DNA from: Tubiluchus corallicola
Taxonomy: Eukaryota > Priapulida > Priapulimorpha > Priapulimorphida > Tubiluchidae
DNA length: 64,000 nucleotides
Reading direction: 5' to 3'
NCBI GenBank assembly: GCA_030141605.1
Contig: JAQGDQ010000086.1
Span: 243,418-307,417 of the forward strand
Below are positions 1-64,000 of this stretch, piece after piece. Made by a program: the position numbers and the translations under genes. Each line of letters begins with the position of its first letter. Position 1 is the first letter of the stretch. A model generated the notes under the pieces. It saw only the letters and a program-made list of their open reading frames with translations. It searched no databases and was not told the origin of the DNA.

Positions 1-133
1 CACACTTTCTTTCCTTTACATCCTGGTGACTTGCCTAGAACTTGTTAACCATGTAAATCATCATTTTGTGTCATAACTGTAATTCTGTATTCAGTACGTC
101 TCATAAATTATTTTTAGAGCTACGTCATCAGCC

Positions 134-3100
134 ATGGCAACCGGAGGTGGCGATGCTTCTGCTGTTCCTGTTCCCACTTTTAAAGTATTAAAAGGAACAA
201 AAGTAAATGCAAGATATGCTAGTCGACGAAACGTGAGTTGTTAATTTAACATTACGAGTGATTTTATTAAATTTAGAAAAGCTAGTAAATAGATTAGTAA
301 TGTTAATTCATTTTTTGTTACTAAACGTGAAGGATAGGAAATGTGAAAAAGCTGAAATACTGTCTGGATTTGAACTAGGACCTTCTGCTTGTAGGTCTAA
401 GGCATTTGCTTGCAACTTGCAAGGCAGATACCTTTAGACCACTAGGCCACTATGTTCTCCAGTAACTAAGATTGTCCAAAGTTCAACCTTATATATAGTT
501 AGTCAACCAAATGCATTTCTAATGTTTAAATTAATCAAAATGAAAATTTATTATTAGCTAGAATGTATGAGCAATCTAACATTGGGAATGCTGAATTTGG
601 TTGGCCATTTATAAGAGATGGGCTTTGGATAACCTTGATCAGTGAGAAATATGGTGGTTTAAGGCGTCTGCCTTATAATAATAAGGTCTATGGTTCAGAT
701 CCAGATGTACTCCAACACTTTCACGTTTGCTGTCTTTCAATCAAATGTTTGGCATCAAAATTAATTGTGGATGTGTATTGGTGTAATGGGTAATGGTTAA
801 CCTGTTAATTAATGACCATGTAATTCTGGGTGTTAGTTTGCGTAGAGGTGTTTTTTTAAAAATGGTCTGCCTTCCATCACAATTATATGTTCAATATCAC
901 TTGATAAAGTACCTCAGTCAAGCCTGTTTGAAAATTTAAAAAAAGGCATCCTGTGAGAGACAGTAAAGATAATACTGATGTACTGATGTTCCACAGGCCT
1001 GTATTTGGCAACCAAGCTTGACATGCTTCTGGAGTGCTGATTTAAACTATTTGAACAAAAAGGCCCATTGATCAGGGGTAAAAATATTAGGTGGCTGAAA
1101 TAGTATTAGTATTTTATTGACCTTGATCTGAACAAAATTACCACTTTTAAACCGACTTGCATGTTCCTGCTAAATATGTACATTACAAACACAGTGTGTG
1201 GTGCCAAATCATTTGGACATTTCAAATCCACATTTTGTGTGCTGCCTATGTTGCCACCGAATCTTACCATTCCAAAGCCATGTAACTGTGCCACATAATC
1301 TGCGCATTCCTTTTACCTGCAGTTTGTATGTTGTCATGTAACCTGCAAATTCCAAACCCGTAGTTTGTGTGCTGTCACATTGCCTCCACATTCCCAATCC
1401 ACTGTATATGTGCTAGCACATTCCGACTCTAAGCCCACAGATTATATGTTGCTACATAATTCACACATAGAACCCCGCACTATGTGTGCTGCCACATAAT
1501 TTGTATAATCTGAACCCACAGCATGCGTGCTGCCACATAATTTGCACATTCCGAACCCCAGTATGTGTGCTGCCATTTAATCTGCACATTCCGAACCCAC
1601 AGCTTTTATGCTGCCACATAAACTGCACATTTCTGACTTGCAATTCGTGTGTTATATCTGCACATTCTGAACTTTGTGTGTGCAATGTAACTGCACGTTC
1701 CAAATTCAAATTGCATTAATCGCTTTGATTTACCACCTCGTAAGCAGTACAATAGTTTGTGTACCCTTAACCATTTAGTGTGACACTTTGGGCACAAAAA
1801 ATGCACTAGACTAATCATGCTGTTAATAAATTAATTTTTAAGCTCACATCGCATGTTACGATACTACAAATCATTAATAATGTTGTTATTATTGAATGTT
1901 GTTAGGTGTATCCGATGGATTCTACACCACGTGGCTACTGCATGATTATTAATAATGTGGAGTTTGATACAAGAGAGGGTACAGACGAGATTGGCAACAA
2001 TATCGAATTCACACCAGAAACTAGATATGGTTCCGATGTGGACGAAGTAAAGTTGAAGAGTCTCTTTGACCAACTGGGATATGTTGTTCACCCAACAGAG
2101 TCAAATTTGACGTCTGAGGTATATAAGTTTTGTGTAGGACAAATACTGGCCAAGTAATGTTTTGTTTGTTCAAACTAGGCTATACCTGAGGTATATAAGT
2201 TTATGTGGAACACGTGCAAATGCTATCAAATAACTTTTTGTTTGTTCAAGCTAGGCCACGTGCAAAGTCTGCATATGAGTAAATGCAGAAAATTTATGGC
2301 AACATTAGCTATCAACAAATGTTACTTATTACTGTAATTCCTTCAGTTACTGTAATTTCTGGTTTGTGATGCAGCAAGAACAGATGTTGTGTCTTGGCTG
2401 GCAGCATAGTAAGCACTGGTATGAAGCAGTGCATAAATTGTAGGGAAACTGAGCATAGTTCCTTGGCAATTGGCTGAATGGCAAGAGATATTATTGCTCT
2501 GCCACCATATCTCTTATTTCTAAAAATATTGTAAGTTCTCAAAAATTGACCACAAGATGTAGCTTTCAGTGATCCATGTCAAAGACTAAGAAATGAATGA
2601 CAGCTTCAAGTGCAAAGCATTTACACATAATGTTTTTTTCAATGCACAAAAAACATTATGTTACAAACCTGAGTTTGGAGCTCAGTTAACAAAAGTTTTG
2701 TTTTGCAAAGCATATTCGTTTACCGTATTTATTATAGTCAGTTCAAGAAATTGGACAGCGCTGGAGCTCTTTGTAAGCAAATACAATTGTATAATCCTAT
2801 TTTTAGAATTATGCTCATTTTTGCTTCCAGCAAATGATGTCTGTCCTTGAAAAGTTTGCAAAAGATACAAGGCATGTTGATGTTGATTCATGTGTTGTGA
2901 TAATACTGACCCATGGTAACAAAGGTGACCTGTTATTCACTAGAGATGGCCATTTGGACTTTGTTGAGCATATTTTGCCTTTATTCAGTGGTATGCCATT
3001 ACTTATTTTAAAAATTGTAATTAAGTATTTTAACCAGATGTAACACAGTCAAGACATGACTGTAACATGCCTAACTTTTGTGTTTGACAAGACAAGTTTA

Positions 3101-6100
3101 TGACCAGGCGCTCCCACTTGCAACACCGGTAACTGACAGGACCATTTAATCCTTGCCTAGGTATGGTTTAAGCCTTACTTTCTTTCAAAGTCTTTTAAGA
3201 TTTCACCAAAAGCTTAAATGCTTTCCCCGTGAAAGTGATTTTGACGTTTTTGCAACTCTAATGTCTTTATTGCAAATAATATAGTCATAGCTTCTTGCTT
3301 AAGCTATAGTGATATAACTGATAATTAACAAGTTATGCCACTTTGCATAAAGTCTTGGGTTTTGTATAAAAATAGCATTTGAATGGACCTTTTGTCTTGT
3401 CCTTTTCCTGGTTATGGTAAGTCAAAAAGCAAAAGTTTGATGTATGCTTTCACTATGTAGTTTTCTAACACACGCATATCTTTAAGAAAGTATTTTAATG
3501 GTAGAATAAATTCTATATAATGACAAAATTAATTCATGTTTCTAGGGCGCAGTGCTGTTCATTTGTCAGGAAAGCCAAAAATATTTATCATTCAAGCTTG
3601 TCGTGGAGGTAGGTAACCAGTGAAATTGTTTTCATTTTGGTATCTTTTATCACTAAAGCCTTTGCAGCAACTGTGTAATAACACAATTCCCCAATTCATA
3701 AAATGACAGCCTTTAACAAATTTTACAACTTTAATTTGGCATTATTAATAATTGTGAGTTTCACATTCAGAGTTTCAGTCAAGTAATTTTGACATAGGTA
3801 TAGGTGCGGACCCAATGATTGCAGTGTAGTGCTTGATGACTGAGTTTGAGAATATTAATGATATCTAATTAATGAATATTAAATGAATATTAATGCTAGT
3901 TAGCGAACAGATGAGTGAACTGCTTCAGTTCTTACTCTGGGCAATTTTATGCTGAACATGGCCTCTCAAGCGAAGAACGTATTCATATTTGAATGTAACT
4001 TAGATACTTCTGCCAGTTCAGTGCATGATAGATGATGAGTTATGCCAGTTTGCTACAACCACGTAATTTTAGTATTAAGCGCCTGTCGCTGAATTGTGGT
4101 TTCTGGCTTGCAGGATTCCGAATCGTATAAAAAGGGACATACCTGAGAGTTGAGCTTCATCCTTTTGGCTACGAAAAATAACTTATGAGCCTTAAGAGAG
4201 ATATAATTTACTAAAATAAGTTTCTGCATATAGTCTTAAAATCTTTTGTTAAAATTCATTTTGTCTATTGTTAACAGTGAAAATTAGCTGCCCTTTTTGG
4301 CAAATTAGTTGTATCACCATTTCTGTGAACAATTACCAGATTCAGGTCCTGCACTGTACACGCACAAGCCATTTATTTCTCTCTCTGGCTCTTGTAGTAT
4401 TATACATTCATGGGCGTATTATCTGCCGCTGTACATTACTATGTGCTGTACGTACATGGGCACATCTTTGCTGCTGCGCATACTTATTATGTACTGTACA
4501 TACATGGGCACGTCTTTGCTGCTGGGCATACTTATTATGTACTGTACGTACATGGGCACATCTTTGCTGCTGCGCATACTTATTATGTACTGTACGTACA
4601 TGGGCACATCTTTGCTGCTGTACATACTTACTAACCAGAAAGAACTCAGAAGTCGATTCTTTTTTTTCTACACAGATAAGAGCCAGCAGCCAAATGAAAC
4701 ATCTGCGTCATCAGAAAAAGGTTTACCTAAAGATGGTGCTGGACACGGAGACGACAGACTAACGCAAGATGCAGCTTTTAGCTTTGTTACAAAACAAAGG
4801 TTACCACAGAAGAAGAAGCGGCCAAATGTTGGAGATATAATTGTGTGTAGAGCATCTGTGCCAGGTAGATTATTACTTTTTCTTGAAAACTTGAGCAGTT
4901 TGTTTAGGTAAGACTTGTCAAATTCGCAATATTTAACCCTGAGTGAATCTTGCATTTGGAAACGTTGAATTCAATGATGCACTGTTAGAATTGAAATAGA
5001 AATTGTGTAGCCTGCTAATGTAGCATATTTGAATTAATAAGCTGAAGGTATATGACTCAGTATTAGTGTGAGATATTTCAAATTTCCGTGTTGTTCATTC
5101 AAGAGATTTTGAAAATTTAAAATCTGTGTTCAATCATAGTTAGTTTACTAAACTTATCTGTTTGCAGTTAGATGCTTGCTTCTCATTGTTATTTAATACT
5201 GTTTAATGATCTGCAAGCTAATATCCAGGATTCAGTAACAACCAAAAGAACTACAACTTGTATCAAGACAACTAGAAGTCTCTTTTAGCCAGTTCAGTTT
5301 CTTTGTATACTGTATTTCCAAAATAATGGAAAAAATTGATTTTCATGTTACCAAATATTCATTATATTATATTTCATCATATCTTGTCGTATAGGGTAAC
5401 GAAAAAGAGGCGAATAAAAGAAAAGAATTACAAGAATTAATTTCCAAACTAAATTTTAGCACGTGGTATTTGGAAATGTTGTGCTCTTTCTTTTTTTTTC
5501 TTCGTGTTTTGATTGTGGGTCTTTTTTATTCATTTTTGCTAATATTCTCTGTTGTTAAGAATTAATCCGTGTTATCATGTAGGCTATGCTTCAATGAGAT
5601 CTCCAAAGAAGGGTACATGGTTCATAAGAAAACTAGTGAATGAATTTGCTCAAAATGCTAGCTGTCTGCATATTCATGAATTAATGACTAGGGTAAGTTT
5701 GTGTTGTGTTTTTGATCTGTTTTAACTAACATGAACGTGTGATCCTGATTACTTTGAAGAATGTAAGCTTAAAGGAAAACAGGATGATATTTCACTTCCT
5801 TCCCAGTTCGTAATATGGTAGAAACACATTTTAACACCTATAAGAATGCCAAAGTTTGTCTGATAATTAAATAATAGATTAGAAACTGAGTTAACAGTCG
5901 ATGAGTCAATTAATGATGACATCACGACTGAACGTAATTTTTAACAACACAGACATTCCTTGATCATGTTCCACGTGTTTGCAAAAAAGAAAGTTGAAGT
6001 ACTATGCTACTGTGTACAACATTCAGTGTGATGTACAATAGCTTCAAGTTTACGTTGTGCTCCCGCTTGAGCTCTTGAACATGTGCACTATGTCATCACC

Positions 6101-9100
6101 GAATACCTCTGAACTGAGAGTTACTGTATCTGTTTTTGTGCAAACACGTTTGCGAGACGCAGGTCCTAGTGCCCATCGGAGTAACGAAAGGCAAAATGCA
6201 TGGAACTAGCCGCGTGAACGCAAAATTACCATTATGTGGTAATAATTCTTTCACATAAGTCATTCTTGAAAAAAACTAGTGTGTTCCCTTTCAATATTAT
6301 ACAGGGTAGATTATTTTGATCTACAGTTTAAGATTGGATCCGGATTTGCTTTAAACCAACAACTGAAACGTGGTAAAAGTAAAACCTTGCATTTGAGATG
6401 AAATGGTCTATAGCTGTATACAATCTATCTGTTTCATTTTATAGGTAATAGGTCCCTCTAGATAAAACTGTATGTTAGTTTATCACGTATGAAAAATTCT
6501 GATTTTGCAACATGCATCGATCTTCCTGCAGTTACTTTGGTACGATTTGTAAGGAGAGTGACATCCTCCTGAAGTTGACCGGCTCACTCAGTACACATTT
6601 ACTAAATTAAACAAATTATTTTAATGTATAACTATTGTGCAACGTGCAGGAGTGGAGCATAATATTTGCCTCCCTTTGTTATCAGTGCGCTAGTAATGTG
6701 CACTGGCCAGTGCCACACAGTAGATACTAACAGAACTGTAGTGTTGTTAAAATTCAGTGGCAATGAAGAAATTGTATGATTTGTGTTCACAAACAAAAAC
6801 AACCACTGGTGCATTTTGAATAACTACTCTGTTATGTTAATAACAAGCATTCATTTATTACACCCTGAAAGCCTGAAAAAAGAAGTTTTATTACACTCTG
6901 AGAGCCTAAACAAACAAGTTATGTGGCAAAATTTAGTGTTTTCCCCACAAGGCAATTTGACTGAGTTGTTATATACCAGACTTCTTAATTACTTAACTGC
7001 AAGCTTTATCAGTGAATCAGTTACCGCAGCCAGCTCAGCTAGTACAGCGCTGAGCACTATTAATACAGCGTAGGGATTTGGGGAACTAAAATGATCTATG
7101 TTATCCTTTTTGTGTTTATTTGTATCTTCGTTAGTGGCCTGAAACAGCTTTTCAAGGTTAATTGTTACTAGTATAATAACCTTTTTGCATAATTAGCCTC
7201 CTCTTAAAGAAATGATAGTTTCTTGTTTGTAAGTCACCTCTAAGTCAAAAATGGTTTGGTCTGCCATCTCCCTACTGTCTGTTAGCCTGACAGACTTTCA
7301 AGACAGTGGTTAGTAGTCTGCTAGTATGTACCTACTGACTATTGTCGAAGTGCAAAGCAGAAGATGACATTTAAATTTTAAATTCTCTAATATTAGATAT
7401 CGCATTACAAATAATGTCTGCATTTTCATTATTGGAACCAGGTAGCCATATTAGGTCGAGTACCTAGGTATCGATGGAAACAGTACAGAACTGCACAAAC
7501 TTTTCCTCTTGTAGTCTATCTGAAACCTCTATAAAGATTTCTGAGCTGTACTTCATTATAAAATTTAAGTAATGTGTGTGCGTGCGGTGTGTGTGTGCGT
7601 GCGTGCGTGCATGCGTCTACCTCAAACCTCTGTAAAGATTTCTGAGCTGCACTTCATTATAAAATATGAGTAATATGTGTTTGTGTGTGTGTGTGTGTGT
7701 GGTGTGTGTGCATGCTTGTTAATAGTGACTTGTTGTTGTGTTGTACAAATGATAAACTCTGTACAAGTAATGCTTTGTAAAACCTTTTTTAGGAATCATG
7801 TATTTAGCACATTTCTATGTCATCCAAAAAGTGGTTTTGCGTCGACAGTAGTCAAAATAACCAGTTCCATGTTTTTGGCGAGTGAAATGGAACACAGAAA
7901 AAAGACAGCGATTAAGGCACATTAGCATATCTTTCTTAATCCTTAACATAGATATACTGCTGCTTTTGTTAGAGCAGCCTAGGCCTCAGTTTTAAATATT
8001 TATGGAATTGTACTGTTTTAGGTGCACCGTCAAGTGTTTGAATTGAAAGGCCGTCAAGAGAGGATGCGTGCAGATGGTGTTGGTTTTGAAAAGTTTCTTG
8101 TTGCTCAAGTTCCTGAATTGGAGTCTTCATTGATGACTCGACTGTTCTTCAATCCCCCACTTGTAAGTGCCTAATTTGCTGCCGTAAGCATATATATATA
8201 TCTTCCCAGGAATTTTTCATTACAATTATTATTTGATGAACATTAAGCAAACTCTTTGGCATGTACTTACTCGTAGTGAGTAAAGATGTTAATACTGAAT
8301 AATTCTGTTGTGATTTTATTACAAGCTTCATTCATAGTTATATCTTCACTGCCTTGCCACTTGCCAGCCTGCCAGTCCAAATTCAGTAACCTATTTTAAT
8401 CACAGGATAAAATTTTGAATCAGATACAATTTTAAATTTACCAAAAAAGTTTTGGCTAGTGAGTACTGCATATTTTTAACTTTCACTTATTCCAGTGTAA
8501 AACAGTTTTAACCCAGACTTTGTCTCCAGGACTGTGAATAGCAAGTTTGATTTCATTTTTACAGTCCACCACAAAAAATGTAGTGTACTTTCGTTTTTGA
8601 GTTGGTTTTTCTACTAAGTCACAAAAGTGTCCATGCTTTAGCATTTTTATTATGCAAACAATGATATTGACAACAATGATGATGATGTGATGATCCATTT
8701 TCTTTTTGTAGCAAATATCTTTTTATAAACAGCAGAAATTTTTCAAATATTGTTTAGTTTAGTTTAGTTTAGTTTAGCTTAGCTTAGCTTAGCTTAGCTT
8801 AGCTTAGCATAGCTTAGCTTAGCTTAGCTTAGCTTAGCTTAGCTTAGCTTAGCTTGGTTTAGTTTAGTTTAGTTTAGTTTATTCTATTTTCCATAACAAA
8901 TTATGTGATTTTTGACATCCAATGTAAGTTGTTAAAATGTTATTAGAAAATTTTTTTCCATTTCAGGAAACTGGTCCAGTTGGATTGGGTACAGCACTTG
9001 CTTACTGGCACTGGATTGGTTATCCTGCAGTTATCAAAAATGATTTTGTAAGTGAAATATCAAAGTGGAAGGAAGAGAACAGTTTAGAGCATGTTATCTT

Positions 9101-12100
9101 GAAACAGATTATTGTCTATTCGCAAAGTTGTCTAGGAACACTGCCGGGAAATAAGCATGTCTCTGACGAATTTGAAAAGTTTAAAAAAGTTGCTCATGCA
9201 TTTAAAATCACGAAAGACATGGCCGGGATGAAAGGTCGGAAATACGGAGTTACTGTTTGGCCTGTCAAGTCAGACAAGAAGAAATTCAATGTTGCAGTGG
9301 ACTACCCAACTGCTATACAAGCTATTCCGGCCAACACTAATAATATACGACAGCAGCTAGGAGAAGTAGCTGCATTTCACAAGGCCTTGCAATGCATTTT
9401 GGTACAAGAAAGTGTTGATTCACCTGACAGTGTTCCATTTGTATTGCTACCATACGACGACGAATGGGAATCACTTCGGGCCGTCCTGAGAGAAGCCTGC
9501 AGACAGTTTAAAAAGCCTAACTTTGCCTTCAGTTCCTGTTTAAGGAGTCCAGGTACTGACTGGGATTTTCCTGCCTGGGTGAATGAGTCAGACACTAGTT
9601 ATTTTAATCTCACTGCTGAGATGCCAGTCGGATTTCTAATAGCTGAAAGGTTTGTATGGTTTTCTAGCTTTAGGTCCCCTGCTAGCTAGTGAAATTTCTG
9701 AAAAAAACTGTCAAATAATAATTGCAAATCTGCTTCTTACAATAGTTTAATTTCTTAACGATGTACAATTTGTTAACAGGTTTCTTTGCACTTATATTTT
9801 TTTGGTATAGGTATGCTGGACTCTACTTCCACCACTATTCAATAAATCTTCAGCAGCGCTTGAGTCGGTTTAAACGACCAGGTGCACAGCAAAACATTGA
9901 TTCGGATAGTGATGATGACGACGATGACGGAGATGATGAACTGGTGGAAAAAGACAGTGAGGCATGTAAAATATTTACATATTGTTCTGCCGTCAGGTTC
10001 TCGTAGTCGGGTAGTTGTGATAGCCCCTGGATGGTTTAAACTAGAGCTATTGGTTGCAGGGATGAGAATTTTCCGCAGATACGCGGAATTCCGAGTTCTT
10101 GGAAGATCAATAGTGCCATTTTGGTAAATTGCGTAAATTCGTTGAGCAAATCTTTCGGGGTTGAACCTCGTTTTCGTCGAAATCGTAACTGAAACATTCA
10201 GTAGCATTTTTCGAGTATTTATCCAGCTTACCTTTTATCTCCTATATGTTAAAAATCACTGAAACAGTTTGGCTAAAATAGTTAAAATAAAGCGTAAATA
10301 TCGTTTATTTGATAATCTGTACGATTTGTAGTATTTCTTTTACAGCAATGCGGCATATCTTCATTGCTGACAAATGTGAAGCTTTGAGACCTCCAGACAC
10401 AAACAACCGAAATACCAAAGCATAATTTGAATAAAACCAAGTTTAGTTTTATAATTTATGAAATATAGGCAACAAAATATATACAAAATAAAATTTGTTA
10501 ATTTTTTGACGCTTCACGATCATATGTATCATGTATCCTTGATAGTTGGGTATTTTAAATTATGCATGAAACAAGGTACAGTAATTGATGTTTTAAGTCC
10601 ACTTAGAGGCTCTCTGAGGTCACAAAATTGCAATTTGTTGCTGGCTCCAAGGGGGCTTCACCCCCTTTAACCCTATGGGGGCTTTGCCCCTCAACCCCAC
10701 TGGGGCCCCCAAACCTCCGGCCTGTTTCAGAGTTTTTTGCAATTTGTCATTCTCATTCCTGCGGTTAGCGATAGGCCTCGGTTCGAATACCATATCCTGA
10801 AACGAGTTTAGTGAACCAAACGACTGAGAGACATTTACCAGCTTTCAAAGAGCAGCATAAGTCCTTTCCAAAATCTTGACCAAAGTAGTAATTTTATATA
10901 ATTAAAATTTTAATGTTTGAAGTAATCGAAATGAACAAATAGTTGGCTAAACATAAAGCATAAGAAAGAGAATCTACCCTTGAGGGTTCACCACTCCGTT
11001 ATATTAGTGCTGAAACAGTTTAAAGATTGGTCTTGGGAGAGTGGAAGCAGGCTTGTCCTGTTTGGTACTCAAACCAGCCAGCAACCACTGAACTCAAGGA
11101 AACAGAATATGCACTTATATTTATAGACTTTGCACAGGTGAAGCAGAGTACTAATTTAAATTTAAGCCAATCAGAAAGTATGATGTGTGAATTTTATGCA
11201 GGTAAAATTATTACCTTATTATCTACAAGGGTGTTTTATTTTAAAGTGACTTTGAAATAACATACATGCCATATATCTGCATCCGTGAGTGAGTGAAAGT
11301 TTGAACTCAAAACAGGGTGAAGTCAGCCCTGCAACAATATGTTTGTGTCACACACAGAATGGGTTGTTTGTGAGCTCATCTTTTTCTTGCGGTGCGAAAC
11401 AATATAAGCTAATAAATGTAAAATTATTTGTGTCTGAACTGTCTCGCTCAATTTAAAATCGTTAAACGGTAAGCACCGCATAATTAATTTGTCAAAATAA
11501 AATTGTAAACCAAGTAAGGTTTGACACAACATCTCATGAAATGCTTGTGATGTGCTTTGTCATCTTGTGTTTAAGCTTTGCTGGGTAATCCTTTCTGGCA
11601 AAAAGAGAGATAGTTAATCATATTCAATAATCTCACTTTTAATTTAAAAAGACAAATGTTAAGAAAATTGTCTTTATAGAAAATTTACCAATTTATGTGT
11701 TTTGGCTTTAATTTCATTTATTATTTTTTTGCAACAGCGTGTTAAATTTACAATCAACAAACTGCTTGTTCTGCTTCCATCTTCCTGCTATGTTCTTGAT
11801 TCACTGGAAAGCGTAGTTGGTATAGAAGTTATAGGTAACACAGACGACTTACAGGGAGACTCTGCCAAGATCTTTCTTTCAGACAAGCAGCGATACGTTG
11901 GGCATAGTACAGTTTACAAGCTGGATGATGACTACTTTATCGCTGAATTTGCTACGCCATTACGTTGCCTCAAGTTCATGAGAGACCGTGGTGTGCTAGG
12001 TGAAGATAGCAATTTGCTCAGCACATTTTATGAACAGTTCCGTATTAGGCTGGAAAGTTTGCTAGATGAGAACACCATTTGGGAGAAAAATTTTCATGTA

Positions 12101-12190
12101 GTTAGTTATGATGACACACATACGACTCTTGTGGCCGAGTTGCGTAGTATTTTTGCAGCCCAACGCTCTTGCATGGGTGATGAGGAGTGA
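134..12190 (+). CDS. Caspase-STING-STING fusion protein (about 753 aa, 10 exons)
   Basis: Exons: 134-232, 1906-2118, 2831-2990, 3546-3608, 4676-4864, 5583-5692, 8022-8162, 8967-9649, 9811-9961, 11738-12190 (stop TGA). All phases join and the total is 2262 nt. Order: short prodomain (residues 1-45), caspase p20 with catalytic His in LTHG (H132) and Cys in QACRG (C176), Asp-containing linker (179-220), p10 with VPGYASMRS and KKGTWFI (about 225-325), first STING domain (326-505), second STING domain (543-753). There is no signal peptide, membrane helix, CARD or DED. An in-frame TAA at 104-106 supports the ATG at 134. A possible acceptor at 116-117 leaves room for an upstream exon outside the window. 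Caspases are Cys proteases activated by proximity. STING binds cyclic dinucleotides as a dimer. I infer a cytosolic nucleotide-triggered protease. Weakest point: the exon 9 to 10 junction needs a GC donor at 9962-9963 (or CTG|gtgg at 9944). A two-gene reading is less likely because exon 7 has no stop and exon 8 has a standard acceptor. Confidence 0.85.
365..456 (-). repeat. tRNA-derived SINE-like relic in intron 1
   Basis: Read on the minus strand it has an A-box-like GGCCTAGTGG, then CTGCCTTGCAAG, and a B-box-like AGTTCAAATCC. A duplicated stretch within the anticodon region breaks the cloverleaf, so it is not a functional tRNA gene. Confidence 0.5.
645..715 (+). repeat. Second tRNA-like relic in intron 1
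   Basis: TGGTGGTTTAAGGCGTCTG resembles an A box and GGTTCAGATCC a B box, about 35 bases apart. It is degenerate and lacks a clear acceptor stem. Confidence 0.4.
1190..1705. repeat. Degenerate tandem repeat, unit about 40 bp
   Basis: Variants of tgctgccacataatttgcac and attccgaacccacag recur roughly every 38-41 bases, most regularly from 1480 to 1640. It lies in intron 1 and creates spurious cysteine-rich frames on both strands. Confidence 0.75.
4408..4632. repeat. 48-bp tandem repeat in intron 4 (about 4.5 copies)
   Basis: The core catgggcacatctttgctgc starts at about 4455, 4503, 4551 and 4599, a constant 48-base step, with a diverged copy before it. Because 48 is divisible by three, the repeat is open in several frames. 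It ends just before the polypyrimidine tract of the exon 5 acceptor. Confidence 0.85.
7516..7712. repeat. About 100-bp tandem duplication with (GT)n tails
   Basis: A segment beginning ctatctgaaacctctataaa at 7516 is repeated from 7617 as ctacctcaaacctctgtaaa. Each copy runs into a GT/GTGC-rich stretch. It lies in intron 6 of the caspase-STING gene. Confidence 0.75.
8753..8881. repeat. Pentanucleotide satellite TTTAG/CTTAG
   Basis: About 25 units of a five-base repeat: TTTAG at both ends and CTTAG in the middle. It sits in intron 7, about 85 bases upstream of the first STING exon. Confidence 0.9.
8967..9649 (+). other. First STING cyclic-dinucleotide-binding domain (residues 326-505)
   Basis: One exon encodes the whole domain. 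It opens with GLGTALAYWHWIGY, matching the STING lid helix, with Tyr344 at the place of human Y167. AGMKGRKY matches AGIKDRVY, putting Arg416 and Tyr418 at human R238 and Y240. VDYPTAI matches EYATPL, with Thr440 at T263 and Asp437 replacing E260. FHKALQCIL and LRAVLREACRQ match the C-terminal helices. Human R232 corresponds to Met410. The last ten or so codons of the exon (EMPVGFLIAER) already begin the second STING unit, so the two domains are separated by only about 37 residues. Confidence 0.9.
9610..12190 (+). other. Second STING domain (residues about 543-753)
   Basis: It starts at the end of exon 8 (PVGFLIAER), continues in exon 9 (YAGLYF, INLQQRLSRF) and finishes in exon 10. INKLLVLLPSSC matches the STING strand LYILLPLDC. 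SDKQRY places Arg655 at human R238. IAEFATPLRCLKFM is close to human EYATPLQTLFAM, with Glu673 at E260 and Thr676 at T263. An acidic insert (Asp/Glu-rich, about residues 580-600) lies between the lid helix and the first core strand. The protein ends RSCMGDEE, without the TBK1/IRF3-recruiting tail of vertebrate STING. Confidence 0.88.
10000..10800 (+). mobile_element. Non-autonomous TIR element (about 10058-10760) inside a tRNA-like sequence
   Basis: GGGATGAGAAT at about 10059 and ATTCTCATTCC at about 10749 form imperfect terminal inverted repeats of about 11 bases. The flanks (ggttgca on the left, gcggttagcg on the right) look like two halves of a tRNA-like unit: the right half has the B-box-like GGTTCGAATACC and the left half has the GTAGTCGGGTAGTTG block. 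The inside holds no coding frame. It has a GC-rich run of short hairpins at 10649-10711 (GGGGG/CCCCC arms). All of this lies in intron 9. Confidence 0.5.
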
Positions 12191-12685
12191 CGTGTCACCT
12201 AAGCTTTTGTTAGCACAGTTAGTGATAGCTACAAAAATGTTTAGTAGTTGTTTAGCTATGTTTTTGCTTTCTGATATTTTTGAATAGTTTTTCAAGAATA
12301 GTTTTATACCGATGAGCAAGATTTGCATTAAAATTCTGCATATCAACAGGTGCTGTGAATATAAATCGACGTTAAGTGCTGGACTTTATGTTTATATTAA
12401 GCATGTTATATTGCAGTATAAATATGCAGTAATGTTAATATTATAACGTTTGACATAGTGCAAAAGAAACACATAACTATTTATACTGCAAAAAATATTG
12501 TAGTATGTTGAATTTTGTATTAGTTTTACTACTGTTTAGTATTGTATCCATGTTAAGTTTTACGCCTATAAACATAGAGTATGTAATGTCGGCACATTCT
12601 CCATCAATTTGCACATGATGCTGATTGGTGAACTTTATAATGCTTATAGAAAAACTGTGCACTATGCCAAAATGATTTTTGTCCA

Positions 12686-12691
12686 AATAAA
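12686..12691 (+). terminator. Polyadenylation signal AATAAA of the caspase-STING gene
   Basis: Canonical hexamer about 500 bases after the stop codon. It gives a plausible 3'UTR of about 0.5 kb. A second AATAAA-type site lies near 12814. Confidence 0.5.
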
Positions 12692-12724
12692 TTAATTTAT
12701 GTATTTACATTTAGAGAGATAAGT

Positions 12725-12773
12725 GGATGGATGGATGGATGGATGGATGGATGAAGAGATGGATAGATAGAAA
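12725..12773. repeat. GGAT/GATA microsatellite
   Basis: About seven GGAT units followed by GATA-like units, just after the putative 3' end of the caspase-STING gene. Confidence 0.85.
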
Positions 12774-14280
12774 GATTTATTTGCACACAAATTATGTAGA
12801 AAAAAAAATTGTTTAATAAAGCTGATACCAAGTGAACCTTAGATTTGATTCATGTGTGTTTATGTGGGTGTCTACTTTCAATTGCAACAAGTGAGAAATG
12901 TCGCAGAGTAGAGGGATTTATTGACATGACAGGTTGGTGTGACCAGATTCTCCTGGAGATAATAGGGAATGAATGCTTGAAAAAGAAATATGAAATGTAA
13001 GAAGAGGCAACCAGAATGACACTAAAAGGCTAAATTGTAAATATTGTTGCTGTGATGAGTGTTCATTATCAATTATTTTTTCCAGTATTAGCTTTTTTGA
13101 TATCACAAATTGATGATTACTTTTTTGTCCATATTATAGTCTTGCTCAGAACTTATGTACACTGTGATTGTTGAGTATTTAATAAATCTAAGAATTTGTA
13201 CCTTTTTGTTTAAGAAATTTTTATCTCAAAAAAAGATTATTTTCTGTGTCGACGTATGTATGTTATTGAAGTAATGACTACAATTATCACTAGACAAAAA
13301 TATAGAAGTGCTGCAAAGTAAAATGCGACTTTTTAATATTTTATATGCCATTAAAAGTATAGAAACATTATAATTGTAGGCTTTTTGTTAATTGTGTAGG
13401 TCACAATGCAAAATCGATTCCTAGCATACAGAAAAAAGCAGAAGACAAAAAATGATTCCTTCTTATTCACTATTTCATTGCTCAGCAGTTCATTTGCTTC
13501 AGACATTAATGTCCATTTTTGGAGAAGCGTTAAAATTTTACAGATGCAGATATATGAAGACAAAGCAGGTCTCGAAAATTTCTTAAAATATAAAATTTTC
13601 TTATCCCCATTACTCATTAACATCGTAATTGGGCAATGCTGTATGTTGTCAGTCAATGAAGACATTCTTACATGTCGTGTGTTTCCCGATGTGTTTTGAC
13701 TCGCGCTTTTCCTGGTGGAAAAAGAAGCTCGGCAACAAAATTCGGGTCTCTGGGCAAATCTCATCGGTTAAGCATACGAATTAAGCAAGCGTATACCAGA
13801 CATACGGAATGCGTTAATGCATAAAATCACTTTACATTCTTTGCAATGAACCCGCTCATCAGACCTGTGTTATTGCGTTATTTTTATACAACTATTTCTA
13901 TGGGATTTTTTTATGCTGGAGATCTTGGTATTGGTATTTTTTACGTATTGATATTTGTATTGGTATTTGTACTTCCGTATTGGTATTTTTCACCATTTTG
14001 TACCTATTAATCATGTGCCCCAGTAAATATGTTTTACCAAATAAATTATAATAAAGCAGAATTACAGTTATAAGATACAGAGCGCCATTTGACATTAAAG
14101 TATAAAGCACTGACCAAGTGTATTAAACAATGTAAACGTATTTTTGTACGGTGTAGGAATATTATATTAACGAATTAATATTCATATTTTTTCAACATTT
14201 CCTTCTAGTTATTGTGTTGTTAATTAAATGCATTAACAAACTTGAGAAAAACTTCATACATTTCGTTCTAGAATTTAAAA
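12774..14280. other. Intergenic, no gene recognised
   Basis: AT-rich sequence between the converging caspase-STING and glycine-rich genes. Overlapping small frames at 13351-13764 have no recognisable domain or splice context, and I do not call them. Confidence 0.6.
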
Positions 14281-14284
14281 ACTT

Positions 14285-14291
14285 TTTTTAT
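14285..14291 (-). terminator. Likely polyadenylation signal for the glycine-rich gene
   Basis: TTTATT on the plus strand reads AATAAA on the minus strand, about 225 bases past the stop codon of the glycine-rich gene. Confidence 0.4.
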
Positions 14292-14514
14292 TTTCTAGTA
14301 TGCAATAAAAATAATTATACAATATTTTTATAATATGTACATTACACACAAATTGGCCTTCATGTTGACACAATTGCTTAACTAGTGTAATTTAGAGATC
14401 ATTTAACTTCGTTTCGTACAGTTTAATAAGTTCGCAATAAGTAGTGTTATTATTTTTGTGGTCTGTGATTCTGTGAAGAACGTAAAGTTGTCTGTGACGT
14501 CATTTGTTGGCACT

Positions 14515-15300
14515 TTAGTTACCATATCCGTTTCGCCTGGCACTAGCTGGAAGTTGGCTCCTGCTACCGGCGTGCACGGGAAGGTCATCAAGTTTGACAG
14601 CTTGGAACTGCAGGTTGGGCGTCCTCTGGTACCCGTAAGCAGCACCTTGTTCGGTTTTGCCTTCTCCAGATGCGGTCTGGCTGTACTGTTGAGTTGCATC
14701 CTGTGAGGCTTGACGAGAAGCGCTGAGTTCAATACCGGCTTCACCGGAACCACTGCCAGTACGTTCGGATGAGCTTTGCTCTTGTTGGCGAGCATAGCCT
14801 GACCTGTACCGAGAACCGATGACGATTTGTTCTGTCTGGGCAGCGTTTACGGCTTGTCTTGGTGCCTGAGCTGCTGCGTCGTTCCTCCATCTGTTGAAGT
14901 CAAAAGCCTCAACGTTGATGTACAAGTTACCAAAAGAGTCGATGCCGAAAGCACTGGTGTCGATGTTGCCAAAGTTGTTGACATCAATGGCTCCACCACC
15001 AAATCCTTGCAGACCTGCAGCACGGAAAGCGCTGGTGGCACTAGAAGCGCCTCCTCCTGATACTGCGCCACCACCTCCGGAAACTCTGAACCCTCCACCA
15101 CCTCCAGATACTGCAGCACCACCTCCGGAAACTCTAAAGCCGCCACCACCTCCAGATACTGCAGCACCACCTCCGGACACCCTTACGCCACCTCCACCAT
15201 GTGCACCTCCTCCCATGTTGCCATAGCCTGCCATACCATATCCTTGGCAGAGCGCGCTGCTAATGCAGCCTAACAGCAGAAGGGCAACCACAGACTTCAT
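14515..15300 (-). CDS. Secreted glycine-rich repeat protein (261 aa)
   Basis: One coding exon. The start is MKSVVALLLLGCISSALC, a clear signal peptide with cleavage expected after the Cys or Ala. Residues about 20-95 are Gly-rich repeats built from VSGGG and GGGGGFRVSGGG units with alternating AAVSGG. Residues 95-150 are less repetitive (DVNNFGNIDTSAFGIDSFG). The C-terminal half is Ser/Gln/Glu-rich (SSERTGSGSGE, ASQDATQQYSQ). There are no cysteines after the signal peptide. An acceptor AG abuts the base before the ATG, so an upstream 5'UTR exon is expected and found at about 16249-16303. Composition suits an extracellular structural or matrix protein. I do not recognise a named family. The plus-strand proline-rich frames over the same bases are shadows. 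Confidence 0.85.
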   Translation of the reverse strand: MKSVVALLLLGCISSALCQGYGMAGYGNMGGGAHGGGGVRVSGGGAAVSGGGGGFRVSGGGAAVSGGGGGFRVSGGGGAVSGGGASSATSAFRAAGLQGFGGGAIDVNNFGNIDTSAFGIDSFGNLYINVEAFDFNRWRNDAAAQAPRQAVNAAQTEQIVIGSRYRSGYARQQEQSSSERTGSGSGEAGIELSASRQASQDATQQYSQTASGEGKTEQGAAYGYQRTPNLQFQAVKLDDLPVHAGSRSQLPASARRNGYGN

Positions 15301-15754
15301 CCTGCAAAAATGTATTTTAATAACAAAAGGAAAAATCTTGAATTTCTGTTTAAACGAACTTTTAAATTTGCAAATAGCTGAATCTGAATATTAACACATA
15401 GTTACACTGTGTGCTAATATAGAGTAACATTGATATTGATCTTCTCAGTGTGCCATCAATATATCTAGCTATAATTTAATTTTGCAAGTGTCGGTGCTTC
15501 TCACTAGACATACACTGGGTACTTTTTTCGTGTTGTACGACATGAGTTTTGAACGGTTTATATCTGGTTTGTTTTACAATATACTCAAGAATAGCATTAT
15601 TAATTTTGGAAACATTAATGCTATAGCTAGAGTTAACGAGCTAGAATTTATATTAAACATCTGAGGCATGAATTTTGTTAGACTATTTTACTTATATCAG
15701 GCTCGACAATAATGGAATTACCTAAAAATAACTTAGCAGTAAAAAAAGCAATAA

Positions 15755-15832
15755 CCAAACTGAGATTTGAACTTGAAGCCTTAGGCTCAGTATAACAATT
15801 AGTCTTTGGAACTGAGGTAGTTAAATTTACCT
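15755..15832 (-). repeat. tRNA-like relic in the 5'UTR intron
   Basis: On the minus strand, ACTACCTCAGTTCC resembles an A box and AAGTTCAAATCTC a B box. It is degenerate and not a functional tRNA. Confidence 0.35.
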
Positions 15833-16248
15833 ACACTGATAGCGGCAGCTACTGTGTCAGATTTCAGATCTAAAGTGGCATTTACCCAGAGTCAGGTAAG
15901 CCACTTTAGTATTTGTTATTTGCCAACTGTTTGTGTATACAGTAAGATTAAGCGATTCTAAGTTATTGTAAATCAGTGCTTCGCAAAAGTTTCTTTTTAT
16001 GTTTAGGCTTCTAATATTATTTTACTTGCGTAGGCCCCATCGCACAGCCTTTATAGTAACTGATTTCGTATAAAAAATAAAAAAAGAAAAATTATAAGTC
16101 TAAGTCTTATAATCATCATTTTCTGTAAAACTACAACGTATAGTTTATTAAGGCATCGAACAGCTAAAACTAATAACTACAGTGACTGCCTAATTATTAA
16201 TCATTCATTGAGTTATAAAAGTTAAATATAATGAAAGTAACACTTACG

Positions 16249-16305
16249 TGCAGCGAGACAAATGGGAGTTCCACTGAACTCTAGTATTACACAGTTAAGC
16301 AAAAA
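16249..16305 (-). other. 5'UTR exon of the glycine-rich gene
   Basis: Reading the minus strand downstream of a TATA box, a donor CAC|gtaagt occurs at 16247-16246. It pairs with the acceptor next to the ATG (15301-15302), making a 5'UTR intron of about 945 bases. The transcription start near 16303 is inferred from TATA spacing. Confidence 0.55.
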
Positions 16306-16330
16306 GTGAACAACGAACGAATCGTGGTCG

Positions 16331-16338
16331 CTTATATA
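16331..16338 (-). promoter_or_regulatory. TATA box (TATATAAG) of the glycine-rich gene
   Basis: A canonical TATA element on the minus strand, about 30 bases before the expected transcription start and about 85 bases before a GTAAGT donor. Confidence 0.6.
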
Positions 16339-17204
16339 CATTCATCACGTGTCCATTGGCCCAATTTTGACCATGAACGTGTAATCTTCATCTTTTTGTT
16401 GTCCGTTTGTAAGGGGGAAATTGTACCGAATCCCCCTACAGGGACTGAGTCTATTCATCGCTGAAATCAACCAACAAATAAACATGTGTACTTCGGAAAA
16501 AACGAGGCGATTTTAAATTAGAGGAGACGGTCAGAAAGGACACGGTTTTGAAAAGGGGTGGCTTAGAGTCGTGTAACTTGAGCGCAACTTTACAACACCA
16601 ACAACTTTTCAGTGACTTACTCTAATCTTAAATCCTACTCGAAAAACAAAAGACATTTTCAACCTAAACCAACAAAAATTAAGAAAACAACATTTCACGA
16701 TTATGTTTCTGATATAACTGACACCTTTTCAATTTAGAAAATTTTCGATTCTGTTACAACCGCTCGTGGCTATTTTAAAGCGGAGCTTTTCGCATATTTC
16801 GTGCTAAAACTACAAAATGGTTGCGTGCAAATGTAGTTTCTCCCGTGTTTCTCACGTTTTCCATAATCTGGGGCTCTGGGCTCCAGATTATATGTTTAGC
16901 TCGAAAGCCATCCTCTCGTACCTTTACGTTAACAAAGGTGAACAGACCTAGTTTAATCTGTTAAGCGTTAAAACATCGCTGAAGTCAGTTGTATTAATGC
17001 TACTGAGACTGGCTTATACCTAGAAACTCGATTAAAACTAGTCAAACATCGTGACCCAAGTGTGACATCAAGAGAAGTTGCCACCTATTTTGCTAGTGGC
17101 CAGTTTCTTTTCATAATTTTACTTTACAGTACCGCCAAAATTCTAATAATTAAGTTACATTTGAAGATATTCTTTCCATAATTGTGTGAGTAAATGTGAG
17201 TATT

Positions 17205-17258
17205 GTGTTGTGTGTGTGCGTGCGTGCGTGCGTGCGAGCGCGCGCGCGTGTGTGTATT
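17205..17258. repeat. GT/GTGC/GC alternating microsatellite
   Basis: Alternating purine-pyrimidine run (gtgtgtgtgcgtgcgtgcg then gcgcgcgcgtgtgtgt), a sequence type able to adopt Z-DNA. Confidence 0.85.
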
Positions 17259-17579
17259 GCTTTTTATACCATTCGGCTCTACCAGTGATGCTCATTAAGG
17301 ATAATCATCTATTCATCTAAAGGAAAACACTGAGAAGACGGAGGTGTCTTAGTAGCAGATGCGTGTATATCTTGCCTCAACTGACTGAGTAGTATGATAG
17401 ATCAACTCAGTAGTATAGATAGCCCAAAAATCAAAAGTTTTTCGGCTACTCACCCAGCCATTTATTGACCGGAAATGACGTTGTTTAAGTATCTACCATG
17501 ATTATTCATCTATTCCGTTGCTTCGTGTGTTGATCGACCTCTTCTTGAAACACCAAACACCAGCTCATTGTTTAGAATT

Positions 17580-18145
17580 AGTCTGGTACACTGTCCCACT
17601 GCTGTTCATGTTCCTGTTAATATTGCTGCAGCTGTTGCGGTCAGTACTAAAGATAAAGATACTGTTGCTGCCGCTACAACTGTAGCTGCAGCTGCAGCTG
17701 CAGCGGCTAATAGTTTTGATTCTGTTGCTTTTGCTGTTTTTGTTGATATTGCAGGTACCACTGGTTCTGCTGCTGCTCTTACTGTTCTTTTTATTACTGT
17801 TGCTGTTGCTGCTGTTGTTGTCTATGCTTCTGTTACTACTGCTGTTGTTGTTACAGTTGCTGCTGACTGCTGATACTATTACCATTGATTGAAATACTAC
17901 AGTTGTAGTTATGTTATTTTATATTTTGCAGCTGTTTTAGTTACTGTTAGCTGACTCGGTTTCTGTTACTGTTACTGGTGCAGCTGATTTAGTGACCGCT
18001 GCTACTGTGATTCAGTCGCTTCTACATTGCTGTTGCTGTTGCATTAAGCGCAACTGCTGGTGTTAATGCAGCTGGCGTTATTTCTGTCGTTGTTGTTGCT
18101 GCTGTAATGCAACTGCTGTTACTTTCACTATTGTTAGTCTTAACT
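17580..18145. repeat. Degenerate GCT/GTT trinucleotide-rich tract
   Basis: About 560 bases dominated by GCT, GTT and ACT triplets. It gives long Ala/Val frames on plus and Asn/Ser frames on minus. No initiation context, domain or splice pattern supports a gene. Confidence 0.7.
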
Positions 18146-20446
18146 AGCAGTTTGCATTGCAATTTAGCGCTTGTCTACGTCTTTTATTTCTGCTAATAAG
18201 AACATTTTTCTTTTTTCATTCAAATTTTTTAAAGCAACAAACGTCTGTTAAACGTTAAACACCCCTTCCCAGTCAAATAAAATTTTGTCATACAGTGACG
18301 TCATCATGTCCTCATTCCAAAGATCTGCGCAAATAGAAGGTCGTTACGCCAAAGTGTACTATATAACCATTTTTTCAGAGATTATTCAGATAAGATCGTG
18401 CTACATTTTTCTCACTACGAGCAGGGACGCAGAAGTAAAAGTAACCCTTGTCTGCGAGAAAGGAAGGGATTAAGATTATAGCATACCTTTGCATTGTGCA
18501 CTTTTAATTACAAACACACTAAAATGCCTTTCCTCCAGGTGCTTATAATTACAATTTGTAAGGAAAAAATGTCTGTTGACTCACTTATGAATAGGTAAAT
18601 GTGTTATTTTAAACTGATTGTTTACAGATAAAAAAGGGTTGTCACAATTAGCAGCTAATTGGAACGCTGTCGACTGTTTGTTTTTAATTGAAAAATTATT
18701 TATTCCGTAATTAAGCAGAAAGGTTTAAGAATGTTGAAGAGCAGAGAAAAAAATCACTAGTCTTAAACGTTTCTTGAATTAAGAGGCGTTCGCTCGTCAA
18801 TTATGCAGAAATCACATTTTTCCTCAATTTTAATTGATAACTGAGTTAAGAACAAAGAAAATTTGTCTCTAAGGTGTATAAGTTTTTGTCTTACTGTTCT
18901 TATTTTTGCTCGCTCTTTATAGTGAATGAAGCGTATTATTAATTCTGTATCCGGTCAAAAAAATCTGCGTTGTAACCTAAATTTTACTTTTCAAGTTCTC
19001 TAAAAATTTTCAGCATTTGTACTTCCAGTATGTCATGGTTTTCCATGGTTTAGAATCACATTGAAATGGTATTTCAGTGAAGATAATACAATCGGGCGAG
19101 CAAAGTTGGTTTAACGAAAATCTCAGCGATACATGGTGATGCCGATCTTTTGTTCTATATTTTCCTAGTGTCACGAATTATGCATAATCTTCTATAATAA
19201 CCAAAGCCGTCTCTAAGTTTACCCTGGAGAGATTATTGCTTGCGCAGAGCGTATTTGGCTTAGCCGCAGACTGACAATTTTCTGTCGAAAACAAGATCCA
19301 AGGTACGCGTAGATCAGTAATGGCTTTGACCTGCTTATCCAGGGTTGCCTTGCGATTATAACAATAAGTGTCCTTTTCTGACCAGCAGGGCACGAAATAA
19401 ATAACAGATGAATTAAATTAAAATAGTAAAAAGTCAGAAACACCCACGAAAGTGTTTAATCATCATCAAGTACGTAATAATTAGGATAGGTTCGTTATAC
19501 GTAAATAACCGCGTAGTTTTCGTTTCCTAACGAAAATAATGAATAAGGCTATAACGACGACGTGGCCAATATCTGTTGTACCAGTCGGGGATGGCCTGTG
19601 AGAAAACTTTGCTAACTTTGGTGGCTTAAAGCTAAGTTTAATGACCTTAACAATTAATTTTATACTCTTTTGAGATATAGCACTCCTAAAGACTTGGATG
19701 CTTGCCCAAAATTAATAAACAGATCGAAAATTGCTAGAGACCTGTCAGTAATTTTTCGCCGAGTATTTTCGTTGAATGAAAGCACCTAAGAAACACATGC
19801 ACTGCGCGCAAGTTAAAAATACCCACGAAAGTGTTCCTGGTGTTGAAAAAATCGAATTGTGCCCGTACATCATATAACTCATTGGAATTTAGGTTTCGCT
19901 CTGTCTGCTATCAGTCCATTTAGGCTGCGTCTCAGCAGCAACATTATGAGAGACGTGGTTACGTGTCAGTGAGTTGTTAAGCAATTTTTATTGTGTCAAT
20001 TCAGTAATCATTTTTAGGAGTTTTGAAATTTGTAATAGTTGGCATTTAAAAAAACAACCTACATTTCTTGTTTGGAGAATCTGCGTATGGTTTTCAAAGT
20101 TTTAAACTTCCAGAGGCGAAAAAACTAAAAACTGACAAAACCTGGTACATATTAGAGAATAATTTAGTTCTGCTAGAAATCAGTAAAGAATATTGAGCTT
20201 GGTAACTTTTAATTTACAGTACATGTAACTTCGCTTCGATTTTCAACTTCTTTTTCATCTTCGTTTGCATAAAAAGAATTGCTTTGTACAGTAGGTTGCT
20301 TGAATCAAGTCACGCTGTCACACTGCCTTCTGTTGTACACAACATTCCGTTAGCACAATATTTCAGGCAGTTTTTATAGATTAAAACTTTGTCAATAATT
20401 AGCATGGTTTTCTCTTTATCTTAAGCAGCTCACTTTACATCATGTT
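18146..20446. other. Intergenic, no gene recognised
   Basis: AT-rich, with stops in all frames. The phrase acccacgaaagtgtt occurs twice (19440 and 19822), which hints at a short dispersed repeat. Confidence 0.5.
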
Positions 20447-23194
20447 TCACGGATCATATTGGTCAGTTTCGTCGTCTCCGTCCTGGTCCATAAGCGAAGA
20501 TTCGTAGTAACAATAATAAATTTTAATGTCTCCTTTGTCTAGCTCCAATGAGGGAACACTGCCCCAATACGTACTGCTAGTGAATGAATCTTCACAATCC
20601 CATTTGAACCACTCCACGCTATCTCTCATTCCCAAAACCTGGAAGGATACAAAACTATAATGAAGTCACTGAATTTTTTCCATGCACTAGCTATCATTTA
20701 CTCAACCGAAGAAAGAGTTTTTTCATTTATTGCAGTTTGACTTGCTGAATATGGATGGTTACTGGTTTTGTCATTTGTTTATTATTATATAAGTTACTAA
20801 TGTTTTTATTTTTTTGGCATAATTGATGTTAAGGTTCATCTTATAGAAAGGCTTTTTCAATATTCTGGCTTTCGTCGCGGTTTAAGAACACTTTGGCTCC
20901 AGATATTTAGGTCCGGGATATTTGAGCTCCAGCATTTGAATCCTGGATACCAGGGCACTAGACAATTTGGGCCCCAGATATTTGAACCCTGGATATTTGG
21001 ACCCCAATCAATTGTGCACAGACATTTGAGCCCCAGGCATTTGGACCAAAGGCTTTTGATGTCTTTTCATTGGACATTTAGAAAAATAGATGGATAAACA
21101 GACAGACAGACAGGCAGACAGACAGAGACACAGACAGGCAGACAGAAATGAATCTCGGGCGTGGCATGGTGGGGATGAAGCAGACGGGTTTTCACTTACC
21201 CTTTGACAAGCGCTTCCATGTCTGAACAGGTAAAACGGCTTGTTGGTTGGCAATCGTATAGGTTTACTAGCGTCTCCGTCATTTCTGCAGCAGTAGTATA
21301 TCTTCGTGTTATGATCATATTCACCGTGTGGCACGCTGGGAGAATACTAACAAATAAAAAATTAAAAAGCTTTTAATCAGATTTATTACAGGCACAGGTC
21401 TATCCTTAGGTCTATCCTGTTTCTGTAAGTTCTATATCGCACAAATACTGCTTTTTTACTTGCAAAATATGTTCGGTCTTACTCCGACTGTTAAAGTTTA
21501 TTTGGAACATGGTATGCAGAAATGTAGTCAGTCAGTCAGTCAGTCAGTCAGTCAGTCAGTCAGTCAGTCAGTCAGTCAGTCAGTCAGTCAGTCACTCCGT
21601 CAATCAGCTTATAAGTCTACAGTTTAAATTACTATGAACAGAGTTTTCATGTAAACACCTCATTCATACCGCGTTCTGGTTAAACAGATCTTCGTCGTCC
21701 CAGAAAACCCATCCGTCTTGAAAACCAACTGGACAAGCTTGATGGTAAGCGCGGAAAACGCAATATTCTCCTTCAGGCCACAACTCTGGTCTCTCGTTGG
21801 TATCCTGTTCATCCTCATTTTTGCTCACGTCTTCCTTCATACAAAAATGTTGCTCCATGTTGTTTTTTCTTAAAGACACATAATCGCCGTAGCATTTAAT
21901 TAGTTCCATGGCACGCCACAATACTTTTAAAGAATAGTGAATGATGTTGTGTGTTTACGTTACAATGAAGAGACGATGTAATCACAACATGCCTATAAAA
22001 ATATGCTACTTTTCTGAACTACGGTATTTTTAGGTACTGACACTGTTAAAATGGCAAATGTTACTGTGTTTTTCGAAGCTGAGCAGGTGTCAGGATTGAA
22101 AAGAAAAATGAAATATCATATAATCGTGTTTGTGTTTTTTTCGTAAAGTGCAATACTGTATTCTAAAAAAACTCATTATTTCGAAGTACTGTGGACTTCA
22201 AATATTCGTAATTCGTGTGATGCTGACGTTAGCATTTATTTTAACCTTACATTCATTAGATACGGCAATATTTTTGGATCAGTGGGCTCTTGAAGACAAA
22301 CTGCAAAGATTCATAGCTTGTGCTTGAATCATCTATAGTCGTCAACGTACTTGTATCAGTGCATATAGTTTCTAATTTAATACAATCATTTAACATCAAA
22401 TAATTTCGAACAATTTTAAGTCAAACAATTTAACGTAAAGGTGCACTACACCTTTTCTATTTTTTATTTTTTCCTTTTTTCCCCTTCGTTTCTTTTTCTT
22501 CTGCATAGTTGATGAACGTTCTAGTTATTAATCCGCTTTAAAATTCGGACTGAAAATGTAGTGCTTAATTTTTATGGACAAAATTTTTATGGATAAAGTT
22601 ATGTAACTGATTTTACTTATACTAATACGTACATTGATATTGAATGAACTATAGCCTGGGCTGAAATACAGAAGATATATAATTGTGCTTATAGCCTACT
22701 CGTATTTTCCAAAAAAATGTAGGGGATTGCTCCATTCATTATTAGGAAACCAATCCTCTGTGTCGTGATACCGCCATCCACTGTTCCATCCTGCAAATCC
22801 ATCGCTGGTGGAACACCCACTTAGAGGTTTGGCCAATCCATAAGCTCCTTTAGGCCACTGCGCTGTCTCCAGGTCCAGTTGTGAAACCCTGTCTGCTCCA
22901 GCTGTGGAAAAAGTAATGCCAAAATTGAGGTACTGGATAAAATTTTGATTTTTCTGATTTTACAAAACAGATTAATTCCCGCTTTCATCCAATAATTTCA
23001 TCAAGTTCAACTTTGCAAGTTTCGTTGCTTGCACAGCAATAGCCATCGATGTCCAAATACATATCAATACTTCATTTAATATATAATTGGAAAAAACATA
23101 TGTATAAAGGACTGTACATATCGTATTTACCTGGTGCCAAGACGAACAACTGGAAAACGCTGACGAACAATGATAGCGCCCAAAACAAAGCCAT
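20447..23194 (-). CDS. ApeC (apextrin C-terminal domain) secreted protein A, 267 aa
   Basis: Minus-strand exons: 23194-23131, 22901-22700, 21868-21670, 21346-21200, 20638-20447 (stop TGA), with intron phases 1,2,0,0. Residues 1-20 are a hydrophobic signal peptide (MALFWALSLFVSVFQLF). The rest is one ApeC domain: WPKGAYGLAKPLSGC and GWRYHDTED in exon 2, QHFCMKEDV, WPEGEYCVFRA and WVFWDDED in exon 3, SVPHGEYDHNTKIYYCCRNDG in exon 4, GMRDSVEWFKWDCED and IYYCYYES in exon 5. It ends in an acidic tail. ApeC proteins are secreted; characterised chordate members bind bacterial cell wall. The pathogen-recognition role here is inferred. Introns 3 and 4 carry GTCA and CAGA microsatellites. Confidence 0.9.
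20895..21045. repeat. Short-period degenerate tandem repeat (about 20 bp)
   Basis: Variants of ggaccccagatatttgagccc recur in intron 4 of ApeC gene A. The reverse complement of the same unit appears at 56560-56700. Confidence 0.6.
21090..21150. repeat. CAGA/GACA microsatellite
   Basis: Runs of cagacagacaggcagacaga immediately beyond the exon 4 donor of ApeC gene A. Confidence 0.85.
21527..21594. repeat. (GTCA)n microsatellite
   Basis: Seventeen near-perfect GTCA units in intron 3 of ApeC gene A. Confidence 0.95.
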
Positions 23195-24146
23195 CGTCCT
23201 TCCCTTTAAATTTTCTTACCACTAATGTTAATTTTACCATCGCAGTCAGCTGCTGGATACGTTTTTCCAAGGCCACGAAGTAAATAAAATATGCGTGAGT
23301 AAATTTGAGATAGACGTGAGAATTCAACCACCTGGTGATGTTGCTGATGTCTAGTTTTTCGACAGCTAGTCAGCCAGTATTTAAAATAAACCCTTTGGAG
23401 AATTTCCCCTGGTCTGCAGAGTAGTCCACTTTCTAAAATGTAAGGACCCCAAAATGCGCTAGTACACGAATTCTATTATTTCTGTAAAAGAAAGGCCGAT
23501 CTTATAGTTCATACTAATTCTCTGTTGCTGTTGTTTATTTTGAATTAATTGACGAGGTTCTTAAGCACAGCACAATGATAGATCTCACAGTTGGGCCTGC
23601 AACTGCAAGATCCAGTCAGGTATTTTTAACTGGTTAATTGGTGTTTCTGACTAGCTTTTGGGTTTGTTTCCACTGTAACGGTAAAATATTAATATTAATT
23701 ATTGATTAATTATTGATCTTCTATGCACATGCTTTGCGACTGTAAACTCTTTCGCTTTTGAGTCGATGAGGCTTCGCGTATATTGATACTTCACAACAAA
23801 TATGATATCAAGTGGTTATTGAACTTCTCATAATGACGGCTATATTGAACTGCACCCGCGGCCAAAATTTATGTTTCTTTGTAGTCTAACATAAAATATC
23901 CCTGTGCAACACTGTTCTGCCCCATGATATAAAATTTTAGCAAAATATATATCGACTTTAAAGTTAAATAATGATAGCTGATGTAATAACAGTGTTTTAA
24001 AGAACCAATTGAATTAAAGGATAGATTCAAACACGACGAATGGAAGGAATCAATCAAGGGAACACTGATCAAATAAAACATCGGGTAGAGTGATTTAATG
24101 AGTTTCAGACGCAAATGAATCGAGTTTTTAATGGGTCAAGGATCAA

Positions 24147-24728
24147 ATGATCAATGAATTCGAGAAACATAACAGCAGACTTCTCATGATTCACACAAAC
24201 ACAATAACAAAAATGTTTGAAAATGGAAGATTTGTTATTTAAAAATTTATTAAAACATTTTATAACTCCACGTCAATACAATTCTTCATTTTAGGTTTTT
24301 TAGTCTTTCTTGTGGTTGGCTCATAGTAACAATAATATATCTTGATATCACCCTTTTCATTTAATTCCATCTGAGGCACATTTCTCCAGTACGTGCTTGT
24401 ATTTATGGACTCTTCACAATCTCATTTGAACCGTTCGACTGAATCACGCACGCCCAATACCTACAAAGAGAATACCAAATAATTATGTCAACAATAAAAA
24501 AAACATGCTCACTGTTGTATTGTTAGTGTTGTAGTCGTGTCTGTTAAGGTCGAATTTTGACGAAATGGTTCTGCACTTTTGTCCTTTGGAGGTTTTAAAC
24601 GTTCACAGATAGCCACTTGGGTACTTTTCGCAGGCACGAGTAGTAAGTTACCTGAGCTTTCTTCTGGTGGTACGATTAGTGGAACACATATGTGGTAATA
24701 GCACCCAAGTTTCTATCCGTGAACGTTG
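24147..24728. repeat. Duplicated segment, copy 1 (pairs with 31448-31993)
   Basis: This stretch matches 31448-31993 closely in the same orientation. Shared landmarks include atgattcacacaaacacaa, aaaatgtttgaaaatggaag, the ApeC last exon and cttctggtggtacgattagt. Small indels distinguish the copies. Confidence 0.85.
24260..24460 (-). pseudogene. Pseudogenic ApeC last exon
   Basis: On the minus strand, after an intact acceptor at 24461-24462, the exon reads VLGVRDSVERFK, then an in-frame TGA where gene B has the TGG of FKWDCED. It resumes with DCEESINTSTYW and DIKIYYCYYEPTT. The bases are nearly identical to the last exon of ApeC gene B, including 3' flanking sequence. No other ApeC exons lie beside it, so it is an isolated duplicated fragment. 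Confidence 0.85.
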
Positions 24729-24759
24729 TATCTGTAATGCATGTAAAGCAATAAGTCTA

Positions 24760-26035
24760 GAGTTTGATTTGACAATTTGTCTGCTATGCTACTTTTATTG
24801 ATAGCAGTCGCAGACAAATTAAAGTTACCTAAGTTTATAAAAATGCTGTTGAGAGCATTTCCAATGTCTTTTAGGGTTGTTATTACAGTACTATTAACTA
24901 GACTCTCTTTTATATTCGATTGATAATTTTCAAGCTATTTAGAACATTTTTAATGATATTCCATTTGTGTTTGGCTGATTATGCATTATTATACTGTTCT
25001 AAAACATCTATTTTTCAAACGACGATTGAGATTATTAAATTTATTTCGAGCTGTCTTGTAATTTTCATAATTGGGTTTACTTTTCAACTTTTCCCATGTT
25101 TTATATAAATCGTTTTTAGCTTTTCTAATTTTGCATTACTACACGCGCTCAGAGATTTTTGTCTATAATTAATTAACGTTCTAGCGGCGCCCGGTGGGAC
25201 TCACGGAAGGAGATATACGGCTCATCAGAAAGAGGAAGAACAGGGCTACACGATGGTGTGGGCTATATTTTAGGGCAGGTCCACCGAGAGGAGTACTGGC
25301 GAGTTAATTAGATGTTCTATTTTCGGCGATTTTCGCTTAGAAAACTGTTGTGACGAATTCCATTGTGCTGACGTCATCCATTATTGCTTATAGCTTTAAT
25401 TCAGCAAAAAGCTGCTTTGCGTTAGTTAAACATACAGTAGGCACGAGTACAGGTTTTGCGTTAGGTAAGTAGGCAGGATGTTACGGGCTTTGCGTTATAC
25501 ATGAGGACTGTGTAGGATGTTCGCGTGTTATTGATTATACGTGGTTTTTTACGCAAAATCTTTTGCGGGGCCTTTGCTAGTAATTAATTATTCCAGATTT
25601 TGTTTTGATAGTTTTGTAAGGAGCGTGTAGGTTCAGACAGTATTCTATATTGTTTAGTAAGATTTCGACTTGCTTGAGCAATATGTGTTTTTAAAGTTCA
25701 TTTTACTTAAATCTCTTACAAAGGAGTCCTTGTTATAGTGGCTATAGTCTCTGATGGTGTGCCATTTAGGCTCCAAGTTAAGATCTGCAAACGGGTAATA
25801 TCTACTATTATAGTGAAGTTGTGGTCTGAATAATTACAAGAGAAGCTGTCTTCAGATATGAAATTATTGCAGTTAGCATTTGAGATGAAGTGGTGGATTA
25901 TAGTTTTGGTATTTTTCCTTATTCTTGTTGATTTACAATTCTTTAGTATTTTTAAATTGTATTTAGCCAATAGGTCTTTGTAATTTTTACATGTCGATGT
26001 TGAGGTTTTCCATTATTAAAACTTGTTTATTTCCA
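24760..26035 (-). mobile_element. Degraded non-LTR retrotransposon (LINE) fragment
   Basis: Minus-strand frames, broken by stops and shifts, show in order: VLIMENLNIDM (endonuclease GDFNIDL-like), NYKDLLAKYNL, STRIRKNTKTIIHHF, and NYSDHNFTI (terminal SDH motif of the AP endonuclease). Then comes the lysine-rich linker (LYKTWEKLKSKPNYENYKTA, AKHKWNIIKNVL) and DIGNALNSIFINLG, which precedes reverse transcriptase in CR1/L2/jockey-type elements. The reverse transcriptase itself is missing. It is a dead copy, interrupted by the insertion at 25176-25580. Confidence 0.75.
25166..25590. mobile_element. MITE-like insertion with 10-bp target duplication inside the LINE
   Basis: Perfect 10-base direct repeats TAATTAATTA at 25166-25175 and 25581-25590 flank about 405 bases. 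Removing the insert and one repeat rejoins the LINE frame. The insert has short imperfect inverted ends (CTAGCGGCGCCC near the left, GGGGCCTTTGCTAG at the right) and no coding capacity. Confidence 0.6.
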
Positions 26036-26039
26036 TATA

Positions 26040-27500
26040 TTGCTCGTTCTACTTCTAATTCAAAATTACACTCTTACCTATAGCGTTTGGAAAGTTTGCT
26101 TGCAAACGTATTACTTGTACGTGGGCTCCTTAAGAATTTTGGTTATGACTATAATGACTAAAGTAGGCAACAATTTCAAACAAATTCTGATTTTTCAAAC
26201 GGATTCTATTTTCCATAATTTCCATTATTCGCAGAAAGTGAGAATGATCGTCTTGGCGAACATCCATAATTTGCTGTACGTGGCTAAAAACTGCAAGATT
26301 ATTCTTACGCCTGAATTCGAATAAAGCCACTGTCATAAATACATTTTTTTGTTCTGCCACATTGCATTTACATTTGTTTCGCTTCATAGATGAAATGCTT
26401 GTCAGCTTCATTGATTTTTAGTTTTTGTAGTTACTGTGGCTCGTACCGGGATAAGATTAATAATTAAGTTTAGAACTGAAGGATGTTTGAAATGAGCTTA
26501 TACTCGGCTCTTTGCATGCCCTATCTGCATTTTTGTCTGTAGTTTTATCCTGCTTTCAAATTTCATACGTGTTTGCAAATACCATTTTAATCAAGATTAC
26601 GTAATAAATTAACTGCATCAATAAATAAATAAACTTGTGCTGTCATGTCAATAGTTGTTGAAGACCAAGTAAAGAGAGATGTCGTGCTGAATGTGTATGA
26701 CTATAACATGCAGCCATGTCGTGTTTGTAATTTACTATCTAGTTCCATCATGATCTAGCGCAAAGAGGGCGCAAAAACAGGATACATGATTGAAATTGTC
26801 AAAGTACACAAAAAAGTTACTCAATGCTGTTTGATATTCTTAGGTGTAAATAGCTCGTGTTTAAGTGACACAAAATTTACAAACCACAGTTCTATATGTT
26901 TTTCTTTCTGCATGTCGAAAATAATGTCACCCATTTGTAAGTTTGTAGTTTGTAGAAACTGCGAATTATATAAAGGGCTTGGCAGTTATCAGGGCGATCG
27001 TTCAAGACTCTAAGAAGCAATGAAAAATAAAAAAGACGATGAATACTTTTTTCTTAATTTAATTTGTATTTAAATTAATGAAATTGATTTTTACGAGTGA
27101 AAATTTTGCATCAATGTACGCAAAATTGCGGAGTACAAATTTTTTTAGTGGGCATTACATTTCCTTTTCTAAAACAAATCGCCAAAGCAGAACAAATACG
27201 GAAAAGTTCATTGAATATCAAAAATAAAATTTAAGTATTATTTTTTATTAGTCCTTTGAATTTTTCTATACTAACAATTATCAACAATGTGGCGTTAACA
27301 ATGCTACGTTGTTAATTACCGCATTACAGAGGTTTGGTGTCTTACCAACAATATTATCATCAAGGGCAAATAAGCCGCAAAATTAATTACCATTAAATAA
27401 ATGATTTGATTGCCCCCAACAATTAAACAATTTTACAACAAGGCCAAGGGCTGCGGAGGAAGACAAAGAGGAGGAAAACAGTCTTCTTCTCCCTTTTCCT
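26040..27500. other. Intergenic, no gene recognised
   Basis: AT-rich with only short unsupported frames. The first 300 bases may be further decayed LINE sequence, but no motif is clear. Confidence 0.5.
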
Positions 27501-27510
27501 GCTCCTCTTC

Positions 27511-27586
27511 CTACGAAGTTCCCACAACCTCTTCCTCTTCTTCTTCCTCTTCCTCTTCCTCTTCCTCTTCTTCTTCCTCTTCCTCT

Positions 27587-27621
<35 letters not shown>

Positions 27622-28527
27622 TTCCTCTTCCTCTTCTTCTTGCACGTCGCAAAGAGATCCAATGTAGCCATCGACGCATCGGCAAATAACTTCGCCTACA
27701 CCATCGTCATCATCAAAACAGCAATCTCCTTTCAAGCATTGACACTCGCAGCCGTCATCCGTCAGTTCCACTTGACCAGAATCTGCCATGCAGGTACAAG
27801 ATCCATCATCCCTCATCAAGGCTGGGAACTGACAAATACACGTTCCATCAGTAGCCGTGTCCCAAGGTGCATCTGGGCATCGACATCCATAACCGTCCGT
27901 TTCTGCTATCATCGGTGGAGGACAAACACAATACTCTCCGTCAAACACCATCCCACCTGGGCAAGGAGGAATCACTCCATACGCATGCGTAAACCCGCTG
28001 TACAACTCTCTAACGGTTGAACATGTTTCCGGTTCGTTTGATGCTCGCCTGGAAGAAGAACACTTAAGGATATATCTTAGAAAATAATAGTGCTTCCGTG
28101 TCCACGGAAACTCGATAGAGATGATAGTACTATACTGAGTACCAGATGGTTTCTTGCGTGATCTGACCATGCAGTCGTTGAAGTCAATAACAAAATAAAC
28201 GGTGCGTTTACCATTTCCGTAAACTGTGCACGTTTTGTAACCGCCTTTGTAGTCCAATGCAGTGTTGATAGTCCCAAAAAATGGCTTCCTGAATATTATT
28301 CTGGCAACCATAAAGTCGCACCCGTCATAACACCGAACTCTGATGCGTCTAATTGCGGGCCTGTCGTCGCCGAATATTCTTCTCACACTTCCTTTGTACT
28401 CAATATCCTCAGCAACGGGAGCGTAACACATCATAATAAAGCAGTGCAAGCACAATAAAATGCTGCAGAATGTGGCAATCCAACTATTGCGCAGACTCAT
28501 GCTACGTAAAATACCAAATGGCAACAA
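27511..28527 (-). CDS. Secreted ZP-N-like/EGF-like protein with poly-glutamate tail (338 or 329 aa)
   Basis: Intronless open frame. The second Met (28500, MSLRNSWIATFCSILLCLHCF) gives the better signal peptide; the first Met is at 28527. In the 329-aa numbering, residues about 45-150 have a ZP-N-like pattern: VRCYDGCDFMVARI, FGTINTALDY, KTCTVYGNGK, VYFVIDFNDC, YSTIISIEF and YILKC. Residues about 155-287 are Cys-rich, EGF-like modules (EYCVCPPP, GYGCRCPD, GTCICQFP, ECQCLKGDCC, CRCVDGYIGSLC). The tail is 37 uninterrupted Glu (288-324), then VVGTS and a stop. Family knowledge suggests an extracellular filament or coat protein. A full ZP-C half and membrane anchor are absent. The Glu run uses mixed GAA/GAG codons, so it may be unstable in length. 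The exact role is unknown. Confidence 0.75.
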
Positions 28528-31015
28528 CGACTTACAAAACCACCACCACCACCACCTACTTGACTAAAATCTTGTCATATCTGTATATGCTCGTTTACCA
28601 TGCATGAGAAAACATGCAGTATCCTTGGCTTCTGTCCTTGTTGATTTTGAAACGAGTGTACAAATGAATAAATGCGCTGTATAAGTTCCTTTGACCACAT
28701 GCGTGTATATTAACCAACTGTCTACATGACAAAGTACAGAACAAAATAGGAAGGAATTTTTCCTCCAGTTCTCTAAACCACGATTTTTTATAGTACCATT
28801 TCGGTACCACTTTGACTCAAGGCTATGTGAGAAGTCAAGAATATGAACAGAAAGCGAACATGAAAATATTCTGGAAAAAATAAAATACCAATTGATAAAA
28901 TGGGCGATTACTGCGTTATTATTCAATACGGGATATTAATGGTTTCAGCCTCCCTGTACGATATAGCAATTTTTATTGCGATTTCTTATTATGGTAATTT
29001 AGTTAATGCACCTTTATGCGCAGGTTGTGCAGGTGTTCTTGGTGAAAAACTCAACAAATTGTTTGTCAACGTGAAATGTTTTATTATTGGGAGAGAATTT
29101 TATTAAATAGCCAAAGTGTAATTAATAAAGCAAGGAATGTTAATGTCAGGAGATAAGCTGCGCTGGATTTGGTAAACAAGTAGATAAGTAACTTCAGGGA
29201 GATCGTTTATTGGTGGTTTCACCTATCATCATCCTCAGGCTATTTCTTTCATCGCGTGAACGCATACCTTTGTCAATAATGAACAAAGTTTCCGTCCTGC
29301 CACAATTACCAACATCATTGGTGCTGGATTCTGCCCTCAGTCTGCCAAACTGTATAGAAAGGCTCATATAGTACTTGTTTTCCAACGTATGGTTTACTTT
29401 ACTTAAAGTAAAAACTGGACCCAATCTTAAACTATACACTAGTACGCTCAAAACAATCGACCCTGTAAAATATTGAAAGGGAACATACTATTTTTTCAAG
29501 AATGACTTATGTAAAAGAATTATTATTATAAAAATGTAATTTCGCTTTCACTATATATATATATATATATATAGTTAGGTAGGCACTACTAGCATATGCA
29601 TCTTGGAAACGCATTTTACAAAAAAGAAGTGCTGTACCTCTCACTTCACGGTTGTTTAGTTTGTGATGTAGTACAGACCTCAGGCGTGAACACAGCGAAA
29701 AAGTTGAAATTTAAATTCAAAACTTAAAATTTGCCGAATTTCTGTATACATAACACTGAATGTTGTACAGTACAATTGTACCTCAATTTTTCGCTTTTGT
29801 AAACACGTGCAACACACTCGCATAATGTTTTTGCTGTTGAAAATTATTTTCAATTGTGGTGACATTGCTAGTTGGGCTCGCCCGCTATTAATTAAGTTTT
29901 TAACCTATTATTTATTTATCAGAAACGCCTGGTTTTATTATAAGCATTAAAATGTGTACTTTTTACCATACTTCATAATGGGGCAGGATGTAAAAGGTCT
30001 TCCTGTTTTCCTTTAAGTCTCGGAAATATTATAACACTCAAAAAGGATATTAGCATTGTTTAACAGTCATAGCAATTCGCCTCGAATTTGCATCTTCTCG
30101 CCTAAGAACTAACAGATTTACTATGATGGCTCAAACTGATAGTTTACAGACTGCAACTGTTTTTTTTGCAAATTTGCAAAATCGTTGCGTTGGTCTAGGT
30201 TTTTGCAGCCATTTAAAAAACAGAACAACGAACTGGAGAACAAAATAACAAATTTAATGTTTACCAAACAATATGAATGGGCCAGTTGATGGTTTTTATT
30301 CAAGTGCAAGTATTTAGAGCACCAATTACGCAAGGCCTCATCAAACACAATTAATGCAAATTATAACATGGAATTCTGGGATTCAAAATTTAACGTTTAT
30401 CCCATCTAGGTAAATTTTTATTTTGGTAAGTAAAAATATTGAGTCCATTAGTGGACATTTTAAAATCCTTGGTCGAATTGCAGGAATGATTCCTGACAAT
30501 CTCATTAGCAGTTGTTGCTGTTTCGATATTCCTGTAAAATAATGGGGACCTCTTGAAACACCCGATATTTTATTATGGTATTTTTCAATGTTATATATAA
30601 GCATATGTTGAGAATATATGGGAACCTTTAATAGGTGACCATTAATTGTATGGGGATCCAATTGTTAATCTATCTCGGCAATTATCTTATAAGCCAACCA
30701 AAATAGCGTTATGTTCTACGTGGTCGTATATATGTAAAAAGTTTCTAATAATTTCACAAGAGGCAACATTTTCTAAAATTAGACTGTATAAAGAAAGCAA
30801 GAAAAACTGATTGACATTTTTGCAGAAACTGAAGATTTTGCAACAATAGCTATAAAATTGAGCCTTTAAAATGAAGAGATGACAGTTTTCTTGAAAGTGC
30901 TTAATGAATTCACCTTGCTTGAATACATGGGAAGTGCATTTCACAATGAATCCTCAGCATTTAACTATTATACAACAAGCTACTTTTGGTAGACCCTGGA
31001 AGGCATTTGTTTCAT
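28528..31015. other. Intergenic, no gene recognised
   Basis: Only short frames without domains or splice context. A perfect (TA)n run lies at 29551-29574. Minus-strand frames at 30383-30944 show no motif I can name. Confidence 0.5.
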
Positions 31016-31024
31016 GGACCACCA

Positions 31025-31330
31025 TTTTGCCCCCTAATGGGGCCACAGGCTACCGTTCACACTGTAACCTATACCATTCGATTCGCCTTATCGAGACGTT
31101 TCATTTGGCGTGCTACATGGTACTATTCGTAGACACTCGATGCATTTCTATTCCCAACCCCAATTTTTCGGTTTTTCCCCCTAGCAGGGTCGCGGGTTAG
31201 CTATTCTCGTTGTAACCTATGCCATTCGACCCGCCTCATCGAGACCTTCCATTTGATGTCGTACAATGCACCATTGCTCGGTGCACGTCAGTTCCCAACA
31301 TCCATTTTTTGGTTTTTGCCCCCTAGTGGA
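31025..31330. repeat. Tandem duplication, unit about 145 bp
   Basis: The unit from ccccctaatgggg at 31030 (ctgtaacctataccattcg, cgccttatcgagacgttt) recurs from 31176 (ttgtaacctatgccattcg, cgcctcatcgagaccttc). A third partial start is at 31318 (ccccctagtgg). Confidence 0.75.
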
Positions 31331-31447
31331 AAATTTTGCTAGGTACGCACATCCTATATTTTGTGACGTGAAAGGCCACGACGCCACCTAGCAACATACA
31401 GAATATTATGTCCCTAGCTCAAAAACTAAGGGAGCAGATGGTTTTTA

Positions 31448-31993
31448 ATGATCAATGAATTAGAGAAATATAGCAGCAAACTTCTCATGATTCACACAAA
31501 CACAACAACAAAAATGTTTGAAAATGGAAGATTTGCTATTTGAAAATTTATTGAAACATTTTATAACTCCACGTCAATACAATTCTTCATTTTAGGCGCC
31601 AGGTTTTTTAGTATTTCTTGTGGTCGGCTCATAGTAACAATAATATATCTTGATATCACCCTTTTCATTTAGTTCCATCTGAGGCACACTTCCCCAGTAC
31701 GTGCTTGTATTTATTGAATCTTCACAGTCCCATTTGAACCATTCGACTGAATCACGCATGCCCAATACCTATAGAGAAAACACCAAATAATTATGTCAAC
31801 AATACAAAAACAGAATCTCTGTTGCGGTCCTGCACTTTGGCCCTTTGGAGGTTTTAAACGTTCACTGATAGACATTAGGTACAATTTGCAGGGACGAATA
31901 GCAAGTTATATCTGAGCCTTCTTCTGGTGGTACGATTAGTGACCTTGGAATACACAAGTGGCAATAGCACCCAAGTGTCTATCTGTGAACGTT
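31448..31993. repeat. Duplicated segment, copy 2 (contains the last exon of ApeC gene B)
   Basis: Source-like copy of the segment also found at 24147-24728. Here the exon is open and spliced into an intact gene, so this is probably the parental locus. Confidence 0.8.
31547..31552 (-). terminator. Polyadenylation signal of ApeC gene B
   Basis: TTTATT on plus reads AATAAA on minus, 40 bases after the gene B stop codon. Confidence 0.6.
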
Positions 31994-34900
31994 TTGAAGT
32001 TATGAGCCTCCAATGTGCAGGAAAATTTCTCGACCTTTTAGTGTTCCGAAGCAGCGGGCCAAAATAAAAATGTCCAAAACGCTGTTAAAATAGCCTAAAG
32101 AATCATTCCTGAAAGTTTGGCAGCTGTATTCAGTCAGTACCCTTTTTGGCTAAGAGACTGGACTAGTGGAGGGTTACATTTGCCTTCATTTTGTCTGTAT
32201 TTTAACATCATTAATGGCTGTTCATCATGATACACCAAGATTGATATAATTTTTATTAATTATGTCGTCCTTTAACGTTGTCCTTGTCACTGCAGTGGTT
32301 TGACCAATAAACATCAAAGAAGATTAAGAATGTGATAAAAATGTTTGTTTGAATTCTTGCCTTTTGGGACCATTTATAGCAAAGTTCCTTCACGTATTCG
32401 TTCCGTGTATTCGTAGCGCATAGAACTTTGTCATATTTTATTGCATGACCACTACCTTATGTTTACCCAATCTTCATTTTTACTGTTCCCGCCATCGTCG
32501 TTCTCATCGTCACCATCTTGGTCGTTTTTTATGAAGCTGTTCATGTGTTAGTTTGTAGAAATTTCATCTACTGCACGTTTTGCCATTGTATTTCAAATTG
32601 TTTGTTCAGTAAATCAATTACGTCTACTAGTACTCGTTGCCACTACCAAAATTAAAACGCTTTATTTCTTTTCCACTTCTAATTAAAAAAATTAATAAAA
32701 ATTTTATGATTCAAGATGTGTACTACCTAACGTGAAAAACCTGCAAATATTCATGTTCTAGAAAAAAGTACGTAATTGGTATTGCCAATTTGCTAACTCT
32801 TACTCTTTGGCAGTTAGACTTATATTTGAACATGTAGAAAGGCTTGTCGGCTGGTAGTCTCATAAATTTGTTGGCGTCTCCATCGTTCCGGCAGCAGTAC
32901 CACATTTGTGTGTTTATGTCATACTCTCCATGTGGTACACTTGGCATATACTGCAAAATAAAAACGTAACTTATAATCATAATGGCCTGATGTGACAACA
33001 AATTGGTGATCGTTCTAGCCAATAAGATTACAGGTTCCATTCAACAACTAAACATATTCTTCTTTTTTAATGTAGATGTACTTGCTTACCTACCAGTGTA
33101 TTCAGTGATGCTGAATTAAGTTACATTACATTGTGTAAGGCCACTGAGTGTAATGCTTGTAGGTTAATTAATCTTAATTAAAGGATGCTAATTTATTGAC
33201 AACAATTTATACTGCAAATCACCGCATTACAGAGTAATGAAAGAGCAAGCATAATGCAAAATCTGTTTGCAAGAACTTGACTGACTGGCAGAATTGTTCG
33301 CGTGTGGGCTAATTAACGCTGTTTTGCCAACGGCGTTAAATACTACGTAGCGCGCACACCAGAGCAGACGAGACAGAAAATTAAATACGTCTAATGAAAA
33401 TATTTGTGACAAAGTTGATAAAGCTGCGTTTATCGAGTTCCCTGACGAGCAAAAATCTGTTCCAGACAGATTTGGCATTGTGTGCGCCCTGTAAAATGTG
33501 CTGAATTTTCTGTCTCAGACAAGCTCCTAATACTCCCGTGTGCAGGTTAGATACAAGGCCGCATCAGACAAAACTAGACCAGATCCCTAAAAGCAATTAT
33601 TTTGTTACACGTGAATAGCTCGCGTCATACAAAAATTGCCATATGCAGGCAAATTTTGTCTGACACGGTTTGCCTGCGATAGTTTGTGGCAAAAAAGCAA
33701 GTTTTTCACAATGTGCTAGTAGTAGTATTACAATTAAGTGGTTTAGTACAATGAAATGATGCAAAAAAGAAATAAAAAATCCACAACGCAACTTGAGTTC
33801 AAGTTTTTAAATTTGTACCATTGCTGCATAGTTAAACATGAACACAGCTCTGTACTCACAGCGTTAGCGTTGAACGCGTCTTCATCGTCCCAGAAAATCC
33901 AGCCCTGTTCAAAGCCTACAGGACATGCTTGGTGATACGCCCTGTACAAGCAATAGTCTCCTGCTGGCCACAAATCTGGACTATCACTGCCTCCGCTGAC
34001 ATCTTCCTTCATGCAAAAATGGTGCTCCATATTCTGGTCCCTGCAGATGGTTTTTTAATGAAAACTGAGAGTGTTAAGTGGTGCTAACCAGACATCTGGA
34101 GTGTGTGTGCGGAATAGATAAAATCGGTTTAAATTGTTTTCAATGCACCTGTTTATCAGACCTGCAGGTGGATAAGGCATAACGCATTCCAATGCATTCA
34201 TAACCAAATTAAAAGCATTTATGATGTCAAGATTTGAATATTCAGCTTACTAACATGATAACTTACACACTAATTCACCCCAGGTTATAGTAAACTACTT
34301 AATTTTGCTGATAGCCATTTTGTAAATATGTAAAATATATAAAGTTTAAGTTTAAAGTTCTATTTTACTTTTGCACCTGTAGTTCGGATTTTGCACTGTC
34401 GCATTCACCTCCAACAGTGTATGTTTTTTAACATTCACTGGCTGAGTATTTTGTTATGATTCCCAACATTATGATGGCCAATAAAGATGTTGCTTAGTTA
34501 CTGCAATTTATTCAACAAAATTGTCACATATGAGAAAGAATTTAAACAGTGTTTAGTATCTTGACTAATGATACTCCTGCAAGCTTTCCAGAATCTGAAA
34601 GAACACCTAAATTGTTTAATTGCTGCAACTTGTGTAAGTTATGTCGTTCTGTGTTTAATATTTTAAATGTTCCAATGTTCTCATGCGTCTAACACGCACT
34701 GCAGGTATTTTTTATTTGTTTAATATGGCTTCATAACTTGAGAAACACGTGAGAAGCTTTCATATAGGTTCTTTTTATAAACCTGTTAGCCAATCACTTA
34801 GTACCGTTATAAGATTTCAGCTGTTCACGTGTTGATGGATCTCTATGCTTTTTCTTGTTCAAGTTCAGTCAAGTTACTAGGGTTTTTTAAGTTTATTGTT

Positions 34901-36668
34901 TTTTAAACGACTGCTGAAATGTCAAATAAGAGGACAGTGATTTAAGTTTGATAGGATGTTAAACATTAAAGATGAATGTGTTTACATCATAAATGGATAA
35001 TATTGTGCGAACATAGCAACACTTACGAATAGCTTCCTTCAAAATGCAACGGGTTACTCCACTCATTCGATGGAAATACATCAGCAGTGTCATGAAATCT
35101 CCAGCCGCTGTTCCAGCCGCTGAAACCCTCGTTTGATGGACAACCAGACAGCGGCTTCGGTAGACCGTACGCTCCCTTTGGCCACTGCGCTGGGGTTGGT
35201 GTTACTTCCTGGGCAGCTGAAGAAGGAAATTACAGTGGTTTATTTATTGTGGCTGTATTAACTCTAGTGTTTTTTATTGTGGCTGTATTAAGTATTACCG
35301 GCTGTATTAAGTATCGCTTAAGCATTTATGAGTATCGCTCAAAACTACACCTATGGGAAATTAAATACATCAACACTACTATTGTAGTTATTAGTCCCAC
35401 ACGTTGATGTTCTTTTTTTGGATACACGCTGGAGACATCCCGAGAGTTACTGAGTAGTTGAAATCTGTGCGTCTTTATAAAACTAAAATTACATTACTCA
35501 ACTCAGTTTCATTAATAAAAAACAATCATGCTGATTTGTATGGTTTCACTTGGTTTTTGTACCGTAAACTGTGTATTTTGAACGGTAACCATTTAGTAAC
35601 TTTTACCATAAAGTAACCTTCACCTTTGCCATAATGCCAAAAACCTAAGTCTCGCATTATTATTACTATTTCTTTGTTTTGTATATAAACTATACGGCAA
35701 AAGTAAAATAATTTCTTTCTTTGAAACACCATTTATTGAGAATTAAGCTAGGAAACATTGAATACGTTTAAAATGTTCAATAAAGTGTAGACTTTACAAT
35801 CTACAATGTAAAATACACTAAAATCTGCCTAGTCACAGGAGAAATGCAGCAAACCTGAAATAGTGAAGTTTAAGCATAAGCTACCCTGACGAGTCGATAA
35901 TATTTCAATCTACAGTGAATTATTAGAAAAATTTGTTAGTTACATATAGGAAGGCAGAATTTCAAAATCATACCAAAATATCAGTTTTTTCCAAAATACT
36001 GGGCCACACATCAATTGCGAAACATTGTAGGTTAGAACCATAAGAAGTAAATGATTTCTATAGCAATGCCAAGACTATAATTATGAATGGTATCAAGAGT
36101 ATTAACACATTTACCAATATAAAATTCACGCCGCTTTTTGCTGCAACCCCATGACTATTTAGTAAACACTGAATAAATTTTCTTTTTAAATTTTGGCAAA
36201 TGTAGGAAAAAAAGAATGGATGACTATTATTTCTCCAAAAGCTACAATGTTATTATTGACTTCGCGGCGGAAAACATATTTTACAAACGTCCACCGAAAA
36301 TAAGAAAAGCCAACGAAGCAACTAACTTGGCCTTTTGGTCTGCAGAATGCTAAACGATAACTTGCCTATTATTTTACAAATTAGTTTAGTTGTAATAACA
36401 TTATAACAGGCTTATATTGGCAACAACGTTCAGCCTAATCTTTCCGCCATTCGCTTATTTCTGTAAACGTTTTCTTTAGGTATGCCATTAATAGCGGCTT
36501 CACAAGAATTTGGCTCTAATGCCTAAGAAACCTAAAGCGTCAGACTGGCTATGCCGTTTCTTTTTCCTTTTCCTCTTTTTTTTTGTAAAGACACGGCGCA
36601 TATAATTACATACCTGCAAAGAAAACAGCAACACCAGCAATTACAAACAAAATTTTCAAAGACTCCAT
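31592..36668 (-). CDS. ApeC secreted protein B, 249 aa
   Basis: Minus-strand exons: 36668-36614, 35216-35027, 34040-33860, 32950-32804, 31768-31592 (stop TAA), with phases 1,2,0,0 as in gene A. The signal peptide is MESLKILFVIAGVAVFFA. The single ApeC domain shows WPKGAYGLPKPLSGC (from residue 30), NSGWRFHDTAD, HHFCMKEDV, WPAGDYCLYRA, WIFWDDED, MPSVPHGEYDINTQMWYCC, LPADKPFYMF and GMRDSVEWFKWDCED with IYYCYYEP. Cysteines and the acidic WDDED motif match gene A. Exon 4 is exactly 147 nt in all three genes. An AATAAA on the minus strand (31547-31552) lies about 40 bases past the stop, and a TATA box lies about 55 bases before the start. Confidence 0.92.
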
Positions 36669-36720
36669 TGATTCGATATCGGCACTGCTCCGAGCGGAAA
36701 GTTTTGCCTTGGCAACACGG

Positions 36721-36728
36721 ATTTTATA
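36721..36728 (-). promoter_or_regulatory. TATA box (TATAAAAT) of ApeC gene B
   Basis: Minus-strand TATAAAAT 53 bases before the ATG, a suitable distance for a short 5'UTR. Confidence 0.55.
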
Positions 36729-36729
36729 C

Positions 36730-37900
36730 GTCGTAAAAGTTTGAGAAACTGGCACCTGAGAATTTGGTATAGATAAGTCTTACTTAGTTGAAGGTCTGTA
36801 CCCTACATGAAATATCAAATACGCCAGGTACCTAGTAACTTTTGGCTATTGACCAGCCATATATTTGACCATATATTTGACCTCAGTTTGACCAAGGCGT
36901 TAGAAGCGAAAGTCTTTAGCGAGTATTTGCCAATTTTCGTTCTTTTTTCCTTTGGTAACTCTTAAAATTTTCGTTTGCATCTGGCTGGTACTGCATAGCG
37001 TACATTGCTGTTTACACTTCAGAACGACGTTGGTCTCTAATGATTCTACATTTTTCTGTTCCAGGATAAGGAAGCAGGCATGCATGCAATGAAACTAGGT
37101 AGAAATAGAGGGATTCAATTTGAATCTCAGTCTCTTCAAGTAATCTTCTCGACCAAAATGCCCATATTCTTTAAATATCAGTAAAATGCAAACATCAATT
37201 GCTCGATAGAAAATAAATGTAATTTAGTTGTTGATTTCGATTATTCTATGTAATTATGCATAATATATACAAATTAATATATTTAAAAACGGCAAAGATA
37301 ATAAGCAAATAGTTATCTGAAGTAGCACAGGTCCTGCAAAATATTTTACACATAATCGGGGCTAAATTGGAACGATCATGCTCAACGATGCTTGAGCATT
37401 TCCAGTTTTTCCACTGACACTTTTAACTGTACATAATTGTAGCAAAAATTGTAGTACATGTAGTAAAAGATACTTGGCAGGGAGAAAATAATAGTTCACG
37501 TAATCAGTATATTATAGAACAGCTAGCTTGGTGCTAGGCGACCTATGCAGTTCTCCTAAATAAAATGTACTAGAAACCTACTGAAAATAGTTCATAATTT
37601 CCACCCTGTTTTGTTTCATTTTAGCACGTACGTCTTATGTCTTAAACGGGTATGTTGTTCTTCAAGTTGTAGTTCTGGGACTAGGTACAACAGATAGAGA
37701 ATCGAAAGTCGTGTAGAGAAACCAAACAGGTGACGATTTCTCAGGACAGCTGATATTTCCTGTTTACGTTTGCTATCCAAAAGCTGCTCTATAAGCTAGT
37801 AAACAAGATGCCATGGTAAACAGATGGGAAAATAATATTTATTGTTCTAATAAGACATAGCAGTAGTTTTGATCATAAAGGTGCACTGTGCTGACGATCA
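36730..37900. other. Divergent intergenic region between ApeC genes B and C
   Basis: About 1.2 kb of AT-rich sequence separates the two head-to-head ApeC genes. It must contain both promoters if transcription starts near the start codons. No repeat or other gene seen. Confidence 0.5.
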
Positions 37901-37903
37901 GAC

Positions 37904-40507
37904 ATGTTACGCTTCTTAGCTTTTGGGTTCCTTTTGTGGAATTTATTCTCATTTTCTGGCAAGTTCATCTTTCGCAATGATCTAGTTGTGGTCTATATTA
38001 ATTACATCACTTGCATAGTGTTTTGCCAAATCAATAAGTGTTGATATTCCTTAAATACTAGTTAAGAAATTTTAGAAAAAAGTTCTTTTCCGCGAAAAAA
38101 GCAGATATAATAGATACTAACACAAACGAAAGTTAGTCAGCTTGAATTAAGCCTGTGTTATGATTATCATTCTAACTTAATTGACTAGGCCTATGTAACG
38201 TCTATTCACCTTGAATCATTTTTACACGTATTTTCTTTTTCAAATTCATTGGCGTAGCGCCTCAAGCAAGTGAAAGTCCTAAACGGCACTTTTCCAGTAA
38301 CTATTTCAGTGAAGTGTAGTTGAGCATGTGTCACCACCTGATACGGATCGTTTTTTCGTGAAATTTTTCTTTCAGCGGCTGAATATAAATGCGACATTAT
38401 CCCGCCTAGACCAGCGGCTTGGCCTAAAGGAGCATATGGAATACCCAAGTCCAATACTGGCTGTCCGGCAACGCATGGATTTAGTTGGAAAGAGGGATAC
38501 CGCTACCAAGACACCGAGGATTGGTTTCCAGACAGCGACTGGAGTAGCTCCCTTTATGGTCAAAACTCGTAAGTCTCTGCTTTTACGCTCTTTATAATAT
38601 TTCCTTGATAGTAAGTAGATAATTTTACTACGAGTACTGTAGGGGGAGTTAATGGTGACTAACTTTATGAGTCCCGCATTTTGAAATAAGACCGGTGGGC
38701 TACATAATTATAAAGATATATATTTGCACCTAGCAATACACCTCAGCAAACGGTACATTTTTATCAATTAGTACACTACGTGGGAATTGTGCGCATCACT
38801 GATCATTTATGGGTCGGTAGCATTAGCAGTTGATAGCTCAGCAGTTAGGCGACACACTTAAATGTCTCATGTGTTCGACCCTTTAACCGAGATCACAATA
38901 AGAAATCATTGTATGGGATCTCCAGGGTCACGTTGCTCGCGGATAAAAATTACACCAAGTCTCTCTTTTTCTCGTTACTCAACAAGGAGCACTGTTCTGA
39001 AGCTGGGATTGTGTATAGGCGATAGTTAACGATCAGTTATTTATGGGTAGGTCTTCGCCTTAAAGGAATATTTTAACTATTCATATTAATTCACAAGTAG
39101 AAAAATTACCTTCATTGCACATGTATGCCTATGTAGAAGATAGTAATCTACCTGACAACACAACAACAGACTAATAATGGAGAACCTGAGCCCTGCTCAA
39201 CTAAATCAATAATGTTTTTCAATAGCAAGCATTGACTATTGTGAAAAAGTCGGGACGTCCTGATTTAATCCTTGTAATTCACCAAAGAAAATTTGGACCC
39301 GGAATGAAGCAGAAAAGTTGTTTAAATATAAAGCCTTCTGTATTAAGATGCGATAACTTCAAGGTGACCAAAGTTTGTATCCTACTTTCACTAAAAGTCC
39401 AAAAAAATTCGTCTATAATCATTTATAGTCATCTACAATTATGTTAAAATATATTGCGCGCACACAACTTTTTTTCGCACTAATTCCGCAACTTTCGGTA
39501 AAGTTGCGGATCATGAATATTGAAAGTTCGCCAAACGACATCGATTCTAATTATCCCGTAACATAATTCTTATAATGCAAGATTCGATGTTAGATAAGCA
39601 GCTCCAGTAAGGGCTGTCTCCATATTTAAATTTTGTATTTCTTCTTTGTTTTCCTTAAATACTTCAATTCTTAATTTTCTTCTTTTTTCAAGAATTCTCG
39701 CTCTTTTATGTTTCTATTTCCCCTCTCTTCTTCCTTTTCTTCCGTTCACTTCACTCTTCATCGGTTTCGCTTTTGTCTTTAGTATGTAAAACACTTTCAG
39801 TTAACGTCGTACCAAATTTTCTAGTAAAATTCTACCGTGAAATAACAGGAACAACAATAAGATAAAACCTAACAAGACAACACAATGGAGCTGCATGCTT
39901 AATTTATGGACAGAAATTTCTTTTATTTTTATTTTTATTTTACTGGACTTCAACAGTTTTTTTCTGGTAGACACTTTACGCTTAATTTACATTTGTTAGT
40001 TAAATGTTAGTGTATTACTTCAGTTCTGTTATTCTTTTCCAGAGTTTCACATATAGAACAGTATTTCTGCATGAAAACAGACACAGACAGCAGTGTTGAT
40101 AATGACGACAGCCGGGACCCGTGGCCTGCGGGACAATATTGCATTTTCAGAGCTGCAAACCTAGATTGTCCGGCCGGGTTCAGTGACGGGTGGATATACT
40201 GGGACGACGAAGATTACAGAAATGAAAACTCGGTAAATGAAAAACGAGTTTAAGTTTAACCAAGTACCGACACTAAAACTATAAAACTTTTTTTCATTGT
40301 ATAAGGAGTAAAACAAATACAATTAAACAAATACAAATACAACTTTTTAAACAATTAAAAAGTAGACAGTGCAAAAGTTTAGAAACTACGACGCGATTAT
40401 CAGGAAAATTTGTATCAGCTTCCGTTTTAAACATCGGCGCATGAATACATTGCGGTTAAATGAGATAAAGGAGTGTAGGTGAAATCTTTTAAGAAAATCT
40501 GAGAGAG

Positions 40508-40576
<69 letters not shown>

Positions 40577-41977
40577 GGGTCAGAGAAGAGGGAAAGGAAC
40601 AGAGGGATCCCGGAGGGAGAGGCAGTAGCGTGTGTAACAGCATTTCAGTCCGTGTTAATTATAGTCTATTTTGCAGCATTCAGGGAGCGTTCCACACGGA
40701 GACTACGGCGCAAACACAAAAATCTGGTATTGTTGTAGGGGCGATGGTGACCCCAACGTGGCCGTCCACTTGCCAAAGTCACAACCTTTTCATCTGCTTA
40801 AATATGGTAGCCAGTGCCAAAAAGTATGCAAATTAAAATGTAGTAGGGCTGTTGTGTGATCCTAAGAATTTTGCTTGCTCATTGACTACTTATTATTAAA
40901 TGCAAGAGAAAAACATAGTACATATGTATGTGTAGTGTAGTATAGTACTGTAGTATGTACTGGGTGTTTCATAAGTCACTCACAAATTTGATTTTTAATT
41001 TTCTTTGATGCTAATCAACGAATGACGTTTACTTTGTGGGTAAACTTTTACTAAGTACACTGTAATTGAAATTTGTTGAAAGTGAGCTGTTTTCTTCTAT
41101 TATCGTGCTGATCTACAGTAGAGGTGTAAAATCGCGTGACAAGCTCACTCGCCATAGCATACACTATGCTATGTCTTTTTGGGTGTACGTTAATAGCAAA
41201 GCGTACGCCAACCAAGCTGCGAGATCTCCCCAAATAGAAAAACGGGTGAGGAATGCATATGCTCTCTTACTGCCGAAATGTTGTCCCTGCCGATTAGTCA
41301 AGAATGTGTGTAAAAGTAATTCGGTTTGTGTCAAAAAGGTTGGCACTCACTTTCAGGTGTATTAGTGATTTTCTACTATACTTATGAAGCCAAGTTTGAG
41401 AGCTTCAATTTTTTATGAATCGTAGAGTCTGCAACCAAATTTCATCTTGGTTGATTTTGTACCTGCTCTTTTAGCGAACATTTTAGAATGTAGATGTTGA
41501 ATGAACATTTTACGCCCTAAGAAAGCACTGTTACCAAAACAAGGCTTTGTCCTATAAGCATGTGCTTCGCTGTTTCTGGAATATGTTGAATTATTTTCAC
41601 ACTGCAACAAAATACCTAATCTCGTCATACACAGATTGATAGTTTTTGTCATAGTGAGACAAGTAAGTTTTGAACTTCATTTATCAAGAACAGGAGTCGC
41701 ATCCGGATAATAGAACAGGAAGAAACACTCTTGTTAAGTTTCAGTTCTCAATGGAAAGTTCTTGAAAAAATGAACTAAATCCATTTTCAATTTGTAGTAA
41801 GCCTAACTCCCAGCTGCTTGTGATATTTTGCAGGTATGGGGCATGAAGAGCAGTGATGAGTGGGTTCTGTGGGACACTGAATGGTTCTGGAACGACAATG
41901 CAGCGGGCGGAGCATGTCCATCTGGCGAAGTCAATCAACAAATTATAAGAGTTGATTACTGCTATTACACTGCATGA
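37904..41977 (+). CDS. ApeC secreted protein C, 242 aa
   Basis: Exons: 37904-37958, 38376-38568, 40043-40232, 40677-40823, 41834-41977 (stop TGA). The phases 1,2,0,0 match genes A and B. Exon 1 has the same length (55 nt) as in gene B and encodes a signal peptide (MLRFLAFGFLLWNLFSFS). Its donor is the non-canonical but good GC type (TG|gcaagt). The ApeC domain shows WPKGAYGIPKSNTGC, GYRYQDTEDWF, EQYFCMKTD, WPAGQYCIFRA, GWIYWDDED, SVPHGDYGANTKIWYCC, LPKSQPFHLLKYGSQCQ, GMKSSDEWVLWDTE and VDYCYY. The protein ends soon after the final CYY and lacks the acidic tail of A. Intron 3 has a long (GA)n run. AATAAA at 42172 follows. Exon 1 is the least certain part. Confidence 0.85.
38815..39050 (+). repeat. 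tRNA-derived SINE-like element in intron 2 of ApeC gene C
   Basis: GATAGCTCAGCAGTTAGGCG is a good A-box region and TGTTCGACCC a B box about 30 bases on. Similar sequences catttatgggtcggta (38805) and tatttatgggtaggtc (39040) flank it and may be diverged target duplications. Confidence 0.55.
40510..40567. repeat. (AG)n microsatellite
   Basis: Pure AG run of about 29 units in intron 3 of ApeC gene C, extended by imperfect GA-rich sequence to about 40620. Confidence 0.95.
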
Positions 41978-42171
41978 TTTTACAAATCCGGTTTAAAATT
42001 GAACTATTCTTTTGATCTTCTAAAAATCGTCAATGAAATTTGATGTGTATACAAAACACGTTAAATTTATTATTCTTCAACATTTTTTTACAAACAAAGT
42101 TAATATAATTCCCGTATAATGTCACGTTTTAAAGGAGTACATAAAGTGTGATCGATTTTTATCATGGTCTT

Positions 42172-42177
42172 AATAAA
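42172..42177 (+). terminator. Polyadenylation signal of ApeC gene C
   Basis: AATAAA about 195 bases after the stop codon, with a second AATAAA four bases on and a T/G-rich stretch following. Confidence 0.55.
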
Positions 42178-42179
42178 AA

Positions 42180-43379
42180 TAAAGTTTTGTTGTTGTGCAT
42201 AAGGGTAACCTCTATCTTACGTGTTATGTATGAGTGCATTATCATTATACGAAGGGTTTTTGTATCATAAAGCCCAAATCAGCTATCTGTATCTGTCTAC
42301 CACAGAATAAAGACCTGAAATTCTCAAAAGTGGAAGCTTGTGCTACTACACAGCTGCTTACATGTGAAATGCTTACGTGAGGTACAGAGTAGGTATAAAT
42401 AAACGTTTGTATCAGCTAACATCATCTATTAATATGGAATGAATTTAAGTAAGATGGAATCATGGCTGACAAGAACATAAAATGATAGGCTTTAAATATC
42501 GTGCCAGATCGTATCTCATCATTATCAAAACCATATCCTAAAAGTATAGAGACATCAAACCAAGAAAGGGACAGCCACATCTGGACGAATATGGATCCCC
42601 TCTCAGAATTATGGCAGATAAAACAGTCGTCGAAGTAGTTTTCTTGACGGTCACTCATTCATTTGCAAACTAGGTTCATCAATGTTTAACTTCAATAGCT
42701 AAACACGTGCTTCTACCACTCATCCTATACAAACTATTTACAAGGCGTAACTCGCGTGCGCTCTCTAAGTACATAGAATGTACATAAGTTGTTAGTCTGT
42801 TCAGCACTACTCCTTGACAGCTAAAACAAAACAAAAGGATAATATTAAAATCTGTATTATGTAGCACTCTAGCACATGCTGTGTTCTTGTCTGAATTTTG
42901 TTCACAACAACATCAGAAAAGGAAAGTTTTGCACAATTTTCCCCTGTTGCTCTGCACTGTCTGGTCCTTCTTAATTTTGTAGTAATTTTCGCTGTTAATT
43001 TTGTTACAAGTAATAAATGCATGCGCTATGTACGTATGTTAAAAAGTACAGTAAAAACCGTAGTAACGGAAGTGCAAAATCAGCCTAGCTGCTAGTTAAC
43101 GTTTGTAGCCTGACATATCACAGATGATTTTTCAACTGTTATAAATATATCTGTTATTGTCTGTCAATTTCAAACTTAAAGTGCATGTACAGAAATCGGC
43201 TGGATGCGCCTGGAGACAATGAAACCGACAGTACGCCGGAAACAAAATAAAATTATTTCCGGTTCCGCTGTTCTAGTACTAGTTTTTTGTCGTCGACTCG
43301 TCGTGGTTTTTAACAAAAGTGAAAGTAAAATCAGCAGTCATCTATAATAATGTTTTGTCTTATTTTTAAAAAATAAGTT
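42180..43379. other. Intergenic, no gene recognised
   Basis: Short overlapping frames only. It includes the expected promoter of the TMEM72-like gene, in which no TATA box is clear. Confidence 0.5.
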
Positions 43380-46300
43380 ATGACACAGAATGTAAACAAA
43401 TGCGGAACATTCTTGGAGTATTGGATATGGGTCGCCAGATTATGGGGTATTATTACTGGCATAGGTTAGTATCATTTTTTTCGATTATTTCTGAGTTCGA
43501 ACGCCTTTATCGAGACAACGAAATCTCAGAGATCAGTTCAAGTGTCTTTAACTCTAAGTCCTTCAAAAGCATTGACGAACGACAATTTTAATTTAAGGGA
43601 ATGATACGATTTGTGTGAAAGAAAGTTTGCAAAAATTAAAGGGAGAATTCAATTCCATTCATTTATTAACTCCTGAAGAATTACAAAATACAGTATTAGG
43701 AATACATGCAATTACGTAACAAAGGAGAAGGGCAGCGAAGAATACGTAGGTTATCTAGTCAGCCACCCTTGGCACTGGCTCTATCATGACACTGAGTACA
43801 GAGTAGTCTTAATTTGGTACGAAAAGGAGATGGAGCAGCATAAAAATCATATCTCATTTCACACAGAGAAGGTGCAACCAGAGCTGGCAGAGATTACATA
43901 GAAACCTTAATTCTAGTTTATCAATTATTGTTAAATGTACCAATGAGGATCTGACGGCATACTTAAAAGAAAAGATGCCACTAGTGCTAGTAGTGGCTTT
44001 TCATTGTAAAATATATCTTGAAAGCTGTCTGTACCTTTATTAGCAATTCGAATAAAAACAATTGCACAAGACAACATGAGACAATATGCACAGTAAAAAC
44101 AGTTCGCTAAAACAATGACATAGGGGAGAATTCCGGTTGGGTACTCATGGTATACGATATATAATTATTATTTTTTATCAAGTAATTTTATTTATTTCAG
44201 GTTTATGGGGCATCGGAGTGGAAACTTGTTATGACGGAAATCTTCTGGGCGGCTATCTTTTGTGAGTTAATACAATTGTGTATTCATTTTATCATGTATC
44301 ATTTTATCATGTTTTATGCCCCATAATAAAAATTGGTGTAAGGTCACGATGTTACATGTACATTCATTGGATAGAAACACATTAGACAGAATCTGTTGAT
44401 GAGTAAGTGTTCAGTTAAGTGGCAGTACTGCAGAGGCTGTCATATTTGTATAAATTTATAAAAGGAGAGGTCTGAAACAAGCAAAATGTGTCCAAAAATG
44501 AAGTAATCCCAGGATTACAGCTTCTCAGGTCTGACCATATCTCACCCCAAATGGGAAGCTGCTTTACTGTTAATGACTTAAGTGCATCTTACAATTCATT
44601 GGTCTGAATTCTGGAGACAGAAAATGAAACTATAATCTATAGTCACACTTGCATTTTTTTTGCAGATTTGCCGCCATTGTCGTTACTTTTCTTGAGACGA
44701 CATTTTTGCTAAATATATTTATTACTGTATGTGTCAGGTAAGTTTCTGAAACTAATTCTTAGGATTGCAATGTATGTGTTGAAATTTCCTAGATCTAATT
44801 AGCCTTTTTTAGAAAGAAACAAGAATATCAATACTAAAAGTGGCACAAATTATCTGGACCTCGAAAGATTGAAATTGATAGTAGATACTAGAACATAGGG
44901 CATTCTTTATTCACTTCGTTGCATTTGTGGTATTTGTGTACATTCTAGGAGTTTTTTAAAAAACCTTAAGTGCAATTAAAATAGTCATGTTTTGTTTTCT
45001 CAAAGTCTTCAGAAACAAAGTCACAAAGTCGAAATTTCAAGCACTAGGAAGATTTTCAAGCCAGATAAAACCTATATTCTAAGCATTTTGCCTTTACCTT
45101 CTACTGCATTTTACTTTATTTTTTATTTTGCTGTAACTAATTTTGTAACTAACTTTCTTTAGCACTGTACACTACATTGTACTGCAGTAAAATTGAATAA
45201 ATGCAATACTTATAAATTCGACATTTACAAGCGACTACGAATTACCTACCAAAACTGGTGTAGCGTGCTGTATGTGAAATGGCACTCAAATTGGTTATGC
45301 AAGGTAGTTTGAACATTCATAGAAGTAATGCGTGTTTATAGTAATTAATGGTTTTTGTAGAATATGTATATGGTAACAGTTCACCAGTTTTCCCCAACAC
45401 TGGTAGTTGTGCAAAACAGTTAGGCCCAAGTTACAATTTTAAGCTCTAGCGTATTCAGTTACACTGGTCCCAGTTTTAATAACACAAATCTTATATTTCA
45501 TCATGATTGCAAAGTGCGACCTCTATGCTTCATATAACATAATGATTAATAATTATGTTCATGACATTGGTGTGCTCATCAGTGCCTTACTATAAACAGG
45601 CCTACATAAAGAAAAATATTATTTTAAATGCCATACTAATCTCTTAATAATGGTATTTGATCTTTTTCAAAGCAAAAAATAATTTTTGCTTAATAATAGA
45701 ACAAAAACTCAAATTGTGTCAAAATAACTTCAAGCTCTACTGCTTTTTAATAGTGTTCAGTCAAGAGTTGAGTTGTCAGTTAAAGGCAAGAACAAGTCAC
45801 TCAGTATGTTGGGTTTATTTTGCTGTTATCACTTAAACTTAAAAAAACAGCAAAGAAATTTGCAAAAAACTGTTTGTAAAGCATAAATTTAAATATACTA
45901 CCTCTGAATAGAAATTTTCAGGCGTGATGGTTGCCGCCCATTCACTTGAAAATTATGACGTAACTGGGAGACATCGTGACTTTTCGTAAATGCATCACGG
46001 CTTTCCGTAAGCACGCACTGCTTAAACTAATTCAAACTTCGGCAACTTACCTAAAGTTCACACAAAAACATTACAAAATTAGCTATCTAATTTTTTTGTA
46101 AAGACTTATTTTACTTTTGGCGAAGATTGATAGTGCGCTACTTTTCTTTAAAATGAATGACGTCATAGGAAGAATAATGGGCGTTGAAAATGGGAGCGGT
46201 CAGGCATGAAGTGACCGCAACTTCAAAGTAATTTTACTAGTTACACGAGGCGCTATTGCAATTTTATTACTGATCCTTCTAACATTTTTCATGTACATTG

Positions 46301-48407
46301 AAATAAGCCTAACTTTACAGAAGACTTGGCCTTTCCTTTAAGATTCTTATTTTCATTTATACGTAATGCGATCATACTTTTTTTACTCATTTATGTTTAT
46401 GCTGGTTAATACTTGTTTAGTGACACACATATCGATGAAGATAACGATCGCTCACGACCATGTTCGTGTGCTCATTGTTGGGAAGCTGTGTTGAGGTTTG
46501 AGTACTGGAAGAAAGGTGTCTTGTACACATGTCTTGGCGCTCTATGCTTTGTACAACCTCATGTAGTGTGGAAAGCTTTAATTAACGGTACGTGGACTAG
46601 ATTTTGGTACGGAAATTCACGTTTATATTAGAAGGGAAGTAGATGACTGCTACGGAAGTTAACGAAACAGTGGGCCTGATTAGTAAATGGATGAATGACT
46701 GCCATAGAAAATGCTTTTGTTTTGTCTGCCTTACCACTTTTGGTTATATCTTGTTGAGATATGTATATTCATCTGGATGTGGCTAAGTCATCTGTAATGG
46801 TTCAGCATTTTGTCCAGAGGGGATTAAGCATAGTGAGCTAGTTTAGGTTCCTACCACAACAATCTACATTTAGTAGCACCTGATGTTGAGTGCTGAAACC
46901 TAGTTTGCAGTGGTTGTGTACTGGTCATGGCACTACGAATGTCCTTAGTTCAAAATCATGTTCAGTTCTGCCTGTTTTTGATGAAGTTTGATTTAAAACA
47001 TTAATTATCTACTATTACATATTAATTGCATGTTCTTTTTGTTATTACAGTAGGTGCCGCTTAATAGACTCACTTTGGGACCGACTGAATCTATTAACCA
47101 ATGGGTGTAGTATTACAGGTATAGAAGTATGACTCATCAGCTTACTATGTACTGCAAATATTTTTAATGAATTTTAGAAATGAAATAATGCCTAAATTCC
47201 TTTGTGCAGTTAAAAATTAGAAAAGATATTTTGAAATAATAATTTATATAAGTGAATTAGCAATAAATTAAAAAGTATACTTTTCTAAATCACTGACTTT
47301 TCTAAGTCTGCTTATTTACAAAAGTTACAAAAATTCCTTCAAAGTCGGCTGCTTCATTTTCTCGCGAAGAAGTTGGCCCACAAAGTTCTCGTAATTATAA
47401 AAACGTTGAAAATTGTTGTTGTGTGTGACTAAAACAGTTCTGAATCGTCTGCTCAGTTACATTGCCCTTATTTGCTGTACGATGTTTACTCGTGTAAGTC
47501 ACAAGGAATACCGGCTGATTATGTACCTGCATCTTAAACTGTTAATTCATTAAGCCTGAAAGCGTGATTTGCAATGAGAGCATGAAAAGGAAACCGCTAG
47601 GCAAGTGATTAAATGTTTAACTTCCAAAATTTCTTTGGGTAATAGTGGGCGAGCGGGTAAGAGATTCAAAGCAAAACAGCTACGTTAGCGTATTAGTGCC
47701 TGATAAACGTACCTGCTTATAAACAAAACGGTACTTAACATGCAAAAAAGCGAAGTAAAGATGACATAAAAGTAGGAAAGGCTCTTTTGACACATACAAA
47801 TATCTTATTTTAAGTAGGTGAAGGAAAAATATTGAGTCAATTATGCAGAGTTATTTGAGTCAATTAACGATAGTTTTTATGTATATTTGAATAGAAGCAG
47901 CCCGTTGCATGCGTTTTTGAGTCACTTAAGCGATTGAGTCTATTAACTGTGAGTCTGTTAAGTGGCACCTACTGTAATATTAAGCTTACTTAAGACTAAT
48001 CAAGTTTTGTGTTCTTTTAGGTATTATGTTATTGATACTGGCAATTATACATTTTATACGCACATTTGAACTCAGGTACTTCAATGAAGCCTTGATTTTG
48101 CTAGAAAAGCCTTCTTATGATCGGTAAGCTAGTCACTTGCACTTTCTGCATGTTAGTTGTTGTACATACTAAGTACAATAAATGGTTAATACTAAGTAGA
48201 ATAAATAGTAAATACTAAATACGATAAATACTAATTAGTTAAATAGTTAAGTGAATAATTGCTTTCTTTTTTTATTATTATTTTAGATTTGCAGATGTAG
48301 AAGACATAGATTTGGAAATAAATGGCGAGATGCATATCGATATTCCAAGTCTACCAGCAACGGAAACGGAAACTCTGGCTGAACAAGCTGAAATATTAGA
48401 TGTATGA
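43380..48407 (+). CDS. TMEM72: TMEM72-like membrane protein, 202 aa
   Basis: Exons: 43380-43464, 44201-44261, 44666-44737, 46421-46587, 48021-48123, 48287-48407 (stop TGA); all phases join. Features match transmembrane protein 72. The N-terminal FLEYWIWVARLWGIITGI and GLWGIGVET resemble vertebrate LEYTCRLLGI and IGVGTET. A second hydrophobic segment spans GGYLLFAAIVVTFLETTF. A cysteine-rich loop follows (PCSCAHCWEA). YTCLGALCFVQPHVVW resembles YLLLSVACFLHPVLVW, and GIMLLILAIIHFI forms the last helix. The C-terminal tail is short and acidic, about a third of the length seen in mammals. Function of the family is poorly known. A MITE lies in intron 4. Confidence 0.85.
46895..46985 (+). repeat. 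Possible tRNA-like relic in TMEM72 intron 4
   Basis: Weak A-box-like TGGTTGTGTACTGG and B-box-like TTAGTTCAAAATC. Low certainty. Confidence 0.25.
47046..47976. mobile_element. Pogo/mariner-type MITE, 927 bp, with 28-bp TIRs and TA duplication
   Basis: The left end CAGTAGGTGCCGCTTAATAG at 47048 is mirrored by the right end, whose reverse complement is CAGTAGGTGCCACTTAACAG, ending at 47974. The match continues into AGACTCAC, about 28 bases in all. The dinucleotide TA flanks both sides, as for Tc1/mariner-superfamily elements. No transposase frame remains. It lies in TMEM72 intron 4. Confidence 0.8.
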
Positions 48408-51119
48408 TGAATAACTGACATTTTTTATGGTTATATTGACATGGAGCCAGTCCGGTTTTCTTAACTTTGCAATTTCTGTGGTTTATTGGCGTTTGGTGTG
48501 AGCGTGCTCAGTTGCTCATCTGGCAATGTGGTTACGTTTTGAATGTGACTAAAGCAATCTTTTCCAAAGTAAAAGTCGAAAACAGTGAAAATGTGGTTGT
48601 GATTCATATCAAGTGTGATAGGAATTTTTGATTAACTGGCGTTGAGAGCATATTTCATATTTTGCTAAACCATTTTTTCATGTGCTGTGGGCCTTCCACC
48701 TCAACTTTCTCAATGATGTTTTTTCATGAACTAGGTTTTGATATTACATTATCAAAGTCTCGTGTCACAGTACTGATTACGGTACAGCTTCTTTATAAGC
48801 TTTTCTTTTCTGGATAATTTTTTATTACATTAGTGTTTTAAGTTTTCCATTAAAACTACTGTGAAACTAACTTTATTGGAAAAATAGCTAAAATTTGGCT
48901 CTCATAAGATTAGACTCTATTTAAAATTTGTTGTCAAAGATTAACCAGGTATTTTTTCATTGGTTGGAAAAATTACTGTTAGTGCCTTACTGGCTTGAAT
49001 TTTTTAAGTAACTTTTTTCCAAAATTTGTACTGATGCTTTAAAATCTCAATTTTGAAAGTATATATTTTTGGAAGTTTAGAAGATTATGATATTTATTTA
49101 TTTTCTATTGAACGTAGTTTTGTTTTAGTGCTAGCTTAGTATGATGTATAGTTACTTGAGCGATATTATCTTTATTATTGGCGACTGGAGTTTGATCTCT
49201 GAGACTACACACTTTTGTTCAGATATAATAACAGACTGCCTTTACCTTCTATAAATGTGCTTAGTTGGAATCTAGTCTTAACATACTGGTCTGAAATGCG
49301 TAGTATTGGCATAAATATCGACGGTGATTTTTTTCGTTAGATGTGATTTTAACATGTACTATGTCAGCACTGCCCTGTTTGATTTTGTAATTGTGGGGAG
49401 AAATGGTTATGTTCTTTTCAATCTTCGTATTAAAATGCTTTTTTGTATTAGTGGAACACTGTAAACACAGAATTTTTCTTAAGTTGATTGTGGCATTTAA
49501 TTTGAATGTGTCTCAGTTTGGTGTCTTAAATCTGCAAACATGCATAAGATTATTGATATGTCATTTCCAAAGTCTTGAAAGATAAAAGCTACTACCATAA
49601 ATTTGAAAGATATTTGAAACAATGTCTATGATAATGCTTCCTTTAACATTTTGTACATATTCAATGAATTTATGTTGATGTGTTGCGTAGTTGGCTTACA
49701 TTGAATTTTTAATATGCGACAATAATATTTGCTGGTACTTCTTCCTCTGAAGTATCTGATTTATAAATATTGTTCCAGTTTGTTCAAATTTAAATTTACT
49801 TGTTCACATTGTGAGTATTATAAATTGTTGTACGGTATCACTTTTGGTAGTATCTCTCATGGTTTGTGGAGTAAAGCTTGTATTTAGCATGTTTTTTCAG
49901 AAGAACTAATAAATGTGTGAATGAAGGTTAAAAAACCTGCCTTTGCAGATTATACAACCATTATATTCTATACAACTGTAGTTGTTCTTGATTCATTAAA
50001 ATGATTAGAATATTAAGTAGCTGTCAATTTTCACTCACTTTGAAATATTGGCATTTTAGTGTTTACTGTAGTATACAGTTTTGTTTCTGAATTGATTTAG
50101 AAAAAGAAGTCATCACAGAGCTTGCACTGCTTAATTGGTGATAAATATTTGGCTTGGATTTTTTGCCCATAATTATTTTCGGTAAATAAGTATTAGTGAT
50201 ACCTAGCCTAAAAGTGAACTTAACGTCAAACTGCACTTTGTATAATGCATGCAGTATTTACAAGCTTGGTTAGAGGCCATGTTTGATACATTCCTACTAA
50301 ATTTGTTTTGGATTTCAGTTTAGGGAATGGCATGTCATTTAGCTCTAGCAATTTGTGGTTATAATAACATGATTATAATTATAGTCTCATTTGAAAAAAA
50401 AATCTTGGTTCGTTATAATAATTTATTTAATCATTTAGTGTTAACTACTTCTAGCAGTATTAACATAACGTCACGGTGACAAAAAATCTCACAGCAAACT
50501 GATTTTCAGGCTACATGCCTAACATTTATGGAGTTATCCTCGCTGTCCTGTAGTTATTACACTTATTTAAACTGCAAAATTAGCGTGTCAATGATAGGCG
50601 ATAATATCGAACAATTGATATAAATAAAAAGAGATGTTTTTGTAATTAAGTTCAATATTCGAATATATCCAATTTAGATTACATGTGTTGATGGTAAAAA
50701 AAATACGCATTTTTTTAATTAGGTTTAAGAATTTCTGTAGAATATTTCGTCAGGCAAATTTTAGCTAATCTGCAAGACTGCAACAGAGAATCCTACAGTT
50801 TACATGATGATTTTTCTTTCTCAGAGAGGGCGCAATTATTGCGATAGCTACCTACTATCTATGCATTATTTATTTTTTTTGCTACAGATGGCGCCAGACT
50901 AAAACTCCGTCACGCCTACAAGCCACGGTGCACGTTGTGCTTCAATGAATTTTTTATACGACGGCACATTCTACAGCATTATTCATGTTGTTTGTTGCCA
51001 GTTAATAGGTGCTTACTGTACTAGCGTTGAACCTAGATCTTGTAGCAGATTAAAGCTGAAAGAGGAAGACCTCGACGTTTTCTGATTCGCACAAGTAATT
51101 CCATACTAGGAAACTCGAC
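48408..51119. other. 3' flank of TMEM72 and upstream region of GFAT
   Basis: AT-rich and without supported genes. AATAAA at 49908 could end a long TMEM72 3'UTR. The last 300 bases before 51120 should contain the GFAT promoter and 5'UTR. Confidence 0.45.
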
Positions 51120-54100
51120 ATGTGTGGTGAGTTAGTTTCATGGTAAAATGGTTGCATTTGTCAGAACTCGTAATCATATTTGGAAACTAAACTGATTTGT
51201 ATTAATTATTCTTACAAGTTTCAAGTTTGTAATACAGATATTAGTCTTATTTCCGCAGACCCGGATTAAATGACACTATGTAATTATTGCTTATACGTTT
51301 GATAGGGCTAGTCAGATTGAGCCGATGTAGTTTTAGTAATTAGTTTTGCTTGACCGGTAAGTTTCTAGTTTAACCAAGACGTTATAAATGAGATTAAATG
51401 GAAAACTCGACTCAGAAATATTTCTTAAGATTACTTTGAATACTGATAAAGTTGCTTAGCAAGCTGCGTGCATCAGTTTGCCAGATGTTTTTTTATTCAA
51501 TGACATTTTCATTTGACATTTTTAGGTAATAAGCCAGTTCTTTCACACTTTGGCGAAATGCTTGAATGGTTTTAATTAATTATGCGAAGCATCTTTACTT
51601 ATTCTTAAACAGCTGTACCTCTCAAAAAGGAACACTTAATGTTTACATGGCTTCATTATGAAAAGTTGGGCCAATTTTCTAAGCTTGAACGGTTTCTGTT
51701 TTCTAAATACATTTGTTTACTTCATTACTATGTACAGCACATTTTATCTGTAATTTCTTTTTTTTAAATTCTCAATTCTTTAAAATTTGCGAAAACGTTA
51801 AGTCAAATTCTGCTAGTACTACCTTGTAAAAATAACAGGCAATTTGTGGAAACTTAGATGAGCAATGTTGGTAGTTTAGTAACTGCAGAGTGTTAACCCA
51901 GTTTCAGTAAATTTTATTTATGTATTACTTGTCCCACAAGTATGAGTAGTAGCAACACATTTGGTTAGGTAGATTGTGTAATTTCTTTAACGAGCCATTA
52001 GCCAATAGTCCCTGCAGTTGTCCAGATTGCTTGGGGTATTTATCATGTACAGCAGTTAGGCACCTTTCTGAGCACTCCTGGACATTTGTGAGTATTTATA
52101 GAAATTTTTAATTTTAGTTTCTGGGAATTTTTGTGGGAGTGGTCTCACTTTTCCTGTTTACTAATGACAAAACCAGGATGGGCGTAATACAAAAACTGTG
52201 TATCATTCAATGCACAATTGCAGATGCACCATGAGGTTTCGACATTTAAAGTTTGTGGCTCTGAATTTGACCCTAAAATGATGTAGGTAACATGACGTTA
52301 CCAATGCAGTTGTAGTTCATTCATATCATATGTATGCTCAATACAAGTTATTTGTGTCATGTGTATAATGTGATTGAATCTTTCAATCATGGAATTGAGT
52401 TTGCACTATGCCTTAATACAGTTTGAACTACACTGCTCAGTGATTCCTCGTTAATAGACCTCTAGTGGCGTATCAAGTAGATTTCCGAATCTGAAAAGTC
52501 AAGCATCTCTGTGCTAGCATAGTTGTCCGGAAAGCAGACACCCCGGGGTTCGAATCCCAGAGGAGTTGCAAAATTTTTCACTCTTTGTTTTGAACTTAGT
52601 ATTGCTTTGACCTCTATCAGATCTTTTATGCAAGCTATGTACATTAGAGATTGTTGACAGATGATCACACAGACACAGATGCAACCATAATAATCTGATT
52701 ACTAATCTATATAGCTGCCTTTACTAATCTATATAGTTGCCTTTTTCCTGGCAGTAATAATTATTGCATTCTGTATTTTATTATTATACATAATTGATGG
52801 GTAACTGATAGATTGTGGTACTTCTAGCATATCTATGATGAGTCTGGTGACCTAGCAAATGTTGAATTATTAACTGGATCCTAAGCTTATCTTTGGCAGT
52901 TACTAGCAAGGCCAAATTGTATTATATGCTCAAATATATAAGTGTCTTTTCTAGCAATATGTCACCTAGTTCATATTTGTGTAGAGAATCTTTTGTCTTC
53001 AATGAATTATATTTATACTGATACCCAGTTTGGTTCAATTCAACATTAAGTTGCATGTCACATTTTGCATACATGTCTTGCATGCAGACGTTGTAATGTC
53101 ACAATTTTTTATCTGAACATTTTTCTTTTGTCGACGTAAATAAAAGAAATCGCACAAAGTGATGATCGAGCCAAAATTTATAATTATACCAACATTTGCT
53201 ATTTCCATATATATCCAGAAGCACTTGTAATTTAGCTCGAAAAAGTCCCAAGTATTATTTGCAAAAGACAGCGTTAGCTAGTCTGCTCAGTGCTTTTGTA
53301 ATTACACTTGGTAAGAAACTTTCTAATGAAGAGCAGGCTTGTTGCACTTTTGCACTTGTTGACCTTACTTGAACATGTAACTGGTTATCCCGCCATGTTT
53401 TGCTGCAGTGTTTTTACCACTTAGTCACAAAAATTTACTGGCTTCTATGATGAATATCAAATCTACTGTAAAACCGTTATAATAAATGGGAAATGATCAG
53501 TTCTGTCATTTAGTGATATAATAAGTTTTTTTTAGAAAATTTCATTTTAACTAATTTTATTTATATTTGTTTTATCGCTGGTCTTGTAAACTGTCTACAA
53601 CAGTCTATGGCACTCAACTGGGATTGGAGATAATTTTGTAGTAACTTGAGCACCTTCTATATTCGTGGCATTTATTCATTCAAAGTGTGGTATGTTAGTT
53701 AACCCTACCGTTGGCTACTCTTTACAGGTATTTTCTGTGGCTGATAGTTGGTCTGCTGTACCAGCTTCTGTGAATAATTAACTTTGAATGAAACGGTAGG
53801 CCATTGTGTACAGAACTGCAACTGATTCTTTGGTGATTAAGCATGATGGCTGTGTAAACCACTTTTTTAAGTGGCAAATTTTATTGTAATGCTTGACAGT
53901 TTTTGCATTCAGCTTTTGCTTGATATAAAATTATGTGAATAAATCAAGAAAAATTTTTACGGAAAAATAATTTCACATTATTATTATTATTAAAGAAGTT
54001 ATATTTATATTATTCGCTTAATAATTATGGCATTAACGACTTGATTAAATACTGTAATTGTAATGTTAAATTCTTGACTCCTAAATGACATTCCAATTCC

Positions 54101-57100
54101 AAACTCAGAGACTTTTTACTTAATGGCCAACGTGGGCCAACTTTTGCTCTTTCATCTTCCCAATAAAACAAGCCGTTGTTTAAGGACATTACAGTTTAAT
54201 TAGTTTGTAAAGATACTTATGACTATTTAACAGTACTATTGATTAGTTGCGTTTTAAGACGGCATTACAGTGTATCATCTCAGTTTATACAGCAGCAAAA
54301 ACACTACCTATTTGAGGCATTATACTTTTATAAAGCATTTTTATTTGTTATATGATAAAGCCTAAAGTGAACAGTCAGTAAAGCAATGAATATTGACTAA
54401 TTTCTACGGCGGAATCTTTTGGCCGTCTTAATGTTTCTTTGTGCACACTAACTGAAATATAAGAACATTTTGATCGTAGCTTAGCTACGGATTACCATAT
54501 AAGCGAGTTGATATTTTGTACCGTTGAACTGAGATTATTGAAATTAAAGGTGTGGTATTAGAAGTAAATAAATCATAGAGTTTTTGATGGAGTTGGCATA
54601 ATATATATAGGGGTAGTCCATCTATATCTCATGGAGTTTTTGATATAAATAGACATTATAATTTATGGAGTACCAAAACACACTTATTCTGGATACAAGT
54701 TTATCAGTGACACATTGATGATATATTGACTAGAATCTGCCAAACTTTTAGTGTATTATAAATCTTCTCATTACTGAACTGTTTACTAACATGTTTACTA
54801 AACATGATTATAAACTGTTGATAATGAGTGTGCTGGCACAGACAGCAAAGGCCAGTAGTAGTTAGCCAAAAGTACTAACCTACATTCTTGTTTAATTTCA
54901 TTGTGTGATAGACAAGTGTCTTTGGTAGGCCTATGTATATATAAGCAATAAAAATGTTCAACAAGCACATCATGCTATTTAGAGAAATTAGAGGCTGCCA
55001 CTGAGAATTAGAATTTTAAATAGCATTTGGTATTTTGACCTAGCATGGTCAGAAGCATGGTGACTTGAGTAAATAGATAAAAGCAAAAAAAGTTTATAAC
55101 ATAGAAGAATACCATCTGTAAGGTAGACATACATGTTCAGCTTAAAATGAAAAAAAAGAAAACAAACATTTGTTGATATTTGTTAGTAATAAATTACTGT
55201 TATAAAAGAAATAAGCATTTACGGAAAATGAAAGGCCAATCTCTTTGCCCATTTGACATCTTGAAAAACGTGTGTGTATAAACTGAATGAAATTTGTGGG
55301 AGCGTGGGTTTTGTCTTCATTTTTTCCAATTGACTGTACATGTGCATGTATTTCTAAACATTATACTTGTAGTCTTGGTCTGTATATAGACGTATTTATA
55401 ACTGTATTGTCTTCATTTTTTCCAATTGACTGTACATGTGCATGTATTTCTAAACATTACACTTGTAGCCTTGGTTTTGTATAGACGTATTTATAACTGT
55501 ATTGTCTTCATTTTTCCCAAGTGTCTGCCCATGTACATCTATTTCTAAACATTGCACTTGTAGCCTTGGTTTGTATAGACGTATTTGTGACTGTATTGCC
55601 TTCATTTTTCCCAAGTGTCTGCCCATGTGCATCCATTTCTAAATATTATACATGTAGCCTTGGTTTGTATAGACACGTATTTATAATTGTATGACAAGTT
55701 TATGACACCCTTTTGACAGTTATCTGAAGTTTTTAGTATTTCCAATGAACTTACCACATCATAAAAGCAGTGAGTATGATTTTCAGGAACTAGTACCTGT
55801 AATAATCCTGTTAATAATAATGCTTTGAGCCGTAAGTTCAACTTCATTGTTTTTATTCCAGGAATTTTTGCTTACCTCAATTACTTGGTACCAAAGACTC
55901 GCAAAGAGATCCTTGACGTGCTGATCGCTGGCTTGAAACGACTTGAGTACAGAGGATATGACTCTGCAGGTGTGTCTGATTTGTCATTCGGTTTTCTTTT
56001 ACTCCCCTCTCTCTCTCCCTCTCTCCCGCTCCCTCTCCTTTTTCTTTTTTACACGTTTTATTTGTTGTGCCTATCTTTTATTGAAAACTTCCCTTTTACT
56101 AAAATATCCTCACGTAAGATTAACGTTATGAGTCATATGTCATGACTATTATCAGCAACTTCAGTTCCTTGTTGTCTTTATGCTATTTACTTTGTCATTT
56201 TTACCAAGTCTTATCAGTTTGCGCAAGATTATTATAGCTGTGAGTAGTAATAGCTTTTTCGTTTGCTTTTATCTATTTAACATTAGAGCAAATCTACTTG
56301 GCCTAGTGAGTAATTACCATAATAAGCAACTAATTCCATTAGTTGCCTGACTGAGTTTATGTAATTAAATAGTTTTAGTATTTTTGCCATGGCACTTTCA
56401 TTTTCAGGAGTTAGTACTACAGTTATTTAGATGCACGATCTTCGTTGTGATCAATTTTAGTTTGGTCGTAATCAAATAATTATGTTGGAAATGCGTTGAA
56501 TATTTTCGCACTTTGGCCTAGGGGTCAATGAAAATGCAGACAAAATGTTGTGGCCAAATTGTTTGGGGTCCAAATACTTGAGACTCGAGTGTCTGGCACT
56601 TGGTTGGGTCTAAGTATCCACCGAGGAGCCAAATGTCGGGACCCAAGTATCCAGGACACAAATATCAGAGGCCTAACTGTCTGGGCACAAGTATCTGTGC
56701 AGCCATGACAGACTGTCTGTTTTTCTTACTAACTGTGCCATTTTCGACTACGTGTTATGGCTGTAAACTGTTTGTATTAAGGTTGCTTTCTAAAGATGTC
56801 ACTGTTTTGTGTGGACTTTGTTGAAACAACAGAGGAACAGGGGAATTTCCCAGTGTGATTTTTGGTCTGTTTTAGCCTAGCACACATAGTAGTGTACTCC
56901 AGACATTTTTAATCTTTTATTTGATTAACGCACGTTTCTTATCATATCAACTTGTAGCTAGTAAATTACCAATGAAGCTAGTAAATTACCTATCATTATT
57001 TCACTGACATAAAATAGTGGTGACGCTTATCTCGTGTTTAGTTAGTTTGTAGTGTCAGAGTGGTGTACGTGATATATGTAAACGAACTACAGATTTAATT

Positions 57101-60100
57101 AGTAAAAGCCACCATTGTAAAGCTACTGAAGTTGTGTGGTCAGTCAAGATGAAAAATGATTCAAATGAGTCTACTCCTAGTCAGAATACGGGTATTATAC
57201 GCTATTAAGCATTTCCAATTGTTGTTTTCACTTTTCGGCGGACTTGTGTACTCTTGTGCTTATGAACTGAATTAAGTTTTTATTTTACCAGAAAAAATAT
57301 TTATTGTGTTTGTTACTAAATAAATTTTTTTTCAGTGCTGGAACTTATTTTGTTTTCAGTAGTTGATAGATCTAGAGAGCCTACTGGTAGTGCTCAATAC
57401 ATTTGTTAGTTTATATTACTTGAAAATTTTAACTAAAATATTGTTAGAAAACTTAGACAGCAAAGTTCAAAAAAGATAATTCGCAACCATTTTCGTTTTT
57501 TTTTTTGTAAAATCTAGTAGTACTCCTCTTGTAATAATTTTGTCATTTCTTGTGAGTGGAGAATTGCATTTACTTTGCAGATAATGTGTTATTTATTGTT
57601 TGCTAGAAACGAATTTGCTTTCTGATTTATTGCAACATTAAATAGACATCTAATTTAACTTATTTTATTCATTTTCGCCCCTGAACATGCCTTGCCATGT
57701 AAAATCTAATATCTGAGCTGTTTTTATAGTTATTGTAACCTGGTGCTTCTCTATTACCTTGTTATTGTGCAGTTCATCCACGTGTGTGTAATATGCTCCT
57801 CTGTAGCTAGGTTGTACATGGCGTCCTGGTTCACTAGCTCGTATACCGCAAGTTATTTCTCTGCTCATTGAAATGGTTGATAATTATAAGTGTATGTGGG
57901 TCAAGCTGTCTCACTGGTTGAACGAGAAATGTTTACTTGCCGCTGACGATTGCGTGTGTTATGAAAACTCTTATTATCACTAAAAGGCAAACAAGGGCGC
58001 ATCTTATGAAATTAAGCCTAAGATTAAAAATTGCTAACCAACGCTTAATTCAGACGGTATATAGTTTAGTGGTGGCGCGTACAGTTCCGTCTGGGTAGGT
58101 AGTTAATTCGATACTGCGGCCGGGTCATACCAAAGGCTTTAAAAATGGTACCTGCTGTTGCCCTGCCTGGCGCCTGGTATTTAGGGTGAAAGTGGGGTGA
58201 TAATAATCTCTGTTATGTAGATGTAGCTTGTTATTTACAGTCGGCGATAAAAGCCTCACTGCAGGCTTGTGTTGTCTGTTGAACGCCGACTTTAAATAAA
58301 GGTTATTATTATTATTATTTATTTATCGAGTAAAATTAAAAATAAGCATTTTTGTTTTATATCTCAACAATATGAACAGCACACGCGTAAATGGATTATC
58401 TAGATTATAATAACAGGATCTGGAACATCTGTTCCAACGCCTGTGATGTATTTAAGTTGCAGATGTACATAAGCATTAATTGATGCTTCATTCATAAGCA
58501 TAGAACTTACTATTGATCTATGTATCTGGTTTAAAAATTCAACAGGTGATCGTTTATTTTTATACAAGTTTATCATTGCATCTTAAATAATGTGAGCAAG
58601 CGGTTTGAACTACTTGTGAAGAATGTCCTGTTAAATGATAAGGTATACTGATGGAAGTATTTAATATATAGTAGTGTATGCTCAGACTTCTGTCATGGCC
58701 GTCATCATAGTCATAGCTGTTACTCATGAAGTGATGCAATATGTTACTGGAATTGTGTGCTGGAATTTACAATGAATACTCATGTCGTTATATTTTAGAA
58801 ATCGATGACTTGTTTGTTTTTGAATAACAGAGACTGTGTAGATATTTGTAATCGTTATTTAACTGCAAAAAATTAACTTTTGCTTCTGCTTTAACAGAGA
58901 TTTTTTGTATTATACATTTGTAAATATAAAGCAGTGCAAATAAGGAACTAACAGATGTATTAGCTTTATTATAAAAAACTATTTTACTACTTTATGTTGT
59001 AAAGATAAGAAAGTTAACTATTATGGTCAGAAACAGTTTTTTAATTTTACCTTGTACAAATGAGAAAATATTAGTCAGCTGGATCTTGCTCTCACTATTT
59101 TTTCTACGAAAGCTATCATTTGACTGCCTTGGTAGCTACTGAAATACACTGTTTGTATATTTGTTCATGTTGGTGGCCGGAGTTGGCTTAACTAAGAAAT
59201 TACAGCAAAACTGTGAATTTGTAAATCACAAAAAGAAACTCATTGTGAATGTAAAACAATCTTCTAGCAAAGCAGTGAAAGTTTTTGGTTTGTGTTTGCA
59301 GGCGTTGGCATAGAAGGTACTAACGAGTTTGGTGACACACCTATTATTACCTTGATTAAGAAGCGGGGCAAGGTCCGTATGCTAGATGAGGAAATACATA
59401 GTAAGTAAAAACCATTCACTAATGAAAGTATAATCAAAGAAAAGAGAGGAGGTATTTTAGTTAATAACAGCAAAAGAAGAGTATAATTACTATGCCAAAT
59501 ACTCGAATAATACAATAGATACAATCTGCGAATGTTAGGTAAAAAAATCTCAAAGCTTGACTACATATGCTATTAATCGCATGGATGTGCTTGATGCCAT
59601 GCTTGGCTTCCAATTTAAAATGCTAGCTAAAACTTGATCGTATGTGGTAGGAATTTTTAATCTGTCACACTGTTAGTTTACCAATATTTTAGGTTTATAT
59701 ACGTCTTGCGGAATTACTCCTGCTCCAGAAGCAGAAAGAAACACTTTTTTCCTCTAAGCTGTGGATGACAGATATATTTCTGTATTTAATTATTTATTTT
59801 TTTGCTTACAATACAGTTTGTTCACTGACTGTCAGATGTAGGTGTTCTGCAATTTGCATGGCATGTTATAACTTTACATCATAACTCACTGTTTTAGCTA
59901 CTGAGAGAATGACACTTTGTGCCTGTGAAGAACCATAAAAAGGGTTACAGTTTTGGTGATAAACAAAAAAAGTTTACAGCATTCAAAAGAGTTTTTTTGT
60001 AACTTAGTAAACATTTATTCTAATGCAGTTTTTATCTGATTCACATATGATGTCTTGTTCATCGGATTCAGTAAATCATCTATTTACATTTTTAATGTCA

Positions 60101-63100
60101 TGAACGTTTAATAAATTCGTTAACTTTTCAAATTGATTACAAAAACAAAAGCGATTACCGATTAGTGACCTGTACAATAAAAAAGGTGTGCCACATAGAG
60201 TATAAAAGGTGTTTATATGCTTACTTATTTATCTTTGCCTGTTACACACAGTTTGGATAAGCTCATTTGTTTACTGATACCAAAATAATTTCCCCACTTT
60301 TTATAGTTGACTGTGGTTTTGTTTTCGCTTATTAGAAACTGATAAGTTGGACTTTGATCGCGAGTTTGACATTCACTGCGGCATTTCACATACACGATGG
60401 GCAACTCATGGAGAGCCAAACTGGGTGAATTCCCACCCGCAAAGGAGTGGAAAAGACAATGGTGTGTTATATATTTGCTTGGTTAATATTCTCATGTTCA
60501 GTTTATTATTTAATAAATATGTTGTTAAACTTATTAATGCTCTTTTAAATACCATTCATCAGAAATTGTCTTCAAAGGAATTGCTATTAAATTCCCACCA
60601 GAGAGAAGCATTTCACCATTATTTTTACTCCTTTGTTCTTGAGTGACCTTCAGTCTTCGGTCAATTGACAATTAAATTTCCTGTTTTTGCTGCTGTTGAT
60701 ATAATGTGCTGGAAGCCATATATGTAGTTTATTTTGTCTACCAAAAGCAGTTTAAATTTCTAGCCCTTCACTGTCCTGTAGTCCCAAACATTTCTGCATT
60801 AAATTTTGTGTGTGAAAGAGAAAGCATTAAGGTGAGGGAACTGGCAGAGGCTTTCTGAGTTTTAAGACAAACATGCAAAAATAAACCTGTAGTTATGGAA
60901 ATAATCACAGTAGACAGATTTAATTAGCACCTGTATGTATTTAGACTTCTTTGGGTGTACATTTCTCTCTCAGACTTTTTTGTAAACTTGTAGAACTGCT
61001 TTCTCCAGATTAGAATATGCCAAATGAAGTAATTTTCATTTTCTTTGAATTTTTAAAAAATATGTTTAAAAAACTTTTTACTGGTGAAGATCGTACCTGT
61101 TTTTCCCAAAAAAATAGTTTTTGAAAACTAGTGCTTACTTGTCACTTGTCTTTCCAGCTTTCATTGTCGTACATAATGGCATCATCACGAATTACAAGGA
61201 CATCAAGAAATTCCTGGTTTGTACTGAAATTTTTGTTAGCTGTCAATTCGTAAGGTCGTAGTAGCTTATATCGTTCTTAGTTTTTTTAAAGTTAATGGTG
61301 AATAATCACCGGTTGCAAAAGTATTTGTGTTTTGAAGATGTTGCACATTTACACAATTAGAGCAGCTAGTTTAGGTTTGATATGTAATTTGCGAAATACG
61401 TGATGTACATCATTTGAAGATAATTCGGGCAAGTTGATATTGTGTTTTAGTGTCTTTTAGCAATAAGAACTGCTATTATAATTACAGAAAAACAATTGCG
61501 TCACTATTTACCATCTCGATAAATTACATGTGCGCTTATTTAAGATCCTGTACATTATAAGATATGTATGAAAAGGCTCCGTGATGCTGTGTAAATTTGT
61601 CCCCATATTGCATTGACTTGTTTTATTGTGTAGCAAATGAAAGGCTACGAATTCGAGTCAGAAACTGACACAGAAACTATTGCTAAGCTAATGCATCACA
61701 TGTTCAAAGAGCATCCGAAGTACGACTTCCGTCAACTCTGCGAAAAGGTGGTACAGGAGCTGGTAAGTCCTTTACTTACAGTTTCAAATATGTAATAAAA
61801 AATCACGTATCATGAATCGAGAAATACAGGAATAAGTATGTGAGATATGCACTGATATATCATATAAACAATTTTGTAACAGTGGTTATGAAATGAAATG
61901 AACTTTTGCCTTATTTATACTCCATTCTCCAATGTTAACTGCATTTACACGAATGTCGTTCAGTGATGCATTATTGATTTTTTCAGGAAGGCGCATTTGC
62001 TCTGTGCTTCATCAGCAGTTATTTTCCCGGAGAGATGGTTTCAACCAGGTAAAAGCTTTGTGATATGCCTCTTCTAAAAAATTTATGCTACTGTTGCTAA
62101 TTTTGTACAGAATGTTTTCTGATTTTTGTTTTTCATTTTCAAAGCACCCTTGTCTATTGTAGTTTTGGTCAGGGATGTTACCGAAACTGAATTCATAAAG
62201 TGAAACCGAAACCGATATCTATGGGGTATAGGAAACCGATGTCGAAACATTTTTGCAAAATCACCTACTATTTAAACTGAAAAAAGAAAATTCTAAAATA
62301 AGTAAAAATTTTGTTTTTTCGTTTGATTTTGTTTGCTGTGGTGCGAAATTACTCATAGAAAATTCTAATACAAAATGGACAAGGAAGTTTTATAGTATAG
62401 AACCTCAAGTTTAATGGAGTGGCTTACCTTAGAAAATGTGTTAATAATGTTTTTGGATTTAAGAATCCTTAATGATTAATGTTTAAAGATCATACAGCAT
62501 AATTAAAAATGAACAAATTTTATTGTAGATATTTTGTTGCCTAGATTTCAAACGTGGTTTAATATTTCGGCTGATTGGCTTAATAGACCCTAGAACTTCA
62601 CAGTCGTCAGTACTGAAGATACGCCGCATTGCCGGTAAAAGCATGTCACAAACTGTTATGTAAACAAAATTTTCGCTTCACTTGAACTAATTTTAGCCAA
62701 TAATTTCAGCAGTTTTTGCCATCTAGGTAAAAGGTAAATTAGATAAATAATGCTCACTTAAGTGAAACTTCGTAAAAATCCTACAGAAAATTATCCAAAA
62801 TTTCCTCTACAAATTTAATAAATTCTGCCAAAACCGAAACGAAAATTTCATTTCGGTAACAGCCCTGGTCTTGGTTAATAATGCTCTTTCTGAGTAAATA
62901 CTTGACATTGTAGTGTGATATACTTTTTAGGAGAGGCAGTCCACTTTTAGTGGGCATCAAGAGTAAGACGAAACTGACCACTGACCACATTCCTGTTATG
63001 TACAGCAAAGGTAAGTTATCAAATTTAACCGGAACGAGCCTTTGCTTAACTGACATCTGCTTTTTTTATTAGTAATAACTGCATGAGTTGCCTAGTTTAG

Positions 63101-63248
63101 TAACTGTAATCACTGACTTAGTGAATTTTATATGTTGTTACTTGTGCAATGTAAAATAAGTATCTTTAATAGTCTATGCTGCCATTAATGTGCTATAAAA
63201 TTGTTTCTTTTTTATGTCGATTGCTGTTCACAGAGAGAAGTAGATCAG
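51120..63248 (+). CDS. GFPT1: Glutamine:fructose-6-phosphate aminotransferase, N-terminal part (runs off the window)
   Basis: Exons: 51120-51126, 55862-55969, 59302-59400, 60336-60461, 61158-61216, 61634-61762, 61987-62048, 62931-63010 and a probable 15-nt exon 63234-63248; 228 codons so far. It begins [13 protein letters not shown], so after Met removal the catalytic Cys of the class II glutaminase is N-terminal. [69 protein letters not shown] and [12 protein letters not shown] are family hallmarks in the right order. The enzyme makes glucosamine-6-phosphate, the first committed step of hexosamine synthesis, in the cytosol. The sugar isomerase half lies beyond 64000. Exon 1 supplies only seven coding bases, before a 4.7-kb intron. 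Confidence 0.95.
52470..52572 (+). repeat. tRNA-like pseudogene or SINE head in GFAT intron 1
   Basis: A strong B box and T stem (CCGGGGTTCGAATCCC) follows an A-box-like CTAGCATAGTTG. CAGAGGAG at the end pairs with upstream CTCTG. The anticodon arm does not fold properly, so it is not a working tRNA. Confidence 0.5.
55313..55690. repeat. Tandem repeat, unit about 95 bp, four copies
   Basis: ttcattttttccaattgact-type starts lie at 55313, 55409, 55504 and 55598, each followed by catgtgcatgtatttctaaa and tagacgtatttataactgta. The array ends about 170 bases before GFAT exon 2. Confidence 0.9.
56560..56705. repeat. Short-period repeat, inverted relative to 20895-21045
   Basis: Units such as ggacccaagtatccaggaca and ggtccaaatacttgagac recur every 19-22 bases in GFAT intron 2. 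They match the reverse complement of the repeat in ApeC gene A intron 4. Confidence 0.55.
58068..58326 (+). mobile_element. tRNA-derived SINE with (ATT)n tail
   Basis: The head has TAGTTTAGTGGTGGCGCG (A-box-like) and TAGTTAATTCGATACTG (B-box-like). A conserved-looking body follows (ggtcataccaaaggctttaa, aaatggtacctgctgttgcc). The 3' end is aataaaggttattattatta. It lies in GFAT intron 2. The body resembles SINEs I recall from other marine invertebrates, but I cannot confirm that here. Confidence 0.65.
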
Positions 63249-64000
63249 GTAATTAATACTGTGACTTTGTTGGGAATGGCTGAAAAGTTATGGGTACTTC
63301 TTGAGCATAATACTATGCTGTGGATATTTGGTTTTATGTTCACAATTTAAGCATTATGCTTGTGCACTGTGGTTTTTGCCTTCAACCCTCGGTCTCCCAG
63401 AAACCTATAATTTTCGTAATTCATAATAATATGTAGCGAGGTGATTTTTGTGACCTCAGTGATTTGTCTTCTGTTTTGGATTTCCAGCATTGATCGTGAT
63501 TGTAGATTTAAACATCTTTCTTACTACTCTTATTGTGTACGCGGGCAAAAATCTGATGGTAAATTTTATTTAGCATGTTTTTCATAATTGATTTGTTCTT
63601 GATCGAGGGTTGTGGTCAAACTGGTCAATACTAGTTCACATTGTTGCAGTTACTTCATTCGCACTTGGTTAATTGGGGTTTAGTGGTCACTAGTTAACTT
63701 TAACATCTGCATTACTGCTTTGCATTCAGTTTTATTATATCTTTAGTGAATTTGTTTATTTAATATTGTGATTTTTGATACCGATAACTCTTCCTGAGAT
63801 TTTGCCTGTATCTTGTATTTATTTATTTGCCAAATGTTATGCATGTTTAGATAATTTTTTCAAACTAGTGTATTTTTTAAATGCCTTTTACAACTGCAAT
63901 ATTTGAGGTGTTATTTTCTTAATTATAAGACATGCCATGTTATCTGTATTTTCTCTTTCTTTAAAGATTTCTGAAAGCATGATGTTACTGTACTAATTTT
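63249..64000 (+). other. GFAT intron, no further exon seen
   Basis: No open segment resembling the next conserved GFAT block is visible, so the remainder is read as intron. Confidence 0.5.

What the first reader, a model, noticed from the sequence alone, without database searches (positions are those of the whole stretch)
134..12190. A caspase fused directly to two STING domains
Seen: ten exons with compatible phases encode a complete caspase, with catalytic His and Cys, p20 and p10, running without a stop into two STING ligand-binding domains. Known: metazoan STING is normally a four-helix membrane protein; TIR-STING fusions occur in some invertebrates and bacteria, and caspases are activated by induced proximity. 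Inference: a soluble one-protein death switch in which cyclic-dinucleotide binding activates the protease, bypassing TBK1/IRF3, NF-kB and adaptor scaffolds. I am not aware of a described caspase-STING fusion, but I cannot search.
Basis: partly seen in the sequence, partly recalled or inferred. Interest (0 to 1): 0.96.

Follow-up and report, generated by a model that had tools for sequence, protein, structure and literature searches.

The report
Caspase fused to two STING domains
An animal genome holds a small gene family that joins a cell-death protease (caspase) and two copies of the immune sensor domain STING in one predicted protein, which could let an infection-signal molecule switch on the protease directly.

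Summary
A ten-exon gene on the + strand (134-12190) encodes 753 aa: a caspase (Peptidase_C14, E 5.8e-44) and two STING_LBD stretches (E 3.2e-18), in frame. The end of exon 9 is the weak point: the best fit is a GC donor, where three other copies have GT.

The best evidence for one gene is new. The genome holds at least four more copies in the order caspase, STING, STING. Against two of them most intron sequence no longer aligns, yet exon boundaries and phases match and both halves are under purifying selection (Ka/Ks 0.21-0.23 caspase, 0.15-0.18 STING). The caspase-STING junction is spliced in phase 0 in 5 of 5 copies, the fifth from a weak match. That fifth copy has lost the catalytic His.

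The mechanism (a cyclic-dinucleotide-gated protease) is the best explanation but untested; 'death' and 'bypassing NF-kB' are unsupported. The two STINGs may pair within one chain. No listed paper names caspase-STING, but no eukaryote protein database could be searched. The host is a bilaterian, species unknown.

The parts
134..232 (+). Exon 1: start codon and 33-aa N-terminus; no CARD/DED prodomain seen
   Evidence: gccATGG context in C1844, C414, C2160; start Met and residues TGGG kept in 4 of 4 near copies; in-frame stops 9-10 codons upstream in C1844, C414 and C2160
1906..2118 (+). Exon 2: start of the caspase p20; R73 (S1-pocket arginine)
2831..2990 (+). Exon 3: caspase p20 with catalytic His132 (codon 2912-2914)
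3546..3608 (+). Exon 4: catalytic Cys176 in QACRG (codon 3599-3601)
4676..4864 (+). Exon 5: p20/p10 linker with candidate self-cleavage site LTQD|A (Asp210, codon 4768-4770), start of p10
   Evidence: LTQD followed by A or S in 4 of 4 aligned copies; cleavage itself inferred
5583..5692 (+). Exon 6: p10 with R247 (S1-pocket arginine)
8022..8162 (+). Exon 7: end of the caspase p10 (LFFNPPL); no stop codon in frame before its GT donor
8967..9649 (+). Exon 8: STING1 ligand-binding domain (Y344, R416, Y418, D437, T440 = human Y167, R238, Y240, E260, T263) and, by reading, the start of the STING2 first helix
   Evidence: Pfam STING_LBD E 8.5e-8; PDB 6wt6 E 5.7e-12, human STING chains E about 0.002
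9811..9961 (+). Exon 9: rest of the STING2 first helix (by reading) and an acidic linker; GC splice donor
   Evidence: homologous GT donors in C414, C2160, C235; other in-frame ends possible
11738..12190 (+). Exon 10: core of STING2 (EFATPL aligns with the human E260-L265 stretch) and stop codon
   Evidence: Pfam STING_LBD E 8.8e-10; PDB STING chains, best E 9.6e-4
12686..12691 (+). Candidate polyadenylation signal AATAAA
   Evidence: read from sequence; not tested

Best explanation
The window holds a real single gene for a caspase-STING-STING protein, one of a family of at least five copies in this bilaterian genome. Most likely it is a cytosolic cyclic-dinucleotide-gated caspase. A dinucleotide made by a cGAS-like enzyme of the host, or by a bacterium, binds the STING module. 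The module closes and/or oligomerises, which brings caspase domains together; they are joined to STING1 with almost no linker at the end of p10, which by recalled caspase structures lies near the caspase dimer interface. The caspase then cuts itself at LTQD|A/S between p20 and p10 and becomes fully active on downstream targets. Shown: gene structure by sequence, domains, catalytic residues, multi-copy conservation, selection. Inferred: splicing in vivo, ligand binding, activation by proximity, self-cleavage, targets.
For: Ten-exon frame; Pfam domains. Of 28 genome matches to the caspase half, 27 lie on five contigs that also carry the STING pair and 1 is another caspase; all 14 matches to the STING half lie on the same five. 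Ten-exon models without a stop in C1844, C414 and C2160; C235 has exons 2-10 and an exon 1 match. Exon 7 donor and exon 8 acceptor in phase 0 in 5 of 5 copies (C2192 from a weak exon 7 match); intron 7 is 212-213 bp in three copies; 4 of 5 copies have no in-frame ATG in the open stretch before exon 8. Window against C414 and C2160: Ks 0.53-0.59, Ka/Ks caspase 0.23 and 0.21, STING 0.15 and 0.18, all upper 95% bootstrap limits below 0.34, while the pieces of DNA that still align centre on exons (8 longest shown of 10 in each). Upstream flanks of C414, C2160 and C235 share only short blocks, so these look like dispersed copies that kept caspase and STING together. Catalytic and S1 residues align with solved caspases; STING1 pocket residues with human STING. 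Nine Mab-21 matches.
Against: No transcript, protein or ligand data. The exon 9 donor is GC in my model and other in-frame ends exist. STING2 is off-register at R238/Y240, and the arginine at human position 232 is not kept in STING1. AlphaFold models of single exons failed (mean pLDDT 33 and 50), so there is no structural support. Among the three recent copies Ka/Ks of the STING part is high (0.58-0.83) and that of the caspase part 0.27-0.73, which allows relaxed constraint. The fifth copy has a dead caspase by sequence.
Confidence: 0.6

Rival explanations
1. Two neighbouring genes (a caspase and a tandem STING) that the reader and I have joined wrongly.
For: No RNA evidence. Reading exon 7 into its intron meets a stop after 3-11 residues, so a caspase-only form through intron retention is possible. 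In the window copy an in-frame ATG lies 30 bases before exon 8, and intron 7 of C2192 holds one AATAAA.
Against: Donor and acceptor in the same phase at the junction in 5 of 5 copies, including one with 50% identity in exon 8; intron of only 212-213 bp in three copies; no in-frame ATG before exon 8 in 4 of 5; the pair stays together in copies whose upstream flanks differ.
Confidence: 0.06
2. A ligand-gated caspase that drives NF-kB or other signalling by limited cleavage, as reported for silkworm STING and Dredd, and not cell death.
For: A paper with that title is cited in PMC8592570 and PMC8204762 (the paper itself is not held). No gasdermin match in this genome, but that search rang in no control either and so says little.
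Against: Nothing here tests the output; caspase substrates cannot be read from the sequence.
Confidence: 0.3
3. The STING module is a brake or a ligand sink: the tandem STINGs hold the caspase inactive or bind dinucleotides without switching on proteolysis.
For: A copy with a dead caspase but conserved STING domains exists (C2192); STING2 departs at R238/Y240.
Against: Four of five copies keep His, Cys and both S1 arginines.
Confidence: 0.15

Closest known systems
Animal and bacterial TIR-STING fusions (PDB 6wt6, metazoan TIR-STING, from oyster as recalled; bacterial CBASS TIR-STING)
   Same: An enzyme-type effector domain in front of a STING ligand-binding domain; 6wt6 is the best solved relative of STING1 (E 5.7e-12).
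   Different: The effector is a caspase, not TIR; two STING domains; none of 4 TIR matches in the genome lies on a STING contig.
Canonical metazoan STING (TMEM173)
   Same: STING_LBD domain with the Y167, R238, Y240 and T263 equivalents in STING1.
   Different: No four-helix membrane domain; by reading, no vertebrate-type C-terminal tail; tandem.
Other effector-STING fusions: fungal PNP-STING (PMC12424679), bacterial trypsin-, hydrolase- and deoxyribohydrolase-STING (PMC10732462), TRADD-N fused to STING (PMC8195603)
   Same: Show that STING is repeatedly fused to other modules, including a protease in bacteria (passages).
   Different: None of the passages seen describes a caspase fused to STING; the trypsin fold is unrelated to caspases.
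Initiator caspases (caspase-9, caspase-2, CED-3)
   Same: Full caspase domain with dyad and S1 arginines; among the best solved matches.
   Different: No CARD or DED found; a sensor at the C-terminus takes the place of the prodomain.
SAVED domains (two fused CARF domains in CBASS effectors)
   Same: Works like, by analogy: two copies of a dimeric nucleotide-binding domain in one chain (PMC8204762 passages).
   Different: Unrelated folds; no membership claimed.

Membership tests
Caspase (peptidase family C14A) | Caspase domain over its whole length | tested here: met
   Peptidase_C14 E 5.8e-44, profile 1-232 of 233
Caspase (peptidase family C14A) | His-Cys dyad, QACRG, S1-pocket arginines | tested here: met
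   H132, C176, R73, R247 in the alignment with solved caspases; kept in 4 of 5 copies. Residue roles recalled
Caspase (peptidase family C14A) | Cleavable linker between p20 and p10 | tested here: inconclusive
   LTQD followed by A or S in 4 of 4 aligned copies; cleavage not testable
Initiator caspase | CARD or DED prodomain | tested here: inconclusive
STING | STING ligand-binding domain | tested here: met
   Two stretches, E 3.2e-18; exon 8 and exon 10 each over the cut-off alone
STING | Ligand-pocket residues | tested here: inconclusive
   STING1 keeps five compared positions, one as Asp for Glu, but not position 232; STING2 keeps EFATPL but is off-register at R238/Y240
Canonical metazoan STING | Four N-terminal membrane helices | tested here: not met
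   The N-terminus is a caspase; highest 19-residue hydropathy 1.53, inside STING2
Canonical metazoan STING | Homodimer binding one dinucleotide | not testable with these tools
   Single-exon models failed
TIR-STING fusion | TIR domain fused to STING | tested here: not met
   No TIR in the protein; none of 4 TIR matches on a STING contig

The most novel reading that the evidence does not exclude
A one-protein animal counterpart of a CBASS effector: the two STING domains of one chain form a built-in, asymmetric pseudo-dimer that reads one cyclic dinucleotide (as SAVED is two fused CARFs), and this receptor is bolted directly to a caspase. The family also holds a version with a dead caspase that could tune it, as cFLIP tunes caspase-8.
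Probability: 0.3. Interest if true: 0.9.

Novelty: new variant of a known kind. Interest (0 to 1): 0.76.

Why it matters
STING is usually several steps away from its effectors in animals. A caspase in the same chain would be the shortest path that I know of from a nucleotide second messenger to proteolysis in an animal, and would parallel bacterial effector-STING proteins. It also makes a testable model for how tandem STING domains read asymmetric ligands, and a natural fusion that fits the reported functional link of STING to a caspase in an insect.

Tried and rejected
GT donor after exon 9 at CAT|GTAAAA: breaks the frame; replaced by a GC donor at the place where three copies have GT. Haplotype copies as the explanation of the family: upstream flanks (10 kb; 6 kb for C235) of C414, C2160 and C235 align in 592-1011 bases, and the window's with none of the three; downstream flanks were not compared. 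Sponge as host (my first guess, searches): rejected by a Hox cluster with homeodomains up to 97% like Antennapedia. TIR-STING: rejected. AlphaFold of exon 8 and exon 10 without an alignment: poor, so no fold search was run. Relatives elsewhere: the exon 8 profile in genome contigs gave 57 pattern matches and the exon 10 profile in viral contigs 151, none confirmed as a relative; neither collection holds animal genomes as such. CARD and gasdermin searches: no match, but no control rang either, so uninformative.
Full report
OBSERVATION. I rebuilt the gene from the sequence. Ten exons on the + strand join into a 753-aa open frame. All nine acceptors are AG and eight of nine donors are GT. The ninth, after exon 9, is GAG|GCATGT. 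The nearby GT donor that I first tried breaks the frame. One search lists eight in-frame donor/acceptor pairs for this intron; one, CTG|GTGGAA with the same acceptor, would shorten exon 9 by 18 bases. I kept the GC donor because three other copies have CCAG|GT at the homologous place in the same phase. Pfam finds Peptidase_C14 across its whole length (E 5.8e-44, aa 42-320) and STING_LBD in two stretches (E 3.2e-18). Alone, exon 8 scores E 8.5e-8 and exon 10 E 8.8e-10, both above the curated cut-off. Two further copies, read whole, give Peptidase_C14 E 1e-43 and 5.9e-44 and STING_LBD E 3.9e-21 and 8.5e-21.

A GENE FAMILY. The genome G000 (343.5 Mb, 2344 contigs) gives 22 STING_LBD matches on 10 contigs. 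The caspase half of the window protein gives 28 matches, 27 of them on five of those ten contigs (C1844, the window's own; C414; C2160; C235; C2192) and one on C2094. The STING half gives 14 matches, all on the same five contigs. On each of the five the order is caspase exons, STING1, STING2 on one strand. Ten-exon models without a stop were built for C1844, C414 and C2160; for C235, exons 2-10 (there I set the start of exon 5 at a non-AG site; an AG two bases upstream keeps the frame by my reading of that output), and an exon 1 match appears. C2192 is more distant (50% identity in exon 8, 58% in exon 10): tblastn found exons 2, 3, 4, 6, 7, 8, 9 and 10, with 6 and 7 weak (E 0.11 and 0.042), but not exons 1 and 5; its exon 2 peptide alone scores Peptidase_C14 19.8 bits, under the 21.4 cut-off. 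The other five STING contigs gave no caspase match near their STING; C1793 has caspase matches about 48 kb away.

ONE GENE OR TWO. The caspase-STING junction is exon 7 | exon 8. In 5 of 5 copies exon 7 ends in a GT donor and exon 8 starts after an AG acceptor, both in phase 0; for C2192 this rests on the weak exon 7 match. Intron 7 measures 804, 213, 212, 212 and 904 bp (C1844, C414, C2160, C235, C2192). Reading on from exon 7 meets a stop after 3 to 11 residues, at one place in the three recent copies and at other places in the window copy and C2192; only the window copy has an in-frame ATG in the open stretch before exon 8. AATAAA occurs in intron 7 of C2192 only, 1 of 5. Between the window and C414 or C2160, blastn aligns about 2.8-2.9 kb in 10 pieces; the 8 longest, which are the ones shown, each cover an exon, and one also spans the 161-bp intron 8. 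With Ks 0.53-0.59, Ka/Ks is 0.23 (95% bootstrap 0.16-0.33) and 0.21 (0.15-0.30) for the caspase part and 0.15 (0.10-0.22) and 0.18 (0.13-0.25) for the STING part, against C414 and C2160; against C235 it is 0.31 and 0.18 (no bootstrap). Among the three recent copies (Ks 0.07-0.17) Ka/Ks is higher: 0.27-0.73 for the caspase, 0.58-0.83 for STING, which may mean relaxed or diversifying evolution. Upstream flanks of those three share 592-1011 bases in short blocks, and the window's share none with any of the three: they look like dispersed copies, not plain haplotypes, though I did not compare downstream flanks.

THE CASPASE. His132, Cys176 in QACRG, R73 and R247 align with solved caspases; caspase-9 and CED-3 are among the best matches, with a caspase-2 construct (p10 before p20 in the alignment) highest. 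The p20/p10 linker keeps LTQD followed by A or S in 4 of 4 aligned copies. The domain ends at LFFNPPL, and ETGPVGLG of STING1 follows at once. No prodomain was found: 41 residues precede the domain, the start Met is kept in 4 of 4 near copies, and in C1844, C414 and C2160 an in-frame stop lies 9-10 codons upstream. A further upstream coding exon is not excluded. C2192 reads LSADG where the others have LTHG, HGCRG for QACRG, and lacks the second arginine (SYSNSDG): by sequence a dead caspase on conserved STINGs.

THE STINGS. The profile of STING1 from five copies finds the metazoan TIR-STING 6wt6 (E 5.7e-12) and STING chains that I recognise as human (E about 0.002). In that alignment Y344, R416, Y418, D437 and T440 fall on human Y167, R238, Y240, E260 and T263 (human numbering and roles recalled). 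R416, Y418 and D437 are invariant in 5 of 5; position 344 is Y in 4 and F in C2192; position 440 is T in 2 and S in 3. Human position 232 (R) is not kept. The STING2 profile finds many STING chains weakly (best E 9.6e-4); EFATPL and QRYVGHSTVYKL are invariant in 5 of 5, but R238/Y240 appear out of register by one. The first helix of STING2 is, by my reading, split between the end of exon 8 and exon 9, followed by an acidic linker. Other STING loci of this genome also look tandem: on C818 and C460 one open frame runs from the end of one STING into GAGLAWSYYLG, which looks like the first helix of the next. So tandem STING may predate the caspase fusion; this was not tested with a tree. AlphaFold models without an alignment failed.

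HOW IT MIGHT WORK. By established knowledge of the families, STING domains bind cyclic dinucleotides at a dimer interface and many then oligomerise; caspases switch on when brought together. Joined in one chain with almost no linker, ligand binding should change how caspase domains meet. Whether the two STINGs pair within one chain or between chains is open. Nine Mab-21 matches show that ligand-making enzymes may be present. Output (death, NF-kB, other) is unknown.

HOST. Homeodomains up to 97% identical to Antennapedia, three of them on one contig within 66 kb, make the animal a bilaterian; one homeodomain with a trailing peptide like the Lox2/Lox4/Ubx group (recalled) suggests a protostome.

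LITERATURE. In searches of the open PubMed Central library no listed title or start of an abstract names a caspase-STING fusion; one search listed 20 of 124 papers, search 10 20 of 23, search 9 16 of 17, and one search ('caspase-sting') found 0 papers. Seen as passages only: PMC10732462 (STING architectures: TM-, TIR-, and in bacteria trypsin-, hydrolase- and deoxyribohydrolase-STING), PMC12424679 (fungal PNP-STING), PMC8195603 (TRADD-N fused to STING), PMC8204762 (SAVED as two CARFs; silkworm STING), PMC8592570, PMC6723221. Burroughs and Aravind 2020, a likely place for an earlier mention, is not held. The novelty claim is limited to these searches.

Noticed in passing
G000:C2192:105874-114375 (L015, L016): Fifth copy of the family with the catalytic His lost and QACRG changed to HGCRG but well-kept STING domains: a probable pseudo-caspase-STING-STING.
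   Followed up: partly
L020 (C818, - strand) and L017-L018 (C460, + strand): Other STING loci also look like tandem STING-STING without a caspase; in C460 a long open frame that reads like a reverse transcriptase lies between STING exons (by reading; not scanned).
   Followed up: partly
L014 (C235), contig positions about 25.8-26.6 kb: Exons 4-5 of the caspase occur a second time downstream of the C235 copy, a partial duplication.
   Followed up: no
window 21008-21346 and 32723-33040, - strand: Two stretches match ApeC, the C-terminal domain of apextrin (E 1.5e-17 and 6.5e-16).
   Followed up: partly
window 14515-15390, - strand: Glycine-rich open frame with a signal-peptide-like start (MKSVVALLLLGCISSALC); no Pfam match at E 0.01.
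   Followed up: no
window 55780-56145 and 60311-60646, + strand: Exons that recall glucosamine-fructose-6-phosphate aminotransferase ([22 protein letters not shown]; recalled); Pfam gave no match to the single open frames at E 0.01.
   Followed up: no
window 8755-8880: Run of TTTAG/CTTAG-like pentamer repeats in the intron between exons 7 and 8 (by reading).
   Followed up: no
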